Of a stretch of 64,000 nucleotides of DNA, positions 1 to 64,000 are shown piece by piece. The notes below the pieces were generated by a model, which ran no database searches, was not told the DNA's origin, and worked only from the letters and a program-made list of their open reading frames with translations. The translations under genes and the position numbers were made by a program. How positions within the stretch are numbered: position 1 is the first letter of the stretch; every line of letters begins with the position of its first letter. This DNA comes from a virus: the IMG/VR virus record IMGVR_UViG_3300042309_002320, positions 1-64,000 of that record; one strand, 5' to 3'.

Positions 1-456
1 CCGAATGGAAATAGTATAATTCTAATTCCTCGCAGTGGATCGCACTCAATAGCAATGGCTATGTTACAATCCTTTTATCCAGATATAGAAATAACAGATC
101 CGTATCATCCTGCTTATTTTTATCCAATTAGCCAAGACAATGGTCAAAAATGTGTTATTGTTAGAAATCCAATTGAAAGATTTCGATCTATGGTGTCTCA
201 TAGAAACAGAACAGTTGAAGAACAATTAGAAAATCCAATATATGGTTGTGAATTCTGTCATATTACAAATTATGACAGAGCATTTTTATTTGAAACGCAA
301 TTACAAGATTGCGCAAATTGGCTTGGAATTACAGTGCCATTGCCACATTTGGATGCTAGTGAAAATAAACCCGTTTTAACAACAGAACAAGAAAATAGAG
401 TTCGTGAAATATATGCAACAGATATTGAGTTGTGGGAATCATTGATGAATACATAA
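1..456 (+). CDS. Sulfotransferase-like protein, 5' end outside the window
   Basis: The frame is open from base 1, so the ATG at 55 is probably internal and the gene begins to the left of the window. Two motifs typical of PAPS-dependent sulfotransferases are visible. One is a 5'-phosphosulfate-loop-like IPRSGSHS at bases 25-48, following a hydrophobic strand. The other is a 3'-phosphate-binding-like RNPIERFRSMVSH at about bases 163-201. A protein of this family would move sulfate from PAPS to a sugar, lipid or peptide hydroxyl. The visible part is 151 residues, short for the family, which fits a missing N-terminus. A small number of phages carry such genes, and here it could act on glycans made by the glycosyltransferases at 11980 and 32550. 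The family call rests on these motifs only; another P-loop transferase or kinase is possible. Confidence 0.6.
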   Translation, partial: PNGNSIILIPRSGSHSIAMAMLQSFYPDIEITDPYHPAYFYPISQDNGQKCVIVRNPIERFRSMVSHRNRTVEEQLENPIYGCEFCHITNYDRAFLFETQLQDCANWLGITVPLPHLDASENKPVLTTEQENRVREIYATDIELWESLMNT

Positions 457-481
457 TTTATGAGTCAAAAATTATTAATAA

Positions 482-510
482 TTGACATGGGAAAATACAA
501 TGATTATGAT
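482..510 (+). promoter_or_regulatory. Sigma-70-type promoter before the holin-like operon
   Basis: TTGACA at 482-487 and TATGAT at 505-510 are separated by 17 bases, a near-perfect sigma-70 -35/-10 pair. It lies in the 178-base gap between the sulfotransferase-like gene and the operon that starts at 635, so it would give an untranslated leader of roughly 115 bases. No gene is visible in this gap apart from a 21-codon frame without a ribosome binding site. Confidence 0.6.
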
Positions 511-593
511 AGAGTATTTTTATGATATAAAGCAAAATATATTCGATCAAGCTTTAAAAACCGTAAAATTTAATAGATAATAATAAAAATCCG

Positions 594-606
594 TATGGTG
601 TATTAT
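594..606 (+). promoter_or_regulatory. Recurring TATGGTG + -10-like motif, copy 1
   Basis: TATGGTG is followed directly by TATTAT, 28 bases before the ATG at 635. The same TATGGTGTAT core occurs at 3514 and 16609, also in intergenic gaps before a gene start. It could be a phage-specific promoter element or a leader signal. No good -35 box is seen at a normal distance. Confidence 0.35.
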
Positions 607-634
607 TATATAGTATTTATTTTTGGAGAAAATC

Positions 635-979
635 ATGATCAAGCCCGGATATCGCACAAGTGAGTTCTGGTTTACACTCGTTAGTTTTATTTTTAGTGGA
701 TTATATCTAACTGGTATCATTAATGATCATACTAATAAAGAAGAACTTATTAGTGTTGTTAGTCATGCTGTAGAAAGTTGTATTCTAATTGGTGGTCAAT
801 TTGTAATATTATATAAGTATATTAATAGTAGAAAAAATATTAAAGCTGAAATCAAACCAGAAGTTGTCAATACCCCACCAGTTGTTAATGAGGAGACAAA
901 AGATGATAAACCAAGAAAGTCCAGAAACACCAAAAAGCCAAGAACTAATACTAAACGAAGTAGAAAAACTGATAAGTAG
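635..979 (+). CDS. Holin-like small membrane protein
   Basis: The protein has 114 residues and two predicted membrane segments, about residues 11-29 and 41-60. They are separated by a short polar turn and followed by a Lys/Arg-rich tail, the general plan of small phage holins that form pores in the inner membrane at lysis. I chose the ATG at 635 because GGAG at 625-628 stands at the right distance; a TTG at 623 lies inside that binding site. The gene opens an operon of small membrane proteins that also holds a cysteine peptidase. The last 77 bases overlap the next gene in another frame, which may mean coupled expression. Holins vary widely in sequence, so the call rests on topology and context; another small membrane anchor is possible. 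Confidence 0.5.
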   Translation: MIKPGYRTSEFWFTLVSFIFSGLYLTGIINDHTNKEELISVVSHAVESCILIGGQFVILYKYINSRKNIKAEIKPEVVNTPPVVNEETKDDKPRKSRNTKKPRTNTKRSRKTDK

Positions 980-1331
980 AACAAAAGAATCATTTAAGGA
1001 TGTTAAAAGATTCGCAATAGATCAAGCATGGAAAATTTTACAGCTAGCAATAGCTAGCATTATTCAAATTATAGAAATAATAGGAAATGATTTAAGTAGT
1101 CCAGATAAAAAAGCTCTTGCTATGAGCATGATTAGTAAATTCTACGATAGCTTATTTTTAGCAGTTGACATTCCTGTTGTACCTCACATAATAGAAGGGT
1201 ACATTCATTCTTATGTTAAAAGTTTTCTTATGATTTTGGTCAGTTCAACAATTGATAGTATGGTTAAAATCTTTAGAGAAGCGGGCGTTTTTAAACCAAA
1301 GTTAACAGTTCAAAACAATTATTTAGTCTGA
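903..1331 (+). CDS. Unknown 142-residue protein with hydrophobic helices
   Basis: I chose the ATG at 903 because AGGAGA at 891-896 precedes it at a good distance; the frame is open further upstream without a comparable site. The gene starts inside the holin-like gene and overlaps it by 77 bases. The N-terminal 30 residues are polar. The rest is rich in Ile, Leu and Ala and forms two or three long amphipathic or membrane-associating helices, including IASIIQIIEIIG and SFLMILVSSTI. No family is recognised. Its place in the operon suggests a role at the membrane with the holin-like protein, for example as an antiholin or pore partner, but this is inference from position only. Confidence 0.65.
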   Translation: MINQESPETPKSQELILNEVEKLISRTKESFKDVKRFAIDQAWKILQLAIASIIQIIEIIGNDLSSPDKKALAMSMISKFYDSLFLAVDIPVVPHIIEGYIHSYVKSFLMILVSSTIDSMVKIFREAGVFKPKLTVQNNYLV

Positions 1332-1344
1332 AAGGACGAATCTT

Positions 1345-1701
1345 ATGAATTATGCCGAAAGTTTTCAAGAATTTAGTAGTCGATTATCAACAACGGATTT
1401 AATGGTTTACGGCGGAGCCGCTTTAGTATTATTTGTATTGTTCAAGGATAAATTAACTCCATTAAAAGATCTAATAATTAATACTTACAATAGTGTTATG
1501 AATAAGGTAAAAAACGACACTGTAACATCTACACCTGTAACTACAGTTAAAACTAATGATAATGATTTTCTCAAACTAATTAGTAGTTGGAAAAATACTA
1601 GAGATTTAGCAGAAAAAATGGGATGTCCAAAAGCTGTTGAAGTTTTAGATGGCGCATTCCCATATCTCAGTCCTAATGTTTGTCATCAGGAGAACAAATG
1701 A
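1345..1701 (+). CDS. Single-pass membrane protein, unknown function
   Basis: The protein has 118 residues with one membrane segment at about residues 19-33 (LMVYGGAALVLFVLF), then a Lys-rich stretch and a soluble C-terminal domain. AAGGA just upstream supports the ATG at 1345. The stop overlaps the start of the next gene in an ATGA arrangement, so the two are probably translated together. The architecture resembles that of the next gene (N-terminal anchor plus small soluble domain), without clear sequence identity. Neither a spanin lipobox nor a catalytic motif is visible. Confidence 0.65.
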   Translation: MNYAESFQEFSSRLSTTDLMVYGGAALVLFVLFKDKLTPLKDLIINTYNSVMNKVKNDTVTSTPVTTVKTNDNDFLKLISSWKNTRDLAEKMGCPKAVEVLDGAFPYLSPNVCHQENK

Positions 1702-2201
1702 ATACTAAAAATACCACTAATATAATAGTTCTAGTTATTGGAGGACTATTACTAGCGTATGGATTACTTGGACCAGTTATTAAAAATAATCTATCCACCA
1801 ACCCAGTAAATAATGTTCCATCAGTATTAGCTCCGTTGGATCCATCATTAAAAGATAATTGTGAAAAAGTAACTGAAATTCTAAAATCCGGAAGTTCTGA
1901 TCGATCAGTAGATGGCGTTAAATTAAGTAGTTTATTCTCTGACTTGGCAAGACTAATAGAATTAGATGGTGAAAATGAAGTAATTAAAAATACTGATGAA
2001 ATTAGAGAAGCTAATAAAATAGCTGGAGCTTTTTATAATTTGGATCTTAAAGGTAAATATCCTGATCTAACACAGGCAGCTACTTATGTTGTTGTACAGC
2101 ATATCGGAGACGATAATGTAGCCCTAGATCCTGAACTTAGGAAAAAAGCCGTAGAAGCTTTTAATGGTTTAGCATGGGCTTTTTATGAGGGTAGTAAATA
2201 A
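1698..2201 (+). CDS. Membrane-anchored protein with helical soluble domain
   Basis: The start is the ATG at 1698, preceded by CAGGAG at 1687-1692; a TTG at 1680 in the same frame has no site. The 167-residue protein has one N-terminal membrane segment at about residues 9-28 (IIVLVIGGLLLAYGLLGPVI) and an acidic, probably helical outer domain. Overlaps on both sides (ATGA with the gene before, one base with the gene after) tie it to the cysteine peptidase, suggesting that it may anchor or regulate that enzyme. No family is recognised. Confidence 0.65.
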   Translation: MNTKNTTNIIVLVIGGLLLAYGLLGPVIKNNLSTNPVNNVPSVLAPLDPSLKDNCEKVTEILKSGSSDRSVDGVKLSSLFSDLARLIELDGENEVIKNTDEIREANKIAGAFYNLDLKGKYPDLTQAATYVVVQHIGDDNVALDPELRKKAVEAFNGLAWAFYEGSK

Positions 2202-3130
2202 TGGCAAGACTATCTCCTGAACAATTACTAAAACTATACAAAGATGGATTTCAGGGATGTCTTTGGGAAGGTCATATATTCGAAAATCTTTTAGAAAATT
2301 CTAAGTATGGTTATTTTGGAGACGGAGCCAAAAAAATTGTTGGAACTGGTAAAGGTAAACTATCTACTCCATACAAAAGTGTTTTGAAGTTTGATAAGAA
2401 TCCTTATAATGAGCGCCAGGTTACAGGGGACTGTGTAAGCCACTCTACTAGAAATGCTGTAGACGTATCTCGTGCTGTAGAAATAGATATAGATAAACAT
2501 AAAGAAAGTTGGATAGCAAGAGGCGCAACAGAAGCAATATACGGAGCAAGAGGTCATGGTGGACAAGGAATGAGTTGTTCTAGAGCAGCACAATTTGTCA
2601 GCCAATATGGTGGTGTCTTAGTTAGAAAAAACTATCCCGGAGTTGTGGACCTTACCAAATATCAAGGCATGTTGGGTGCCGGATGGGGTGGTCGTAGTTT
2701 GCCAGACAAAGTTATAGACCTTGCAAATGATCATCAAGTTAAAACTGTTAGCTTAGTAAGAACGATAGAAGAAGCCAGAGACGCTCTGGCTAACGGTTAT
2801 GGAATTAGTGTTTGTAGTAGTTATGGTTTTAGTAGTCGAAGAGATAGTAAGGGTTTTGCTAAACCGCAAGGCTCTTGGGCTCATGCTATGGCATGGATTG
2901 CTTGTGATGATACTGGTAGTGAACCAGCTTTTTTGGTTCAGAATAGTTGGGGAAAATGGAATGATGGCGGTCATCCATCATGGGGTCCGATTCCTGATGG
3001 ATCATTTTTAATAAAAGCAGATGTTGCTGCTGGTATGTTAAAAGGCAACGCAGCATACGCTTTTAGCGACTTTGATGGATTTCCATTACAAAAATTACCA
3101 GACTATGGTTTTGATTATTTAAAATCTTAG
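2201..3130 (+). CDS. Papain-fold (C1-like) cysteine peptidase
   Basis: The 309-residue protein has the ordered catalytic residues of the papain family. Gln73 and Cys78 lie in QVTGDCVSHSTRN, His228 in SWAHAMAWI, and Asn248 in VQNSWGKWNDGG. The Asn-Ser-Trp-Gly motif is especially typical of family C1. A region of about 65 residues before the catalytic Cys has no signal peptide. The start overlaps the stop of the preceding gene by one base. In phages, such a protease could process virion proteins, or it could take the place of an endolysin, since the neighbours are small membrane proteins. C1 enzymes usually cut proteins rather than peptidoglycan, so the substrate is open. The fold call is strong, the role is inference. 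Confidence 0.8.
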   Translation: MARLSPEQLLKLYKDGFQGCLWEGHIFENLLENSKYGYFGDGAKKIVGTGKGKLSTPYKSVLKFDKNPYNERQVTGDCVSHSTRNAVDVSRAVEIDIDKHKESWIARGATEAIYGARGHGGQGMSCSRAAQFVSQYGGVLVRKNYPGVVDLTKYQGMLGAGWGGRSLPDKVIDLANDHQVKTVSLVRTIEEARDALANGYGISVCSSYGFSSRRDSKGFAKPQGSWAHAMAWIACDDTGSEPAFLVQNSWGKWNDGGHPSWGPIPDGSFLIKADVAAGMLKGNAAYAFSDFDGFPLQKLPDYGFDYLKS

Positions 3131-3139
3131 GAATACACA

Positions 3140-3466
3140 ATGAGTTTACCTAATTTAACTAAAGTTCCATCATTAGGGCTGAATCTACCGCCTCTTCCGC
3201 CTTATCAAAAATGGGCATATAATAGAGATACAAATAGTTTAGTTCTTATAGAATTTGTATACGAAAAGATTAATCAGGAATTGCAAACACAAAATATATT
3301 ATCCAAAGAATCAGAAGACTCTATAAGCTTATTAACAACTACTTTACAACAATCTTCTTTATTAATAAATAGTCAATTACAAATTTTAGAAAACAGAATG
3401 AATGTTTTGGAAACGTTAGTAAATTCTATAGTTCCGCCAACAGTAACAACAACAGGCACTATCTAA
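3140..3466 (+). CDS. Small coiled-coil-like protein, unknown
   Basis: The protein has 108 residues. It begins with a Pro/Leu-rich segment and then has a helical region of about 60 residues (ILENRMNVLETLVNSIV near the end) whose heptad-like Leu/Ile pattern suggests a coiled coil. AGGA lies just before the ATG. The gene follows the peptidase by nine bases and so belongs to the same transcript. No function can be assigned; a small virion or scaffold protein is possible. Confidence 0.6.
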   Translation: MSLPNLTKVPSLGLNLPPLPPYQKWAYNRDTNSLVLIEFVYEKINQELQTQNILSKESEDSISLLTTTLQQSSLLINSQLQILENRMNVLETLVNSIVPPTVTTTGTI

Positions 3467-3513
3467 TATTTGATATTTAAGTTAGCAAATCTGTTTTGAA
3501 TATCAACAAGATA

Positions 3514-3526
3514 TATGGTGTATAAC
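3514..3526 (+). promoter_or_regulatory. Recurring TATGGTG + -10-like motif, copy 2
   Basis: TATGGTG followed by TATAAC lies in the gap between 3466 and 3552, 25 bases before the ATG at 3552. A short inverted repeat, ATGGT and ACCAT (3515-3519 and 3525-3529), overlaps it. A TTGAAT at 3496 is 19 bases upstream of TATAAC, a weak -35 match. Confidence 0.35.
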
Positions 3527-3551
3527 CATTATATCGTACTGGAGTTTATAT

Positions 3552-3719
3552 ATGAAATTTCTTGATAAATTAGCCTTAAATAGATTAATATCAATAATAT
3601 TAAACTTTATTTTATCTATCATTAAGATAATTGCACCAAAAGATAATAATCCAGCACCTCCAGTGCCCAAACCTCCTTTAAAAAGACGACCATGGTTTCC
3701 TAGAGGTAAAAATGAATAA
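3552..3719 (+). CDS. Very small membrane protein (55 residues)
   Basis: This short frame starts with ATG at 3552, seven bases after GGAG at 3541-3544, and ends inside the start of the next gene (8-base overlap). It encodes one hydrophobic segment at about residues 12-28 (LISIILNFILSIIKIIA). A Pro/Lys/Arg-rich C-terminus (PAPPVPKPPLKRRPW) follows. The good ribosome binding site, the coupling to the next gene and the placement behind a candidate promoter support a real gene. The function is unknown; small membrane proteins of this type occur in lysis modules. Confidence 0.55.
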   Translation: MKFLDKLALNRLISIILNFILSIIKIIAPKDNNPAPPVPKPPLKRRPWFPRGKNE

Positions 3720-3951
3720 ATTAATTTTGCCACTTTTATTTATCTCTTTATTTTTTACTTCTCATAGATATGACGGATCGTCCCGTGCTCCTGTTATAAT
3801 ATCCGGAGCTATTGTTAAAAATATGGGAAATGAACCAATTAAAAAATATAAAAGAAAAGAATGTCCTGTTTGCAAAGGAAGTGGACAATATTTAAGTGGA
3901 GATGGTATAAAAATGGTCGATTGCGGATACTGCATTCCTGATAAAAAATAA
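3712..3951 (+). CDS. Exported zinc-finger-like small protein
   Basis: The protein has 79 residues with a Leu/Phe-rich N-terminus (residues 4-16) that looks like a signal peptide or membrane anchor. It ends in a DnaJ-type cysteine motif: CPVCKGSG at 51-58 and CGYC at 71-74, which would bind one zinc ion. Zinc fingers of this type usually bind partner proteins or unfolded chains. A cysteine-containing exported domain would act in the periplasm or at the outer face of the membrane. AGAGG lies before the ATG, which overlaps the gene upstream by eight bases. The specific role is unknown. Confidence 0.6.
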   Translation: MNKLILPLLFISLFFTSHRYDGSSRAPVIISGAIVKNMGNEPIKKYKRKECPVCKGSGQYLSGDGIKMVDCGYCIPDKK

Positions 3952-3972
3952 AGAATCTGAGGAGATAAGATA

Positions 3973-4362
3973 ATGACTATTGATCCTAAGTTAGAAAATT
4001 TAGCACAAAAAATTCTTACTAAAGCAAATATAAAAAATGAAAACTATGGATTTGATCCTATTACTATTATTATAGTTATAGGAGTTATACTGAGTCTAAT
4101 TCGCGTTATTCAGGAATGTCGTAGTAAACGTAGAAAAAATGATAAAATGAGTGAAGCTTTGGACTTAAGACATACTATAGTTAATTTAACTATTAAAGAT
4201 AGTTGGTTAAATAATTATAGATTAAATAAAATATTAAAACAACATTTGAGTAAAAAACAATATCAGCAATACGGAGTTAGTTTAAGAAATGCCATCATGG
4301 AAGTTGGTAAGAATCTTGATGATACAGAATCTTTAACACTTCTGGAGGCAACCAATGTTTAG
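3973..4362 (+). CDS. Single-pass membrane protein, unknown
   Basis: The protein has 129 residues with a soluble N-terminus of about 28 residues, a membrane segment at about 29-46 (PITIIIVIGVILSLIRVI) and a Lys/Arg-rich C-terminal domain that probably stays on the cytoplasmic side. GAGGAG precedes the ATG at a good distance. The last eight bases overlap the next gene. No family is recognised. Confidence 0.65.
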   Translation: MTIDPKLENLAQKILTKANIKNENYGFDPITIIIVIGVILSLIRVIQECRSKRRKNDKMSEALDLRHTIVNLTIKDSWLNNYRLNKILKQHLSKKQYQQYGVSLRNAIMEVGKNLDDTESLTLLEATNV

Positions 4363-4603
4363 TCTTTTAGTATGGGTGATTTATGGTTTGTTTGTTGGCT
4401 CATTAGCCAAAGCTATTGTTCCGCTTAACCTACGTCTTGGATTTTTTCAAACAGTAGCATTAGGAGTAGCTGGGTCTTATATGGGCGGAGCTATTCTATA
4501 TCTTCTTGGTACATATGATAGTCTCAGCCCATCCGGTATTTTTATGGGTGTTACCGGAGGCATACTTAGCCTAATGTTATATAATAAACTTATTAACAAA
4601 TAA
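4355..4603 (+). CDS. GlsB/YeaQ/YmgE-like membrane protein
   Basis: The 82-residue protein is hydrophobic throughout, with three predicted membrane segments and conserved-looking glycines. The opening LLVWVIYGLFVGSLAKAIVP matches the start of the GlsB/YeaQ/YmgE family (transglycosylase-associated), small bacterial inner-membrane proteins of poorly known function often linked to envelope stress. TGGAGG precedes the ATG. It closes the operon of small membrane proteins, directly before the fibre genes. Holin-like activity is a possible alternative. Confidence 0.65.
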   Translation: MFSLLVWVIYGLFVGSLAKAIVPLNLRLGFFQTVALGVAGSYMGGAILYLLGTYDSLSPSGIFMGVTGGILSLMLYNKLINK

Positions 4604-4617
4604 TAAATGGAAAATGA

Positions 4618-7600
4618 ATGTCAACTCCTCCAATTTATTCTATCTTAGGAAACTGTAATAGCGCTAATTATAGTAAGAACGGAAATGCTTCCTCGGATTG
4701 GAATAATGAAAATGGTAATGTTACCAGCGTTGGCAGCAATGGTAATGATAGTTTTTTTGGCACTTATGATCAAAACGGTAATGTTTATGAAATTATAGAC
4801 TATCAACCATCGTCATTTTTTATTCAGTTATATGGAGGTAGTTATTCTTCTTTAACAGCAAATGATTCTATTGATAGTTCTTTAAGTTTAAGAAGAGACG
4901 ATGTTGGATTTAGAGTATGCGCTAATAGTGGAACAACAACAGCGTTTGATTCTATTACAGTTTCTGGTACAGGCAATAATAACGATACTAATGGAATTGG
5001 TCAAGTAAATTACAATTATAAAATTGGTAAATTTACTATTACAAATACTCAATATGTAGAATTTTTAAACGCTGTTGCTAATAGTGGATCGCCCGCATTA
5101 ATACAAACTAGTGTTTGGCCTTTTCAACGACTAATGCAGGATTCTAATCGTGGAGGAATAATAGTAAACGGCTTTAGCCCAAATATGTCTTATTCTGTAA
5201 AAACGAATTTTGCAGATAAACCAGTTAATTACGTTACTTGGTATAATGCGGCTAGATATATTAATTGGTTACATAACGGAAAACCAAATTCGTCTACTTT
5301 ATCATTAAATTCTACAGAAAATGGTGTTTATTATCTTAATTTTGAAAATAATGTTACAACTATACCAACCATAATAAATAATAAAAATACATATTGGCTA
5401 CCAGATAGAAATGAATGGTATAAAGCGGCCTACTATACATTAGATAAAAATGGCTCAGGTTCCGGATATTGGTTATATGCTACGCAATATGATACTGCTC
5501 CAGATTCAATTGTTTCTAATAGTAGTGGCGTTGCCAACAATACAGTAACAACACCGGACATTTGTATTAGCCCAACACCTACCCCCAGCGTTACTCCTAC
5601 TTATTCTCCTACTCCTTCTTTAACGGCTAGTCCTACTCTTACTCCAACTAAAACAGCAACAAGCACCCCAACAGTCACATCTTCTGTAACAACCACTCCA
5701 ACACTAACACCAACCAAAACGCCAACAGCCACCATAACTCAAACAAGAACACCTAATTTAACTGTTAGTCCAACAAAAACACCTACACGTACTCCAACAA
5801 GGACACCAAGTTTAACACCATCAACAACAGAAACACGTACTCCAACACCTACAGTTACCAGTTCTTCGACGGTAACCCCTACTCCGAGTAAGAGTCTTTG
5901 CTCTTCTATAACAGTTGGAGAACTAATTTATAATCCTATTTATACTAATGAAAATATTAGAATAATTTATAAAGGTTTTACATTTGAATCCTTTATTAAC
6001 AATAGACAATTACTAGTCAATGGCGGTCAATTAGGAAATGCCGATATAAATATTGGACTACAAGAAATTCCTAATGCTAGTCAAACCCCAACTCCTACAT
6101 TAACGCCAACCAATACTAGTACTCCAACCATCACACCAACAAATACTTCCACAACTACTAGTACTCCAACTGTTAGCCCAACACAAACAAACACAGCTTC
6201 TGTAACACCAACTAATTCTATTACTCCAACAGTTACAATTACTTCAACAGCGACACCGACACCTAGTATAACCGCAAGTCAAACTCCAACACCGTCTATA
6301 ACGCCAACACTTACACCAACAACAACAGTTACAAATACAGTAACATCAACAGCAACTCCCACTGTAACTAGCTCAAACACAACAACTCCAACTAATACTC
6401 CAACTAACACAGCAACTCCTACAAACACACCAACATTTACTCCATCTTCAACAACAACTCCTACTGTTACTCCAACAGTGACAGTAACCCCAACACCACT
6501 AGCATTTGCTCCATTATCAAATAGTATAAATTATGCTAATTCCGGTAATTGGAATGGATCTGTTTCTGGTAATCTAACAACGGTAGGAACAAATGGAGGT
6601 CCAAGTTTTTATGGAACATATGATCAAAATGGAAATATTTCTGAAATAGCTTTAAGTGTTGTTAATAATACTGATTTAATTTTCAGTATCGGTGGTAATT
6701 TTGAAACTGCAACAGGAGATCTAAGATTATTAGAAAATATAAATGAAAATACTTTGGATAAAAATATAGGTTTTAGAATTGTTACCACAGGCAATCCTCT
6801 TAACTTGCCTTATTTCATAGATATTGTTGATAGTGGAAATAGTGCAGATACTAATGGGGTTGGATCTGTTAATTATAATTATAAGATAAGTCAATATACA
6901 ATAACTAACTGTGATTATATACAATTCTTAAATGCTGTTTCTACACAGAGCGATACTAATGATACTTATAATGTTCAAATGTCTGGCGATCCATATGGTG
7001 GTATTATAAGAAGCACAGGATCAGCACCATATACTTATACTTTAAAAACTAATTTTGATAATAAACCAATTAATTTTCTTAATATAAAAAGCATGATGAG
7101 ATATTGTAATTGGTTACATAATGGTAAACCAATAGGAATACAAGATTTCAGTACAACAGAAGAAGGTGCATATATATTAGATCCGATTGGTATAACTCCA
7201 CAAGTAAGTTTAATTGCAAGCAATGGTGCAAAATATACACTACCAACATTAAACGAATGGTATAAAGCTGCTTATTATAATCCAAGAAAAAATGGATGGG
7301 GTAATGGCGGATATTGGACCTATGCTACACAAAGTGATAGTTTACCAGATAGAATTTGCTCTAGCGCTAGTGGAGATGGTAGATTAATTATCAGTAATGT
7401 TTGTTCAAACACAGAAGGTAATTCTTCTACTATCCTTTGTACGTTTACCCCTACTCCAAGCGTAACTCCTACCAATACCCCAACAACAACAATTACTAGA
7501 ACCCCTACTAATACTCCTACTAATACTCCTAGTCTAACTCGAACAATAACTCCGACAACAACCCTATCTCTAACACCAACATCTACTTTAACTCCAACAC

Positions 7601-9684
7601 AAACTATAACAAATACACCAACATCAACTATTGGCGGTACTCCAACAGTAACTCCTACATTAACATCAACTCCTACGAATACTCCTTCTGTAACTGTTAG
7701 TCCGACATCAAGTGCTACGCCAACAATCACACCAACTACTACTACAACTCCAACAACAACAATTATTGTAACTCCAACAACAACCCCAACGGTTACTCCT
7801 ACAGAAACTCCAACCGTTACTCCAACAACAACCCCAACAGTTACTCCCACAACAACGATTACTCCAACTGTTACTATAACACAAACACCAACAACAACTC
7901 CAACCGTTACTCCAACAGAAACTCCAACCCTTACTCCTACAGAAACGCCAACTGTTACACCGACGCTCACCTCTACACCAACAGAAACACCAACACCAAC
8001 AGTAACACCGACACCAACAGCTACAGAGGGTTTAACACCAACTCCTACCCCATCTGTAACAGAAACCCCAACAGTTACTCCAACAGAAACACCAACAACA
8101 ACCCCAACAGTTACTCCAACAGAAACACCAACAACAACCCCAACAGTTACTCCAACAGAAACACCAACAACAACCCCAACAGTTACTCCAACAGAAACAC
8201 CAACAACAACCCCAACAGTTACTCCCACAGAAACCCCAACCGTTACTCCGACAACAACCCCAACTGTTACTCCCACAACAACGATTACTCCAACTGTTAC
8301 TATAACACAAACATCAACAACAACACCAACAACCACGCCAACAATTACACAAACCATTACTCCTTCTTCGACACCAATAGCCGGATGGATTCAAAGAGGT
8401 GTAGATATTGATGGCGAGGCAGCTAATGATTACAGTGGAAGTAGTGTTGCTATGAATAATGATGGTACCGTAGTAGCAATAGGAGCATATAGCAACGATG
8501 GAAATGGAACAGACAGTGGACATACTAGAATATATGCTTGGAACGGAACCTCTTGGATTCAAAGAGGAAATGATATTGATGGTGAAGCAGCTTTTGATAC
8601 AAGTGGATACAGTGTTAGTCTCAATAATGATGGAGATATAGTAGCAATCGGAGCAAATGGAAATAATGGTAACGGGACCGATAGCGGAAGCGTAAGAGTA
8701 TATGTTTGGAATGGTTCAGTATGGACTCAACGAGGAAGTGATATTGATGGAGAAGCAACCAATGATGCTAGTGGTATTAGCGTTTCTTTAAATAGCGACG
8801 GCACCGTACTAGCAATAGGAGCGTCTTTAAATGATGGTAATGGAACCGATAGCGGTCATGTACGAGTATATAATTGGAATGGTTCAGCATGGACACAACG
8901 AGGAAGCGATATTGATGGAGAAGCGGCAAGTGATTATAGTGGACAAAGCGTTAGCTTAAATGATAATGGAGATATATTAGCTATTGGAGCATATGGTAAT
9001 GATAGTAATGGAAATAATAGCGGTCATGTACGAGTATATTCTTGGAATGGCTCAGTATGGACTCAAAGAGGAAACGATATTGATGGTGAATCAGCTAACG
9101 ATGCTAGTGGTTTTAATATTAGTATTAATAGTGATGGTACTATACTAGCGATAGGAGCAGGTGGAAATAGCGATAATGGAACAGCTAGCGGCCATACCAG
9201 AGTGTATGTTTGGAATGGTACTTCTTGGGTTCAAAGAGGAAGCGATATTGATGGAGTAGCAGCAAATGATAATAGTGGTCTTAGTGTATCATTAAATAAT
9301 GATGGTAGCATATTAGCTATTGGATCGCCATATAATGACACAAACGGTACCAATAGTGGACATGTACGAGTATATTCTTGGAATGGTAGTTCTTGGACGC
9401 AAGTTGGCGATAATATTAATGGAGAAACATCTTTAAATTATAGTGGAATTAGTGTTCATCTTAATGGAGATGGTACAATATTAACTATCGGAGCCTCTGG
9501 TAATAGTGATAATGGAGCTAGTAGTGGTAGTGTACGAGTATATAGATTAATTGGTATCTCTTTTACGCCCACGCCAACAAAAACCTTAACACCCACACCA
9601 ACTAAAACACCAACAACAACACCAACAGTAACTCCTTCAAAAACAGCATATTATTCAGGCCAACAATATAATTTTATTCCATAA
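4618..9684 (+). CDS. Giant modular fibre/adhesin: two permuted FGE-like domains and a propeller
   Basis: The 1688-residue protein is built from modules. FGE-like module 1 is at about residues 15-310 and a Thr/Pro-rich linker at 318-425. A small domain follows at 426-490, then a second linker at 490-628. FGE-like module 2 is at 631-940 and a third linker at 941-1254. Seven 56-residue repeats occupy 1257-1648, with a final Thr/Pro tail. The FGE-like motifs include [34 protein letters not shown] and [13 protein letters not shown], but the GTYDQNGN and GFR half comes before them, the reverse of the normal order. FGE folds are C-type-lectin-like and often bind ligands, and no catalytic Cys pair is seen, so receptor binding is more likely than enzyme activity. 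There is no signal peptide. The gene abuts the 9697 gene, another modular protein. I infer a virion fibre or host-surface adhesin. Confidence 0.75.
7795..7887 (+). repeat. 93-base direct repeat, copy A, in Thr/Pro linker
   Basis: This stretch and 8221-8313 are almost the same sequence with only a few base differences. Both encode a [16 protein letters not shown]-type segment ending in [11 protein letters not shown]. The mismatches are mostly at third codon positions, which suggests an older duplication within the third linker of the fibre gene. Confidence 0.75.
8077..8220 (+). repeat. Four perfect 36-base tandem repeats
   Basis: Four identical copies of a 36-base unit begin at 8077, 8113, 8149 and 8185. 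Each encodes the 12 residues [12 protein letters not shown] in the third Thr/Pro linker. The lack of third-position drift implies recent expansion or ongoing gain and loss of units, which would change the linker length. Confidence 0.9.
8221..8313 (+). repeat. 93-base direct repeat, copy B
   Basis: Partner of 7795-7887. It directly follows the four 36-base tandem units, so the linker has grown by at least two kinds of duplication. Confidence 0.75.
8386..9561 (+). repeat. Seven 168-base repeats encoding a likely seven-bladed propeller
   Basis: Seven consecutive units of exactly 56 codons each run from the Trp codon at 8386 to 9561. The consensus has [12 protein letters not shown], then [18 protein letters not shown], then [15 protein letters not shown]. 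Seven equal units of this size fit one closed seven-bladed beta-propeller of the FG-GAP/kelch-like kind, with the DxDG and NDxNG stretches as possible calcium sites. A related but more divergent repeat region is found in the minus-strand gene at 57908-64000. Confidence 0.85.
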
Positions 9685-9696
9685 AGATAACATAAT

Positions 9697-11973
9697 ATGA
9701 ATATTAATAAATCTATTATAGAATGTTGTCCATTTATACCAACAGCACAGCCTACTCCTAGTCCGACCTTAACACCAAGCGCCACTATTACTCCAACAGT
9801 AACACCTACTCCTACGGAAACACCACCGGTAACACCCACTAATACAATAACTCCAAGTGCCACAGTCACAATACCTCCGACTCCTACTAATACTCCGACT
9901 CCATCATTCACTCCGGCCGAAACACCCTCTCCCACAGTAACTCCGACTCCATCTCCAACAATACCATTAGGAATCGCTCCTAATGACTACATTCTAATAT
10001 TTATTGATGAATCTAATAATTGGCAATGTAAACAAGGATCAAATGATCCTGGATGCTCCAATCCAGGAGGTTACGTTGATTGGGCCGGACCTCCATCAAC
10101 AATAGGATGGGCAGGCTATAATCTATATTCCACATGCACATCATGGGACTCGTGTTCATTAAACCCAACAGAATATAAAGAAAGAGATGGAACAGCATAC
10201 AGAACCACCGATTTTGCTCAAGGGGGAGTATCTGGCAGTTGGGAAAAAGATATTGCTGCAATTAATACAATATCTTCATCTATCGATTTTAATAAAATTG
10301 TTGTATTCCATTCAATATGCAGAAGACTTGTAACGTTTTCTGGTGGTGGTATGAATTTAACTATTGAAAGTTGCTTGCCGGAGCCGTTGTTTCCTGTTGC
10401 TCCACAAGGATCATATACTCCTAGTTTATGTCCGATTAGACCGCGTAATTTTATATGGTCCCCTAGAACAATAAATACTGGAACCCGTGGATGCCAAGAC
10501 GCTTTCAATAATCAATTTCTTACTAAAACATGGATAGAAACACATTCTATAAATGATAGAAATAGATGGGAAACTTTACCTCCAAATGGAGCTCGTATTT
10601 TTATATTTATAGACGACTCAGGTAGCTTAGGTCAGTATGGAAATAATGTAGAAGAACCTATTGATGAGCTAATAGCTGCTTATCCACAATATAATTTTAT
10701 TAAGCTTAAATGTGATAATGAAAGATTTTTAAGATGGATATATAATGTTACGGTAAAGAATACTGATATTTGTATAAGATCAGGTGGTAATCCTCCAGTT
10801 TCTCCTCCACCACCGCCTCCGCCACCTCCACCACCGCCGCCTCCGCCACCCGTACAACCACCTATTCCTACTCCACCAGCACAAACTTTTGTAAATAGAA
10901 TGTGGGCAAATGTTTCTATGACATCAGACGGATCAATAATAGTAGCATCTGTTCAGAATACTACTTCCACTAATACTGACAGTGTTTTTACGAGTTTAGA
11001 TTATGGAAATAATTGGACACTAAATCGTAGTGGAATAGATGTTAGAGCAATATTAATATACGATAGAGATAAAAGAATATTTGCTGCCCCAGACGATGGT
11101 GTAATAGTTAAAAGCGAACAACCGCCTACTTTTGGTAGTTGGGCAGGTTTATTCGTTATGACAAGATCATACGATAATGTTTCATTAGGATCATCTAGGC
11201 CATGGCGAGCAATATCGTGTTCTACTGATGGACTAAAATTATGTGCTGGAGATGCTCAGAGTGGATTCTTTGTAAGCAATGACGGAGGTGCCTCTTGGAA
11301 AGCTCCAGATGGTAATAATTTTGTACCAAGACAATTTAGTGATTTATCTTGTTCTAGTGATGGAAGCATAGTAGCAGCATCAGCATCAAGCTCTACAACA
11401 TCAGCTGCTGGTGGCGTTTTTGTTAGCAATAACGGCGGATGGGCCACTGATCGTGGTATAGTTCTATCTCCTTGGAGCGCAAGAGAAAGTTGGAGTCTTA
11501 AATTAAGAGATGACGATGTGAGAATTATTAGGGGGCCAAATATTGTACGTCGTTTTGAGAGCACAGCAGTATCTAGTAATGGTACTAATATGGTTGCAGT
11601 AAGCAATATTGGTTCCGTATTTACAAGCAATGATACTGGAAACACTTGGACATTCAGATATAATAATTTCCAAAAATGGGAAAAAGTAGCTATATCTCAC
11701 GACGGCACCAAAATGGTAGCAGTCGCATCTCAAAGGTTCGCGAGCGGAGCAGTTACTTCAGCAAATTCTGAGTATATTTATACAAGTCATGATGGTGGTA
11801 TTAATTGGGTTCAAAGAGGTCCACAAAAACAATGGAGAAGTATTGCTATGTCAGCCGACGGTTCTATTATGGTAGCAGTTGCTGGCCCAGGAACATCAAT
11901 TAATAATACTTTCGCATACGATGGTATTTATAGAAGCACAGATAGCGGAGTTACTTGGACAAGAGTATTCTAG
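9697..11973 (+). CDS. Modular fibre-type protein with vWA-like and Asp-box propeller domains
   Basis: The 758-residue protein starts with a short segment and a Thr/Pro-rich linker (about residues 9-88). A domain beginning NDYILIFIDESNN follows. Next comes a vWA-like stretch, IFIFIDDSGSLG, which fits the metal-site pattern Asp-x-Ser-x-Ser. A run of about 18 prolines sits near residue 370-385 (bases 10801-10850). The C-terminal half carries about six repeats with SxDGxxMVAV and SxDGGxxW (Asp-box or BNR-like), typical of a beta-propeller such as those in sialidases or Ycf48-like proteins. The first parts are related to the minus-strand gene at 57908-64000, which has the same IFIDE and vWA pair. 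No sialidase catalytic set is identified. It is probably a second fibre or adhesin. The upstream site is weak, but the start lies 12 bases after the previous stop. Confidence 0.7.
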   Translation: MNINKSIIECCPFIPTAQPTPSPTLTPSATITPTVTPTPTETPPVTPTNTITPSATVTIPPTPTNTPTPSFTPAETPSPTVTPTPSPTIPLGIAPNDYILIFIDESNNWQCKQGSNDPGCSNPGGYVDWAGPPSTIGWAGYNLYSTCTSWDSCSLNPTEYKERDGTAYRTTDFAQGGVSGSWEKDIAAINTISSSIDFNKIVVFHSICRRLVTFSGGGMNLTIESCLPEPLFPVAPQGSYTPSLCPIRPRNFIWSPRTINTGTRGCQDAFNNQFLTKTWIETHSINDRNRWETLPPNGARIFIFIDDSGSLGQYGNNVEEPIDELIAAYPQYNFIKLKCDNERFLRWIYNVTVKNTDICIRSGGNPPVSPPPPPPPPPPPPPPPPVQPPIPTPPAQTFVNRMWANVSMTSDGSIIVASVQNTTSTNTDSVFTSLDYGNNWTLNRSGIDVRAILIYDRDKRIFAAPDDGVIVKSEQPPTFGSWAGLFVMTRSYDNVSLGSSRPWRAISCSTDGLKLCAGDAQSGFFVSNDGGASWKAPDGNNFVPRQFSDLSCSSDGSIVAASASSSTTSAAGGVFVSNNGGWATDRGIVLSPWSARESWSLKLRDDDVRIIRGPNIVRRFESTAVSSNGTNMVAVSNIGSVFTSNDTGNTWTFRYNNFQKWEKVAISHDGTKMVAVASQRFASGAVTSANSEYIYTSHDGGINWVQRGPQKQWRSIAMSADGSIMVAVAGPGTSINNTFAYDGIYRSTDSGVTWTRVF

Positions 11974-11979
11974 GACAAT

Positions 11980-12945
11980 ATGAAAGACTCTTTGGCAATA
12001 ATATTGCATCTATATCATATTGATTTATGGCAAGAATTTAAAGAATTATTAATTCCATTTAGAAATGAATTTAAATTATATCTATGTTTGTGCGAAGATA
12101 ATGGTGAACAAACAGAAATAATAAAATCAGCTAAAAACTTATTTGATACAGATATATCATTCCATAAAAATTATGGAGCTGATATAGCATCTTTTTTAAG
12201 AACTCTAGAAAATATAAAAGAATCATATTTCATTAAGATACACACTAAAAAAAGTTTACTTGGACAGTATAATCAAATTAAATGGCGACATATTCTTTTA
12301 CATGATTTTTTTAGTAATACAAATATTTTTGAATCTAATTATAAACAAATATTAACTAATCCTGATTGTGGGATGATAGGTAATAAATATTTATTATCTA
12401 CAGATAGCGAAAATTATCATTCTCACAAGATAAAAGAGCTATGTAATATATTAAAAATAAACTACGATAATATTACTAATTATTCTTTTTTTGGCGGCAA
12501 TATGTTTATGAGTAAAACACATTTATTCAAAAAACATTTTTTGCCGTATCAAGATATCTTACAATACTTATTATCTAAAGAACTTAATAAAGTAATAGAA
12601 AAACACACCGGAACATATTCACATTCTCTAGAAAGACTGTTTGGTTATATTGTGTCTCTAAATAATTTAAATTTTTACTATGTTAAACATGCTACAATAA
12701 TTATTCCCAATAACAAAGCACCAAATGGAAAATTTAATCTAATAAAATTATACAACAATGATTGTTATCTACAAGAAGATTTAAATGTATATGGACAAAT
12801 TATCGATTTTGATGAAAATGAATTTTCAATAGAGTGGTATCATATGGAACCAAAACCAATTCAAAAATATACCCTCATAAACAAAAACACAGCTGTTCAA
12901 AAAAATCTTGACACGCCACGAGAAAAGGATATAATACATGAATGA
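11980..12945 (+). CDS. RgpF-like (rhamnan synthesis F) glycosyltransferase
   Basis: The 321-residue protein shows the motif series of the rhamnan-synthesis-F family. GADIASFL corresponds to the usual GRDIxPFL, and FIKIHTKKS to KIHTKKS. They are followed by WR, a GMIG motif, GGNMFMSK and ERLFG. Members of this family build rhamnose-containing cell-wall or O-antigen polysaccharides as processive or side-chain transferases. The gene follows the two fibre genes with a six-base gap and overlaps dCMP deaminase by four bases. A role in sugar decoration of the Thr/Pro-rich fibres or of the host surface is inference. The acceptor and donor are unknown. Confidence 0.7.
   Translation: MKDSLAIILHLYHIDLWQEFKELLIPFRNEFKLYLCLCEDNGEQTEIIKSAKNLFDTDISFHKNYGADIASFLRTLENIKESYFIKIHTKKSLLGQYNQIKWRHILLHDFFSNTNIFESNYKQILTNPDCGMIGNKYLLSTDSENYHSHKIKELCNILKINYDNITNYSFFGGNMFMSKTHLFKKHFLPYQDILQYLLSKELNKVIEKHTGTYSHSLERLFGYIVSLNNLNFYYVKHATIIIPNNKAPNGKFNLIKLYNNDCYLQEDLNVYGQIIDFDENEFSIEWYHMEPKPIQKYTLINKNTAVQKNLDTPREKDIIHE
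12908..12935 (+). promoter_or_regulatory. Consensus sigma-70 -35/-10 pair near dCMP deaminase start
   Basis: TTGACA at 12908-12913 and TATAAT at 12930-12935 match the consensus exactly, with a 16-base spacer. The pair lies within the last codons of the RgpF-like gene, and transcription would begin almost at the deaminase ATG (12942). The message would then be leaderless for that gene. AAAAGGA at 12923-12929 may also serve as its ribosome binding site on the read-through message. Confidence 0.45.
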
Positions 12946-13424
12946 CACAATCAAAAACAAGACCGTCGTGGACCGATTATTTTCTTGGATTAGCCAAAGT
13001 GGTTTCCCAAAGAAGCCACGATGTTCATACACAGCATGGATGTATTATAACTGATAAGCAAAACCGCATTCTTGGCGTTGGATATAATGGATTTCCTAAA
13101 GGACTGGACGATAGTGAATTACCATTAACAAGACCAGAAAAATATCATTGGATGGTACACAGCGAAAGAAATGCTCTGGCTAATTGCGTTGTTAGACCAG
13201 ACGGCGGCACAGCCTATGTTACTGGTCAATGTTGTAATGATTGTATTATAGCTCTATACCAAGAGGGTATAGATACAGTTTATATGATAGATAATCATGG
13301 AACAGTTTTATTCGACGATGATGCAAAAAATAGATTTGACATTTTTATTAGAATGAGTGGTATGAAAATTTTCTATATAGATCCAAATCTTGAGTGGCTG
13401 AGACAACTAAATGGTGTAATATGA
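12942..13424 (+). CDS. dCMP deaminase
   Basis: The protein has 160 residues and the zinc site of the cytidine/deoxycytidylate deaminase family: His73-x-Glu75 in HSERNAL and Cys98-x-x-Cys101 in QCCNDC. It would convert dCMP to dUMP in the cytoplasm, feeding dTMP synthesis. The motif GYNGFPKG is also typical of dCMP deaminases. It begins the nucleotide-metabolism block with the two ribonucleotide reductase genes and a pyrophosphohydrolase. It overlaps the gene before by four bases and the small gene after by four. Thymidylate synthase is not in the window. Confidence 0.9.
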   Translation: MTQSKTRPSWTDYFLGLAKVVSQRSHDVHTQHGCIITDKQNRILGVGYNGFPKGLDDSELPLTRPEKYHWMVHSERNALANCVVRPDGGTAYVTGQCCNDCIIALYQEGIDTVYMIDNHGTVLFDDDAKNRFDIFIRMSGMKIFYIDPNLEWLRQLNGVI

Positions 13425-13573
13425 TGGTTACCCTATTTTATATTTTATCTACCATATATTTCATACAACTATATCTAATAGAAAACTTTAATCCTATCGG
13501 TAAAGAATTTACAATCTTAACCATATTAGGTTTAGCTGCTATTTTAGTAAAAAAAGAAAGAAAACCATTATGA
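13421..13573 (+). CDS. Very small membrane protein (50 residues)
   Basis: A short frame starts with two ATG codons at 13421 and 13424 and fills the gap between dCMP deaminase and ribonucleotide reductase beta, overlapping each by four bases. It encodes a largely hydrophobic peptide with two possible membrane segments, VTLFYILSTIYFIQLYL and FTILTILGLAAILV, and a basic end. The ATGA overlaps at both ends are the main support for a real gene. The function is unknown. Confidence 0.5.
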   Translation: MMVTLFYILSTIYFIQLYLIENFNPIGKEFTILTILGLAAILVKKERKPL

Positions 13574-14541
13574 TATTCGACGAACAAATTTCCAGAAAAC
13601 CCGACAATTATCCTTGGACCCAAGATTTTATAGAGGCTATGCATAATGGATTTTGGACTCATCGCGAATTTAATTTTAGTAGCGATATTCAAGATTTTAG
13701 AGTTAATTTAACAGAACAACAAAAACAAATTATTATCAGAGCATTATCAACTATTGGTCAATTAGAAATTAGCGTAAAAAAGTTTTGGGCCAAACTTGGC
13801 GATAATCTACCACATCCTTCTCTTAATGATTTGGGCTATACAATGGCTCATGTGGAAGTTATTCACGGCGATGCGTACGAAAGGCTTCTAGAAGTTCTAG
13901 GTATAGATGATAATTTTGAAAAAATCCTAGAATTAGATATTATTAAAGGCAGAGTCAATTATCTCCGCAAACATTTACATAAATTTCATCAAGACAATAA
14001 AAAACAATTTATTTACTCTCTTATTCTATTTACTTTGTTTGTTGAGAATATAGCATTATTTTCTCAATTTTATACTATTAGTTATTTTGGTAGATTCTTG
14101 AATTTACTTAAAGACACAAATAAACAAGTTGAATATACTAGTAGAGAAGAGAATTTACATGCTATGATAGGTATAAAGATAATAAACACTATCAAGCAAG
14201 AATATCCAGAGCTATTTGATAAAGAATTAGAAGATAAGATTATTCATGAATCTAAGGAAGCAGTCAGATATGAATGCGAAATAATTGATTGGATTGTTAA
14301 TGGTTACGGAGAAGAAAATCTAAATTCTGATCTTCTTAAAGAGTTTATTAAAAACAGACTAAATGAATCATTAGATCAAATAGGATACGAACCGGTATTT
14401 GATATTGATCAAAAATTGTTATCAAAAACATTGTGGTTTGACGAACAGATTCTTGGTAACAATATGACCGATTTCTTTCATTCTCGCCCCGTAGAATACT
14501 CTAAGAAAGCCCTATCGTTCGATATAGAGGCTTTGTTTTAA
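13570..14541 (+). CDS. nrdB: Class I ribonucleotide reductase, beta (small) subunit
   Basis: The 323-residue protein carries the metal-site helices of class I beta subunits. Glu96-x-x-His99 lie in HVEVIHGDAY and a second Glu-x-x-His in REENLHAMIG, with another Glu in FVENIALFSQF. Tyr103 lies four residues after His99, the place of the radical Tyr in the E. coli enzyme. It would hold the di-metal/tyrosyl radical that starts reduction of ribonucleotides by the alpha subunit encoded next. The order beta then alpha is the opposite of the usual nrdA-nrdB. The last residues, SFDIEALF, fit an alpha-binding tail. Confidence 0.9.
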   Translation: MIFDEQISRKPDNYPWTQDFIEAMHNGFWTHREFNFSSDIQDFRVNLTEQQKQIIIRALSTIGQLEISVKKFWAKLGDNLPHPSLNDLGYTMAHVEVIHGDAYERLLEVLGIDDNFEKILELDIIKGRVNYLRKHLHKFHQDNKKQFIYSLILFTLFVENIALFSQFYTISYFGRFLNLLKDTNKQVEYTSREENLHAMIGIKIINTIKQEYPELFDKELEDKIIHESKEAVRYECEIIDWIVNGYGEENLNSDLLKEFIKNRLNESLDQIGYEPVFDIDQKLLSKTLWFDEQILGNNMTDFFHSRPVEYSKKALSFDIEALF

Positions 14542-14570
14542 TCATTATTAATGGTTTTATAGGACTTTAA

Positions 14571-16223
14571 ATGACAACGCAACCGTACTATTGGCTTAAT
14601 TCACATAGTCGTTTATTCTTAGAAAGAGGATATCTTGAACAAGGTGTTTCTCCAGAAGATAGAATAAAAAATATATCCCAAAATGCTGAGAGATTATTAG
14701 ACATCTCAGGCTTTGCGGAAAAATTCGAACATTATATGAGTTTAGGATATTACTCATTGTCCACGCCTGTTTGGACCAATTATGGTAATTCCAGAGGACT
14801 ACCGGTTAGTTGCTTTAATTCCCATATTAGTGATAGAATGGATAGTATCCTATATAAAGTTGCGGAAGTTGGTATGATGAGCAAATTAGGAGGCGGCACC
14901 AGTGGTTACTTTGGTGAATTAAGATCACGCGGGGCGAGTATTAGTGTTGGTGGAGAAAGTAGCGGCCCAGTTCACTTCATGGAGTTGTTTGATAAAGTAG
15001 CAGATGTGATTAGTCAAGGATCAGCACGAAGAGGAAGTTTTGCAGCGTATTTGCCAGTAGAGCATCCTGATATAGAAGAGTTTTTACAAATTCGTAATGA
15101 AGGCCATCCTATTCAAAATATGAGTATTGGCGTTACCATCACTGATGAATGGATGAATAGTATGGTCGAAGGAGACAAACATAAAAGAAAAATTTGGGCC
15201 AAAATTATTCAAAAACGATTTGAGAGTGGATACCCATACATATTCTTTTATGATACTGTAAATAATAATGCTCCACAAGCTTATAAAGACAAGAATATAA
15301 AAATAAATAGTAGTAATCTATGTTCAGAAATTAGTTTAGCATCAGACGAAAATAATAGTTTTGTTTGTGTTCTAAGCTCGCTTAATCTGCTTCATTGGGA
15401 TGAAATTATACAAACAGACGCAATCGAAACTCTTATTTACTTTTTAGATAGTGTTAACCAAGAGTTTATAAATAAAACAGAAAATATTCGTTTCATGAAG
15501 AGCGCTAGAAACTTTGCCTTAAATCATAGAGCATTAGGTATGGGAGTATTAGGATGGCATTCGTATCTTCAAAGCAAAATGATAAGCTTTGAAAGTATGC
15601 AAGCTAAACTAATTAATGCTAATATGTGGCAAACCATTAGAGAACGATCAGACAAGGCATCAAGAGAATTAGCAGAAAAATTCGGAGAGGCTCCTATTCT
15701 CGAAGGATATGGTTGTAGAAACGTCACAACATTAGCTATCGCTCCTACAACTAGTAGTAGTTTTATATTAGGACAAGTTAGTCCTAGTATAGAACCATTG
15801 AATAGTAATTATTTTGTGAAGAATTTAGCAAAAGGGAAGTTCACATATAAAAATCCTCATCTAAAAGAAACTCTCAAAAAATATAATAAAAACGATGAGA
15901 CAGTTTGGAAGAGTATACTAGTCAAAGGAGGCTCTGTTCAACATCTAAAATTCTTATCAGATAATGAAAAAGAAGTATTTAAAACATTTGGTGAAATTAG
16001 TCAGAAAGAGATTATTATTCAAGCATCTCAAAGACAAAAATATATAGATCAATCTCAATCTTTAAATCTAATGATTGGGCCAGACATACCACCAAAACAA
16101 GTAAGCGATCTTCTTATAGAAGGATGGAAATTAGGAATCAAAACTTTTTATTATCAACGAAGTGCTAATCCAGCACAAGAACTAGCGCGTAATATTTTAG
16201 CTTGTACAAACTGTGAATCTTAA
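14571..16223 (+). CDS. nrdA: Class I ribonucleotide reductase, alpha (large) subunit
   Basis: The 550-residue protein has the active-site residues of class I alpha subunits. Cys81 lies in LPVSCFNS, Cys251 and Glu253 in NLCSEISL, and Cys266 in SFVCVLSSLNL. The paired tyrosines in TFYYQRSA serve radical transfer, and a C-terminal pair in CTNCES serves redox exchange. The GGGTSGYFGELRSRG loop is typical. It reduces ribonucleoside diphosphates to deoxyribonucleotides with the beta subunit. At 550 residues it lacks the N-terminal ATP-cone, so overall activity is probably not switched off by dATP, a common trait of phage enzymes. The C-terminal Cys pair is spaced Cys-x-x-Cys rather than the wider spacing of E. 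coli. Confidence 0.92.
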   Translation: MTTQPYYWLNSHSRLFLERGYLEQGVSPEDRIKNISQNAERLLDISGFAEKFEHYMSLGYYSLSTPVWTNYGNSRGLPVSCFNSHISDRMDSILYKVAEVGMMSKLGGGTSGYFGELRSRGASISVGGESSGPVHFMELFDKVADVISQGSARRGSFAAYLPVEHPDIEEFLQIRNEGHPIQNMSIGVTITDEWMNSMVEGDKHKRKIWAKIIQKRFESGYPYIFFYDTVNNNAPQAYKDKNIKINSSNLCSEISLASDENNSFVCVLSSLNLLHWDEIIQTDAIETLIYFLDSVNQEFINKTENIRFMKSARNFALNHRALGMGVLGWHSYLQSKMISFESMQAKLINANMWQTIRERSDKASRELAEKFGEAPILEGYGCRNVTTLAIAPTTSSSFILGQVSPSIEPLNSNYFVKNLAKGKFTYKNPHLKETLKKYNKNDETVWKSILVKGGSVQHLKFLSDNEKEVFKTFGEISQKEIIIQASQRQKYIDQSQSLNLMIGPDIPPKQVSDLLIEGWKLGIKTFYYQRSANPAQELARNILACTNCES

Positions 16224-16240
16224 TATAAAGGATATTAAAT

Positions 16241-16606
16241 ATGGGTAATGTGTTTGAAGACCAAACCAAGTTTATGGTAGCCTGTGATCAAACAGTATGC
16301 GAGTGGAATCAATCTCAATTTGATATGTATTACACCCTTATACAAGAAGAAGTTTCGGAGCTTAAAGAGGCCATAAACAACACAGATAGAGTAGAAATAT
16401 TAGATGCTTTAATAGATATTATTGTGGTTACAGCAGGAGCTATAAATAGCACTGGTAGTAATGCTCAAGGAGCATGGGACGAAGTAATGAAAACTAATTT
16501 TGCTAAAGTAGATCCTATTACAGGAAAAGTAAAAAAGAGAGAAGATGGCAAAGTATTAAAACCAGAAGGATGGAAAGCGCCTAATCTTAAGTCGTTTGTA
16601 ATATAA
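16241..16606 (+). CDS. MazG / PRA-PH-like NTP pyrophosphohydrolase
   Basis: The 121-residue, all-helical protein has the acidic motifs of the MazG/phosphoribosyl-ATP pyrophosphohydrolase superfamily: EEVSELKEAI at about residues 38-47 and DALIDIIVV at about 56-64, which would bind magnesium. Such enzymes hydrolyse (d)NTPs or alarmones to monophosphates and are frequent in phage nucleotide clusters. It follows ribonucleotide reductase by 17 bases with AAAGGA before the start. The exact substrate cannot be read from the sequence. Confidence 0.75.
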   Translation: MGNVFEDQTKFMVACDQTVCEWNQSQFDMYYTLIQEEVSELKEAINNTDRVEILDALIDIIVVTAGAINSTGSNAQGAWDEVMKTNFAKVDPITGKVKKREDGKVLKPEGWKAPNLKSFVI

Positions 16607-16608
16607 TA

Positions 16609-16621
16609 TATGGTGTATATT
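16609..16621 (+). promoter_or_regulatory. Recurring TATGGTG + -10-like motif, copy 3
   Basis: TATGGTG followed by TATATT lies three bases after the stop of the MazG-like gene and 41 bases before the phoH-like start. It is the third copy of the motif at 594 and 3514. It overlaps the left arm of an AT-only inverted repeat. Confidence 0.35.
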
Positions 16622-16641
16622 AATATGTCATTATTAATATA
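16616..16641. repeat. 10-base perfect inverted repeat in the phoH leader
   Basis: TATATTAATA (16616-16625) and TATTAATATA (16632-16641) are exact reverse complements around a six-base loop. The stem has only A-T pairs, so a weak RNA hairpin or a protein-binding palindrome is more likely than a terminator. Confidence 0.5.
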
Positions 16642-16662
16642 ACTTATTATAAAGGGCATAAC

Positions 16663-17400
16663 TTGAGAAAGAAAAAAAATGGTAGCACTAGAAAAGAAAA
16701 AATTATTGATCTCACAAATTCGCCCCTTAATCAAGATAATACAAGACTATCATCTAGGAATAGATTAAAACCAAGAACAGAAAATCAAAAAGAATATATA
16801 CGATCTATTATAGAAAACACTATTACTTTTTGTCAAGGCAGTGCTGGTAGTGGTAAAACTCACTGTGCTGTTGGTTTGGCATTGGAGCATTTATTAGAAG
16901 ATAAAATTAAAAAAATCATTATAACAAGACCTGTTGTTGAAGCAGGAGAAAAAATAGGTTATCTTCCAGGTAAATATGAAGAAAAATTATTTCCTTATCT
17001 ATTACCTATAGAAGATGAGATAAATTATTTTATTGGTCCAGCATTGAACGCAACCCTTAAATTAAATAATAAGATAGAAATTGTGCCTTTAGGATTTATG
17101 AGAGGAAGAAATTTTCATGATTGTTTCATAGTAGCAGACGAATGCCAAAATGCTTCCTATGAACAATTAAAAATGCTATTGACAAGAATTGGTCAAAACA
17201 GTAAAATGGTATTAACTGGAGATGTTTCGCAATCAGATCTTGCTAGACATTTACAGGGTGGTTTTTATGAAATGATAAAAAATCTATCAGATGTAGACGG
17301 TATAGGTATTTCTACACTAACCGATAATGATATTATTCGTAATCCTATAATAGCAAAAATTTTAGCAAAATTAGACAATTATGAACAAGGCAGAAAATAG
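16663..17400 (+). CDS. phoH: PhoH-like ATPase
   Basis: The 245-residue protein starts with TTG at 16663, chosen because AAAGGG at 16651-16656 sits at the right distance and the next in-frame ATG is far inside. It has a Walker A motif, GSAGSGKT, at residues 60-67. The PhoH signature RPVVEAGEKIGYLPG follows, and a Walker B segment, FIVADECQN, with LTGD downstream. PhoH-like ATPases are widespread in phages; RNA-related helicase or nuclease-linked roles are proposed but unproven. The gene starts a new transcription block after the only gap of note in this region and overlaps the HNH gene by 20 bases. Confidence 0.9.
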   Translation: MRKKKNGSTRKEKIIDLTNSPLNQDNTRLSSRNRLKPRTENQKEYIRSIIENTITFCQGSAGSGKTHCAVGLALEHLLEDKIKKIIITRPVVEAGEKIGYLPGKYEEKLFPYLLPIEDEINYFIGPALNATLKLNNKIEIVPLGFMRGRNFHDCFIVADECQNASYEQLKMLLTRIGQNSKMVLTGDVSQSDLARHLQGGFYEMIKNLSDVDGIGISTLTDNDIIRNPIIAKILAKLDNYEQGRK

Positions 17401-17968
17401 TAAGTGCTTATTATTGAATGCTGACTATTCACCTTTAAGAATTATTAGTTGGCAAAAAGCTATTGTATGGTCTATTAAATATGAAAATAGTCCAACATTT
17501 AAAATAGAAATACTCGAATATTATAAAGATAAATTTATTCAGGGTACTAATAATAAACAATTTAAAGTACCATTGGTTGCTAAAACCGTAAGATTTTTTA
17601 ATATCTACAATAGATCACTAAAGTTTTCTAGACAAAATCTATTTATTAGAGATAATCATACTTGTCAATATTGTGGTTTAAGATTTAATCATAATGAATT
17701 GACTTATGATCATGTTATTCCAAAAAGCCAATTCTATCCAGATAAAAAAGATGCTACAAATTGGCTAAATATAACAACCGCTTGTGTCAAATGCAATAGA
17801 AAAAAATCTAATAAAACTCCGGAACAAGCAAACATGAAATTACTAAATATCCCCAAAAAACCATTTTATGAGCCAAGATACTTGCCTTTAGCGAAGGAGT
17901 TACATACTATATATGGTAGTAGCTCAGATCAAAAAGAATGGATAAAATATATAGATGGCTATTTTTAA
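17381..17968 (+). CDS. HNH endonuclease
   Basis: The 195-residue protein has an N-terminal half beginning LLNADYSPLRIISWQKAI, which is typical of a large group of stand-alone HNH proteins. The HNH domain is at about residues 90-150. Zinc-binding pairs are Cys95/Cys98 and Cys135/Cys138, the catalytic Asp110-His111 lies in LTYDHVIPKS, and Asn130 is in NWLNI. It would nick or cut DNA. The start lies inside phoH (20-base overlap). It might be a mobile homing-type gene, but the tight overlaps on both sides suggest a fixed role, for example in replication or packaging. Confidence 0.85.
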   Translation: MNKAENSKCLLLNADYSPLRIISWQKAIVWSIKYENSPTFKIEILEYYKDKFIQGTNNKQFKVPLVAKTVRFFNIYNRSLKFSRQNLFIRDNHTCQYCGLRFNHNELTYDHVIPKSQFYPDKKDATNWLNITTACVKCNRKKSNKTPEQANMKLLNIPKKPFYEPRYLPLAKELHTIYGSSSDQKEWIKYIDGYF

Positions 17969-18362
17969 TACAAAACAACTAGATAATAGTAATGATAAAT
18001 TTTATTGTTTGTCTGGATCCGAAGATTATGTAGATCAGGATGGATATCCAAGACTATATGATGAGCATATGAACGATGCTGTAGCAAAAGTTGTCTTTAC
18101 TAAAAGACCAAAACATTTTGAAGACAGTAATAAATCATATGGTCGTTATTATATCAAACTAGATCCCAACTCTAAGATATTTAATCCGAAAAAGATTCTA
18201 TCTCCCATAGAAGAAAAAAATTCTTTATCTTTTATCAATTTAGTATGTAAAACAGAATGGATATTTAGAGAGGTTACGCCGCAAGTATTTCAAAAATACA
18301 TAACTTTTTTAAAGACAAAAAACATATCCTGGTTAAAAGATGCTCAAAGAGATTTGAAATAA
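17955..18362 (+). CDS. Unknown protein, paralogue of 19086-19472
   Basis: The protein has 135 residues and no recognised family. It is related to the product of 19086-19472. Both share an N-terminal FYC with a following DxEG-like stretch, a central YxIKxxxNxxxFNP motif, a SFLxxV-like segment and a C-terminal YxxFLxTxNxxWLxxAxR pattern. The pair flanks the genes at 18362 and 18710, so a tandem duplication is likely. It overlaps HNH by 14 bases, and its stop overlaps the next start by one base (TAATG). Confidence 0.65.
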   Translation: MAIFNTKQLDNSNDKFYCLSGSEDYVDQDGYPRLYDEHMNDAVAKVVFTKRPKHFEDSNKSYGRYYIKLDPNSKIFNPKKILSPIEEKNSLSFINLVCKTEWIFREVTPQVFQKYITFLKTKNISWLKDAQRDLK

Positions 18363-18703
18363 TGCCAACGTATACTTATTGTTGTAATCAGTGCAATAAA
18401 AAATTTGAGCTATTTTTTTATATCAAAGACTATAATCCGACACCAGTTTGTCTTTTTTGCTACGCTAAAGATACTGCAAGAAGCTATCATGATGATATAG
18501 GTTCCATACAAGGATCAGTTATAAAACATGATAGCGAATTAAAAACTGTTGGCGATCTAGCAAATAGAAATAGAGATAAGATGAGCAATGATCAAAAGCA
18601 AGAGCTATATAATAAGCACAATGCCTATAAAGATCAATCGGTTAAACCATTACCAAAAGGAATGAGCAGAATACCGAAAGGAATTAAACCTAAATGGACA
18701 TAA
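18362..18703 (+). CDS. FmdB-like zinc-ribbon protein
   Basis: The protein has 113 residues. The first 35 form a zinc ribbon of the FmdB type: MPTYTYCCNQCNKKFE with Cys8/Cys11 and then PVCLFC with Cys30/Cys33. The rest is polar and basic, ending PKGMSRIPKGIKPKW. Proteins like this occur in many phages near replication genes and may bind DNA or a polymerase. The molecular role is unproven. Confidence 0.7.
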   Translation: MPTYTYCCNQCNKKFELFFYIKDYNPTPVCLFCYAKDTARSYHDDIGSIQGSVIKHDSELKTVGDLANRNRDKMSNDQKQELYNKHNAYKDQSVKPLPKGMSRIPKGIKPKWT

Positions 18704-18709
18704 TAGTAT

Positions 18710-19093
18710 ATGGAACAAGATAATATTAAAAGTATTTTACCAGAATGGTCGCCTGAAAATGAGACCTTCATTAAGAGTCAGGTAGAACAACTCAATAAAG
18801 ATCATAATATCGATCTATCTGATTATGACTATATCTTCAAAGACATGTATGAAATTAAGAAACAAACTGATGCAAAACACGAGATATTTATTAGTATAAC
18901 AGCAAATATTTTGGAACATGATCCGAAGTCATCATTGCCACAATCAAAAGCTATATGTAATAATAATTACTATATTCCTGTGCCTTCTGGCAATAGTCAT
19001 GATGATTATTTGAAATTATTTTTTGACTATATAGAAAATTGTATGGGTCTTGCTGCCAATAACGCTCAATCTAAGGAAAATAAAGATGGATAA
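18710..19093 (+). CDS. Unknown acidic protein
   Basis: The 127-residue protein has no recognised domain. It is acidic and mainly helical in character, with a central hydrophobic segment IFISITANILEHD. It lies six bases after the zinc-ribbon gene and overlaps the next by eight bases, so it belongs to the same transcript. Confidence 0.55.
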   Translation: MEQDNIKSILPEWSPENETFIKSQVEQLNKDHNIDLSDYDYIFKDMYEIKKQTDAKHEIFISITANILEHDPKSSLPQSKAICNNNYYIPVPSGNSHDDYLKLFFDYIENCMGLAANNAQSKENKDG

Positions 19094-19472
19094 GAATTTT
19101 ATATTTAGTCCCAGTGCTCATACGTCTAATAATTCTCAATCCAATAAATATTTTTATTGTCATGCTAATCATGCAGAATTCGTGGATAATGAAGGAAATG
19201 GTAGAACGCATGAAGAAAATACCAAAACGCTTGCCAAGATTATAGAAAAAAATAATCATATGTCTTATCATATTAAAGTATCTAATAATAATCAGTTATT
19301 CAATCCTCTATCAAAGTTTGATACTGAAAAAAGCTATAGTTTTTTGGATAATGTTGTTAGACCAACAGACAAGTTTATTTCTGTTAATAGTCTTGTATTC
19401 TCATATTACTTAAAATTTTTATCAACAGGCAACAACGCTTGGCTCAATAGAGCAGAAAGGGAAAGATTATAA
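19086..19472 (+). CDS. Unknown protein, paralogue of 17955-18362
   Basis: I chose the ATG at 19086 because AAGGA at 19073-19077 precedes it; the longer frame would start deep inside the upstream gene. The 128-residue product is related to that of 17955-18362 along most of its length, strongest in the C-terminal 60 residues (IKVSNNNQLFNP; YYLKFLSTGNNAWLNRAER). The stop overlaps the next start by one base, as with its paralogue. No function is assigned. Confidence 0.65.
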   Translation: MDKNFIFSPSAHTSNNSQSNKYFYCHANHAEFVDNEGNGRTHEENTKTLAKIIEKNNHMSYHIKVSNNNQLFNPLSKFDTEKSYSFLDNVVRPTDKFISVNSLVFSYYLKFLSTGNNAWLNRAERERL

Positions 19473-19780
19473 TGAGTAAATTATCAAAAAGTAGTATCTA
19501 TGCTATTAAATATTTATTTAGTCAAGGATTGAATGCTGAACAGATATCATCGGAGATCAACCTGTCTGTCGATAATATTCAAAGTATTATAGAATCAGAA
19601 AATTTAATTAAACAACCTCCAACAGCTAAAGACCTTATGATAAACCAAACAGCTGTTAAAAGAACAAATAGTGTCGCTATTATGACCAAGGAAGCTTCTA
19701 TGATGAATGATCATGATAGAATCAAATTTGCATCTCAAAAAAGTTCCACAGAGCACATATTTAGACCATTTAGTAAATGA
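19472..19780 (+). CDS. Small helix-turn-helix-like protein
   Basis: The 102-residue protein has an N-terminal segment, SIYAIKYLFSQGLNAEQISSE followed by INLSVDNIQSII, that fits a helix-turn-helix of the resolvase or sigma-region-4 type. A polar C-terminal half follows. It might bind DNA as a regulator or replication accessory factor. The call rests on the helix pattern only. Confidence 0.5.
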   Translation: MSKLSKSSIYAIKYLFSQGLNAEQISSEINLSVDNIQSIIESENLIKQPPTAKDLMINQTAVKRTNSVAIMTKEASMMNDHDRIKFASQKSSTEHIFRPFSK

Positions 19781-20196
19781 AATTCATATCTCGTTATTCT
19801 AATAATAAAGAAGTGTCTGCCGCTCAATATATCGTAGAACTAATCTGTGAAAAAAAAGCAAAATTTGACAAAAAGGATTTACATTATAGATTTTGGGTTA
19901 ACAAGGAATGGTCTGCATACTATAGAAATCAAATAGCAACAGCAAACAAATTGGTAAAAAAGTATAATCCTTTGGCTATAGTCAAGGCTTTACAAGATGA
20001 TAAAACAGCAAATACATATTCGTTGCGAGCGCCTTTTCTTATTCCTATAATAGAACACTACGAGAAACTTATAGATTCACAGAATAAAGATTTTTCCAAA
20101 ACTATAGATAGATCTTTGAATAAAAAACACAAAACAAACATTAGTAAAACCAAAAATATACTTTCAATTTTAGAGGACATAGACAATGAGTCTTAA
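19777..20196 (+). CDS. Unknown basic protein before the RecA-like gene
   Basis: The protein has 139 residues, with many Lys, Tyr and Asn residues and aromatic clusters such as LHYRFWVNKEWSAYYRNQI. No family is recognised. Its basic character and position between a helix-turn-helix-like gene and the recombinase suggest nucleic-acid binding, which is inference. It overlaps its neighbours by 4 and 11 bases. Confidence 0.55.
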   Translation: MKFISRYSNNKEVSAAQYIVELICEKKAKFDKKDLHYRFWVNKEWSAYYRNQIATANKLVKKYNPLAIVKALQDDKTANTYSLRAPFLIPIIEHYEKLIDSQNKDFSKTIDRSLNKKHKTNISKTKNILSILEDIDNES

Positions 20197-21199
20197 AGAA
20201 GATATAATAAAAAATTTTGGAGATGATATTATACTATCCGGTAACTCGCTAGTAGAAAAAAAGATACTGACTATCCCAATTAGTCCAGCCCTAGATATAG
20301 TTCTAGGTGGCGGTATACCGGAAGGTAGTTTCGTAATATTTACTGGACAACCAAAATGTGGAAAAACGTTATCTTCGTTGGATTTTGCTACCACAGCACA
20401 AAAACCAGAATATCAAGGAGATCTAAAGAGTCCTAGAGAAGTGTACTATCTAAACATCGAAGGTAGATTAAAACAAAGAGATCTATTAGGTATCAAAGGA
20501 TTGGACTTAACTCGATTTCATATCATAGGATCTCAACAAGGAAAAATTTTACACGCTGAAGAATATTTACAAATAGCTGAGAGAATCATCAATGAGATTC
20601 CCGGGTCGATAGTTATCATAGATTCCTATTCTGCATTATGTACAGAAGCAGAAATTACTAGCGATATGGATAAAATGCAAAGAGCAGACGGAGCAAAACT
20701 ATTAGCTAAATTCTGTAGAAAAGTTTCTAACGTTATTCCTGTTAATAAAAATATCGTAATTGGTATTACTCATTTAATGGGCAACCCAACAGGATATGGA
20801 GCGGAATTTAAGGAGAAAAGCGGACAAGGTATCGCCTATCAAACCGATATTAAATTACGAGCAAAAAGTTCTAAACCATGGTCTTTAGGAGCAGATGATA
20901 CACAGATAGGTCAAGAGGTTGAGTGGCAAGTTATTTGTTCTGCTCTTGGGCCTCCAGGTGGAGTAGCAAAAAGCTTTATCCGATATAACGAAGGCATAGA
21001 TAAACTCACGGAGCTTGTTAATTTGGCCTCAGACGTCGGAGTTATAAATAAAGGCGGGGCATGGTATACAGTTAAAACAGCCAAAGAAAACCATAAATTT
21101 CAGGGAGCAGAAAAAGTACGACTATTTCTAATGGAAAATCCGGATATTGCTAAAGAAGTTGAAAGTTCTATTAAAAGTATATTAGGTATCACAAAGTGA
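20186..21199 (+). CDS. RecA/UvsX-like recombinase
   Basis: The 337-residue protein has the RecA core: Walker A GQPKCGKT at residues 54-61, Walker B-type strand GSIVIIDSYSAL at about 146-157, and a KNIVIGITHLMGNPTGYG strand with following loop matching the L2/Walker region. It would polymerise on single-stranded DNA and drive strand exchange in recombination-dependent replication and repair, as UvsX does in T4. The length is close to that of phage and bacterial RecA. The next gene encodes a Vsr-like nuclease, and the Rad52-like gene at 39723 may help to load it. Confidence 0.85.
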   Translation: MSLKEDIIKNFGDDIILSGNSLVEKKILTIPISPALDIVLGGGIPEGSFVIFTGQPKCGKTLSSLDFATTAQKPEYQGDLKSPREVYYLNIEGRLKQRDLLGIKGLDLTRFHIIGSQQGKILHAEEYLQIAERIINEIPGSIVIIDSYSALCTEAEITSDMDKMQRADGAKLLAKFCRKVSNVIPVNKNIVIGITHLMGNPTGYGAEFKEKSGQGIAYQTDIKLRAKSSKPWSLGADDTQIGQEVEWQVICSALGPPGGVAKSFIRYNEGIDKLTELVNLASDVGVINKGGAWYTVKTAKENHKFQGAEKVRLFLMENPDIAKEVESSIKSILGITK

Positions 21200-21609
21200 T
21201 GGATGTTGTGAATTTAGATGGCGATATAGTATCTTGGCACTTGACTGGACACATCGCCAAAGGTAGAATAGCACATAAGTCGTCGTATCATCTACTTGCC
21301 AGGGGTCTATTGATAGACTTATTTCCTACACTACAAATTCTTGAAGAAGTATCAATACCCTTAAAAAGAAATGAAACCTTATATTTGGATTTTTATATAC
21401 CGTTATCAAAATTATGTATCGAAGTTCATGGTGAACAACACTATAAATTTATACCATTCTATCACGGAAATATAATGAGTTTTTTGAAAGCTCAAAAAAA
21501 AGATAGAGAAAAAAAGGAATGGTGCGACAATAATAATATTCGTTATATAGAATTGCCTTATAATGAAAATCAAGAGCAATGGATAAATAGAATAAATCAT
21601 GAACAATAA
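21199..21609 (+). CDS. Vsr/DUF559-like PD-(D/E)XK endonuclease
   Basis: I chose the ATG at 21199, which overlaps the recombinase stop by one base; a GTG three bases earlier is also possible. The 136-residue protein shows the pattern of small PD-(D/E)XK nucleases. A strand LYLDFYIPLSKLCIEVHGEQHY holds the Asp and the Glu, the latter followed by GxxHY, with a later helix containing DREKKEWC and a final strand IRYIELPY. Such nucleases cut or nick DNA; a Holliday-junction or repair role would fit the position after the recombinase. The substrate is not known. Confidence 0.65.
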   Translation: MDVVNLDGDIVSWHLTGHIAKGRIAHKSSYHLLARGLLIDLFPTLQILEEVSIPLKRNETLYLDFYIPLSKLCIEVHGEQHYKFIPFYHGNIMSFLKAQKKDREKKEWCDNNNIRYIELPYNENQEQWINRINHEQ

Positions 21610-22090
21610 AACATCAAAAGAAGAATTACAATATTGGGATAAGATATTAGATGAGTATGAAACATCTATTGGATTATCGGAATATTCTGCATCCGTAATA
21701 TCTTCACAAGAGATCAATACCTATACATCAATGAGTAGAGATGAAATAGAGAAGCTTAATCCTGAAGATTGTGCTCAAATATCTTATAGACTATCTCAAT
21801 TTGCTTTTTATTTACAGCGTAGTTTAAATAGAGAACTTGCTAGATATAATTGGGCAGAAGAAAGTATCAAAGAAGTGATTGCTGACGAAATAAATAACTA
21901 TAAAGGATATGGATATATAGAGAAATCTATACAAGCTATAAAACATAACGAAAAAGCCACAGGACTTAATAGTATTAGAAAATACGCAAAACAACGTAGT
22001 GATAGATTACAATACTTAGCCAATAGTATAAAAAATCTATCTGATATTATGTTATCTATTCAAAAGAGTAAAACTAAACATGGATCCTAA
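21599..22090 (+). CDS. Unknown helical protein after the recombinase
   Basis: The 163-residue protein is mostly helical and highly charged, with a long C-terminal stretch (RKYAKQRSDRLQYLANSI) that could form a coiled coil. It overlaps both neighbours by about 11 bases. The size and position would suit a recombination mediator such as T4 UvsY, but no diagnostic motif is visible and I do not make that call. Confidence 0.6.
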   Translation: MNNKTSKEELQYWDKILDEYETSIGLSEYSASVISSQEINTYTSMSRDEIEKLNPEDCAQISYRLSQFAFYLQRSLNRELARYNWAEESIKEVIADEINNYKGYGYIEKSIQAIKHNEKATGLNSIRKYAKQRSDRLQYLANSIKNLSDIMLSIQKSKTKHGS

Positions 22091-22511
22091 AGACTTATTA
22101 AATAATCCTGATCAGATAAAAAATCTAATTTCTTTATTACAAGCTATGCTGCCTAACGAAGAAAAACAAGAACAAAAACCAACTAAAGCAAAATCAAAAA
22201 GTAAAAAAGAGACGGAAGCTTCAACAGAAGAGCCTTCTTTCAATAGTAAAATTAAAACGAAGAATAAAAGGACATCGCAAGTGTCCTCTGTTAATAAATT
22301 TGAAAAAATGATGGAATTCAATATGCATAAAGATGATAAGCTAATAGATGAAAAATTAGCAAAACATCCGCCGGTTGCACGAACAAGAGAATACGAACCA
22401 ATATCTGTGAAGTGCAGAGTTTGTGGAAAAACAGAGAATATAAATCCAGCTCTTGTGCATGACAGTCCTTCGCGCTATAAATGTAATAACTGTTCGACAA
22501 ACGCTGGGTGA
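22080..22511 (+). CDS. Zinc-ribbon protein with a charged linker
   Basis: The 143-residue protein has an N-terminal helix (ALLQ-like, residues 1-25), a Lys/Glu/Ser-rich low-complexity linker at about 28-70 and a C-terminal zinc ribbon (VKCRVCGK and YKCNNCS). This suggests a flexible DNA- or protein-binding adaptor between the recombinase block and the helicase. It ends six bases before the helicase start. The function is unknown. Confidence 0.6.
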   Translation: MDPKDLLNNPDQIKNLISLLQAMLPNEEKQEQKPTKAKSKSKKETEASTEEPSFNSKIKTKNKRTSQVSSVNKFEKMMEFNMHKDDKLIDEKLAKHPPVARTREYEPISVKCRVCGKTENINPALVHDSPSRYKCNNCSTNAG

Positions 22512-22517
22512 GATGAA

Positions 22518-23984
22518 ATGATACTTTGTGATCCTGCCGCAGAGAGAGCGGTATTGTCTGGTATATGTAAATATGGTGAAAATGCATATTTAGATATTGC
22601 CGATATTGTACAGCCATCGACATTTACTGTTGATAGTAATGCTATGATTTTTCAGGTTATAAAAGAAATCTGTGAGAAAGATCATAGTCCATCTATAGAT
22701 ATAGCATCGATATTATCAACTTCCCAATCATTAAATTTTAGTCATATTCTATCTCAAAAGAATGAGACACAACATTTAAAAGCTATTATTGATTTTCCTG
22801 TTAATCTTGAAAACGTGAGAAAGTTTGCTGCAAAAATACGCAAACTACAAATCGCTAGACTTTTAAGGGAACAACTGGAAAATGCTAAAGAAAAATTACT
22901 AGATATTAGTGGCAATGAGCCAATATCATCTATTATAGGACTAGCAGAAGATAGTATATTTAACTTTTCAACTCTATTAAATGATACAGATAATAATCCT
23001 GTTTGTGTTGCTAATATAGTCGATGATTATATCAATAATATTAAAGAAAATCCAATCGATCAAGTCGGTATATCGACAGGGTTTCACGTTTATGATAACG
23101 CTATAGGGGGTGGTTTACGAAAAGGATCCGTTAGTATCATAGCAGCAAGACCAAAAACCGGTAAAACGCTTCTGGCAGATAATATAGGGTTACACATAGC
23201 TAAGAATGTAAAAATTCCTGTATTGAATATGGATACAGAAATGAGTACTGATGATCATTTAAATAGATTATTGGCTATGATGACAGAAATAGAAATTAAT
23301 GATATAGAAACTGGGAAAGCTTTTGAATCACCGGATAAGAATACCAGATTAGTTGGTGCTCAACAAGAATTAAAAAACGCTAAACTTTACTATAAATCAA
23401 TAGCTGGTAAACCATTTGAAGAGCAATTGGCTATAATGAGACGATGGTTAGTAAAGGAGGTTGGATTGCATCCAGACGGCACAGCAAAAGATTGTGTTAT
23501 AGTTTACGATTATCTAAAACTTATGGATAGTCAAGGAATTAGTCAAGATCTTAAAGAATACCAAGTTCTAGGCTTTATGATGACTAGTTTGCATAATTTT
23601 GCTGTCAGATATAAAGTTCCGATTCTTGGATTTATTCAATTAAATAGAGATGGAATAACAAAAGAAACAACAGATACTGCTAGCGGATCAGATAGAATTA
23701 TATGGCTATGTAGTAATTTTACAATCTTCAAAAGAAAAAGCGATGAAGAAATTGCAGAAGATGGCCCAAATAATGGTAATAGAAAACTTGTTCCTATTAT
23801 TAGTAGACATGGTGGTGGTTTAGATGATAATGATTATATTAATTGTCATATGAAGGGCTGGTGCGCAAAAATTGAAGAAGGTAAGACTAGATTGGAATTA
23901 GTAAATAATAATACTAACACAGATAAAGGATTTATTGTTAATGACGAGAACAATGATGACGATCAAGAAATCCCGTTCATATAA
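22518..23984 (+). CDS. DnaB-like replicative helicase
   Basis: The 488-residue protein has an N-terminal helical domain typical of DnaB (AAERAVLSGICKYG) and a RecA-like motor domain. The Walker A is AARPKTGKT at about residues 209-217, followed by a DTEMS segment. The catalytic Asp strand is VIVYDYLKLMD, and later motifs include GFIQLNRDG and RIIWLCSN. It would form a hexamer that unwinds DNA at the phage fork with the primase encoded next. Length is normal for DnaB. Its last 44 bases overlap the primase gene, if the ATG at 23941 is used. Confidence 0.88.
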   Translation: MILCDPAAERAVLSGICKYGENAYLDIADIVQPSTFTVDSNAMIFQVIKEICEKDHSPSIDIASILSTSQSLNFSHILSQKNETQHLKAIIDFPVNLENVRKFAAKIRKLQIARLLREQLENAKEKLLDISGNEPISSIIGLAEDSIFNFSTLLNDTDNNPVCVANIVDDYINNIKENPIDQVGISTGFHVYDNAIGGGLRKGSVSIIAARPKTGKTLLADNIGLHIAKNVKIPVLNMDTEMSTDDHLNRLLAMMTEIEINDIETGKAFESPDKNTRLVGAQQELKNAKLYYKSIAGKPFEEQLAIMRRWLVKEVGLHPDGTAKDCVIVYDYLKLMDSQGISQDLKEYQVLGFMMTSLHNFAVRYKVPILGFIQLNRDGITKETTDTASGSDRIIWLCSNFTIFKRKSDEEIAEDGPNNGNRKLVPIISRHGGGLDDNDYINCHMKGWCAKIEEGKTRLELVNNNTNTDKGFIVNDENNDDDQEIPFI

Positions 23985-25110
23985 TCAGCAACAACTAAAA
24001 GTATTGTCCGATTATTTATGCGAAGATATAGATAATCTATTAGATAGTCTAAATATCACAGACTATAAAATATTTGATCGTATGATTGCCATGAGATGTC
24101 CTATACACGGAGGAGATAACAACTCTGCGTGTAACTTATATTATAAAGGGGACTCATACAGGGGAAACTGGAAGTGTCGTACTCATCAATGCGAAGAAAC
24201 ATTCAAAGGATCTATCATTGGTTTTATTAGAGGCTGTTTGTCTAAACAAAATGGATGGACAGGACCAGGAGATTCGACAGTATCTTTTAATGATGCTGTT
24301 GAATATGCAATAAAGTTTAGTAAGAAAAATCCTGATAATATTAAAGTCAATAAAAAAGAGGTTGAAAAAAATAATTTTGTTAATGTTATCAATCATATAC
24401 AGTCTGATATAAGACTAAAAGATGAATCACCAAAGGTGTCAAGAGCCACTATTATTAAAAATCTAGATATTCCATCACAATACTTTTTGGATAGAGGATT
24501 TTCAAGAGATATATTAATCAAATATGATGTTGGAGAATGCACCAGTCGTGAAAAAGAAATGTTCCAAAGGGCAGTTGTTCCTGTTTATGACGATTCTCAC
24601 TCACATATGGTAGGATGTTCTGGAAGAAGTCTGTTCGACTCCTGCGAAAAATGTAAGGGCTATCATAGTTTAGACGCATTATGTCCAAAAGATGACTATT
24701 TATGGCAATACTCTAAATGGAAGCATAATAAGGGATTTAAGACTCAAGAATATCTATATAATTTATGGTATGCGAAAGACTATATACAACAAAGTAAAAG
24801 TATAATTCTTGTAGAAAGTCCCGGCAATGTATGGAGACTTGAAGAGGCAGGAATACATAATAGCGTAGCCCTATTCGGATCTGTGCTACAAGACAAACAA
24901 AAACTATTATTGGATATATCCGGGGCTATGAGTATATATATGTTAATGGATAATGATGAAGCTGGCAAAAAAGCATCAGAAAAAATTTATGATAAATGTT
25001 CGAAAACATATAATGTCTATAAAATAGATATTGATCATCCTGATGTTGCCGAGATGACCGTCTCAGAAGTAAAAGAAATTATTTCACCACAAATACGAGA
25101 TAAGTACTAA
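23941..25110 (+). CDS. DnaG-type primase (zinc finger plus Toprim)
   Basis: The product has about 389 residues. AAGGA at 23926-23930 supports ATG 23941, but TTG 23935 or ATG 23953/23956 cannot be excluded. The N-terminal part has a CHC2-like zinc finger: CPIHGG, then WKCRTHQCEETFKG. The Toprim domain shows ILVESPGNVWRLEEAG with the catalytic Glu and MLMDNDEAGKKA with the DxDxxG motif. It would make RNA primers together with the DnaB-like helicase. A second Cys group (CEKC and C in LDALCPKD) in the middle may bind another metal. The protein is shorter than bacterial DnaG and lacks its C-terminal helicase-binding domain. Confidence 0.82.
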   Translation: MTRTMMTIKKSRSYNQQQLKVLSDYLCEDIDNLLDSLNITDYKIFDRMIAMRCPIHGGDNNSACNLYYKGDSYRGNWKCRTHQCEETFKGSIIGFIRGCLSKQNGWTGPGDSTVSFNDAVEYAIKFSKKNPDNIKVNKKEVEKNNFVNVINHIQSDIRLKDESPKVSRATIIKNLDIPSQYFLDRGFSRDILIKYDVGECTSREKEMFQRAVVPVYDDSHSHMVGCSGRSLFDSCEKCKGYHSLDALCPKDDYLWQYSKWKHNKGFKTQEYLYNLWYAKDYIQQSKSIILVESPGNVWRLEEAGIHNSVALFGSVLQDKQKLLLDISGAMSIYMLMDNDEAGKKASEKIYDKCSKTYNVYKIDIDHPDVAEMTVSEVKEIISPQIRDKY

Positions 25111-25703
25111 TGAATACCAAAATTATAGCATTTTCTGGACGTAAACAGTCTGGCAAAACTATTTGTTCAGAATTTTTAAAAGGATTATTATTATCTAATG
25201 GATATTCTGATGTTGAAATATATAACTTTGCAGACCCATTGAAAGAAGACATATGCATGAACATGTTTGGATTATCATATGCTCAGTGTTATGGCGAAGA
25301 TCATAATAAGAATGAACTAGTTGATGCCTATTGGGAAGATAAGCAACTAACAGCACGAGATTTAATGCAATTAATAGGCACGGACTTATTTAGAAAATTA
25401 AATAATAATATTTGGGTAAATGCTCTTATCAATAAAATTAAAAAGAGTAAACTTCAAGTTGTTATAGTTTCTGATTGTAGATTTCCTAATGAAATAGAAG
25501 CTATAAAAAATAATGGAGGAATAGTATTTCGACTAAATAGAAATCCACACAAATCAGAACATATTAGCGAATCAATATTGGATGCTTGCAGATATGATTG
25601 GAATAATTTTAATGCTATCATTAATAATGAACATATGACAGTTAGAGAGCAATATGATAAACTTAAAAAACTTATGTTACATTTTAATGTACTACCACAA
25701 TAA
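25110..25703 (+). CDS. Deoxynucleoside monophosphate kinase
   Basis: The 197-residue protein has a Walker A loop, GRKQSGKT, at residues 10-17, and resembles phage dNMP kinases such as T4 gp1. Similar features are FADPLKEDI, the LMQLIGTDLFR segment and VIVSDCRFPNEIEAI with the acidic strand. It would phosphorylate dNMPs to dNDPs with ATP, linking dCMP deaminase products to the dNTP pool. Its start overlaps the primase stop by one base, and it lies nine bases before the Cas4-like gene. Confidence 0.8.
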   Translation: MNTKIIAFSGRKQSGKTICSEFLKGLLLSNGYSDVEIYNFADPLKEDICMNMFGLSYAQCYGEDHNKNELVDAYWEDKQLTARDLMQLIGTDLFRKLNNNIWVNALINKIKKSKLQVVIVSDCRFPNEIEAIKNNGGIVFRLNRNPHKSEHISESILDACRYDWNNFNAIINNEHMTVREQYDKLKKLMLHFNVLPQ

Positions 25704-25712
25704 TAGGATATC

Positions 25713-27701
25713 ATGATTATAACTTATTTCCGTAGTTCGTCTTATAATGCCCATTCTATGTGCGAACAACAATATTTTTTTGAATATGTACTAGGATGGA
25801 GGGGCCCAAGTGGACAAAAGGCGGATAAAGGAACAATAGTCCATAAAGTTTTAGAAATTCTTGCCATGATCAAACAAGGTCAGCAAGATAAATTATCTCA
25901 TATAAATGATGACGAATTCTTAGGTCTTATAGATATAAATGACTATAGTCTTAATACCATAATAGAAAAAGTATACAAGCATTATAGTACCGCTAATAGT
26001 CATCATACTTGGACTCTAAAAGATTATAAGGACTGCTATAATTGGGTTTACAAGGCTATAGAATTTAATGGCGGTATGTTTGATCCTAGAAATCGCACCA
26101 TTCTTAGACCAGAACAACACTTTGATTTGGTAATAGAAAAACCATGGGCTAAATACGAGTATAATATTAATAATCAAAAACTAGATGGATATTTGGGCTT
26201 AAAAGGCACTATAGATCTTATAACTTTGGCTAATGATAATACTATTGAGGTCATAGATTGGAAAGGATTGCCATTAGATACAAAATTACCTACTCTTGAC
26301 GGATGGACAACAATTGCAGATATAAATGTGGGATGTAATGTCTTTGATCAATACGGTAATATATGTCGCGTTGTTGGAAAATCAAAAGTCAAAACAAAAA
26401 AATGTTTCAGAGTAACTTTTGATGACAAAACATCGGTAATTTGTGACGATGAGCATTTATGGAAATTATCTAATGGTGAAACGGTATCTATACAGGATCT
26501 AGTTATTGGCGATACTATTAATGTGACAAAACCATTAAAATGTAATGAACAATCCCTACCAATAGATCCTTATCTATTAGGAGTCTGGTTAGGAGACGGA
26601 AGAAATAGAGGCTGCGAGATTAGTGGCAATGATACTGAAATTTTTGAAGAAATACAAGCAAGAGGTTATGAGCTAGGAAAAATTCAAAATGATAAAAGAT
26701 CAAAAAATAAGACAGTATCGATCCTAAATGTGACAAAAATACTAAAATCTTTAAATCTATTGAATAATAAACATATACCAAAAATTTATTTGAGAGCATC
26801 TTTTCAACAAAGGCTAGACTTACTAAGGGGTTTGATGGATACAGACGGAAATGTAAATCCAATTAGAAAACAAACTGTGTTTACTTCTTGTAATAAAAAA
26901 CTATCCGACGATGTTAAAGACCTACTTTTAACCCTTGGGCAAAGACCGAATCAAGCGTGTATTAAAAGAGATACAAATTACAAAAAAAACGTAATCATAT
27001 ATCCTATTTCGTTTCGTCCAATTGACATTAATCCTTTTCTATTGAGCAGGAAAAAAGAACTTGTGGATGTAAATTGGGGATCTGGAAGATCTAGGGTTAG
27101 ACGAGTTTCTAAAATAGAAGAATCGATTATACAAAAAACTCAATGCATTTCCGTAGACAGTCCAGACAATACTTATCTGTGTACAGAAAATTATATTCCA
27201 ACACATAATACTGGACGAAGACTAGATTGGGCAACAGGACAAGAAAAAACACAAGAAAAATTAGAAAAAGATCCTCAACTCAAAATCTATCATTATGCTA
27301 TTAAAAAACTGTATCCTCATATAGAGAATGTTATTTTTTCCATATATTTTATTAATGATGGTGGTCCTTTTTCTATGGTTTTTCATGATAGCGATCTTGC
27401 CGATACTGAAAATATGTTACGTCAAAAATTTGAAATCATTAAACAAACTAAACGACCACGATTGAATAAAAGTTGGATGTGTAATAAATTATGTCATTTT
27501 GGTAAGACTACATTTGCTAATACTAATATTGAGCCATTGAAAGAGTATAGGGATGGACAAATATGTCAAAAAGATTCGATCATGACAAAATGTGAACAAG
27601 TGAAGCACGACCTTGAACTTTACGGGATCGATGCTACAATGAGTATGTACAAGCACCCGAATCATTCTTTTGGATCCTACAAAGCACCCGGAACCGTATG
27701 A
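25713..27701 (+). CDS. Cas4/RecB-like PD-(D/E)XK exonuclease containing an intein
   Basis: The frame encodes 662 residues. Residues 1-184 and 500-662 are the nuclease; 185-499 are the intein (separate entry). After splicing the host protein has 347 residues. Nuclease motifs are GTIVHKVLE (the RecB-type His), LKGTIDLI (first Asp), and IEVIDWK joined to TGRRLDW after splicing, which restores the VIDWKTG active-site motif. Cys17 and the C-terminal cysteines in MCNKLCHFG plus later ones could form an iron-sulfur site, as in Cas4 and AddB. It probably acts as an exonuclease in recombination or end processing. There is no adjacent CRISPR array or cas gene. It overlaps the polymerase gene by four bases. 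Confidence 0.85.
   Translation: MIITYFRSSSYNAHSMCEQQYFFEYVLGWRGPSGQKADKGTIVHKVLEILAMIKQGQQDKLSHINDDEFLGLIDINDYSLNTIIEKVYKHYSTANSHHTWTLKDYKDCYNWVYKAIEFNGGMFDPRNRTILRPEQHFDLVIEKPWAKYEYNINNQKLDGYLGLKGTIDLITLANDNTIEVIDWKGLPLDTKLPTLDGWTTIADINVGCNVFDQYGNICRVVGKSKVKTKKCFRVTFDDKTSVICDDEHLWKLSNGETVSIQDLVIGDTINVTKPLKCNEQSLPIDPYLLGVWLGDGRNRGCEISGNDTEIFEEIQARGYELGKIQNDKRSKNKTVSILNVTKILKSLNLLNNKHIPKIYLRASFQQRLDLLRGLMDTDGNVNPIRKQTVFTSCNKKLSDDVKDLLLTLGQRPNQACIKRDTNYKKNVIIYPISFRPIDINPFLLSRKKELVDVNWGSGRSRVRRVSKIEESIIQKTQCISVDSPDNTYLCTENYIPTHNTGRRLDWATGQEKTQEKLEKDPQLKIYHYAIKKLYPHIENVIFSIYFINDGGPFSMVFHDSDLADTENMLRQKFEIIKQTKRPRLNKSWMCNKLCHFGKTTFANTNIEPLKEYRDGQICQKDSIMTKCEQVKHDLELYGIDATMSMYKHPNHSFGSYKAPGTV
26265..27209 (+). 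mobile_element. Intein with LAGLIDADG endonuclease and class 3 (Trp-Cys-Thr) signature
   Basis: The element is 315 residues in frame within the nuclease, ending in His-Asn before a Thr (+1). Block A reads LPLDTKLPTLDGWTTIADI but its first residue is Gly, not Cys or Ser. Block B (ICDDEHLWKL) has Trp two residues after His; block F (TQCISVDSPDNTYL) has Cys at the usual Asp position; block G ends PTHN with Thr before His-Asn. These three residues form the Trp-Cys-Thr set known from class 3 inteins, which start splicing from the block F Cys. A homing endonuclease domain is present with both LAGLIDADG motifs, YLLGVWLGDG and LLRGLMDTDG. The insertion point directly follows the catalytic Lys of the host enzyme. 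Confidence 0.88.
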
Positions 27702-29566
27702 CTTATTCAGTACTACATTGTCATTCTCATTTTTCATTATTGGATGGCTTAAATAGACCAGAGCAAATTGCCACCAGATGTGCCAAACTGGGCATAAAAT
27801 CATGCGCCTTAACAGATCATGGTAATATTGCTGGATCGGTACAGTTTTATCAGAAAATGAGATCTAAGAATATTAAACCTATTCTTGGATGCGAATTATA
27901 TATTTGTGAAGATGATCCATCAATACAAACAAAAGAGAATGCTTCCTTGTCGCATTTTCTCGTACTTGCTAAAAATTTAAAAGGCTGGAAAACACTCATC
28001 AAAATAGTCTCGGAATCAAATAGGCCAGATTATTTTTACCATAAGCCAAGACTAAGTATCAAAAAATTATCAGAATTACTAGATGGTAACATAATAGGTG
28101 TTTGTGGTCATTTGGGATCGACCCTATCGGATATTATCTTAAAAGATCAGGATAATAGTATTTCTAATGGTCTTTCTTTTATAGACAATATGAAAACTAT
28201 ATTCGGTGATAATAATTTTTATTTGGAAACACAATTATTCGATAAAGACTATCTAAAAGAACAAGTCTATTTAACAGAAACGATTAGGCGACTATCCGAA
28301 TTAAGTAAAATTAAGGCAGTATCTACTCCCGATGCTCATTATTGCGAACAAGACGACGCTATAGACCAAAGGATTCTTCTTTGCAATAATTTAAAAACAA
28401 CACTATCTGATATTAATACTAAATTAATTAATAATCAAAGTATTCCTATGGAGTGCTTCTTTAAAAGTGATAAATATTATATCCTATCTCCAGAAGAGAT
28501 GACGAACCTACATAGTCCACAGGAAATAGAAAATACAATTTTTGTCGATAGCTTAATAGAAGAGTTCGACATCTTATCTGCTCCAAAATTGCCTAATTTT
28601 GATTGTCCAGAAAACTATGATCCTGATGAATTTTTAAGGGAATTGTGTAGAGTTGGATGGAAAAATAAAATCATTCCAAATATTCCAAAGGATGATCATC
28701 AAGTTTATGTAGATAGAATAAAATATGAGTTAGATATATTACAAGGTGCTAGTTTATCTAGTTATTTTTTAATTGTGCAAGATATAGTCAACCATGTTAG
28801 ACATAATAACTGGCTACCTGGACCGGGCAGAGGAAGTGGGGCTGGGTGTCTGGTTTCTTACCTTGTTGGTATCACAGATATTGATCCCATGAAATATGAT
28901 TTATTATTCGAAAGATTTTATAATGCTGGTAGAAATACTAAAGATAGAATCTCTATGCCAGATATTGATATAGATATTCCAATCGATAAACGCGAACAAG
29001 TATTAGAATACATAAAAAATAAATATGGACACAGTAAAGTATCTCAAATGATTACTTTTAATACTATGAAAGGTAGAGGGGCACTAAAAGACGTATTGCG
29101 AGTATATGGTAATATTAGTTTCGAAGAGATGAATACTATTACTAAGTTTATTCCTGACGAAGCTAAGATAGCGGACGAGCTTCAAGAAATGAAAGAAGAT
29201 ACTGGAGAAGCATCTATTATCAGATGGGCTCTAGAAAATAATACGGATAAACTAAAAGAATGGTGCTATATATCTGAAGAGGACGGGACTTTATCTGGGC
29301 CTCTATCTAAAAGATTTGAACAGGCAATAAGATTGGAGGGAACAAAATCTAATCAAAGCAAACATGCTGCTGGTGTAATAATAGGTACTCAAGACCTTGC
29401 GTCTTTATGCCCGATGGTCTATGATAACAGAAATGATCAGCTTATCGCTGGCATGGAGATGAACGATCTAGAGAGTTTGGGTCTAATAAAATTTGACATA
29501 TTGGGTATCGCATATTTGGATAAAATTATGTCAGTATCAGAATATTTAAAACACGGAGAACTATAA
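27698..29566 (+). CDS. DNA polymerase III alpha, N-terminal part (PHP and palm)
   Basis: The 622-residue protein starts with a PHP domain (HCHSHFSLLDG, ALTDHGN, GCELYI, STPDAHY) that keeps its metal residues. The polymerase palm follows with PGPGRGSGAGC and the two catalytic Asp residues in MPDIDIDI at about residue 425. The third catalytic Asp is in IKFDILGI near residue 602. It ends with a normal stop just after this point, where an intact DnaE would continue with the fingers. The rest is encoded by 30445-32058, so the active enzyme must form from two chains; together they total about 1159 residues, close to E. coli DnaE. No split-intein sequence is seen at its end. It overlaps the Cas4-like gene by four bases. 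Confidence 0.9.
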   Translation: MTYSVLHCHSHFSLLDGLNRPEQIATRCAKLGIKSCALTDHGNIAGSVQFYQKMRSKNIKPILGCELYICEDDPSIQTKENASLSHFLVLAKNLKGWKTLIKIVSESNRPDYFYHKPRLSIKKLSELLDGNIIGVCGHLGSTLSDIILKDQDNSISNGLSFIDNMKTIFGDNNFYLETQLFDKDYLKEQVYLTETIRRLSELSKIKAVSTPDAHYCEQDDAIDQRILLCNNLKTTLSDINTKLINNQSIPMECFFKSDKYYILSPEEMTNLHSPQEIENTIFVDSLIEEFDILSAPKLPNFDCPENYDPDEFLRELCRVGWKNKIIPNIPKDDHQVYVDRIKYELDILQGASLSSYFLIVQDIVNHVRHNNWLPGPGRGSGAGCLVSYLVGITDIDPMKYDLLFERFYNAGRNTKDRISMPDIDIDIPIDKREQVLEYIKNKYGHSKVSQMITFNTMKGRGALKDVLRVYGNISFEEMNTITKFIPDEAKIADELQEMKEDTGEASIIRWALENNTDKLKEWCYISEEDGTLSGPLSKRFEQAIRLEGTKSNQSKHAAGVIIGTQDLASLCPMVYDNRNDQLIAGMEMNDLESLGLIKFDILGIAYLDKIMSVSEYLKHGEL

Positions 29567-29749
29567 ATGCTAACAAAAACTTTAGATCAAGTTGCTGCTG
29601 GCGAAATATTCAAGGTTAATAATATTAACTATGTCAAAATCGCCGAGGTTCGTGTCAGTTGTTGCAGAACCGTGAACTGTCACGTTCTAGAAGATAGTAA
29701 TCAAAGGACTTTTTTCCCAGGAAACACAGTTGTGGAGACTAATGGCTAA
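29567..29749 (+). CDS. Small unknown protein between the polymerase halves
   Basis: The 60-residue protein starts one base after the polymerase N-part stop, with GGAG upstream. It has four Cys residues in a short space (VSCCRTVNCHV) and a beta-rich look (IFKVNNINYVKIAEV), like a small OB or SH3-like domain. It overlaps the exonuclease by eight bases. No family is recognised; a subunit of the split polymerase is possible. Confidence 0.5.
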   Translation: MLTKTLDQVAAGEIFKVNNINYVKIAEVRVSCCRTVNCHVLEDSNQRTFFPGNTVVETNG

Positions 29750-30443
29750 TTTACAAAAAATTTGTGTATTCGATTTAGAAACGGACGGGGCTAATCCCGA
29801 TATTTGTAGCCCCGTTCAAATCGCTGCTGTTATTATCGATCCTTATAAATTAGAAATAATCAAAGATTCAGAATTTAATATCAATCTAAAGCCCCAAGCA
29901 ATACAAGATAATCCAGAATATATATATGATGATTCAGATGTTCTGGATTTTCATGCCAAAGTTAGAGGATGTGATAAAACAAAAATCTTAGAAGATTGGA
30001 GATCTTTCCAGAAACAAGACAGTGGATGGAAAATGTTTGTATCATATTTGGAAAAATATCATATAAGATCTGATAAAAAATCTTGCTTTACAGCTCCTAT
30101 TGCTGCTGGCTATAATATTAATAGATTCGATCTAAGAATTATAGATAGATTAAGCATAAAATATAATAATGTCAATAAGGAGGGACGAACATCTCTATTT
30201 TATCCACGAGATGTTATTGACTTAATGAACGTTATTTTTTATTGGTTTGAAGGTAATAATGAGCTTAAAAACTATACACTTGATAATGTTAGAGAATATT
30301 TAGGATTAGGAAATAGTGGCTCTCATGATGCTCTAAATGATGTTAGGGCAACAGCTGATATTTTGATAAGGTTTATGAAATTACATAGAAATTTATCGAA
30401 TAAGGTAAAATTCAGAAACGCCTTTGCTCTTGCAAAAAATTGA
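29742..30443 (+). CDS. DnaQ-like DEDDh 3'-5' exonuclease
   Basis: I chose the ATG at 29742, four bases after GGAG at 29734-29737. The 233-residue protein has the motifs of DEDDh proofreading exonucleases: FDLETDG (Asp and Glu), AAGYNINRFDLRII (second Asp), and HDALNDVRATADIL (His and Asp). It would remove misincorporated nucleotides for the DnaE-type polymerase; its gene sits between the two polymerase halves. The length is near that of epsilon subunits, but no clear clamp-binding tail is seen. Confidence 0.87.
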   Translation: MANLQKICVFDLETDGANPDICSPVQIAAVIIDPYKLEIIKDSEFNINLKPQAIQDNPEYIYDDSDVLDFHAKVRGCDKTKILEDWRSFQKQDSGWKMFVSYLEKYHIRSDKKSCFTAPIAAGYNINRFDLRIIDRLSIKYNNVNKEGRTSLFYPRDVIDLMNVIFYWFEGNNELKNYTLDNVREYLGLGNSGSHDALNDVRATADILIRFMKLHRNLSNKVKFRNAFALAKN

Positions 30444-30444
30444 A

Positions 30445-32058
30445 ATGACTCAATATTTTACTTTTGATTGTGGATGTAAGTTCAAGGTTTTGGAATATAC
30501 CTCAGAAGGAATTCCAAAAATAGAATTTACAGGTAAGTTGAGCGATCTTAATCTTGATTGTTCAAAAACATGGTCTATGATCGGAGATGGTAATACCAAG
30601 GGTGTATTTCAACTAGAATCAAGGTTAGGTTCTAGTATGGCTAAAAAATTAAAACCAGAGAATATAGAACAACTATCTGCCCTAATTAGTATTATGAGGC
30701 CAGGATCTTTGGAAGCTTATAGAGATGGTAAAAGTATTAGTCATCATTATATAGACAAAAAGAATGGTCAAGAAAGCTTAGACTATTTTCACCCATCCCT
30801 TGAGCCATCATTAAAATCAACCTATGGAGAGATGATATATCAAGAACAGGCCATGCAAATCGCGCAAGCGGTGGCTGGTTTTGATCTACAAGAGGCAGAT
30901 ATGCTGCGTAAAGCAATTGGCAAAAAGAAGCCAGAAGAAATGGCTAAGATCAGGGTAAAGTTTAAGGATGGTGCTAAAAAACTGAATATAGTCAACGACG
31001 AAGAAATAGACGAAATATTTAGTTGGATTGAAAAAAGTCAAAGATATTCTTTTAACAAAAGCCACGCTGTGTCATATGCTATGAATGCATATTCTTCGGC
31101 TTATGCAAAAGCTCATTTTGCTAAAGTATTTTTTGCATCATACCTTAAATTTGCAAAAGATAAAATGGATCCTCAAAAAGAAATAAAAGAACTAATACGT
31201 AATGCAACAGAAATGGATGTGATTGTATGTGTTCCTGATGTAAGAAAGCTTAATAAGCATTTTACTATTAGCGATGATAAAATATATTTTGGTCTTACCG
31301 ATATTAAGGGTGTCGGTTATTCTGTTTATGATAAATTATTAACTATTATTAAAGACTTAGATATAAATAATATATCTTGGAATACATGTTTAGTTAAAGT
31401 TTTAACAAAAATTAATTCCACAGCAGCTAAAGCATTAATATCATGTGGCGCTTTAGATCATCATAATATCACCCGTACAAAAATGTTATTTGAATACGAT
31501 ATAATATCTGAATTAACTTCTAGAGAATTAGATCTATTAGACTTGGAAAAGTCGTCTATTGCACAATCTTTACATGGTTTATTGACACAAAATAAAATTA
31601 ATATTAAGCGAAAAAGTAGCATACAAAATCTTATCAATTTATATAACAATCCGCCATATTCATTAGATGATAAAATAGAATGGCTATCTGATACAGAAAA
31701 TGCTTTATTAGGGGCCTCTATAACTTGTTTTAAGATAGATTCTTATGATATTAGTATGACAAATTGTGATTGTAAAGCTTTCAAGACTACCAACGCATCA
31801 AAAAATATTATTTTAGCAGGAGAAATTAGTTCCATCAACTTTGTCAAAACAAAAAACGGCAAAAATCCTGGGGCTGAAATGGCCTTTGTCACAATAGAGG
31901 ATCAATTTGCATCACTAGACTCAGTAATATTATTTCCTGAGCAATTATCAAAATATCGTAACTATCTATTCGATGGTAATGTACTAATATTCTTAGGTAA
32001 TAAAAGTTCTAAAAAAGATTCTTTTATAGTGGAGAAATGTTTTATACCAAGATCTTGA
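30445..32058 (+). CDS. DNA polymerase III alpha, C-terminal part (fingers and OB domain)
   Basis: I start it at ATG 30445, two bases after the exonuclease stop; an upstream TTG is less likely. The 537-residue product begins with about 25 residues not clearly found in bacterial DnaE (including FDCGCKFKVLEY), then matches DnaE from NTKGVFQLESRLG through SIMRPGSLEA, YGEMIYQEQAMQIAQAVAG, ADMLRKAIGKKKPEEMAK and RYSFNKSHAVSYAM. These are the fingers with nucleotide-contacting residues. A helix-hairpin-helix-like part (DIKGVGYSVYDKL) and a C-terminal OB domain (ILAGEISSINFVKT) follow. It lacks the catalytic aspartates, which lie in 27698-29566. Confidence 0.9.
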   Translation: MTQYFTFDCGCKFKVLEYTSEGIPKIEFTGKLSDLNLDCSKTWSMIGDGNTKGVFQLESRLGSSMAKKLKPENIEQLSALISIMRPGSLEAYRDGKSISHHYIDKKNGQESLDYFHPSLEPSLKSTYGEMIYQEQAMQIAQAVAGFDLQEADMLRKAIGKKKPEEMAKIRVKFKDGAKKLNIVNDEEIDEIFSWIEKSQRYSFNKSHAVSYAMNAYSSAYAKAHFAKVFFASYLKFAKDKMDPQKEIKELIRNATEMDVIVCVPDVRKLNKHFTISDDKIYFGLTDIKGVGYSVYDKLLTIIKDLDINNISWNTCLVKVLTKINSTAAKALISCGALDHHNITRTKMLFEYDIISELTSRELDLLDLEKSSIAQSLHGLLTQNKINIKRKSSIQNLINLYNNPPYSLDDKIEWLSDTENALLGASITCFKIDSYDISMTNCDCKAFKTTNASKNIILAGEISSINFVKTKNGKNPGAEMAFVTIEDQFASLDSVILFPEQLSKYRNYLFDGNVLIFLGNKSSKKDSFIVEKCFIPRS

Positions 32059-32082
32059 CAATCGACGCCGTCTTGGTATAAT
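32055..32082 (+). promoter_or_regulatory. Consensus sigma-70 promoter before ssb
   Basis: TTGACA at 32055-32060 and TATAAT at 32077-32082 match the consensus exactly, with a 16-base spacer. It starts at the last codon of the polymerase C-part and lies 39 bases before the SSB start codon, giving a leader of about 30 bases that holds AGGAG. Confidence 0.7.
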
Positions 32083-32121
32083 ATGTATAGTTGTGGCGTT
32101 TTTAACTTTAGGAGTTTGATT

Positions 32122-32490
32122 ATGAATATCACTTTGTTGAAGGGTAATTTAGCACGAGATCCGGAACTACGCGTTGTTAATCCTAATGGAAAGCAAACAA
32201 GCGTTGTCAACTTTACTATTGCTGTTAACAGAGATTATGTTAAGGCTAATGGAGAAAAAGACAGGATCACATCTTTTATTAACTGCGAGGCATGGGATAG
32301 CGGCGCCGAAACTATTGCTGAGTCCTTGAAGAAGGGCGACTTGGTGATGGTTGAAGGCTCCTTAAGAAATGACACATGGGAAAAAGATGGTGTTAAGCAT
32401 AGTAGTCTAAAGGTTAGAGTTAATAACTTTTCTAAGATTACCAAGTTGAGCAGAATTAAGTCGGAAGAGTCCGAAACTGTTGCTTTCTGA
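32122..32490 (+). CDS. ssb: Single-stranded DNA-binding protein
   Basis: The 122-residue protein starts at ATG 32122 (AGGAG just upstream); a longer frame from 32083 would read through the promoter region. The sequence follows the bacterial SSB OB fold: MNITLLKGNLARDPELR, VVNFTIAVNRDY, SFINCEAWDSGAE, and KGDLVMVEGSLRNDTWE. The C-terminus ends ETVAF, keeping the final Phe but not the full acidic tip. It would coat single-stranded DNA at the phage fork. It has its own consensus promoter and a hairpin behind it, so it may be expressed separately and strongly. Confidence 0.9.
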   Translation: MNITLLKGNLARDPELRVVNPNGKQTSVVNFTIAVNRDYVKANGEKDRITSFINCEAWDSGAETIAESLKKGDLVMVEGSLRNDTWEKDGVKHSSLKVRVNNFSKITKLSRIKSEESETVAF

Positions 32491-32509
32491 AACCAAATAG
32501 GAAATATAT

Positions 32510-32542
32510 AGAATATTGGGGGTGAAATATCCCCCTTATTCT
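32510..32542 (+). terminator. GC-core hairpin after ssb
   Basis: AGAATA-TT-GGGGG and CCCCC-T-TATTCT form a stem with a five-pair GC core, an outer six-pair AT stem and an eight-base loop (TGAAATAT). The tail ATTATATA has few T runs, so it is not a textbook terminator. It lies seven bases before the glycosyltransferase ATG at 32550 and could also control translation of that gene, which has no visible Shine-Dalgarno site. Confidence 0.6.
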
Positions 32543-32549
32543 ATTATAT

Positions 32550-34196
32550 ATGGAAAAATCTAAACTAAAGATATTGATGTGTTCCGAAGCAAGTTTTATT
32601 AATTCTGGCTTTGGAAAATATGCATATGAAATTTTATCTAGATGGCATAAAACAAATAAGTATATAGTTGCAGAGTTTGCTTCTTATGGTATGGTTAATG
32701 ATCCAAGAGATAAGAACATAGATTGGATATATTATGCCAATGCTGTTAGAGATAGTGATCCTAGATATAAAGAGTATATGTCTAGAACAGATAATCAGTT
32801 TGGTCGATGGAGATTTGAAAAAGTATTATTAGATTTTAAACCAGATGTTGTTGTTGATGTTAGAGATTTTTGGATGACAGGATATCAATCCATATCCCCA
32901 TTACGAAGTTATTTTCATCATATTTTGATGCCAACTGTAGATTCAGCACCACAACAAGAAGAATGGATCGATATATTTTTATCTACAGATGCCATCTTTA
33001 CATATAGCGATTGGGGGGCAAAAGTTCTAAAAGAACAAACAAACAATAAAATAAAATATATCAGCACAACAAGTCCAGGGGTCAATCTCGATATCTTTAA
33101 TATAAAAGATACAAAGTCTTTACGACGCCAATTTGGTATACCGGAGGATGCTTTTATTTTTGGGTCCGTAATGAGAAATCAAAAACGCAAGCTAATCCCT
33201 GAGCTGTTTAATTCGTTGCGTAAGATATTATCCATACTTGAATCAGAGCAATCTAAACAAAAGATCTATCTATATTTACATACCACATATCCAGATATGG
33301 GATGGGATATACCAGAATTATTAAGTCAATATAATATAGCAAATAATGTTATATTCACTTATTTATGTAAAAATTGTCAAAATATAGAGCCTTCTGTTTT
33401 TAGTGGTGCTCAAAAAATTTGTAATAAATGTTTGAACAAAAGCTCTCAATTTCCATCTGTGTCGAATGGAGTCTCTGATACTCAATTAAGCGACATATAT
33501 AACATATTCGATATATATGTTCAATATGCTATTTGCGAAGGATTTGGTATGCCTCAAGTAGAAGCAGGCGCTTGCGGTATACCAATAGCCACAGTTAATT
33601 ATAGTGCTATGGTAGATATTATAGAGAAATTGAATGCTTATAAAATTAATGTCAAAAGCTATTTCAAAGAAATAGAAACTAAAGCTATAAGAGTATATCC
33701 AGATAATGATGATCTTATTAAGATTATTATAGAATATATGAACATGCCATTTCCAATTAGAAACAAAAAAAGATTAGAAACTAGACAACTTACAGAGAAA
33801 TTTTATAATTGGGATAATATTACTAAATTATGGGAAAATTATTTTGATCAATTAGAATTTAGAGCAAACTGGTTATCTCCATTAGGTCAATTACAAAAAC
33901 CACCAAAACCAAAAGATAATAAAGAAAATATTATTCAAATTATTAATATGTGTAATGATTATCTTAAAAACGCAGATTTATTATCATCATCTAAATTTTT
34001 AAGTATGTTACAGAGTGCTGATTATGGATTCACATATGCTTCTCCAACACAAATATCTAACTATTCAATAGATAATGTATACGATTATGTTAATACGATG
34101 ATTGATAATAATAATAGGTCCGAAGAAGCAAGAGCTAATACTCAATTTATTGAAGAAGACTTTGTGCAATATGCACATTTAAAGAGTAACACATGA
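32550..34196 (+). CDS. GT-B glycosyltransferase with zinc-ribbon insert
   Basis: The 548-residue protein shows a GT-B (GT4-like) plan. The N-terminal Rossmann half starts KILMCSEASFINSGFGKYAYEI, a middle segment has SPGVNLDIF, and a C-terminal half has CEGFGMPQVEAGACGIPIATV with the donor-phosphate-binding Glu. A CKNCQ and CNKC pair at about residues 272-295 looks like an inserted zinc ribbon, unusual for the family. It would transfer a sugar from a nucleotide donor. It is the first of eight overlapping genes, all with glycan-related or unknown products. The start is ATG 32550, directly after a hairpin and without a clear ribosome binding site. Confidence 0.82.
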   Translation: MEKSKLKILMCSEASFINSGFGKYAYEILSRWHKTNKYIVAEFASYGMVNDPRDKNIDWIYYANAVRDSDPRYKEYMSRTDNQFGRWRFEKVLLDFKPDVVVDVRDFWMTGYQSISPLRSYFHHILMPTVDSAPQQEEWIDIFLSTDAIFTYSDWGAKVLKEQTNNKIKYISTTSPGVNLDIFNIKDTKSLRRQFGIPEDAFIFGSVMRNQKRKLIPELFNSLRKILSILESEQSKQKIYLYLHTTYPDMGWDIPELLSQYNIANNVIFTYLCKNCQNIEPSVFSGAQKICNKCLNKSSQFPSVSNGVSDTQLSDIYNIFDIYVQYAICEGFGMPQVEAGACGIPIATVNYSAMVDIIEKLNAYKINVKSYFKEIETKAIRVYPDNDDLIKIIIEYMNMPFPIRNKKRLETRQLTEKFYNWDNITKLWENYFDQLEFRANWLSPLGQLQKPPKPKDNKENIIQIINMCNDYLKNADLLSSSKFLSMLQSADYGFTYASPTQISNYSIDNVYDYVNTMIDNNNRSEEARANTQFIEEDFVQYAHLKSNT

Positions 34197-35155
34197 ATAT
34201 TTTATATATAGGACCGTATAGATTAGCTAATAATGCGGGTTTAGAATCAACTAATCTGCTATATAATCTTATGGAACTTGGTCATAATATTACAGCTAGA
34301 TCCGTATTCGATGGAACAAATCCTATTAAGGATAAAGAAATAATATCCGTGTTTGAAAATATAGAGCAAAATAAATATTCTAAATTTGATTTACTTATTC
34401 AGCATCTACCTATCTCAAGAATTGTAAAAACTTCAAAAATCAAGAATAATATCTACTGGCCGATACTAGACAATACGGGATTGTCTCCAATTGAAAAAAA
34501 GAAATGTGAATTAATAAGTCAAGATGGACTGCTAATATATAGCACAAATTCCGATAAAACTATTTTGGGTACTTGTAATATATCTAATTTGATGAAACTA
34601 AATTATATAATTAATGATAAGCTATTATCCAAAAATTCTAGTATATTTAATTTTGGTATCTATAATAGACATAAAAAATATTATACAATTGTCGATGCGA
34701 CTATGGAATACACTATACAAAATCTGATTATTAATTTTGTGACAAAATTTCAGAACAAAGACTATTGTTTGGTAGTATTCTTACCAAATACGACTCAAAA
34801 CTTATTAGATCAGTATCAGAAATATATAAAAGAGATATATACAATATTTGATATTAATTTTTCTATCAATAAAATTCTCATTGTGCCGATAGACCATAAT
34901 GTAGATGCTCTAGTATCGGCGCATAAAACAGGAGATATCTATATTTCCTTAAAAGATAATATACAGACTATCTTATCGTCTAGTCTTGGTAAAAATATTA
35001 TTTATTATAAATCAGAACCAATACTATCATACGAAAAAAATAATCTTAAAAAATATGGAACTATAGAATATAAAGAAAAATTAGACTTGGATCAACCAAG
35101 TATAATAAAAAATATCGATAACCTAAAAGAGATTATAGGAAGATATGCTCAATAA
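34193..35155 (+). CDS. GT-B-like glycosyltransferase, divergent
   Basis: The 320-residue protein begins MNILYIGPYRLANNAGLESTN, a typical GT-B N-terminal strand and Gly/Asn loop. The later region (KILIVPIDHNVDALVSAHKTG, DIYISL) resembles the C-terminal Rossmann half. The usual EGFG-type donor motif is not clear, so catalysis is uncertain. It overlaps both neighbours by 4 and 11 bases. Confidence 0.55.
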   Translation: MNILYIGPYRLANNAGLESTNLLYNLMELGHNITARSVFDGTNPIKDKEIISVFENIEQNKYSKFDLLIQHLPISRIVKTSKIKNNIYWPILDNTGLSPIEKKKCELISQDGLLIYSTNSDKTILGTCNISNLMKLNYIINDKLLSKNSSIFNFGIYNRHKKYYTIVDATMEYTIQNLIINFVTKFQNKDYCLVVFLPNTTQNLLDQYQKYIKEIYTIFDINFSINKILIVPIDHNVDALVSAHKTGDIYISLKDNIQTILSSSLGKNIIYYKSEPILSYEKNNLKKYGTIEYKEKLDLDQPSIIKNIDNLKEIIGRYAQ

Positions 35156-36002
35156 TATAGCTACCAGTAATATCATTAGTAGTATTTTTAGTAAAAATAC
35201 GCTATTATATAATGGTAAAAAAGATTTATTTTTAACCACTTTATTACAGTGCGAGTCAATTAATATTATAGATTCGCCATCTCAACCATTTTCTATTTTA
35301 CTCTCTGATAATCCGATAGATTATTCACAAACATCTATAAAAAATAGCTTAATGTATCATGTTAATAGTTTAATATTATTTCATAAAGAACCACCACAAG
35401 CTCTTAAAAAAGAAGATAAAGCAATTCTTGACAAAAAATTAAAGAATTCTTACAGACTGTTTTTCTCAAAAGATATAGAGAAATCTTGGGGTTTAGCAAC
35501 TATAGAAAAAAATATAAATATTGAATATGGAGTCATAAGAATAGATGAAAAAGATAAAAATAAAAATGTATGCGTAGTTAATCTTAATAAAGATAATGGT
35601 ATACAAAATTTATATCAACATATTAAAAATACTATTATCGATTGTGATCTAATAGATGCGCATACTGATGGTGATGAAGTATTAAAGATATTATCACAAT
35701 ATAAAATATGTATTATTCCACACGATACATATGATGCATTATTAGCTGCTTCTTTCGGAGGACTGGTTTATACATCATCAAGTCAGATAGACAAATCCAT
35801 AAGCAATATAGCATATATAAAAGACTACAATACTATTAATGATCGGTTAAAAAACGATTTGAACCAATGGGATAATATAAATAGTTTATTAAAACAAAAT
35901 CAGTCATACATACATGATAAATACAATATAGACAAATTCTATAGCGAATTTAATAATATCTGTACTTCTATTTCTAGAAAAGCATTTACATATGAAACGT
36001 AA
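35145..36002 (+). CDS. GT-B-like protein, probably degenerate
   Basis: The 285-residue protein has alternating strands and helices that suggest Rossmann-type halves (ILLSDNPIDY, VCVVNLNKDNG, CDLIDAHTDGDEV, ICIIPHDTYDALLAASFGGLVY). The DALLAASFGG stretch is like the donor-site region of GT-B enzymes but lacks its Glu. No firm family match; an inactive or divergent glycosyltransferase is the best reading. Confidence 0.45.
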   Translation: MLNNIATSNIISSIFSKNTLLYNGKKDLFLTTLLQCESINIIDSPSQPFSILLSDNPIDYSQTSIKNSLMYHVNSLILFHKEPPQALKKEDKAILDKKLKNSYRLFFSKDIEKSWGLATIEKNINIEYGVIRIDEKDKNKNVCVVNLNKDNGIQNLYQHIKNTIIDCDLIDAHTDGDEVLKILSQYKICIIPHDTYDALLAASFGGLVYTSSSQIDKSISNIAYIKDYNTINDRLKNDLNQWDNINSLLKQNQSYIHDKYNIDKFYSEFNNICTSISRKAFTYET

Positions 36003-36399
36003 TCTAATTATAACAGTCGATTCTTCTATTAAACAAGATGGTTTTGTGCATATTAATCAAATATCTTCGATCATTAATTATTCCTGTGACTCTATCATTC
36101 TAGACTGTTTAGAATATCTGCAAGAAAAAGATCATGCCGTAGTATTTAATGTTCTACTAGAAAAATTAAGACCAACTGGCAGATTGGTTGTCTCGATAAG
36201 TAATGCTAAAGATATAGCCAATAATTTTGTTAATGCAACAATATCATCCGGTGACTTTTTAAGATTTTTTATTAACAAACAGAGCCTATTAAGTATCGAA
36301 TCTATATATACTTTTATTGATTTCAAACATTATGATATTTTAACACTAGATACCGATGACACATCTATAACTATAGTAATAGAAAGAAAAAATATATGA
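35992..36399 (+). CDS. Truncated SAM-methyltransferase-like protein
   Basis: The 135-residue protein resembles the second half of class I SAM-dependent methyltransferases: SIILDCLEYLQEKDHAVVF, then LRPTGRLVVSI in the place of the usual LKPGGxLxxS strand. The first half with the SAM-binding Gly motif is absent. It may be a degenerate domain that acts with another gene product in the glycan cluster. The call is tentative. Confidence 0.45.
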   Translation: MKRNLIITVDSSIKQDGFVHINQISSIINYSCDSIILDCLEYLQEKDHAVVFNVLLEKLRPTGRLVVSISNAKDIANNFVNATISSGDFLRFFINKQSLLSIESIYTFIDFKHYDILTLDTDDTSITIVIERKNI

Positions 36400-37121
36400 G
36401 CAATACCATATGCGAAAAATGTCTTTTTGCTCAGAATATTTCTAATCCTATGCCTTGTTCTTTTAGTATACCAAGTCTTATAAAAGATATCCATAATATT
36501 GTAGAAAAAAATAATTATTTTGTTATTAATAACTACACATGTAGATATGGTTTTAGTAAAAATATTTATCAAGAAAATATCGATAAGTTTAATGATACAG
36601 ATATGATGGAGTATGTTAAGCAACAAAATATTGTCAAATATTCCTTGGCTCTTATTACTAGTAATATAACATTTAAAGATACTATAGAAAACTTAAACGC
36701 TTTATCGATCAAACCGGAATATATCACTATTATTTGTTATGGCAACGGCTACGACATACACGAGATGCTGCAACAAAAATTACCAAAATTCATAAAATAT
36801 AAAGTTCATTCTTTTCTTGAGAATATTCCTTCTCCAAAAGCATTACATGTTGCTCTAGAAACAAATAAAAACAAGACAGGAAATCTACTTTGGATTCTAG
36901 ATGATGAAAGTATTGCTTATGTCTCCAAGTACGATAGTATACAGAATATTAACTATATGATAAATGTTGAGCAAAAATCTGCTCACTATTATAGATGTAA
37001 TAAAATTGATTCTAGTTTTAATGGTATTTTTATTAATACAGATAATTATTGGGCTCTTTCAAAAACACAAGACTACACAATAGAAAATAATCAAAATACT
37101 TTAGTTATAAACTATGATTGA
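36396..37121 (+). CDS. Unknown Cys-containing protein of the glycan cluster
   Basis: The 241-residue protein has an N-terminal CEKCLFAQ with further cysteines at PMPC and YTC, which may bind a metal. A GT-A-like middle follows (ALITSNITFKDTIENLNAL, ITIICYGNG), and LLWILDDES could be an acidic metal-binding strand. No catalytic pattern is sure. It overlaps the next gene by eight bases. Confidence 0.45.
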   Translation: MSNTICEKCLFAQNISNPMPCSFSIPSLIKDIHNIVEKNNYFVINNYTCRYGFSKNIYQENIDKFNDTDMMEYVKQQNIVKYSLALITSNITFKDTIENLNALSIKPEYITIICYGNGYDIHEMLQQKLPKFIKYKVHSFLENIPSPKALHVALETNKNKTGNLLWILDDESIAYVSKYDSIQNINYMINVEQKSAHYYRCNKIDSSFNGIFINTDNYWALSKTQDYTIENNQNTLVINYD

Positions 37122-37782
37122 TATTCTTATTATTACTCCAGAAATTACAAAAGGCATGAAGTCTGTTGGCTCAAAGTGTTTATTACCATTAAGAAAAAAT
37201 CTAAGCGTTATTGAGTATCAAATAGCGCAAGCGCAAAAAATAACAAAACAATCGCATATAACCATTAATATAGGGTTCGATTCTGAAAAAATTATATCCA
37301 AATTATATCGATATAGAACAATCAGATATTTAGTAAATCATGACTATAACAATACGAATCAAGCTAAAAATCTATTATTATATATAGATCAATATAAACC
37401 TAAAAATTTATTAATTTTGAGTAGTGGATTATTATTAAAAGAAAATACAATAGAAAAGACTCATCTTCAAGCAGAATGTAAAATATTTATGTTACATAAA
37501 CATAAAAACAATTTTTCTATAGGATCTTCTATGTCTAAAAATTTAGAGTATTTATTTTTTGATATGGATGAACCATGGACAGAGATTGTATATTTGAATG
37601 AAGATGCGATTAATATTCTATCTACTTGCGATAGAAATATATTTAAACAAATGTATCTTTTCGAAGTAATAAATTTTTTACTAAGTAAAAATATAAAGTT
37701 CACAAAAGTTTATATTAATAAAGGCAGTATTATGAAAATTAATAACTATAAAGATCTTGATAAAGCGAAAGTATTTATATGA
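37114..37782 (+). CDS. Sugar nucleotidyltransferase-like protein
   Basis: The 222-residue protein starts MIDILIITPEITKGMKSVGS and KCLLPLRKNLSVIEYQI. This follows the order of NTP-transferase enzymes (Gly-rich loop, then K-x-L-x-P, then an IE-type helix), though the Gly-rich loop is not canonical. Such enzymes make NDP-sugars. It may be a degenerate relative. It overlaps the next gene by four bases. Confidence 0.5.
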   Translation: MIDILIITPEITKGMKSVGSKCLLPLRKNLSVIEYQIAQAQKITKQSHITINIGFDSEKIISKLYRYRTIRYLVNHDYNNTNQAKNLLLYIDQYKPKNLLILSSGLLLKENTIEKTHLQAECKIFMLHKHKNNFSIGSSMSKNLEYLFFDMDEPWTEIVYLNEDAINILSTCDRNIFKQMYLFEVINFLLSKNIKFTKVYINKGSIMKINNYKDLDKAKVFI

Positions 37783-38498
37783 CAACAAAAATAGTTGTAC
37801 AGAAATTAAATGATAAATTTATTAATAATATTGAATTATCAACAACTCCATTTTGTAATAAAAAAGTATTGAATATAACAGGATATCTATATAGGATATA
37901 TTATATAGAAAAATTTACCCATATAATATTTGCAGCTTCATTATTAGATAATGAAATTAATCAATTCATTGATGAGTTTGGTACTACAGTAAATATCTTT
38001 ATTTATAATGACACAACAAAATATATTGAACACCATCCTAATCTTAAAGGAGTTATTCAGAAAACAAAGACTGATTCAAAAAATAAAATTATCACTATAC
38101 CTAAATTAGTTAATAATGAAATTTATTATAGCGATAACTCTATACCTAAATATGATAGCATAGTTTGCTTTTTAGACAATATAGAATCTTTACCAGAAGC
38201 TTTAAATAATTATCTTTATCCACAATCTATATTATCTATTAAATTATTTAATAATAGCTCTATAATACATCCTCAAAATTTAGGACTTCTTTTTGAATAT
38301 GATAAGGCAAGGATTCTTAAACAAAACAAATATTATTTGGCATTAACAGACGACTACGTTCCAGAAGCATGGGCTTGTGGAGCATTAGCGCTAGATATTG
38401 ACGATCTGAATTCATTAACACCAAGTAAATATAAACATACAAAAAGTTTTCAGTCTTATTCTAATTTTTTAAAGGTATTAATCAGTGATAAAAAATAA
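37779..38498 (+). CDS. Unknown protein with glycosyltransferase-like C-terminus
   Basis: The 239-residue protein has Rossmann-like alternation, and near its end a segment YYLALTDDYVPEAWACGALAL that resembles the donor-binding region of GT-B enzymes (P-E-A-x-A-x-G). The N-terminal half shows no clear motif. A glycosyltransferase-like function is inferred partly from neighbours. Confidence 0.45.
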   Translation: MTTKIVVQKLNDKFINNIELSTTPFCNKKVLNITGYLYRIYYIEKFTHIIFAASLLDNEINQFIDEFGTTVNIFIYNDTTKYIEHHPNLKGVIQKTKTDSKNKIITIPKLVNNEIYYSDNSIPKYDSIVCFLDNIESLPEALNNYLYPQSILSIKLFNNSSIIHPQNLGLLFEYDKARILKQNKYYLALTDDYVPEAWACGALALDIDDLNSLTPSKYKHTKSFQSYSNFLKVLISDKK

Positions 38499-38943
38499 TA
38501 TAGGATTTATGCTTATAAATATAGAAAATGATCAACACCATGATTCTATGCTACAAAATATTAGAAAATTGATAGATGCTAATCCATATAAAAATATTGT
38601 TATATTTAATAGTATTTGTAATAAAATTACTACTTATAATATCCCTATCTTGCATCTGAGTCACGCTAAATTTTTTGAGGGCGACTTATGGCTATTTGAT
38701 TTAACTAGTGTTATTATTAGTAAGAACTTCACCAATCTTAATAAAAAAATACTATATTGTAATGACATGCCGTGGTTAAAAAATAGAACTAATATATATA
38801 ACGAATGGCTAAAGATTTACGATTCTGATCTAGATTTTGTAACTACCAATCAATATTTGTATGATATATACAGTATATGTTGGAAAAAACCATTAGATAT
38901 TATGGAGAATTTCGATTATGAAAAAATACAACACATCGTATGA
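38485..38943 (+). CDS. Unknown protein, end of the glycan cluster
   Basis: The 152-residue product starts at GTG 38485, nine bases after AAAGG at 38471-38475; the next in-frame start is an ATG at 38509. The sequence has Rossmann-like strands (IGFMLINIENDQ, NIVIFNSICN, TSVIISKNF) and a GT-type N-terminal half appearance. Its last 26 bases overlap the endonuclease gene. The family is not recognised; it could be a partial glycosyltransferase domain. Confidence 0.5.
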   Translation: MIKNNIGFMLINIENDQHHDSMLQNIRKLIDANPYKNIVIFNSICNKITTYNIPILHLSHAKFFEGDLWLFDLTSVIISKNFTNLNKKILYCNDMPWLKNRTNIYNEWLKIYDSDLDFVTTNQYLYDIYSICWKKPLDIMENFDYEKIQHIV

Positions 38944-39730
38944 CCAACTATCTGATCAAGATAAAAAAGATCTAATATTATCTTTATATTCATCAGAAGG
39001 TAAGAGCTTTGCTGATATAGCTACTATGTACGATACTTATGCTAATAGAATAAGACGAGACGCTAAAAAATATAATATAAAAATCAGAGATAAAAGCGAA
39101 GCTCAAAAAAATGCATTAAAAACTGGCAAACACTCTCATCCAACAAAAGGCAAAGAAAGATCAGAGGACACAAAACAAAAAATAGGGATGGGAGTATTAA
39201 ACGCATGGGAAAATCTCGAAGACAACGAAATACAAAAAAGAAAGCTTAAAGCTAAACAAAATTGGGAAAATTTAGACGATAACACAAAAGAAAACATACT
39301 TAAATCTGCTAATATGGCAGTAAGAACCACCAGCAAGGTAGGATCAAAATTAGAAAAATATCTACATAAAAGACTATTAAGTGATGGTTATAAAGTAGAG
39401 TTTCATAAAGAGCAAACACTGGTAAACACAAGGTTGCAAATTGACCTGTTCGTTCCTAGTATAAATCTAGCTATAGAAGTGGATGGTCCATCTCACTTCA
39501 CTCCTGTGTGGGGCCAAGAATCTTTAAAAAGAAATAAAAACTACGATAATAAAAAAGAAGGATTAATCATTGGTAAAGGATGGAACTTATTGAGAATTAT
39601 ACAAACTAAAGATTATTCTGATGCTCGTGCGTTTTTGATCTATGATCAAATACTACAGATTATAAAAACAAATCATTCTGATCTCATTTCTGGACAACAG
39701 AAATTTATTATAAAGGATACCAATGGCTAA
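38918..39730 (+). CDS. Vsr-like endonuclease of the homing type (HTH, NUMOD-like, nuclease)
   Basis: The 270-residue protein has an N-terminal helix-turn-helix-like part (SFADIATMYDTYANRIRRDA). Lys-rich segments include HSHPTKGKERSEDTKQKI, a pattern typical of NUMOD3-type DNA-binding modules of homing endonucleases. The C-terminal nuclease domain has LQIDLFVPSINLAIEVDGPSH and a final strand GWNLLRI. The LAIEVDG motif matches Vsr/EDxHD-type enzymes. It overlaps both neighbours, so it is either a mobile gene settled between the glycan cluster and the Rad52-like gene or an adopted repair enzyme. No intron is seen around it. Confidence 0.7.
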   Translation: MKKYNTSYDQLSDQDKKDLILSLYSSEGKSFADIATMYDTYANRIRRDAKKYNIKIRDKSEAQKNALKTGKHSHPTKGKERSEDTKQKIGMGVLNAWENLEDNEIQKRKLKAKQNWENLDDNTKENILKSANMAVRTTSKVGSKLEKYLHKRLLSDGYKVEFHKEQTLVNTRLQIDLFVPSINLAIEVDGPSHFTPVWGQESLKRNKNYDNKKEGLIIGKGWNLLRIIQTKDYSDARAFLIYDQILQIIKTNHSDLISGQQKFIIKDTNG

Positions 39731-40442
39731 AAAAGATAAAAATGAAGTTGCTGAAGATAATATTGTTGAAAAGAAAATTCCAACAATTGCTGATTTAGAC
39801 TGGACAGATTATGTTCTAGGGCTTTTATCTGACGATGAAAAGATTAGTGGCAATCCAACAACGGATGGTTTAAGGCGTATTTTTGAAACTGTTTTAAACT
39901 GTAGATTAATATCATCAACAAGTTTGGTTGTTCAATCTCCTAGTCCGGAAAATGAAAAAAGAGCAACGGTTATACACTCACTATCATACTGTTTAAATCC
40001 AACCCTTCAGGACTCAAACGGTTTAAATATTGTGTCTGTGGATGGCTCTGCGGACGTATACTGGGGTAACTGTGACAAGGTTTATAGGAATCACCCGGTT
40101 GCTGTTGCAGAAACAAGGGCCGAGGGCAGAGCATTGCGCAGAGCATTAAGATTGCGCAAAGTAGTAGCGGCAGAAGAACTGTCCAAAGAAATCGAAGATC
40201 ATCCTGATCAAAATAGTGTTAATAAAATTAGTAATCAACAAATTAATTTTATAGATGTTTTAGCTCAAAGACTAAATATTAATGTGACTAAACTATTAGA
40301 AGAAAATAGTATAAAAACAGATAATATTTATAACTTGACTCATGAATCAGCCGTTGATATAATAAGATTATTGTCCAAGTACCAACAAAATATGGACAGT
40401 ATTGCTGAAACTATATTAGGCTACTCAAACGAATGGAAGTAA
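39723..40442 (+). CDS. Rad52/ERF-like recombination protein
   Basis: The 239-residue protein has a core with strands and the helix RAEGRALRRALRLRKVVAAE, an Arg-rich pattern typical of phage Rad52/ERF/RecT-type single-strand annealing or recombination-mediator proteins. The C-terminal 80 residues are helical and acidic (ISNQQINFIDVLAQRL, then VDIIRLLSKYQQ). It could anneal strands or load the RecA-like recombinase. It overlaps the homing-type gene by eight bases. The call rests on the one core motif and the context. Confidence 0.55.
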   Translation: MAKKDKNEVAEDNIVEKKIPTIADLDWTDYVLGLLSDDEKISGNPTTDGLRRIFETVLNCRLISSTSLVVQSPSPENEKRATVIHSLSYCLNPTLQDSNGLNIVSVDGSADVYWGNCDKVYRNHPVAVAETRAEGRALRRALRLRKVVAAEELSKEIEDHPDQNSVNKISNQQINFIDVLAQRLNINVTKLLEENSIKTDNIYNLTHESAVDIIRLLSKYQQNMDSIAETILGYSNEWK

Positions 40443-40445
40443 TTT

Positions 40446-40769
40446 ATGAAAGTTTTATATAAAGCTAATGATAAGCTACAATTTGAACTTGAGGCTAGTG
40501 GACAAAAAGAGATTTTTAAAGAACTGGCACTGATACAGGAAATTTTTAGTGAGTCCAAATGCGGCATGTGTGGTAGTACAAATCTTAAATTTGTGGTAAG
40601 AAATGTTGATGGAAATGATTACTACGAACTAAGATGTGCTGATTGTGGCGCTGTTCTAGCTTTTGGTCAACACAAAAAGGGTGGCACATTATTTCCAAAG
40701 CGTAAAGATGATAATGGAAATTATTTACCACATAATGGTTGGCATAAATGGACAAAAGATAAAGAATAG
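40446..40769 (+). CDS. Small zinc-ribbon protein
   Basis: The 107-residue protein has a zinc ribbon with CGMCGSTNLKFVV and YYELRCADCGAVL, separated by about 20 residues, and a short C-terminal PHNGWHKW tail. The stop is directly next to the stop of the facing minus-strand gene (no spacer). A DNA-binding or replication-associated role is usual for such small phage proteins but is not shown here. Confidence 0.65.
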   Translation: MKVLYKANDKLQFELEASGQKEIFKELALIQEIFSESKCGMCGSTNLKFVVRNVDGNDYYELRCADCGAVLAFGQHKKGGTLFPKRKDDNGNYLPHNGWHKWTKDKE

Positions 40770-41132
40770 TTACCATTTATTCACTGGGCATTTTTCGCTA
40801 TCCCAGCTTAATTTGCTAATATAATTTCGTGTTCTATTTATTGGACAGCCACACTGTAAACAGGATTGATTTTTAAAGAATTCGCAGCTCTCGCATATTT
40901 TAAATCTTCTCTCTATTTCTTCATCTTTGGCTAACACAAAATTATTTTTAGCATGAGCGACCAAGCTTTTAGAGAAGTTTTTAATTTTTGTGCCAAATCC
41001 TGGCTCTTCTGATCTAATATCCATATAAGAACATGGAAAAATCGGTGGATTATTATCTTCAACAGTGATCTCTAGTCCACATTTTGAGCATTTGTAAGTG
41101 TTATCTCTTATGCTTATAAACTCACAAAACAT
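40770..41132 (-). CDS. Cys-rich zinc-binding small protein
   Basis: The 120-residue product has two clusters. An N-terminal ribbon, YKCSKCGLEI, pairs with a Cys in FPCSYM. A C-terminal group, CESCEFFKNQSCLQCGCPINR and a final Cys in SEKCPV, is typical of small Cys-rich phage proteins with several zinc sites. It is the last gene of the minus-strand block, two bases downstream of the 8.2-kb gene and convergent with the plus-strand zinc-ribbon gene. Confidence 0.65.
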   Translation of the reverse strand: MFCEFISIRDNTYKCSKCGLEITVEDNNPPIFPCSYMDIRSEEPGFGTKIKNFSKSLVAHAKNNFVLAKDEEIERRFKICESCEFFKNQSCLQCGCPINRTRNYISKLSWDSEKCPVNKW

Positions 41133-41134
41133 AA

Positions 41135-44100
41135 TTATTTTTCTCTCGGTGGTGGTGTATTCGTAAAAAATTCATATGGTATCATTTCCCATAGAAACTG
41201 ACTTTTTAATATGGTGCCTTTATTTTCTATTCGATCTATTGATCCATAAAATGTTCTATACATCATCTCATTCATTAGTTGAAAAAACAATGGGGTTGTT
41301 GATGGTACTAATTTAGTATCTTCTATTTCCATACATTTCCAATAATAAATATTATTATTTAATATAGGCTGAAAAGACGAACCACTAACAGATCCCGCTT
41401 CTACTATCTCGTATGGATCCAAAATATCGCTAATTTGATTTCTTTTACCCGGTCTAAATAAACCAGTTGGACCATATCTATACACAGTACTGTAGATATC
41501 TAGTCCGCGTAATTGTCTAGGTATTTTTCTAAATTTTATTTTTAGATTATTTACATTATCTAAATTGCATACATTATATATTTTCATTGATTGACCAGCT
41601 CTAATACCTCCCAATGTTAATAGTCCAAAACCATCAACAGATTTTTGAGGAACAGAAGCCCCTATTGTTTCTCCTGGTGGAGGCAAACTAGAAACAAAAT
41701 TACCATCATCTGGTGGCGGTGGAGAAGGATCATCCGGATCACCACCTCCTACTCCACCAGGTAAATTGCCTATATCCAACACATCAGCATCCTGAGTACT
41801 ATTGGTTTTGTCTGCCTTGTTATCTTTTATTTCTAATGGGCTTAGTAATACATCATATGTTTCTATTGCTGTTACCATAATTTCTTTATAACTATTTATG
41901 GTATCCATTCCAGCAGCATTGCCATTGATATGATAATTTCTTTTTATCGTAACTTCTTCCCATTTTATAGGTAATCCTGCTGCTGTTGCTTTTTTTTCTA
42001 AATTAGTTTTATTTTTATTAACTATATTTTCTCCAATAGTATATTTATATGTTTCATATGGCCCACTTCTAAATCCACTAGTACTACCTTTGCTGTAATT
42101 TATACCATCAGGATCATCTTCTTCGTTTTCCAATATGGATCCTCGTTTATGATTACAAATATTATTTATTGCTAATTGAGGCATTCCATATATTCCTTGT
42201 ATATAATTTGCTGGTCTACAAACATATGTTATGCTTTTCAAAACTTTCGGTCTTAGCTCTTCCGCTATACTACAGCCTTGATGAGGATCCAAATTTATCC
42301 AGTAATTATCATTATCGTATTCGTACTCTATCTGAAAAGCTAAAAGAGATAATCTATCAAAAGGTCTGAATGTTTTAATTTTAGCTAAAATTTGAGGCTT
42401 AATACCATGTCTAGTTCGTTCAAAATCTCTAGTAATAGATACAATATCTTCTTTCAATATAGTATTTTCTTTAAATGTTGTAATATCATCAACCACAACG
42501 GATTCTAATACTGTAATAGATTCAATATTTTCACGAGCAATCTTTCCGGAGATAATAGATGTTTTATTTTTTATTGTTATTCTTGCTTTTTGATAATCGC
42601 TAGTTTCGTTTAATAGTTTTAGAATATCATTTCTTTCTTGATAAAAAACTCTAAGAGCTAATTCAGAGATTTTTTTATTAGAGTTATATTCTGTTAAAGA
42701 TTCATAGTGTCTATAAATATAGGATAAATTATAACTTTCAATGACTTTATTTGTGGCAACAATAGTATTTACGCCTATGTTTGATTCTACCTCTAAATTT
42801 ACATTAGTATTTTCTAATAAATTAAGCCTTGTTATTAAATTTTGAAAAACTTCATTACTTATAGGATCTCCATTAATATCTGTCGCTTCAATTGGCGGCT
42901 TCTCTTCATAATCATTTTCTATTGATATATAACCACTAGGGTACGGAACCATCGAAGAATCTCTAAAATTATTATTTCTTATATATGTTAAATGAATATT
43001 ATTAAAATCAACATTATTAAACGAAAAATATTTAGAATTACTTAATAAATTATCTAAAGTTGTTGAGTTTGCTGGATTATTTACTATATATTTACTATTA
43101 TTATCAACAACAGTAATAACATCATTCAGTTTATGGGGATAGGCTACAGAAGCACCTACATATTTTAAAGAATTAATTTGTTCACTTTGTTCTTTAGTAA
43201 AAAACATTTTATTATACAATAATCTATCTGATTTATGATTATTAAACATGTTACCAATTTTTTCAATATTATTGTACATAGGTATTTGAGATAGGATATT
43301 TTTATTTATTGTGTAAGACCCATCTCCATATGAACCATAACTATTTGTTGTATTATATACTTCCGGGTGCGGCCTATTTAATGATTCTTTTTCAAAAGCA
43401 TACATGTTCACAGGATTATTCTTTAAGTCTGTAGAGGACGATAATCCAAATACTACAATTACATTATTATCAGGACTAATAAAGTCTGCTTTATCCATAT
43501 CTAATCTATCTACTTTTAATATAGTATACGGTTTTTTATCTTTATAAATTAGTGCTTTACCTAATATTTTGGTAGTATATTTTGGAGTAGTATCCGCTGG
43601 TGCAACAGGTTGATCGGGCTGTGTCGATGTGGGTGTTACGGACGGGGTTTCTCCTGTTGGTCCATCAATAAGATTAACATCTATAATTGCATCTGGAGCA
43701 ATATTTTGACCACTAACTTGAACAATATCCTTAAAAGTAAATATCTCAAATGGTACAGTTCCGTCTATCATTATTAATTTTTTTTGATTAATATCTGAAT
43801 ACAGATTTTTAAAAATGCTATATTCGGTATCAGGTAAATCATTATATAAAACATGATTACGTGTTATATAATCTGATTTCTCACATAATATCGAAGGTTT
43901 TTGTGCTAAAGATACCCATTTACCAGTAGTCGGAACAAAATAGAGACCATCAACACAAACATTAGAGCTATCTGTAGATGAGAATCTTACATCCACAATA
44001 TCATCCGTATGATACGATATATTATTATAAGTCAATGGGCCGCTAACAGCATTAAACTCTGTGCAGCCTATGGTTAATTCTTTGATAGACTTTTCCTCTA

Positions 44101-47100
44101 GTAAATCTTTGATATTTTCAACTACTTTAACAGAAAATCTGGATAATTCTGGCAGCGTATCCTTATTTAATCTGATATAGTTATATTTTTTATATGGCAA
44201 TATAGGACTATTAGCGTATTTAAAAATAGAGGCTTCTGCTTTATACCAAAAAATATTATCTTTTGAAAAATTAATTAGTATTTTTTCTGGACTACCAAAA
44301 GGATATCGTTTGTAATCTTGATGATAAATATCATTAGCTATGGCTTGTCTAAAATCTTGAGCTCTTTGAGCATTAAAATAATTAACAATTTGTCCTACGG
44401 CTATAGACATAGCAATGTCGCCTCCTCCAAGACCCGCCATAATTCCTCCTAAACCACCAGCCCCACCAAGACCAACAGCTCCCGTATATGCGTATGTTGC
44501 AGCTAAAATAGCCAGCCATGGAAATTCTACGCCAGGAATACCCTTAATATTTCCAATGAGTTCCGGATCTGATGCTTCACAAATTGTATTATCTTGAAAA
44601 AATATATTAGGAGCATTAATATTTACAAATGGCATCATATGCTTATAGTTTTTTAAGTTTGCCATAAAACCATACCCACCATACTGGGGTGGCTTACCGT
44701 ACTCTATAAGAGATAATGCTTCATTATTTCCATATGAATTTAATGATGACAAGATTGGAGCCGTTGGTTTTTTAGTATCTCCAAAATGTAACAACAGCTC
44801 CCAACTACATAATGAACTATATAAACTACTAGAATTAATTTTATTAGTAAAATCATAAATATTTGTATATAATTGAGAATTAATAGTATTATCATTAGGC
44901 AACATATCATCATGTTCATCATATAATGTTATAGCGCAAGTAAAAAATGTGACATCGTTTTTATTAGGCCCTTTTGTTCCCTTAATCCCAGCACCACCTC
45001 TTGGTGGACAACGCACAGTAGAATCAAACATTGGTTTACCAGCATATTTACTAAATGTATTATTGGTAATGTTAAGCTTATTAGCCGTAACCGCATTATG
45101 ATAAATATTTACTTCTTGATCACTATATCCAAATGGACAAATAGATGGTTTTATAATATCATCAGTGTTAATAATATTTTGATAATTAGCAGCAACATAT
45201 CCTGAACTATTATTATAGTTATGATCGTTTACAACATTATATTTATTGGCATGGTCAGAGAATTTTAAACTAAGATTAAAACTATGATTCTGAATATATT
45301 CTTGATTTAAAAGATATAAGTGAGGATTCGATGTTGGTTCTTTATATGGAACAGAGATTCCAGCAACAGATGTTTTTGTAAATCTTGTATTCATATTAGA
45401 TAAGCTATATAAATATTGAGTTAAATCAGAATTATTAATATTTATTGGATTAAGAGGCCAGTCTTGTGGAGCTGCCAAGCTATCAAAATCTGATTGTATT
45501 GTTTGATCTATAAATATTGATCCTCCAGCAATTGGTGATTTATATCTTTCACCGCCACCAATTCTATATAGTTCATCTAGACATGGTTTAGAATCAAATA
45601 CTATACTTAAATCTTTTGTGTTAACATAGTTTAGAAAATTTAGTTTAACTTCTATATCTTTAATAGAAAAATTCAATACTCTAGGATTTCTAAAGCCTTT
45701 CCATGTTCCGGTTGGATTTGGTAAGTTTTCATAATAGTTTGCTGGTTGCTCTCCATTATCTTTAATACAATTTGGATTGGATCTTCTGGCCTTACTCATA
45801 TATTTGACTATATCTTCTGGTATAGGCCCTGGAGGATATCTTGGTCCAGAAACTGGGAAAAGATATTTAAACCTATTATTTTCTGAATCACTAATGAAAC
45901 CAAATTCATCCATGAAGGGTGAAAAATTATCGTAAGATCTAGCTTCGTATCTTTTTGGATCTCCTCCTCTTAATATTCTATATCCATGATCATAGGCTTT
46001 TCCATTTGCGCTAGGTATATCTTGATCGCCGTATTCTCTATGGATTTGATTAAGCCAAACCCAGTGAGGAGGACTATCGGATCTACACGGTGTTGTTCCG
46101 CCACATTGTATGCTTTCTTGAATCCACTGAGCGCCTTCTGCTATTCCTATCTCTATTGATGATTTAAATTGTATTGGAATAATAAAAAGATTATTTCCGC
46201 TATATATATAGCTATCATTCTGAATATTGTTTATACTAGGGCCGCTAAAACTATAAGACTCTCTAGCTCCAACATTGAATTTTAAAACACTAGATAGATT
46301 CTCTATGCCGCTATGTAATGGACTATCATAAGATATCCATCCGCTTTGAGGATGAAAAACACCCTTTTTAAAATCGATATATTTATCAGAATTATCCGGT
46401 ATAATATCCTCAAAACAATATTTAAAGCCCTCTGCAAAATAAGGAGGATCCAATGATGGTTTGTCAGATTTATAATTTAATGGCTTTCCTGTGATAGCCG
46501 GAAACACAGTTCCAGGATCCGGATGATTAGGAATACTTATTCCTATATTATTAATTATTTCATTATCCCAGCCACCATATGATTTTATTTTTGGTGAAAA
46601 ATCGGTACTAAAAGTCTCATTATTTTCCTTATCAAGTGCTCCACCCCAAGATCTATAATGATAAGTATTATTTTCCCATCCATCTAGAGTAGAACCCTTT
46701 CCTCTTATCCAGTTTCCTCTTGATCCGTATAGATCTGTTGAATATAAACTAAAACAATTAGCGCATTTTGGATCAGAATGGTGTCTTATATGTTCAAGTT
46801 TTATTTTATCTAACCTATATTGAATATTAGCATCAGAAAAATATCTTAATATAATATTAGAAGATTGATCATACTTATAGGATGAGTCCGCTTTGCCATC
46901 TTTTATAGGTCCTCCATAGTAATCTTCTAAATAGTATAGCGTATTGTTAATTAATTTTTCTGGCCGACTCTTTAGAACTTTAATATCTGATGTCATGGCT
47001 ATAGGTAAAGCTAATCCTCTACCATGTATTGCTATACTATTTATAATTGGAGTATGAACTCTTAAATTTTTAGAATTTAATATAATATCATGTTTTTCTC

Positions 47101-49315
47101 TATCTATAATATATTCTATATCTGCTGGATCCGGTTTAATCGGAGGCGGAGGTTTTCCTATTCCTCCCGGCCCCGTTGACGGAAAAGAAGTTGATATTGG
47201 TGACAAATATCGTCCTCTAACATCTTTAGGAAAAAATTGATTGGGAGTATTGTTTAGATCGGGGCTCATTAGACCAACAAGACTAGTAACATAAAATGTT
47301 TTAATCTTAACAAATGTGCCGTATGGAGTTATAATCGTGCATTTTATTTGATACCTTCCTGTAGAATATGGAGCAACATAAACTTCTGGCCCATGAGACA
47401 ATGATTCAAAGCCAACAACTTGTCCAGTATAATCTTTTATAGTTTGTTGAACCTGAGATGTATCAGAAAATAATTGTGGGCCACCTTTAGTAGATATAGA
47501 TAAAATAATATCATTAATAAATAATACTGGTGGTCCACTAACTTTTTCCCATTTACACACAAAATCTTTTCTGACTAATATATCAGAAGGATTATTCTCA
47601 TCCTCTGCTGTTTTATAAGAATCTATATCCAGAGTTTCTGGTAAAACTCTTAATAGAATTAGATCCGATAGATTACTAGTGTAGTTTAATCCTAGCACCG
47701 ATCCATCTTTATATTTAAAAACGCATGTATTTGGACTATTGTCATTTTTAATGTTATTGTATTCTGGTAAACTTGGATCATTAGTAGATTTAGCAAGAAC
47801 TAGGTTGATTTTATTGATTTTTTCATTATATTTAATAATTGGTCTAGCAGAATCCCATAGCATCAGGTCTGATCTGGGAATAATATTTGCTGGTACTTTA
47901 GGATTTTGTTTAAACTTTAAACCAATTCTTGATTTTGTTTCAGCATAATTTGTATCTATACTTAGATCGCCAACCTCTATGCTTTGATTAGTATATAATA
48001 TAGCATTTTTTACTTCGGACTTGACAATATATTCACCAAACTGATCTACTCTAACATTCGCTCCGTATTCTAATGGTTTATTAGATGTTACAACCCCTTC
48101 TGCTCCTAGTATAAGTTTAGATCCATATTTTTGTACTAATTTTTGTTTTAATCCTACTGTGTTATATATAATATTATTATTTAAATTTCTAGTATTATCA
48201 TCATTATCGGTAGAACTTAGCTTACTGAAATATGAACTTATTTTATTAAGACATTCTATCGTAGACTGTAAATGACCAATGCCTGTTGATACATAGTTAT
48301 TATTTATGAAAATATTTACGAACTCCATTACTTCTTTAGTATATAATCTACTAATACTAAATTCATCTATAAATGGACTGGTAGCAATATATTTAGATAA
48401 ATTTTTATAGCTTCTTGCTGTATGTGTTTGTCTATAAGATTCTCTTCTCTTTAGATCAAATGTTAATTTATGATATATAGCATTATATGCTTGATATAAA
48501 GATGGCGAGCAAAAAGAACGAGGAGCAATGCCAGGAAATTGTGCCATATATTCATCAAAATTTATATAATAACTATATACATCGCCATCTGGAATCCATA
48601 AAAGATATTTGCTTTGTCCTATAACTATGTCGCTATATGTGCTTACGCTACTTGATGTAGAAACACCCATACGATTTTCTTCAACAAAAATATCACTATC
48701 TAAAAATAATGCATTATTACCAATAGTAGATAATTTAACATAATTATTTTTGCTGTCTCCATAATTAAATTCTATATATTCGCTATTTATAAACTTGCTA
48801 GATGTTTTATTTGGATCGTTAGTTTCATATAGAGTTTCTTCATCAATTTTAACGAATGATCTTGATGTGTTAAAAAGCTTAACTCTTGCATTATTTGGAA
48901 ACTCAGATAATTTTTTACCAGTTTTGGACGGAACGATTCTTTTAAACCAGCACATTAGACCATGTACTGGAAAATAAGATATATTTTGTCTATTTAGAGT
49001 CCAATCTGTTGACATATATCCATTTGTTTTCCAAAAATTAAACTTTGGATTAATAATCTTTAAGAAATTTTGTATACCTAAAATATTATTTTCATTATTA
49101 TATCCTGAAACATATCCTTTATCTAACAATAGGGTGTTGTCGATAGTACTATTATCTTTAGTTATAAAAAGAGGGGTCCATACATTATCCGCAGCTTCAG
49201 TGGTGCTGATCAGATTATTTAGAATATCGTTCCTCACACTAGCAGCATTAATACTGTTTTTTTGATCTATCAAATCTTCTAAAAAGGTTTTATCGTATAT
49301 AATACAATTATTCAT
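41135..49315 (-). CDS. Giant virion-type protein (2726 residues)
   Basis: The product is one of the longest in the window and has no family that I can name. A region near residues 1596-1650 (bases about 44370-44530) is hydrophobic and Gly/Ala-rich (ILAATYAYTGAVGLGGAGGL), possibly a membrane-inserting segment. Short Pro-rich and Thr/Pro-rich stretches lie at about 43580-43660 and 41680-41770, separating beta-rich domains with many aromatic and Asn residues. There is no signal peptide. In position it follows four other large proteins of the minus strand and overlaps the gene before it by four bases. I infer a large tail, baseplate or fibre protein; the hydrophobic segment would also allow a host-penetration role. 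Confidence 0.65.
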   Translation of the reverse strand: MNNCIIYDKTFLEDLIDQKNSINAASVRNDILNNLISTTEAADNVWTPLFITKDNSTIDNTLLLDKGYVSGYNNENNILGIQNFLKIINPKFNFWKTNGYMSTDWTLNRQNISYFPVHGLMCWFKRIVPSKTGKKLSEFPNNARVKLFNTSRSFVKIDEETLYETNDPNKTSSKFINSEYIEFNYGDSKNNYVKLSTIGNNALFLDSDIFVEENRMGVSTSSSVSTYSDIVIGQSKYLLWIPDGDVYSYYINFDEYMAQFPGIAPRSFCSPSLYQAYNAIYHKLTFDLKRRESYRQTHTARSYKNLSKYIATSPFIDEFSISRLYTKEVMEFVNIFINNNYVSTGIGHLQSTIECLNKISSYFSKLSSTDNDDNTRNLNNNIIYNTVGLKQKLVQKYGSKLILGAEGVVTSNKPLEYGANVRVDQFGEYIVKSEVKNAILYTNQSIEVGDLSIDTNYAETKSRIGLKFKQNPKVPANIIPRSDLMLWDSARPIIKYNEKINKINLVLAKSTNDPSLPEYNNIKNDNSPNTCVFKYKDGSVLGLNYTSNLSDLILLRVLPETLDIDSYKTAEDENNPSDILVRKDFVCKWEKVSGPPVLFINDIILSISTKGGPQLFSDTSQVQQTIKDYTGQVVGFESLSHGPEVYVAPYSTGRYQIKCTIITPYGTFVKIKTFYVTSLVGLMSPDLNNTPNQFFPKDVRGRYLSPISTSFPSTGPGGIGKPPPPIKPDPADIEYIIDREKHDIILNSKNLRVHTPIINSIAIHGRGLALPIAMTSDIKVLKSRPEKLINNTLYYLEDYYGGPIKDGKADSSYKYDQSSNIILRYFSDANIQYRLDKIKLEHIRHHSDPKCANCFSLYSTDLYGSRGNWIRGKGSTLDGWENNTYHYRSWGGALDKENNETFSTDFSPKIKSYGGWDNEIINNIGISIPNHPDPGTVFPAITGKPLNYKSDKPSLDPPYFAEGFKYCFEDIIPDNSDKYIDFKKGVFHPQSGWISYDSPLHSGIENLSSVLKFNVGARESYSFSGPSINNIQNDSYIYSGNNLFIIPIQFKSSIEIGIAEGAQWIQESIQCGGTTPCRSDSPPHWVWLNQIHREYGDQDIPSANGKAYDHGYRILRGGDPKRYEARSYDNFSPFMDEFGFISDSENNRFKYLFPVSGPRYPPGPIPEDIVKYMSKARRSNPNCIKDNGEQPANYYENLPNPTGTWKGFRNPRVLNFSIKDIEVKLNFLNYVNTKDLSIVFDSKPCLDELYRIGGGERYKSPIAGGSIFIDQTIQSDFDSLAAPQDWPLNPININNSDLTQYLYSLSNMNTRFTKTSVAGISVPYKEPTSNPHLYLLNQEYIQNHSFNLSLKFSDHANKYNVVNDHNYNNSSGYVAANYQNIINTDDIIKPSICPFGYSDQEVNIYHNAVTANKLNITNNTFSKYAGKPMFDSTVRCPPRGGAGIKGTKGPNKNDVTFFTCAITLYDEHDDMLPNDNTINSQLYTNIYDFTNKINSSSLYSSLCSWELLLHFGDTKKPTAPILSSLNSYGNNEALSLIEYGKPPQYGGYGFMANLKNYKHMMPFVNINAPNIFFQDNTICEASDPELIGNIKGIPGVEFPWLAILAATYAYTGAVGLGGAGGLGGIMAGLGGGDIAMSIAVGQIVNYFNAQRAQDFRQAIANDIYHQDYKRYPFGSPEKILINFSKDNIFWYKAEASIFKYANSPILPYKKYNYIRLNKDTLPELSRFSVKVVENIKDLLEEKSIKELTIGCTEFNAVSGPLTYNNISYHTDDIVDVRFSSTDSSNVCVDGLYFVPTTGKWVSLAQKPSILCEKSDYITRNHVLYNDLPDTEYSIFKNLYSDINQKKLIMIDGTVPFEIFTFKDIVQVSGQNIAPDAIIDVNLIDGPTGETPSVTPTSTQPDQPVAPADTTPKYTTKILGKALIYKDKKPYTILKVDRLDMDKADFISPDNNVIVVFGLSSSTDLKNNPVNMYAFEKESLNRPHPEVYNTTNSYGSYGDGSYTINKNILSQIPMYNNIEKIGNMFNNHKSDRLLYNKMFFTKEQSEQINSLKYVGASVAYPHKLNDVITVVDNNSKYIVNNPANSTTLDNLLSNSKYFSFNNVDFNNIHLTYIRNNNFRDSSMVPYPSGYISIENDYEEKPPIEATDINGDPISNEVFQNLITRLNLLENTNVNLEVESNIGVNTIVATNKVIESYNLSYIYRHYESLTEYNSNKKISELALRVFYQERNDILKLLNETSDYQKARITIKNKTSIISGKIARENIESITVLESVVVDDITTFKENTILKEDIVSITRDFERTRHGIKPQILAKIKTFRPFDRLSLLAFQIEYEYDNDNYWINLDPHQGCSIAEELRPKVLKSITYVCRPANYIQGIYGMPQLAINNICNHKRGSILENEEDDPDGINYSKGSTSGFRSGPYETYKYTIGENIVNKNKTNLEKKATAAGLPIKWEEVTIKRNYHINGNAAGMDTINSYKEIMVTAIETYDVLLSPLEIKDNKADKTNSTQDADVLDIGNLPGGVGGGDPDDPSPPPPDDGNFVSSLPPPGETIGASVPQKSVDGFGLLTLGGIRAGQSMKIYNVCNLDNVNNLKIKFRKIPRQLRGLDIYSTVYRYGPTGLFRPGKRNQISDILDPYEIVEAGSVSGSSFQPILNNNIYYWKCMEIEDTKLVPSTTPLFFQLMNEMMYRTFYGSIDRIENKGTILKSQFLWEMIPYEFFTNTPPPREK

Positions 49316-52300
49316 ACTTTAGTTGCCGATAATGTCCATTTTCCATTAATAAATATAAAAATACCTTTACTTCCAGCAGAGGCCGATAGTTCCAAAGGAT
49401 TATCAAAATTTACTACAAGTAAAGGAACTGATGCTGATCTTCGTCCTTGAATATGATGCAGCCTAACGCTTGCAGAATTTCCAGACCCTATTGTTCCTAT
49501 AGCCATTACTGATGGTTTGCTCAAAGGTTCATAAAATCCACTTAATCTATCGTATCTACACAACAGTTTAGTTCCTTTTGGAGCAGTATATCCTGTTTTG
49601 TCTACTACATATACTAATCTTCTATATCCATTTTGCAATGGTTCTTTATTATATTCTATATCATCTATAAATGCTCTAGTAGAATATGTGCTATCATAAT
49701 CGTCTTCTTTAATCATATCGCTTTCTAGTGTTACATAAACATTCCTATACGGACATTTATTATCTGTTTTATTTGCTAAAAATTCTTGTAAAGAGGCTTG
49801 ATCTGTTTTATTAGTAACTATAAATGGTGGCAAAATTTCTTCTTTGCATCCTCCTCCACTAGCGTCCCACACTCTTCTTTGCGAATCCCATCTTAAATCT
49901 ATTGGGCCAACAGGCCATAAGTCTGGTTTTTGAGCCCAATTACGATAAAAATATTTGGATTTAGTACTTTTTTTAGTCCATTTACCAGTTCCTTCGCCGA
50001 TCCCTGTTCCCGAGCCAGACCATGTATATGCTTGTGTGATAATATCGCCTAAAGGAGTTATTCCATATTGTGATGATGATGGGAGTAATGCTCCGGGTGC
50101 TTCTAAATTATTTTTACCAAAATTTTTATCACCAGTTGTATCAACCAGTCTGAATCTTAAAACTAGACCATTATCATCAATATGATATGGCATATCATGA
50201 GCGTTCGGCGCAGGATATCCTTCTGTATCAAATCCCCAAGAGTGTAGCATTAGCGGTCCTCGCAAAGCCATAAATCTTTGATTATTTAGTATAAATACAT
50301 TATCTGTTGCTTGTTTATCCATATCATATCTATAATAGTCTTTATTAATATTATCTTTTCTAATATTATTATAGAGCACAAAATTATTACCATTCGTTTG
50401 AGGATTGTCTCCTCTGCCAATAGCCATTATGGAGTGTCTACAAATATCATCTGGTAAAGCATAAGGATTCCTAAATTCGCCACTTGGTACCACTATGGGA
50501 TTTAAACTATATAAATTAACATCTGGTAATGATGTTTTTTTAGTTGGGTCTTTATCATTCTTTTTGATATCTAATTTAGCCTTGGAGCATACGGAGCATG
50601 GTATTCTTAAAGGCGTAGACAATTCTGTACCATCTAAATTATAGATTAAGGTCTCTCTAGTATTAAGACACTTAGGACATGCTAAATCATATGTAAAATT
50701 ATTATAAGATAGTTTTAAGTTTTGTTCACCACCAAAAAATGTTCCACTACCACTAACCAAAGTACTTAAAGGATAGGTTCCATTTTGTTTAGTTGGATAA
50801 AAAGAAACAGGTGACAATATTCCATCAAGACTCATAGCGGATTTAGAAGAATAGTCTTCAAATAATTCTGATCCAATTTCATCTCCAGTAATAATACCTG
50901 CCCAATGATGATTTCGTATACTATAATAAACGCCAGAATAAAAAGCTTTATTTTGATCAGTACCATATGATGCATAATCCGAATATCTTAATGATTGTTC
51001 TCCATTATTATTTGTTATATTCCAAGCATCCGTAAATTTAACTCTATCTAAATGTTGTTGAGCTTGACTGATAATTAACTCAACCGGACTTGTGCCGTAA
51101 AATCTAGTACGTCTATCATCAACCTTGTAAGCTTCTCTTGAAGATCTTGCTTTAGCTAATATATCAAGTCTTTCTAGTAGAGCTTTATTTGATAATCTTT
51201 TATTGATTGTGTTAATTTGTTGATTAATTTTACTAATATTATTATTTAGTGTTCTTGCTTTATCTGTTAATTCTTTATTAAATAATCCTGTTTTAGGATT
51301 ATATGTTTGAAAACTATAACTAGTTTTTATACCATCGTTGGAGGTTTGAATACTAATATTACTAATAACCGGAAATCCATAATCATTAGAACTATTAACT
51401 ACTATACTAGTATATCTTAAAGTAGAATTTAGATTAGCATCATAAAATATAGAATTTTTTGAAGATATACCATATAATGTATTGTCAAAAGTAGAATTTC
51501 TATTTACTCCTAATATATTAGGATTGAATGATCCGCCTATACCAAATATTGGTGGACCAACTATTGAGACTCTTCCGTTCTCAAGAACAGACTGATAGTT
51601 AACATCATATGCTATATTAAAATTAACAACATTTTCTAAAAATCTTATACCTCCATATTTCCATGGAACATAGTCGCTATTTTGTTCTACTTTAATATTT
51701 CCAAATAAATTATCAGATATATTAGGATTAAGCATAATCGAAGGATCATTGGCCCATGGGCCGTAAACTCTATTGTTGCTCTTTATTGGTATGCCAGCAA
51801 AAAGTGGGGTTGCCATCCTTGGTTTAATAACATCATGTTTGGTTGCTTGATTGCTAGAGGCCCCTTTGACAACTATAAAATCTTGACTGATTACAGGTAA
51901 TCTATATTGTTCTAAATAATCTATATAAAAACGAAATTCTTGCATTTCTTCTTCTGAATATTCATATCTATTTTGATTTTTCTTTGATTTACCCTTTTCT
52001 TTTGGCTCTCTTTCTTCAGCATCGTCCGCTTCTTTCTTGGCCTGTTTAACAATACCAAGATTAGCTAATATAGCTAAATCTTCTTCGGCAACATTAGCAA
52101 TCACAGTTAATGATGGATCAGCAGTATAGCTATTACTTATGCTCATAACCTCTATACCTGGACTCTCAACAATAGCTCTACAGTCTGTAAGATTAATAGG
52201 ATTAAGAAATACTAATTGCGAACATTGTGCAGAAATATATAACTTTGCTCCTGGAACAAATCGATCATAAGGATCATAGTTATTATTTTTTCTAATTAAA

Positions 52301-52581
52301 ATAAAATCTTCATCTGTTAATGTATTAATATTTACAGACGGTTGTAGTAATGGACAAAAACTATCCTCTTCATCTTCACTAACTGGTATAACTACATTAT
52401 TATCAATTCTTTGACCAGTATCTGCTGTCGATGTTTTTTCCCAAGCCTGAATCCTACTCTTATCTGCGTCACTAACTCTATCTTCCTTCAGTGCTGTTAC
52501 TAATTCATCTTTAGCTTCCTGTAGTTCTTTTTCAGCTTTACTAAGTTCTTCTTTTAATTCTGCTATAGTTTGTTCTGCCAT
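49312..52581 (-). CDS. Large structural-type protein with N-terminal coiled coil and zinc knuckle
   Basis: The 1089-residue protein starts with a coiled coil, EQTIAELKEELSKAEKELQE. A Lys/Glu-rich linker follows near residue 190-210, then a helix with heptad pattern at about 435-470. The central part has two Cys pairs (CPKCLNT and PCSVCSK) that could bind zinc. The rest is rich in Asn, Tyr, Gly and Ser with no hydrophobic segment. It resembles virion proteins by size and composition; the family is unknown. It overlaps the next gene by four bases. Confidence 0.6.
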   Translation of the reverse strand: MAEQTIAELKEELSKAEKELQEAKDELVTALKEDRVSDADKSRIQAWEKTSTADTGQRIDNNVVIPVSEDEEDSFCPLLQPSVNINTLTDEDFILIRKNNNYDPYDRFVPGAKLYISAQCSQLVFLNPINLTDCRAIVESPGIEVMSISNSYTADPSLTVIANVAEEDLAILANLGIVKQAKKEADDAEEREPKEKGKSKKNQNRYEYSEEEMQEFRFYIDYLEQYRLPVISQDFIVVKGASSNQATKHDVIKPRMATPLFAGIPIKSNNRVYGPWANDPSIMLNPNISDNLFGNIKVEQNSDYVPWKYGGIRFLENVVNFNIAYDVNYQSVLENGRVSIVGPPIFGIGGSFNPNILGVNRNSTFDNTLYGISSKNSIFYDANLNSTLRYTSIVVNSSNDYGFPVISNISIQTSNDGIKTSYSFQTYNPKTGLFNKELTDKARTLNNNISKINQQINTINKRLSNKALLERLDILAKARSSREAYKVDDRRTRFYGTSPVELIISQAQQHLDRVKFTDAWNITNNNGEQSLRYSDYASYGTDQNKAFYSGVYYSIRNHHWAGIITGDEIGSELFEDYSSKSAMSLDGILSPVSFYPTKQNGTYPLSTLVSGSGTFFGGEQNLKLSYNNFTYDLACPKCLNTRETLIYNLDGTELSTPLRIPCSVCSKAKLDIKKNDKDPTKKTSLPDVNLYSLNPIVVPSGEFRNPYALPDDICRHSIMAIGRGDNPQTNGNNFVLYNNIRKDNINKDYYRYDMDKQATDNVFILNNQRFMALRGPLMLHSWGFDTEGYPAPNAHDMPYHIDDNGLVLRFRLVDTTGDKNFGKNNLEAPGALLPSSSQYGITPLGDIITQAYTWSGSGTGIGEGTGKWTKKSTKSKYFYRNWAQKPDLWPVGPIDLRWDSQRRVWDASGGGCKEEILPPFIVTNKTDQASLQEFLANKTDNKCPYRNVYVTLESDMIKEDDYDSTYSTRAFIDDIEYNKEPLQNGYRRLVYVVDKTGYTAPKGTKLLCRYDRLSGFYEPLSKPSVMAIGTIGSGNSASVRLHHIQGRRSASVPLLVVNFDNPLELSASAGSKGIFIFINGKWTLSATKV

Positions 52582-52586
52582 AGTTA

Positions 52587-55500
52587 TTATTCTTTTGGTT
52601 TTTTAGCATCTTCTGGTTTTGGTTGATTCTTTTTATTTATTGCATCATTTAAAGAACGAATTTTATATTTAAGATTATCAATTTTTCCTTGTAAATCACG
52701 AACTGTTGGATCTGATGCATAATTACTTCTATCGATAGCATTAGTTTTGGTGCGTTTTGTTATGATTGCTTTTTTTGTATTATTATCTAATTTAGCCCAC
52801 GAACACGTAACATCATCAATATTTGGACTAACATTGTATCCTAGAATAGGTCCCAACAAACCATCATCATTTCTAAGGGCGTGCCAATAATTATCGCCAA
52901 AAACAAAACTATCATCAATATAATTGCCTGGCTCTTCCCAGCCACCATCCGCTATTTCAAAATTATATCTTATATTTTGACTACCATGATAAACAAAAAA
53001 TGATGACGTTGTGCCAGGAATAGCTATATCTATATAAGCTGTATCTTTATAAGCATATACGTCTGGCATTTTAACCATATATTGTTTACCATAGTATTTA
53101 CTAGCTATAGTTTGAATAAAACCATGAATAAGTTGTAAATCTTTAATAAAATTATGATTAAGATATAAATCCCAATTCATTTGCATTTTAGAATGCAAAG
53201 CATTTCTTGGCTCGGCCATATGCCCATCTTCTGCTATACTAGGACTAGATAAGTTAGTACCAGCTCCTCCCATACCACCACCCAGATTAACTGTGGATAT
53301 TGGCTCACCAGGCAATGGTGGCGGTTTTGCTTCCAAAAAGATATTTTTAGCCTTATAAGCATTTACTAACATAACAAAAAGATCAGGCTTACTAAAATAA
53401 GATTTACCTAAACAATATGTCAAATATTCATCAAATCCAGAGCATCTTAACTCTGTTTCTTTAATTGTAAATCCAGCGGATTTATATTCAAGAGTTCTTA
53501 CAACATTTCTATCACTTTCTGCTGCTGGAGTTGAACTACTGTCTGATGATCCGGAACCATCGTCTGATGATCCGGAACCATCGTCTGATGATCCGGAACC
53601 ATCGTCTGATGATTGTTCTTGTTGGGCATCAGCAGCATCTTCGTCTCTCTTTTGAGCATTCGGATTATTATTATCTTCTCCTCTATTATTCCATCCTGGC
53701 TCTTCATCACTCATTTTTGGTCTTTCAAGCTCCGGAGAATCAGTAGACGGACTTGTTTCTTCACCCTGTTCTTCCTCGTCCTCTTGCGCAATAAAAAGCG
53801 GTGTAAAAGTTATTATATTTTGGGCAGATTGTTCCGAAGATGGTGATGGAGGGGGCGGAGGAGGCGGAGACGACCCACGGTTATTTACAGATACTCCTAT
53901 CTCAGGAATAGCAGTGGAGCTACCTTGAAAACCTACTCCAGATAATTTATCCGGAGCCCCGCTTCCTTCGCTATCACTATTTGATCCATTCGGTGGACTA
54001 TTCTCTGTTTCTTTTTGTTCTTCTTCTGTTCCTCCTTCACTATCGTCATTTTTTTTCTCATCATCTGATGCATCGTCGGTTTCACCGCTAGCATCTTCTG
54101 ATTTTGGTGTTGAAGAAGTTTTTTCATTGTCACTAGTAGAAGCTACGCTTCCATCGTACATAGACAATGGTTCGCCTATTGATAATGATGGTAATTCATT
54201 AAGGTCAAAAGCAATAGTAATCTGATTTGTCCAAGTATCTAAATATACTGGTCTGACAAATCTAAAAATATTAGAATCAGAAGTTGATCCGTATGTAACG
54301 TCTAGTTTTGTGCCAAAGTATGGACAAATAACATCTCTGAATAATGGTATAAATCTTGTGCCAGGATTATTACGAAATATTCTTGTTAAAAAATAATTAC
54401 CACCTATTACGCTTTCTGGTCTACCTATTTCGGCATCTCCCCAATAAGGATCAATAGTTATATTATTTATTTTATTTGATCTTAGAAATGGATTTCTAAT
54501 TTTTGATATTGATCGTCTATTATTAATAAATCTTTTAACTATAGGATTCCATATATAATTATTTTGTGCATAAGCTAATCTGTAGGTTTTTGCTTGATAA
54601 AATCTTTGTTGATTGCCTCCAAAAACTACTTTTCTAATACTATTCTGATTTGTCTCTTGTCCAAATGAGCTATTTTCAACATTAAATCCAGATGTTTCTA
54701 AATTCGATACAACTGCTGGAATCTGATATGTTGGATTATATTGAGTTCTATTAACAGTAACAACTTTAATAATAAATTCTATACCACCATTAGCTTTAAC
54801 CGGCACAACAACTGTTAAAAAATCTAATCCAGTATCTTCTACAATCGTTGATATAAATTCTGATAGGCTTTTATCTGGACTACCAGATATTCTGTAGTCA
54901 TAGGGAGGAGTGGGTAAACTACTTAAATCAAGAGAAAAAGAGTTATATGGTAATGATGTAAATCCTCTTCCAGGGCCAGCAGCAGTTATTACGCCAAAAG
55001 TATTCATTGTTGTTAAATGTGGTTCATTAACACCATTATAATTAATACCAACTCTTCTAATACTTTTTGATAAAATTCTACCAAATGGAGAATATGATCC
55101 ATCCTCGTCTCTGGCTCCTCCATCAACATTAGCGGTTAATGCATGTATACTATCTATAATAGCTTTGGCACTAATCCCATTTTCATTTAATGCAGCACCA
55201 CCGAATCTGTTATATCCCATGCTTTCTAAAAATCCATAAACATTAAAAATATTAGCAATATTACCTTGAGATAATCTAGCATTTTTTGCACTAGTTACGG
55301 CCCCATCAAAATCTTGTAAGATTATTTTAGAATTATCCAATAAACTATCGAAAGATTCTATTTGTACGCTATATGTTACTCCTCCTGGTCTATTATTTCT
55401 TTCCCAACTTCTTACTAATCCTATAAATTCAAAATTATCAAATTTAAAATATACTGGAGTATCAATAATATCATAAATATTAATTGGTCCATTTCTATTA

Positions 55501-55901
55501 ACTGTTCCGTCCGGCTGCACATAAGTTCCTGTTGCAAAAAAACCAGGATCCTCATAAACCCAATAACTAGAAACAAAAGCGTTTCCAACCCATCTATAAA
55601 AAATCTTTCCGGGAGCATTTTTTTCTTTTTTTGTTAAGCTTGAACTATATGGATTACCAAATTCATCAACATAACAATCATCTCCTATGCAGTTATAGTA
55701 ATGATTTAATGGATAACTATTGGCATTATAATGAGGAATATTAGCAAAAATATTTGGTTGAAAATCTTCTATTAATTCTACTGTTAACGAACTAGCTTTT
55801 CCTCCCCATCCAACATTACTACTAAAAGATACTACACTAGCACCTAAGAATAAAGTCTGTGCCAAAACATTTTCTTTATAATTCTGACAATTAATCGGCA
55901 T
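52587..55901 (-). CDS. Large tail/baseplate-like protein with acidic repeat region
   Basis: The 1104-residue protein has a beta-rich N-terminal half. A region with YFKFDNFEFIGLVRSWE and YSVQIESFDSLLDN is like the hub-type beta-barrel of tail baseplate proteins (late-control-D-like plan), but the match is by pattern only. Residues about 590-800 form a long acidic, Ser/Pro-rich, low-complexity stretch with a Pro run and Ser-Asp-Gly repeats. The C-terminal 230 residues are again folded. A helical charged tail ends it. It lies 11 bases after the 55913 gene and five bases before the 49312 gene. Baseplate hub is my best guess. Confidence 0.55.
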   Translation of the reverse strand: MPINCQNYKENVLAQTLFLGASVVSFSSNVGWGGKASSLTVELIEDFQPNIFANIPHYNANSYPLNHYYNCIGDDCYVDEFGNPYSSSLTKKEKNAPGKIFYRWVGNAFVSSYWVYEDPGFFATGTYVQPDGTVNRNGPINIYDIIDTPVYFKFDNFEFIGLVRSWERNNRPGGVTYSVQIESFDSLLDNSKIILQDFDGAVTSAKNARLSQGNIANIFNVYGFLESMGYNRFGGAALNENGISAKAIIDSIHALTANVDGGARDEDGSYSPFGRILSKSIRRVGINYNGVNEPHLTTMNTFGVITAAGPGRGFTSLPYNSFSLDLSSLPTPPYDYRISGSPDKSLSEFISTIVEDTGLDFLTVVVPVKANGGIEFIIKVVTVNRTQYNPTYQIPAVVSNLETSGFNVENSSFGQETNQNSIRKVVFGGNQQRFYQAKTYRLAYAQNNYIWNPIVKRFINNRRSISKIRNPFLRSNKINNITIDPYWGDAEIGRPESVIGGNYFLTRIFRNNPGTRFIPLFRDVICPYFGTKLDVTYGSTSDSNIFRFVRPVYLDTWTNQITIAFDLNELPSLSIGEPLSMYDGSVASTSDNEKTSSTPKSEDASGETDDASDDEKKNDDSEGGTEEEQKETENSPPNGSNSDSEGSGAPDKLSGVGFQGSSTAIPEIGVSVNNRGSSPPPPPPPSPSSEQSAQNIITFTPLFIAQEDEEEQGEETSPSTDSPELERPKMSDEEPGWNNRGEDNNNPNAQKRDEDAADAQQEQSSDDGSGSSDDGSGSSDDGSGSSDSSSTPAAESDRNVVRTLEYKSAGFTIKETELRCSGFDEYLTYCLGKSYFSKPDLFVMLVNAYKAKNIFLEAKPPPLPGEPISTVNLGGGMGGAGTNLSSPSIAEDGHMAEPRNALHSKMQMNWDLYLNHNFIKDLQLIHGFIQTIASKYYGKQYMVKMPDVYAYKDTAYIDIAIPGTTSSFFVYHGSQNIRYNFEIADGGWEEPGNYIDDSFVFGDNYWHALRNDDGLLGPILGYNVSPNIDDVTCSWAKLDNNTKKAIITKRTKTNAIDRSNYASDPTVRDLQGKIDNLKYKIRSLNDAINKKNQPKPEDAKKPKE
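53542..53613 (-). repeat. 21-base tandem repeats in the acidic linker
   Basis: Three exact copies of a 21-base unit start at 53542, 53563 and 53584 on the plus strand, with a partial fourth after 53605. On the coding strand each gives the seven residues DDGSGSS. They lie in the disordered acidic linker and probably vary in number between relatives. Confidence 0.85.
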
Positions 55902-55912
55902 AATATTTCCTA

Positions 55913-57892
55913 CTAATGATCTCTATAACTTTGTCCTATATTACATTGTTGGTATACCCAACTGATACTACGAGAATATCGTCCAGAATTTGGGTTCCAA
56001 TTTTCATTATCACTGGATATATACACCAAACCTAAAGTTTGTAATGGCTCATTAAATAATGGACTAGAAGAATACGGCCTATGAGCCTCAATAACTTGCT
56101 CAATAGCCTTAAATAAATAGTTATTATAATGTAATGGACATTTTGGATTATTCAATGATATCTCATCAACTGATGATGCCGGAGGTATGGCTATTTCTAT
56201 ATTAATTGTCTTTTTGGGGGTAGTTCTTCCGGTTCTTTGTATAATTGGTCCTAATGCTCTGCCAATAACAAAAGTTTCTGCTGTACTATCCACAGGATTA
56301 TCGTATGATACGGTAATATTTTCACTAATAACACCAGGAATCAATAGTTGTTTATTATTAAACTCATAACTATAATTAATTGTGCCTTTTTTTGGATCAA
56401 AAGATTCACTAGTAGACACAGGAACAGCACTCAATAAATTTTCTGTACTAAATATAGGATTATTTGGTAATGATGGCGGGTCGGTAACATAAGCTGGAAT
56501 ATAAGGAACTTTTCTATCGGAACTATTTATTCCAAGACTAGCTCTTCTATATAGATAAGGCTTAATATGATTTGTCCATGCGTTTAACGCATTTTCTATT
56601 TTTGTACTTTTAATATTTTGGCTAGGTGGATATTGAGGTGGTATTGGAAAAGCGGATGAGGCCGTGTCTGTGCTATTATAGGCTTGTGTATTAGTTTTAT
56701 CCAACATATTATTCGCATAAGATAAATCCAATTTTGCATCTATAAGCCCATCATTGCCTATGCCTGTTGGAAGAACGCCACTTTCATGTTCCATTATATC
56801 TTGGTTTACGATAGCTAATCCTTCTATATTACCAGCAACTCTTACTGTTTTAACATAATCTTCTCCAGTTGAACATTCTATAGTATATGTTTCAGTATAT
56901 GGGATACCGCTAGGCATAGCTAACCATGTATCATTAGCTTCATACGTTCCATTAAAAATATCCATATTTATTGTTCTGTTATGATTAAAAGCAAATAAAT
57001 TTTGCTCAAATGGTATTTTTATATATGGCGAGCTATTTGTTGTGCTTCCACTAAATGTATTTTTTGACATTTTTTCTACCCAAGCTTTGGCGAGAACATA
57101 CGGCTTGGTATTTTCGTCAAGCAAACCAGTAGCACAAATTTGATTTTTAGGGGGCAGTATACCTTTTGCAGATAATCTTCTTGTGATTCTAAATTGTGGA
57201 ATATTAACAATATTTAGTCCATTTGATAATGGCAATCCTAGATTAATAGGATTATTATCATTAAATAAACCAAGATTAGGATTATGAAACTCTGGCCTCA
57301 TTGATGGAGAAAAAGAAACATTGGTATATGATACATCATCCAGTGGCTCAACACTCCAACTATCAGACCTATCCGTTACATATTTTTCTATAACATTATT
57401 TGGATCTTCTATTAGACTAGAATTTGTTTCTAGAGCTATAGTATAGTCTGCGCTTTGAACCCAATTATCGGCCGTATTACTAAATGACATATCCCTGACA
57501 GATAATCCACTAATTTCATAAAGTATATTATCTTCACATTTAAATTTTAATGTTCCATATGGACAACTAGTAAATAGTTGTTTTAATCCACTAACTCCGG
57601 CTATGATTCCACTAAATCCTGGAAATGCTTTATCAACATCAACATTAGAAATATTACCTTCAGGAAATCTAAAAATTTTACCATTAAGATTTATGGATGT
57701 GACAAGAGTTTCTGGTAAATTATTATTATTAGCATTTATACTATAGCTGATATCAACAACTGGTACAGGTCCGGTGATGCTATGGATTGGTATATTGTTA
57801 TATTCTATAATAATTTTAGGATTATTATTAATAGATTGTATCTGATTTAATTCTTCAGAATTTATTCCATTTATATTTAATTGATTAAACAT
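55913..57892 (-). CDS. Structural-type protein (659 residues), unknown
   Basis: The 659-residue product has no coiled coil, hydrophobic anchor or recognised motif. Its alternating strands and loops are rich in Asn, Ser and Pro (VPVVDISYSINANN, GLSVRDMSFSNTADNW), as in many tail proteins. It lies between the fibre-type gene (15-base gap) and the baseplate-like gene (11-base gap), so it probably belongs to the tail or baseplate. The function is not assigned. Confidence 0.55.
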   Translation of the reverse strand: MFNQLNINGINSEELNQIQSINNNPKIIIEYNNIPIHSITGPVPVVDISYSINANNNNLPETLVTSINLNGKIFRFPEGNISNVDVDKAFPGFSGIIAGVSGLKQLFTSCPYGTLKFKCEDNILYEISGLSVRDMSFSNTADNWVQSADYTIALETNSSLIEDPNNVIEKYVTDRSDSWSVEPLDDVSYTNVSFSPSMRPEFHNPNLGLFNDNNPINLGLPLSNGLNIVNIPQFRITRRLSAKGILPPKNQICATGLLDENTKPYVLAKAWVEKMSKNTFSGSTTNSSPYIKIPFEQNLFAFNHNRTINMDIFNGTYEANDTWLAMPSGIPYTETYTIECSTGEDYVKTVRVAGNIEGLAIVNQDIMEHESGVLPTGIGNDGLIDAKLDLSYANNMLDKTNTQAYNSTDTASSAFPIPPQYPPSQNIKSTKIENALNAWTNHIKPYLYRRASLGINSSDRKVPYIPAYVTDPPSLPNNPIFSTENLLSAVPVSTSESFDPKKGTINYSYEFNNKQLLIPGVISENITVSYDNPVDSTAETFVIGRALGPIIQRTGRTTPKKTINIEIAIPPASSVDEISLNNPKCPLHYNNYLFKAIEQVIEAHRPYSSSPLFNEPLQTLGLVYISSDNENWNPNSGRYSRSISWVYQQCNIGQSYRDH

Positions 57893-57907
57893 AAAATATG
57901 TCCATTA

Positions 57908-60900
57908 TTAAATTGTTGGTACGCAAGTAGTACTTATATATGTACCTTGTACAGCTGGGTGGCACGGATATATCAATTCATTTGGTTGAGAGCACGAATA
58001 TCCTTGGTTACAAACACTTTGATATAAGACCCATCTATATGCAGTATAAGGAGATGGAAGAGATTCTAAAACAACAGCTACTTCAGAATCATTAGTGCTT
58101 GATAATCCCCCATAAACATCACAATAATAGTAACATTCCCCAGCATTCACGGGTGGAGGTGGGGGTGGTGGCGGAGGCGGCGGCGGAGGCGACGATGGCT
58201 CATTACATCTACTACAATACGATCCACTAGGACCATATACATATAATTCTACAACATGTGTTACATTAGCCCTTAATGGAGTTAAGGCACAATTAGGAGC
58301 ACAATTACCACAATCATTATAGTGGCAAGTCATATGAGTAATTGTAACAGAGGAGCTTAATGGTAAAGAACTACTGGAGGCGGTGTTTAGTGAATCTTTA
58401 GGTAATTGACCTGTCCACGTTACAGCCACCGGGCCTGAACCACATCCAGCATCTTGATAGTATATTTGGTTAAGAGGTTTGATAAATAATATAGCATTTT
58501 GATTGCTTTGTAATATACCTTTTAGCGAAACTGTTATAGATCCATTTGCATTAGTTACACAATTAAATATACTCAATGGTCCTGTTGCCAATCCTCTTGT
58601 TGGGGTCGGAGTTGGAGCAGGAGTTCTTGTCGGTGTTACAGGATTAGATGATCCGCATGGTCCTGCTAGTACTATACCATTTCCAGAACTATATCGAGGT
58701 ATATATAATGAGCCAGTAGTCTGATCGACATCTAAATGTCCAAGATATTGAGGACCTATTTTGTTAATAATAGATCTGTTCTGCTTAGTTTCTAAATTAA
58801 CGCCAACAACATAATTATCCGTTAAATTATTATTATAGGTTATATAATATCCTACTTTATTATTTTTATCTATCTTTAAGAAATTTTCCACGTTATAAGA
58901 GGATCCAAGAAGATCGTTAACTATAGATATGGTACTTAGTAAAGATGGATTTTGTTGATAATACGAAGTTGATTGATTTAATTCATAAATTCTAATAGAG
59001 CTTTGTGATCCGGCCTGTCTAGCATCAAATGAATATAATTTATTATTAAATATATATGGAGTAACTGATATCGATCCAGGAGAAAAATTATTTATGGTCG
59101 TAACTGCGTATGTCGAACCATCTATTATAAACAATGTATGCTCAGGAGAGGCTCCAACATGATTACTAACTACTACATAAATCTTATTATTATTTTCATC
59201 AACAGATACATTTCCATTGCCAAAAAGTTTATTTAACGAAATTGATGTTTCTATAGTATCTGTTGAGCAATTTATAGCTGTTAGGATTGCATTACTATTA
59301 GAATCATATCTCATAATAAAAATTTTATTAGTCACACTATTTATTGCTAAGGCTGATGGATGTATTTTGCTTTGCAAAGATATGGTATTAACTAATGAAT
59401 CTGTTGATCCATTTATTACCAGTACAGAGCCATTATTAGGTGTTCCATAATTTATAAGATAAAGTTTATTTAAAGACTCATTAATTATTAAATTACCGAA
59501 TTCAGCGCCTGCTGGTCCAGATATCGAGGATGTTATACTTTTAGTTATACTATTTACAACTCTAATTCTATCACTAATTACATCAACAAGATATAATTTT
59601 TTACTACTATTATTAAAGTAACAGCCATAAGCTTCTGTGGTTGGAAATAATACCTCTGTAGAATGAGTACATTGTGTTAAAGGTAATGGTGACGAAGATG
59701 GTGTTCTCGTCGGAGTTCTTGTTGGGGTAACAGACGGAACAACAGCGGCCACGGTTGATGTTGGAGTGACCGTTATTTGAGGAGTTCTAGTTAATGTTAT
59801 GCTTGGTGTTGGTGTGGGTGTTGGAACAACACATTCATAACCAGAACATCTTAGTGCTACTCTACCAGCATTATTGTATACAGTATCTACGACCCGTGTT
59901 CCTGCATTATTAATTTGCATAGTTTGAAATATATTCGCGCTACGAATATTATCGCTTAGTTTTTCTTTATATATCCAATTATTATTTACATATTCATATA
60001 TTATTATTCTTTCATTGATAATACTTATAGGATCTTTATGCATAATTGCTAAAATATTATTAGTTTCAGAAATTGCTGCTCTACCATCCTCATTTGTAGC
60101 AAAAATAGATGTGATGGGAGATCCCTTTAGGGTCCATTGATTATTTATTAGAGTATAAACTTCTACTCTACTTCGTCCGCTAGCCACGAATGTATCATTA
60201 CTTTTTGCGTCAATATACCATAGTATATTACCAGCTGATGGAGAAAAAGATGTACTTATTGTTGCCGATTTAACCCATGCATTATTAATCCAATCATAAA
60301 CTCTTACTATACCAGTAGTAATACCAATAAATAATCTACTACCATCAGGACTTAATTTAATATTCGGATAATATCCTACTAAATCAGTAGAATTTTCGCC
60401 AAATATTGAGAATCCTTTTTGTGTCCATGTTCCATTAATAAATTCGTATACTTTAATTTTACCAGCTGTTGCTTGTTCGGCCCCGGTGGAGCCAACATAG
60501 TCTGGACTACCAATAGCAATAGTATTACCGTCACTGCTCATACTTACAATAGAACCTAGACCCTCCCCAGTATTTATTCCTAATATATCTGAACCTTTTT
60601 TAGACCAAGATGTACCATTCCACATATATACAGTAACTTTTCCTTTATATTGTCCAACAGTAGAATATATACTTGTTGAATGTCTTGGTGTTCCTATCGC
60701 TACTGTGGTACCAGCAGTATCTGTATCTATAGAATCATTACCGCTAAATGCAGTAACAATCTCGGCATTATCTAATGTTATCCTACTAGCTCTTTCGATC
60801 CAGGCTGTATTGTTCCAATCATATACTACTACCGTATTAACAAATAATCCAGCTATTGTGGATCCGTTTCTACTTAAAGAATATGTTACTAATCCACGAT

Positions 60901-63900
60901 TACTAAGTTGTGGTTCCAATAGTTCTCCTAATTGTTTGTAAGAGCATACGGGCAACATAGTTGGTGTTGGAGTAACTCTGGGGGTAGATGTAGGAACAGG
61001 AGTTCGTGTTGGGGTAGGTGATGGCGTTGGAGACGGTACTGCTTGACCTATCGGTAATACGCACACACAATCAATCGCTGCTCCAAAGCAACCACAATTA
61101 GCGCATGTGCTTTCAAATCTGATTGTTGTTGTTGTGCTTGAAGCGGTAAAATCTATTATTTCTGCGATCCATCCCATGCTTTCGTATGATTCAAATGTTG
61201 TATTGCTAGGATCAAAAGAGAAATTATATTCTTCAGCATAGGTGCCTGTGATAACAACCTTAAATGTTCTTATAACATTAATATTTCCATAATTATTACC
61301 AGATTTTTTAAATGATAGTCTATAAACACCATTTACAATCGTTGGTATATTTTGTTCAATATAACCAGGACTACAAGAATTTAAATCAACCCATACTTTA
61401 ATTGGTTGATTTGTCCCATAGAAGTGCAACGAATGAACATCAACATTATTGGTTACCCAATTAGCTGCTGTTCCTAAATTCATTGATGGTACACTAATCT
61501 CGAAATCACCATTAACAACCAAATTATTAGCACAAGATGGACAATCAGGAACCACCGGTATAGTAATTGGTGGAGGACAAACAAAGTTAGTATCGATTTC
61601 TTGACCACGTCCAGATGATGTTGCACTAGACGGATCTGGTAAATTATTGGATTTGGTGGCATATGTAAAATATGCAGCATTAGCGGATCCGCCAGAATAG
61701 TATGCCGCTTTATACCATTCATTTTCAGTAGGAATAGCATATTTTGCTGCCGGATTTCTTGTTATCGATGACTGACTCATGTCATACGCGCCATTTTCTG
61801 TGATTCCATAGTCATTAGAGTCTTTAGAATCTATTTTTCCATTACTAAGCCAATTACAATATCTAGCTAAATCAAACCATGTTATATAATTTACTGGTTT
61901 ATCTCCCATATTTAATTTTGTTGTATAATAATATAAAGAATCTTTTTCGGTGCGTAATATACCTCCTCTAGGATCGTTGCTCATAGCTTCTTTATATAGA
62001 TTATATCTATCATAAACACTAGCAACAGAATTTAAAAATTGTGCATATTCACAATTGGTTAATAGATATTTTTTGATTGCGTATCTATAAACGACAGAGC
62101 CGTATCCATTAGTATCAGCAACATTATTAACATCATCAATTAATGCATAATTAATAAGATCTAACGATCTAGTATCTCTAACTATTATTCGTCCACCAAT
62201 AGTAGCATTAGCTGATATTGGAGACTGTGGACTTCTATAGCCTGATCCAAGTTCTAGACTATTGGATATCCATGATCCTCCTCTAACAATTCTACTACTA
62301 CTAACCTGACCCTCTGTCCATTCATTTAAATTACCAGTTTGATCATACGTTCCATAAAAACTACTACTACCATTTGTTCCGACAGTTGTTACATTACCTG
62401 TCTGATCGTTCCACACAGCAACAGAACCATAATTAGCAGTTGATACCAAATTGAAACTTGCTGGCGAAGCTGGCTCATTAAATGATTCATTACAAGAAAT
62501 ACATTGTTTTGTTGGATAATGTAATTTGTAAAAAATCTCGTATTCATGACATACTATTAAATTATTAAGCTGAATTTGCATAACATCAGTAGTTAATAAT
62601 GTACAGTTTTCTCTATTAGCAGAACTCCAACAATCTTTAATATCTTGATACGATGAAGGAGATGTTTGTATTCTATAATTAATATTTAATCTATTATTTC
62701 CTTTTTGTGGCTTTAGATAATTTTGCTGTATAATATTATCCGATGTTAAGGTTTTAAATGATAAATTTTGTGCAGAAGATCCTGATACTTGTAAACAGCT
62801 TTGAGCAACTTGATTTGTAGCAGCAGCGTATATCCAATCGAGCCATCTTTCTGACGAGCAATTAAATTCTACAAACTGATATTGTAAAGTTTCTACAATA
62901 TATTCTATAAACTCATTAATCCCCGGTTCTATATCGGCCCTATTCATTGAACCGCTTACGTCTACAAATATTAAAATTCTAATTGGGGTCTCTTGATCTG
63001 TTTGTTCAATAATCGGTAAGAAGTGAGTTTCGAATTGTGTTAAAATATCGTTATAAGTTGTTGGTCTACTTACTTTAACCACCCTGTCTGTTCCAAAAGG
63101 AAGTTTAGGAACAGCATTAGATGGATATATCCATTGTGTACTATCTGCTGGAGCTAATACTATAAATCTTTCAGCATCTACAGCTCCATTTTCTATTAGA
63201 GATGTAACATTATTGGTATCTTCGACCCAGTCTTTTCCTATAGTACCTAGGAGTCCAACATAGTCCGGATTTGCTTCGTCAATAAATATCATGATAAAAT
63301 CTGTTGGTAAAATAACAGCTGGTGGTATGTATATACCAGTTACTTCTGGTCCAATAAATTCGCAATGTTTAGTTAATGTTACTACTCTAAAATCATAATA
63401 TTCTCCTAATTCTAATCCTGTTATAGATGTCGATGCTGTATCTAATATAAAAGCGTCTCTAATCCATGATGATGAACTAGTTTTATACTCTATAACATAT
63501 CCTTCTATATCTGGATACTGTGGTATTTGATCTTCCCAGCTCAACGATACAATATTATCACTAACCTCGTAATTAGTAATTATTGATGATGCTACAGTAG
63601 TAGCGCCACACTCAACAAAGTCCGGACACTCCAAAATAAATGATTCGGTTCTTGATACTCCACTAGTTTTATCTTTTATGATAGTTTCCAGTATAAATTG
63701 TTTTAACTCAACATTTTTAGTAATGCCAACAAAAGCATTTTGTCTAGTATTAGATGCTTTAAAAGTAAAAAATTCTTTATCTAAATATGCTCTATTACTA
63801 AAATCTGCATCTAAGCATTTATCTGGTGACGGAGTAGGAGTTGGTGTGGGGGTGACGCTGGGCGTTGGTCCAAATACTGGTAATGTTGGTGGCGGGGTTG

Positions 63901-64000
63901 TGGGAGGAGAAACTAAATTGCAATCATAGTCTGTAAATTGTACTTTTCCATCCGGCTTGCCATTACCAAAACCATCTGCTTCTACGCACTGAAATAAATT
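57908..64000 (-). CDS. Giant fibre/adhesin with FnIII, vWA, permuted FGE and propeller domains; 5' end outside
   Basis: The frame is open from the right edge to the stop at 57908, so at least 2030 residues are encoded. No start codon occurs in frame between 64000 and a TTG at 63634, which is probably internal. By position on the minus strand: a Thr/Pro linker (about 63870-63820), an FnIII-like domain (63590-63370), a domain with IMIFIDE then a vWA with MIDAS VDVSGSMN (63310-62780), and an FGE-like module in swapped order (62450-61630). Then a Cys-rich jelly-roll-like domain beginning NLVVNGDFE (61520-61060), a Thr/Pro linker, a propeller (60950-59830), a second Thr/Pro linker and an NHL/YVTN-like propeller (59680-58670). 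It ends with a proline run (58200-58150) and a Cys-rich C-terminus. It shares modules with the proteins of 4618 and 9697 and is probably a virion fibre. Confidence 0.75.
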   Translation of the reverse strand, partial: NLFQCVEADGFGNGKPDGKVQFTDYDCNLVSPPTTPPPTLPVFGPTPSVTPTPTPTPSPDKCLDADFSNRAYLDKEFFTFKASNTRQNAFVGITKNVELKQFILETIIKDKTSGVSRTESFILECPDFVECGATTVASSIITNYEVSDNIVSLSWEDQIPQYPDIEGYVIEYKTSSSSWIRDAFILDTASTSITGLELGEYYDFRVVTLTKHCEFIGPEVTGIYIPPAVILPTDFIMIFIDEANPDYVGLLGTIGKDWVEDTNNVTSLIENGAVDAERFIVLAPADSTQWIYPSNAVPKLPFGTDRVVKVSRPTTYNDILTQFETHFLPIIEQTDQETPIRILIFVDVSGSMNRADIEPGINEFIEYIVETLQYQFVEFNCSSERWLDWIYAAATNQVAQSCLQVSGSSAQNLSFKTLTSDNIIQQNYLKPQKGNNRLNINYRIQTSPSSYQDIKDCWSSANRENCTLLTTDVMQIQLNNLIVCHEYEIFYKLHYPTKQCISCNESFNEPASPASFNLVSTANYGSVAVWNDQTGNVTTVGTNGSSSFYGTYDQTGNLNEWTEGQVSSSRIVRGGSWISNSLELGSGYRSPQSPISANATIGGRIIVRDTRSLDLINYALIDDVNNVADTNGYGSVVYRYAIKKYLLTNCEYAQFLNSVASVYDRYNLYKEAMSNDPRGGILRTEKDSLYYYTTKLNMGDKPVNYITWFDLARYCNWLSNGKIDSKDSNDYGITENGAYDMSQSSITRNPAAKYAIPTENEWYKAAYYSGGSANAAYFTYATKSNNLPDPSSATSSGRGQEIDTNFVCPPPITIPVVPDCPSCANNLVVNGDFEISVPSMNLGTAANWVTNNVDVHSLHFYGTNQPIKVWVDLNSCSPGYIEQNIPTIVNGVYRLSFKKSGNNYGNINVIRTFKVVITGTYAEEYNFSFDPSNTTFESYESMGWIAEIIDFTASSTTTTIRFESTCANCGCFGAAIDCVCVLPIGQAVPSPTPSPTPTRTPVPTSTPRVTPTPTMLPVCSYKQLGELLEPQLSNRGLVTYSLSRNGSTIAGLFVNTVVVYDWNNTAWIERASRITLDNAEIVTAFSGNDSIDTDTAGTTVAIGTPRHSTSIYSTVGQYKGKVTVYMWNGTSWSKKGSDILGINTGEGLGSIVSMSSDGNTIAIGSPDYVGSTGAEQATAGKIKVYEFINGTWTQKGFSIFGENSTDLVGYYPNIKLSPDGSRLFIGITTGIVRVYDWINNAWVKSATISTSFSPSAGNILWYIDAKSNDTFVASGRSRVEVYTLINNQWTLKGSPITSIFATNEDGRAAISETNNILAIMHKDPISIINERIIIYEYVNNNWIYKEKLSDNIRSANIFQTMQINNAGTRVVDTVYNNAGRVALRCSGYECVVPTPTPTPSITLTRTPQITVTPTSTVAAVVPSVTPTRTPTRTPSSSPLPLTQCTHSTEVLFPTTEAYGCYFNNSSKKLYLVDVISDRIRVVNSITKSITSSISGPAGAEFGNLIINESLNKLYLINYGTPNNGSVLVINGSTDSLVNTISLQSKIHPSALAINSVTNKIFIMRYDSNSNAILTAINCSTDTIETSISLNKLFGNGNVSVDENNNKIYVVVSNHVGASPEHTLFIIDGSTYAVTTINNFSPGSISVTPYIFNNKLYSFDARQAGSQSSIRIYELNQSTSYYQQNPSLLSTISIVNDLLGSSYNVENFLKIDKNNKVGYYITYNNNLTDNYVVGVNLETKQNRSIINKIGPQYLGHLDVDQTTGSLYIPRYSSGNGIVLAGPCGSSNPVTPTRTPAPTPTPTRGLATGPLSIFNCVTNANGSITVSLKGILQSNQNAILFIKPLNQIYYQDAGCGSGPVAVTWTGQLPKDSLNTASSSSLPLSSSVTITHMTCHYNDCGNCAPNCALTPLRANVTHVVELYVYGPSGSYCSRCNEPSSPPPPPPPPPPPPPVNAGECYYYCDVYGGLSSTNDSEVAVVLESLPSPYTAYRWVLYQSVCNQGYSCSQPNELIYPCHPAVQGTYISTTCVPTI

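Follow-up and report, generated by a model that had tools for sequence, protein, structure and literature searches.

A probable mobile class 3 intein between the catalytic Lys and a Thr of a phage PD-(D/E)XK nuclease

Known class 3 inteins and the nuclease site

Inteins have been described in the nucleases of mycobacteriophages. Specifically, the excerpted text of Kelley et al. 2016 (PMC5050341) reports inteins in the Cas4-like RecB exonucleases of 40 C1 mycobacteriophages, groups them with class 3, and places them at a single insertion point within the PD-(D/E)XK motif. An excerpt of PMC3196547 reports that a model precursor was spliced by the class 3 intein Catera Gp206, which is probably the RecB-type intein of the C1 phages, as indicated by the excerpt of Kelley's table, which cites Tori and Perler 2011. 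Sequence records locate the insertion point: the C1-type phage ArcherS7 reads VELK^S...N^TQNS and the empty gene of phage Alice reads VEMK-TQNS, so both share the same Lys^Thr point. By megablast, the ArcherS7 gene matches 190 phage records, and in 137 of them at least 80% of the gene is covered at one place. The shorter matches, at 44% coverage among the matches listed, are what empty genes would give.

Here, we analyze a 64,000-nucleotide stretch (the window) of a 101,115-bp virus record, IMGVR_UViG_3300042309_002320. We consider it very probable that the window encodes a mobile intein of class 3 that contains a LAGLIDADG endonuclease and is lodged between the catalytic Lys and a Thr of a phage PD-(D/E)XK nuclease. 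The original prediction knew of no described case in a Cas4-like nuclease. That claim gives way to the 40 C1 mycobacteriophage cases in the excerpted text (PMC5050341), to the ArcherS7–Alice pair, and to four further phage records. Thus, a class 3 intein in a Cas4/RecB-like nuclease is already known; new here is the population evidence of its movement. The known class 3 site, the Lys^Thr of PD-(D/E)XK phage nucleases, is thereby extended to an uncultivated phage group in IMG/VR contigs.

Like the C1 RecB inteins, the window's intein is class 3, has LAGLIDADG motifs (as in ArcherS7), and occupies the Lys^Thr point of the PD-(D/E)XK motif. Unlike them, it resides in an unrelated phage, shares approximately 30% intein identity with them, and starts with Gly where ArcherS7 starts with Ser. 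The four further records, those of phages Traft412, Frankenweenie, and Rollin and the gut phage contig MT835539, have the Lys^Thr nuclease site and inteins 37–43% identical to the window's; their hosts differ. The Traft412 and Frankenweenie products are annotated as Cas4-type exonucleases; that of Rollin is annotated as hypothetical and that of MT835539 carries no annotation, so the nuclease nature of these two rests on the motif. The N-terminal extein of the window's gene, compared with 50,697 phage records, yielded no match at E 1e-3.

More distant systems share parts of the design. The class 3 inteins MsmDnaB1 (6bs8) and MchDnaB1 (6rix, 6riy) possess the same Trp-Cys-Thr (WCT) motif, and 6bs8 matches in fold; unlike the window's intein, they reside in the replicative helicase DnaB, and their crystallized chains (139–146 residues) are without an endonuclease domain. 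Phage TerL-gene inteins have, in most cases, the C-terminal block F Cys and PTHN, but they interrupt a packaging ATPase at or near its P-loop. Finally, PI-SceI, the VMA intein of yeast, shares the architecture of splicing plus LAGLIDADG domains and belongs to class 1.

In a tree of 28 relatives of the window's intein, which holds no class 1 or class 2 reference, the C1 mycobacteriophage intein stands beside the TerL inteins (support 92/61), some of which bear our own labels (BK649P1 is annotated as hypothetical, and L042 was labeled from Pfam). This placement would mean two invasions of the nuclease site. An AU test does not reject a single clade of nuclease-site inteins (p 0.112), and we therefore make no claim of two invasions. 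Two variants turned up among related phage inteins. The intein in TerL of Gordonia phage YungMoney (L216) ends in PTRN, with Arg for the usual penultimate His, and in contig 3300038393_000726 (L036) and three similar contigs (L037–L039) the gene interrupted by a related intein encodes a P22-like portal protein (PF16510 in L036).

The interrupted nuclease gene

The host gene is a single open reading frame (ORF), with the following parts outside the intein.

25713..27701, + strand: intein-interrupted PD-(D/E)XK (Cas4/RecB-like) nuclease gene; 662 codons plus stop; PF12705 E 1e-12
25713..26264, + strand: N-extein, ending ...GTIDLI...EVIDWK; PF12705 match
26214-26216, 26256-26258, and 26262-26264, + strand: motif residues Asp168, Asp182, and Lys184 of the N-extein
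27210..27698, + strand: C-extein; +1 Thr at 27210-27212; QxxxY motif; three of the four cysteines, all invariant, that may form an Fe-S site

Membership in the PD-(D/E)XK group is indicated by the PDDEXK_1 model (PF12705), which matches the outer parts of the ORF above its curated cut-off (49 bits versus 22; residues 9–184 in the N-extein), and by the presence of the D...DxK...QxxxY residues. The same model matches all 17 relatives with an empty site at E 0.01 or better. When these uninterrupted nucleases are aligned, Asp168, Asp182, and Lys184 are invariant (17/17), and, in keeping with the PD-(D/E)XK fold, we take these three residues to be catalytic. Four cysteines are likewise invariant in all 17 (Cys17, 275, 279, and 312 in the numbering of relative L072); they would fit an Fe-S site. 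The NCBIfam cas4 model (TIGR00372, cut-off 65 bits) scores below its cut-off for both the window's protein (27 bits) and empty relative L072 (34 bits). This weak match makes "Cas4/RecB-like nuclease" right and "Cas4" too strong. A profile of the 17 uninterrupted nucleases, searched against solved structures, returned one row, an unrelated entry at E 1.1.

The nuclease ORF lies between a deoxynucleotide monophosphate kinase and the N-terminal half of DnaE, with a DnaB helicase and a Toprim primase upstream. DnaE (pol III alpha) itself is divided between two ORFs, at 27698-29566 (PHP and catalytic part) and 30424-32058 (finger and HHH part); a DnaQ-like RNase_T exonuclease and one small ORF separate the two. 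With the window's own intein as the query, no halves of an intein were noticed at this break. Elsewhere in the window are a long Pro/Thr-rich repeat ORF of 1,688 aa (4618-9684) and a 2,726-aa ORF on the minus strand (41135-49315).

The intein and its class 3 signature

Between the exteins, positions 26265-27209 translate to 315 stop-free residues, from GLPLDT to PTHN, in frame with the nuclease.

26265..27209, + strand: class 3 intein with LAGLIDADG homing endonuclease; 315 aa; PF14528 E 2.4e-7
26454..26462, + strand: block B, with His64 (B:10) at 26454-26456, Leu65, and Trp66 (B:12) at 26460-26462
26574..26600, + strand: LAGLIDADG motif 1, LLGVWLGDG; several residues nearly invariant among 15 aligned inteins
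26820..26849, + strand: LAGLIDADG motif 2, LLRGLMDTDG; PF14528 spans residues 183–228
27144..27146, + strand: Cys294 (F:4), proposed first nucleophile; invariant in 15/15 inteins; opposite the block F Cys in the alignment with 6bs8 and 6rix
27201..27209, + strand: block G, with Thr313 (G:5) at 27201-27203, His314, and Asn315 ending at 27209; invariant in 15/15

Judged by its sequence, the insert is a class 3 intein. Position 1 is Gly, rather than the Ser, Thr, or Cys that class 3 inteins do without, and Trp66, Cys294, Thr313, His64, and Asn315 are invariant in all 15 aligned relatives. The other splicing residues, the B:10 His, the C-terminal Asn, and a +1 nucleophile, are all present as His64, Asn315, and Thr+1. 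A single-sequence phmmer search matched the Mycobacterium smegmatis class 3 DnaB intein 6bs8 at 2e-14, and a profile built from the 15 relatives did so at 3.2e-32, the Trp, Cys, and Thr positions falling in register, so the resemblance is not due to chance. By alignment, Gly1, Trp66, Cys294, and Thr313 are in register with both crystallized class 3 inteins, 6bs8 and 6rix. The original prediction had named this signature (Gly1, DEHLW, TQCISV, PTHN, and a +1 Thr), and each element holds at its position. It had also placed the insertion directly after the catalytic Lys. The intein indeed comprises precursor residues 185–499, immediately following Lys184, the residue taken as catalytic, at VIDWK^TG, and relatives that read through this point with no gap back these boundaries.

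Structure models agree with the domain assignment. An AF2 model of the intein (pLDDT 90.8) superimposes on 6bs8 with Z 21.2 at 1.4 Å over 124 of 125 residues, and the whole intein model superimposes on PI-SceI (1ef0) with Z 26.7 at 2.9 Å over 308 residues. The endonuclease assignment draws on this fold match, on the PF14528 score, which lies above its cut-off, and on two motifs with acidic residues. The model of the full 662-aa precursor has pTM 0.51 and pLDDT below 50 at both junctions, which makes it uninformative on activity before splicing. Because the best 50 Foldseek matches to the precursor model are all intein or LAGLIDADG entries, that search gives no verdict on the nuclease fold.

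The Pfam model Intein_splicing (PF14890) has no match at E 1 in the window's record. The model appears blind to this group: at E 0.01, it matched none of 10 related intein proteins, the published type of ArcherS7 included. We therefore dropped the miss as evidence against an intein. When the window's intein was used as the query, no second intein was found in the 101,115-bp record.

Empty and occupied sites

Relatives were inspected at the exact insertion point. The site is empty (gap 0) in 119 of 211 loci, carries an insert in 70, and is incomplete in 22, a set that includes repeats of the same contigs and was not deduplicated. Counted by distinct flank pairs, 80 of 97 are empty and 17 are occupied, in a sample biased by searches that started from parts of the window itself and that, in two of three cases, took the best 80 loci. 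The empty VIDWKTG site that had been proposed as a check is found in homologs, and read-through without a gap supports the intein boundaries. In parsed carriers, the ORF is continuous through the insert, contig ends aside.

When the whole precursor was compared with plasmids, 33 records matched, none over more than 80% of its length, and the five plasmid matches listed cover the intein region only. A contig from an Alphaproteobacteria MAG (L225, whose title names Lanier) encodes the same nuclease, with an intein 99% identical to the window's. Its bin offers a weak hint at the phage host.

Two nested footprints of movement

Two patterns in the flanking DNA bear on mobility, an outer tract and an inner patch.

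25140..27238, + strand: tract shared with a different phage backbone; nine mismatches in 2,099 bp versus contig L015; 5' edge at approximately 25104-25139, 3' edge at 27239
26229..26264, + strand: 5' part of the divergent patch; 10 mismatches in 36 bp, empty L070 versus carrier L014
27210..27222, + strand: 3' part of the divergent patch; three mismatches in 13 bp, L070 versus L014

The outer tract consists of the intein, approximately 1.1 kb upstream, and approximately 30 bp downstream. Over its length, identity to L015 is 99.57%, and mismatches become dense before the 5' edge and from 27239 onward. A second contig, L013, provides the background. Its median identity to the window is 79.6% over 145 alignable 250-bp bins (36,493 of the 64,000 window bases aligned, and approximately 66 kb of the L013 contig covered), versus 95.6–100% in the eight bins from 25251 to 27001. 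Five more single bins (2251, 15001, 16001, 16501, and 17001) reach 95–97%; identity peaks therefore occur without an intein, and the tract is the strongest of several. None of the five is as long as the tract or near 99–100%. The tract is present in ten contigs of the other backbone; upstream, some of these match less well (as low as 83%, for a single 100-bp bin of L012).

Relatives with an empty site give the complementary picture. Outside the tract, 250-bp bins of empty L072 show 81–94% identity to the window; in the upstream part of the tract, its identity is 78–80%. Empty L073 is 82–92% identical up to 28750, 64–76% further down, and 75–82% in the tract. Empty L070, which has the other backbone, is 95–99% identical to the window from 25100 to 26200. 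In the simplest order, transfer would have run from the other backbone, as donor, to the window's lineage. Two contigs of this comparison have peculiarities of their own. L009 switches backbone at the intein, is either a recombinant or a misassembly, and was left out of the evidence. The start of the L015 contig (G005:C1:16-270) encodes the C-terminal part of a second intein, 39% similar, so that phage may carry another intein.

The inner patch emerges from comparing empty L070 with carrier L014. Upstream of the insertion point they differ at 41 of 3,552 bp, and the 36 bp next to that point hold 10 of these mismatches (hypergeometric p 2.7e-12, or 5.4e-9 when the background is the last 1,000 bp upstream). 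The same upstream excess appears, more weakly, against L015 (p 6.7e-10), L010 (6.4e-8), and L019 (6.4e-6). All these p values are too small, because the 36-bp stretch was chosen after the mismatches had been viewed; the cluster is nonetheless plain. The patch has the pattern expected of a short co-conversion mark, left when the intein either entered the donor type or was lost from L070. Together, outer tract and inner patch fit two nested homing events and suggest that the intein recently moved between related phages.

Carriers, selection, and endonuclease decay

Inteins and host genes were ranked by identity to the window's in 10 carriers, with the nuclease halves, DnaB, primase, kinase, and, where found, DnaE compared. 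In four (L020, L026, L030, and L032), the intein (83, 61, 58, and 60% identical, respectively) exceeds both nuclease halves and the neighboring proteins. In L021, L022, and L024, it is approximately level with the nuclease, and in L024 it lies below DnaB. The L033 intein is likewise level, and that of L041 is lower; for L014, near-identity extends over the whole nuclease.

An alternative to endonuclease-driven homing is that selection on the nuclease region, or ordinary homologous recombination, produced the shared tract. Phages recombine freely, five other bins reach 95–97% between the backbones, and the backbone switch in L009 falls at the same place, a contig that could be misassembled. We nonetheless regard this explanation as unlikely, given that no stretch in the comparison with the L013 contig is longer or more identical than the tract; that the tract ends 27–30 bp past the intein and recurs in ten contigs of the other backbone; that the inner patch lies right at the insertion point; and that intein identity exceeds that of host genes in four of the 10 carriers.

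Versus L020–L022, dN/dS is 0.06–0.24 in each part, splicing and endonuclease, although some of these comparisons come close to saturation at synonymous sites; versus L024, such sites are saturated. The near carrier L019 gives 0.40 from very few changes (dS 0.02). These sequence comparisons indicate purifying selection on both the splicing and the endonuclease domains. In L033 and L041, the nuclease-site inteins are shortened and their LAGLIDADG motifs broken, while Trp, Cys, Thr, His, and Asn are intact, as expected if the endonuclease had decayed after fixation.

Proposed splicing and homing

From the signature and fold, the empty sites, the selection, and the two nested footprints, we infer splicing, DNA cleavage, and an order of transfer. 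Translation would yield a 662-aa precursor. In it, Cys294, activated by His64 and Thr313, would attack the Lys184–Gly1 bond to form the class 3 branched thioester; a Cys-His-Thr triad of this kind is described for class 3 in an excerpt of PMC7664689. The chain would then pass to the +1 Thr, Asn315 would cyclize, and the exteins would join as VIDWK-TGRR. The excised intein, or the precursor, could cut the intein-free VIDWK^TG codons when a relative co-infects, and the break would then be repaired with the carrier as template, which would bring in the intein and flanking DNA. Given where the chain is interrupted, the unspliced nuclease is probably inactive, although it retains Lys184. Near-identical genes with and without the intein occur in nature and allow tests of homing range, co-conversion, and precursor activity.

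The interrupted active site raises the notion that splicing is conditional, for example redox-controlled through Cys294, and keeps the nuclease off until a certain stage. The insertion does split an active-site motif, and all 17 nuclease relatives retain the four cysteines suited to an Fe-S site. Moreover, excerpted reports present a mycobacterial DnaB that contains a class 3 intein as a sensor of oxidative stress (PMC6195587) and describe inhibition of N-cleavage of a class 3 intein by H2O2 (PMC7664689). We think a switch distinctly improbable: 80 of the 97 distinct flank pairs are intein-free in our biased sample, so many relatives need no such switch, and Lys184 itself is kept in the precursor.

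Less probable still, to the point that we give it little weight, is that the intein no longer splices, or uses a class 1- or class 2-like route, with the gene kept because co-infecting phages supply the nuclease. A class 3-like intein, Arsp-FB24, did fail to splice and is called a pseudogene in an excerpt of PMC3196547. That pseudogene is without His B:10 and Cys F:4, however, whereas here the signature is complete, dN/dS versus L020–L022 is well below 1, and the ORF runs through the insert in parsed carriers, contig ends aside. A mobile, splicing class 3 intein accordingly stays our preferred reading.

Lysine before class 3 inteins

In both the window's nuclease and the P-loop ATPases, the residue preceding the intein is a Lys. 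One could speculate, and we consider it doubtful, that class 3 inteins are specialists for catalytic lysines, residing at GK^T/S in the P-loops of ATPases and at DxK^T in PD-(D/E)XK nucleases, which have unrelated folds. If this is true, Lys at −1 could be a requirement of the chemistry or a built-in brake, and it could explain moves between unrelated genes. Lys at −1 in two unrelated folds is thus a testable idea on where class 3 inteins live, a hypothesis and not a rule.

In the genome_contigs collection, 89 loci encode a relative of the intein; the best 80 of these 89 were taken, and 70 were parsed. Lys occupies −1 in all 70, and +1 is Ser in 60 and Thr in 10. The search pattern, together with our own motif, partly determined +1, and that motif also set the register of residue 1. 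Many of the 70 are DnaB-like genes of related actinobacteria and hence not independent. Among the phage inteins compared, with boundaries set by analogy, Lys precedes most; the portal-gene intein of L036 and the TerL intein of phage Dove do not fit. Of the 70 parsed loci (from the best 80 of 89), 68 read GK, as in a P-loop. The other two are the L225 nuclease and a Nonomuraea fuscirosea protein (L285:1975-4335); the latter, whose exteins show no domain above a Pfam cut-off, harbors a class 3-like intein at TK^TG that is 44% identical to the window's.
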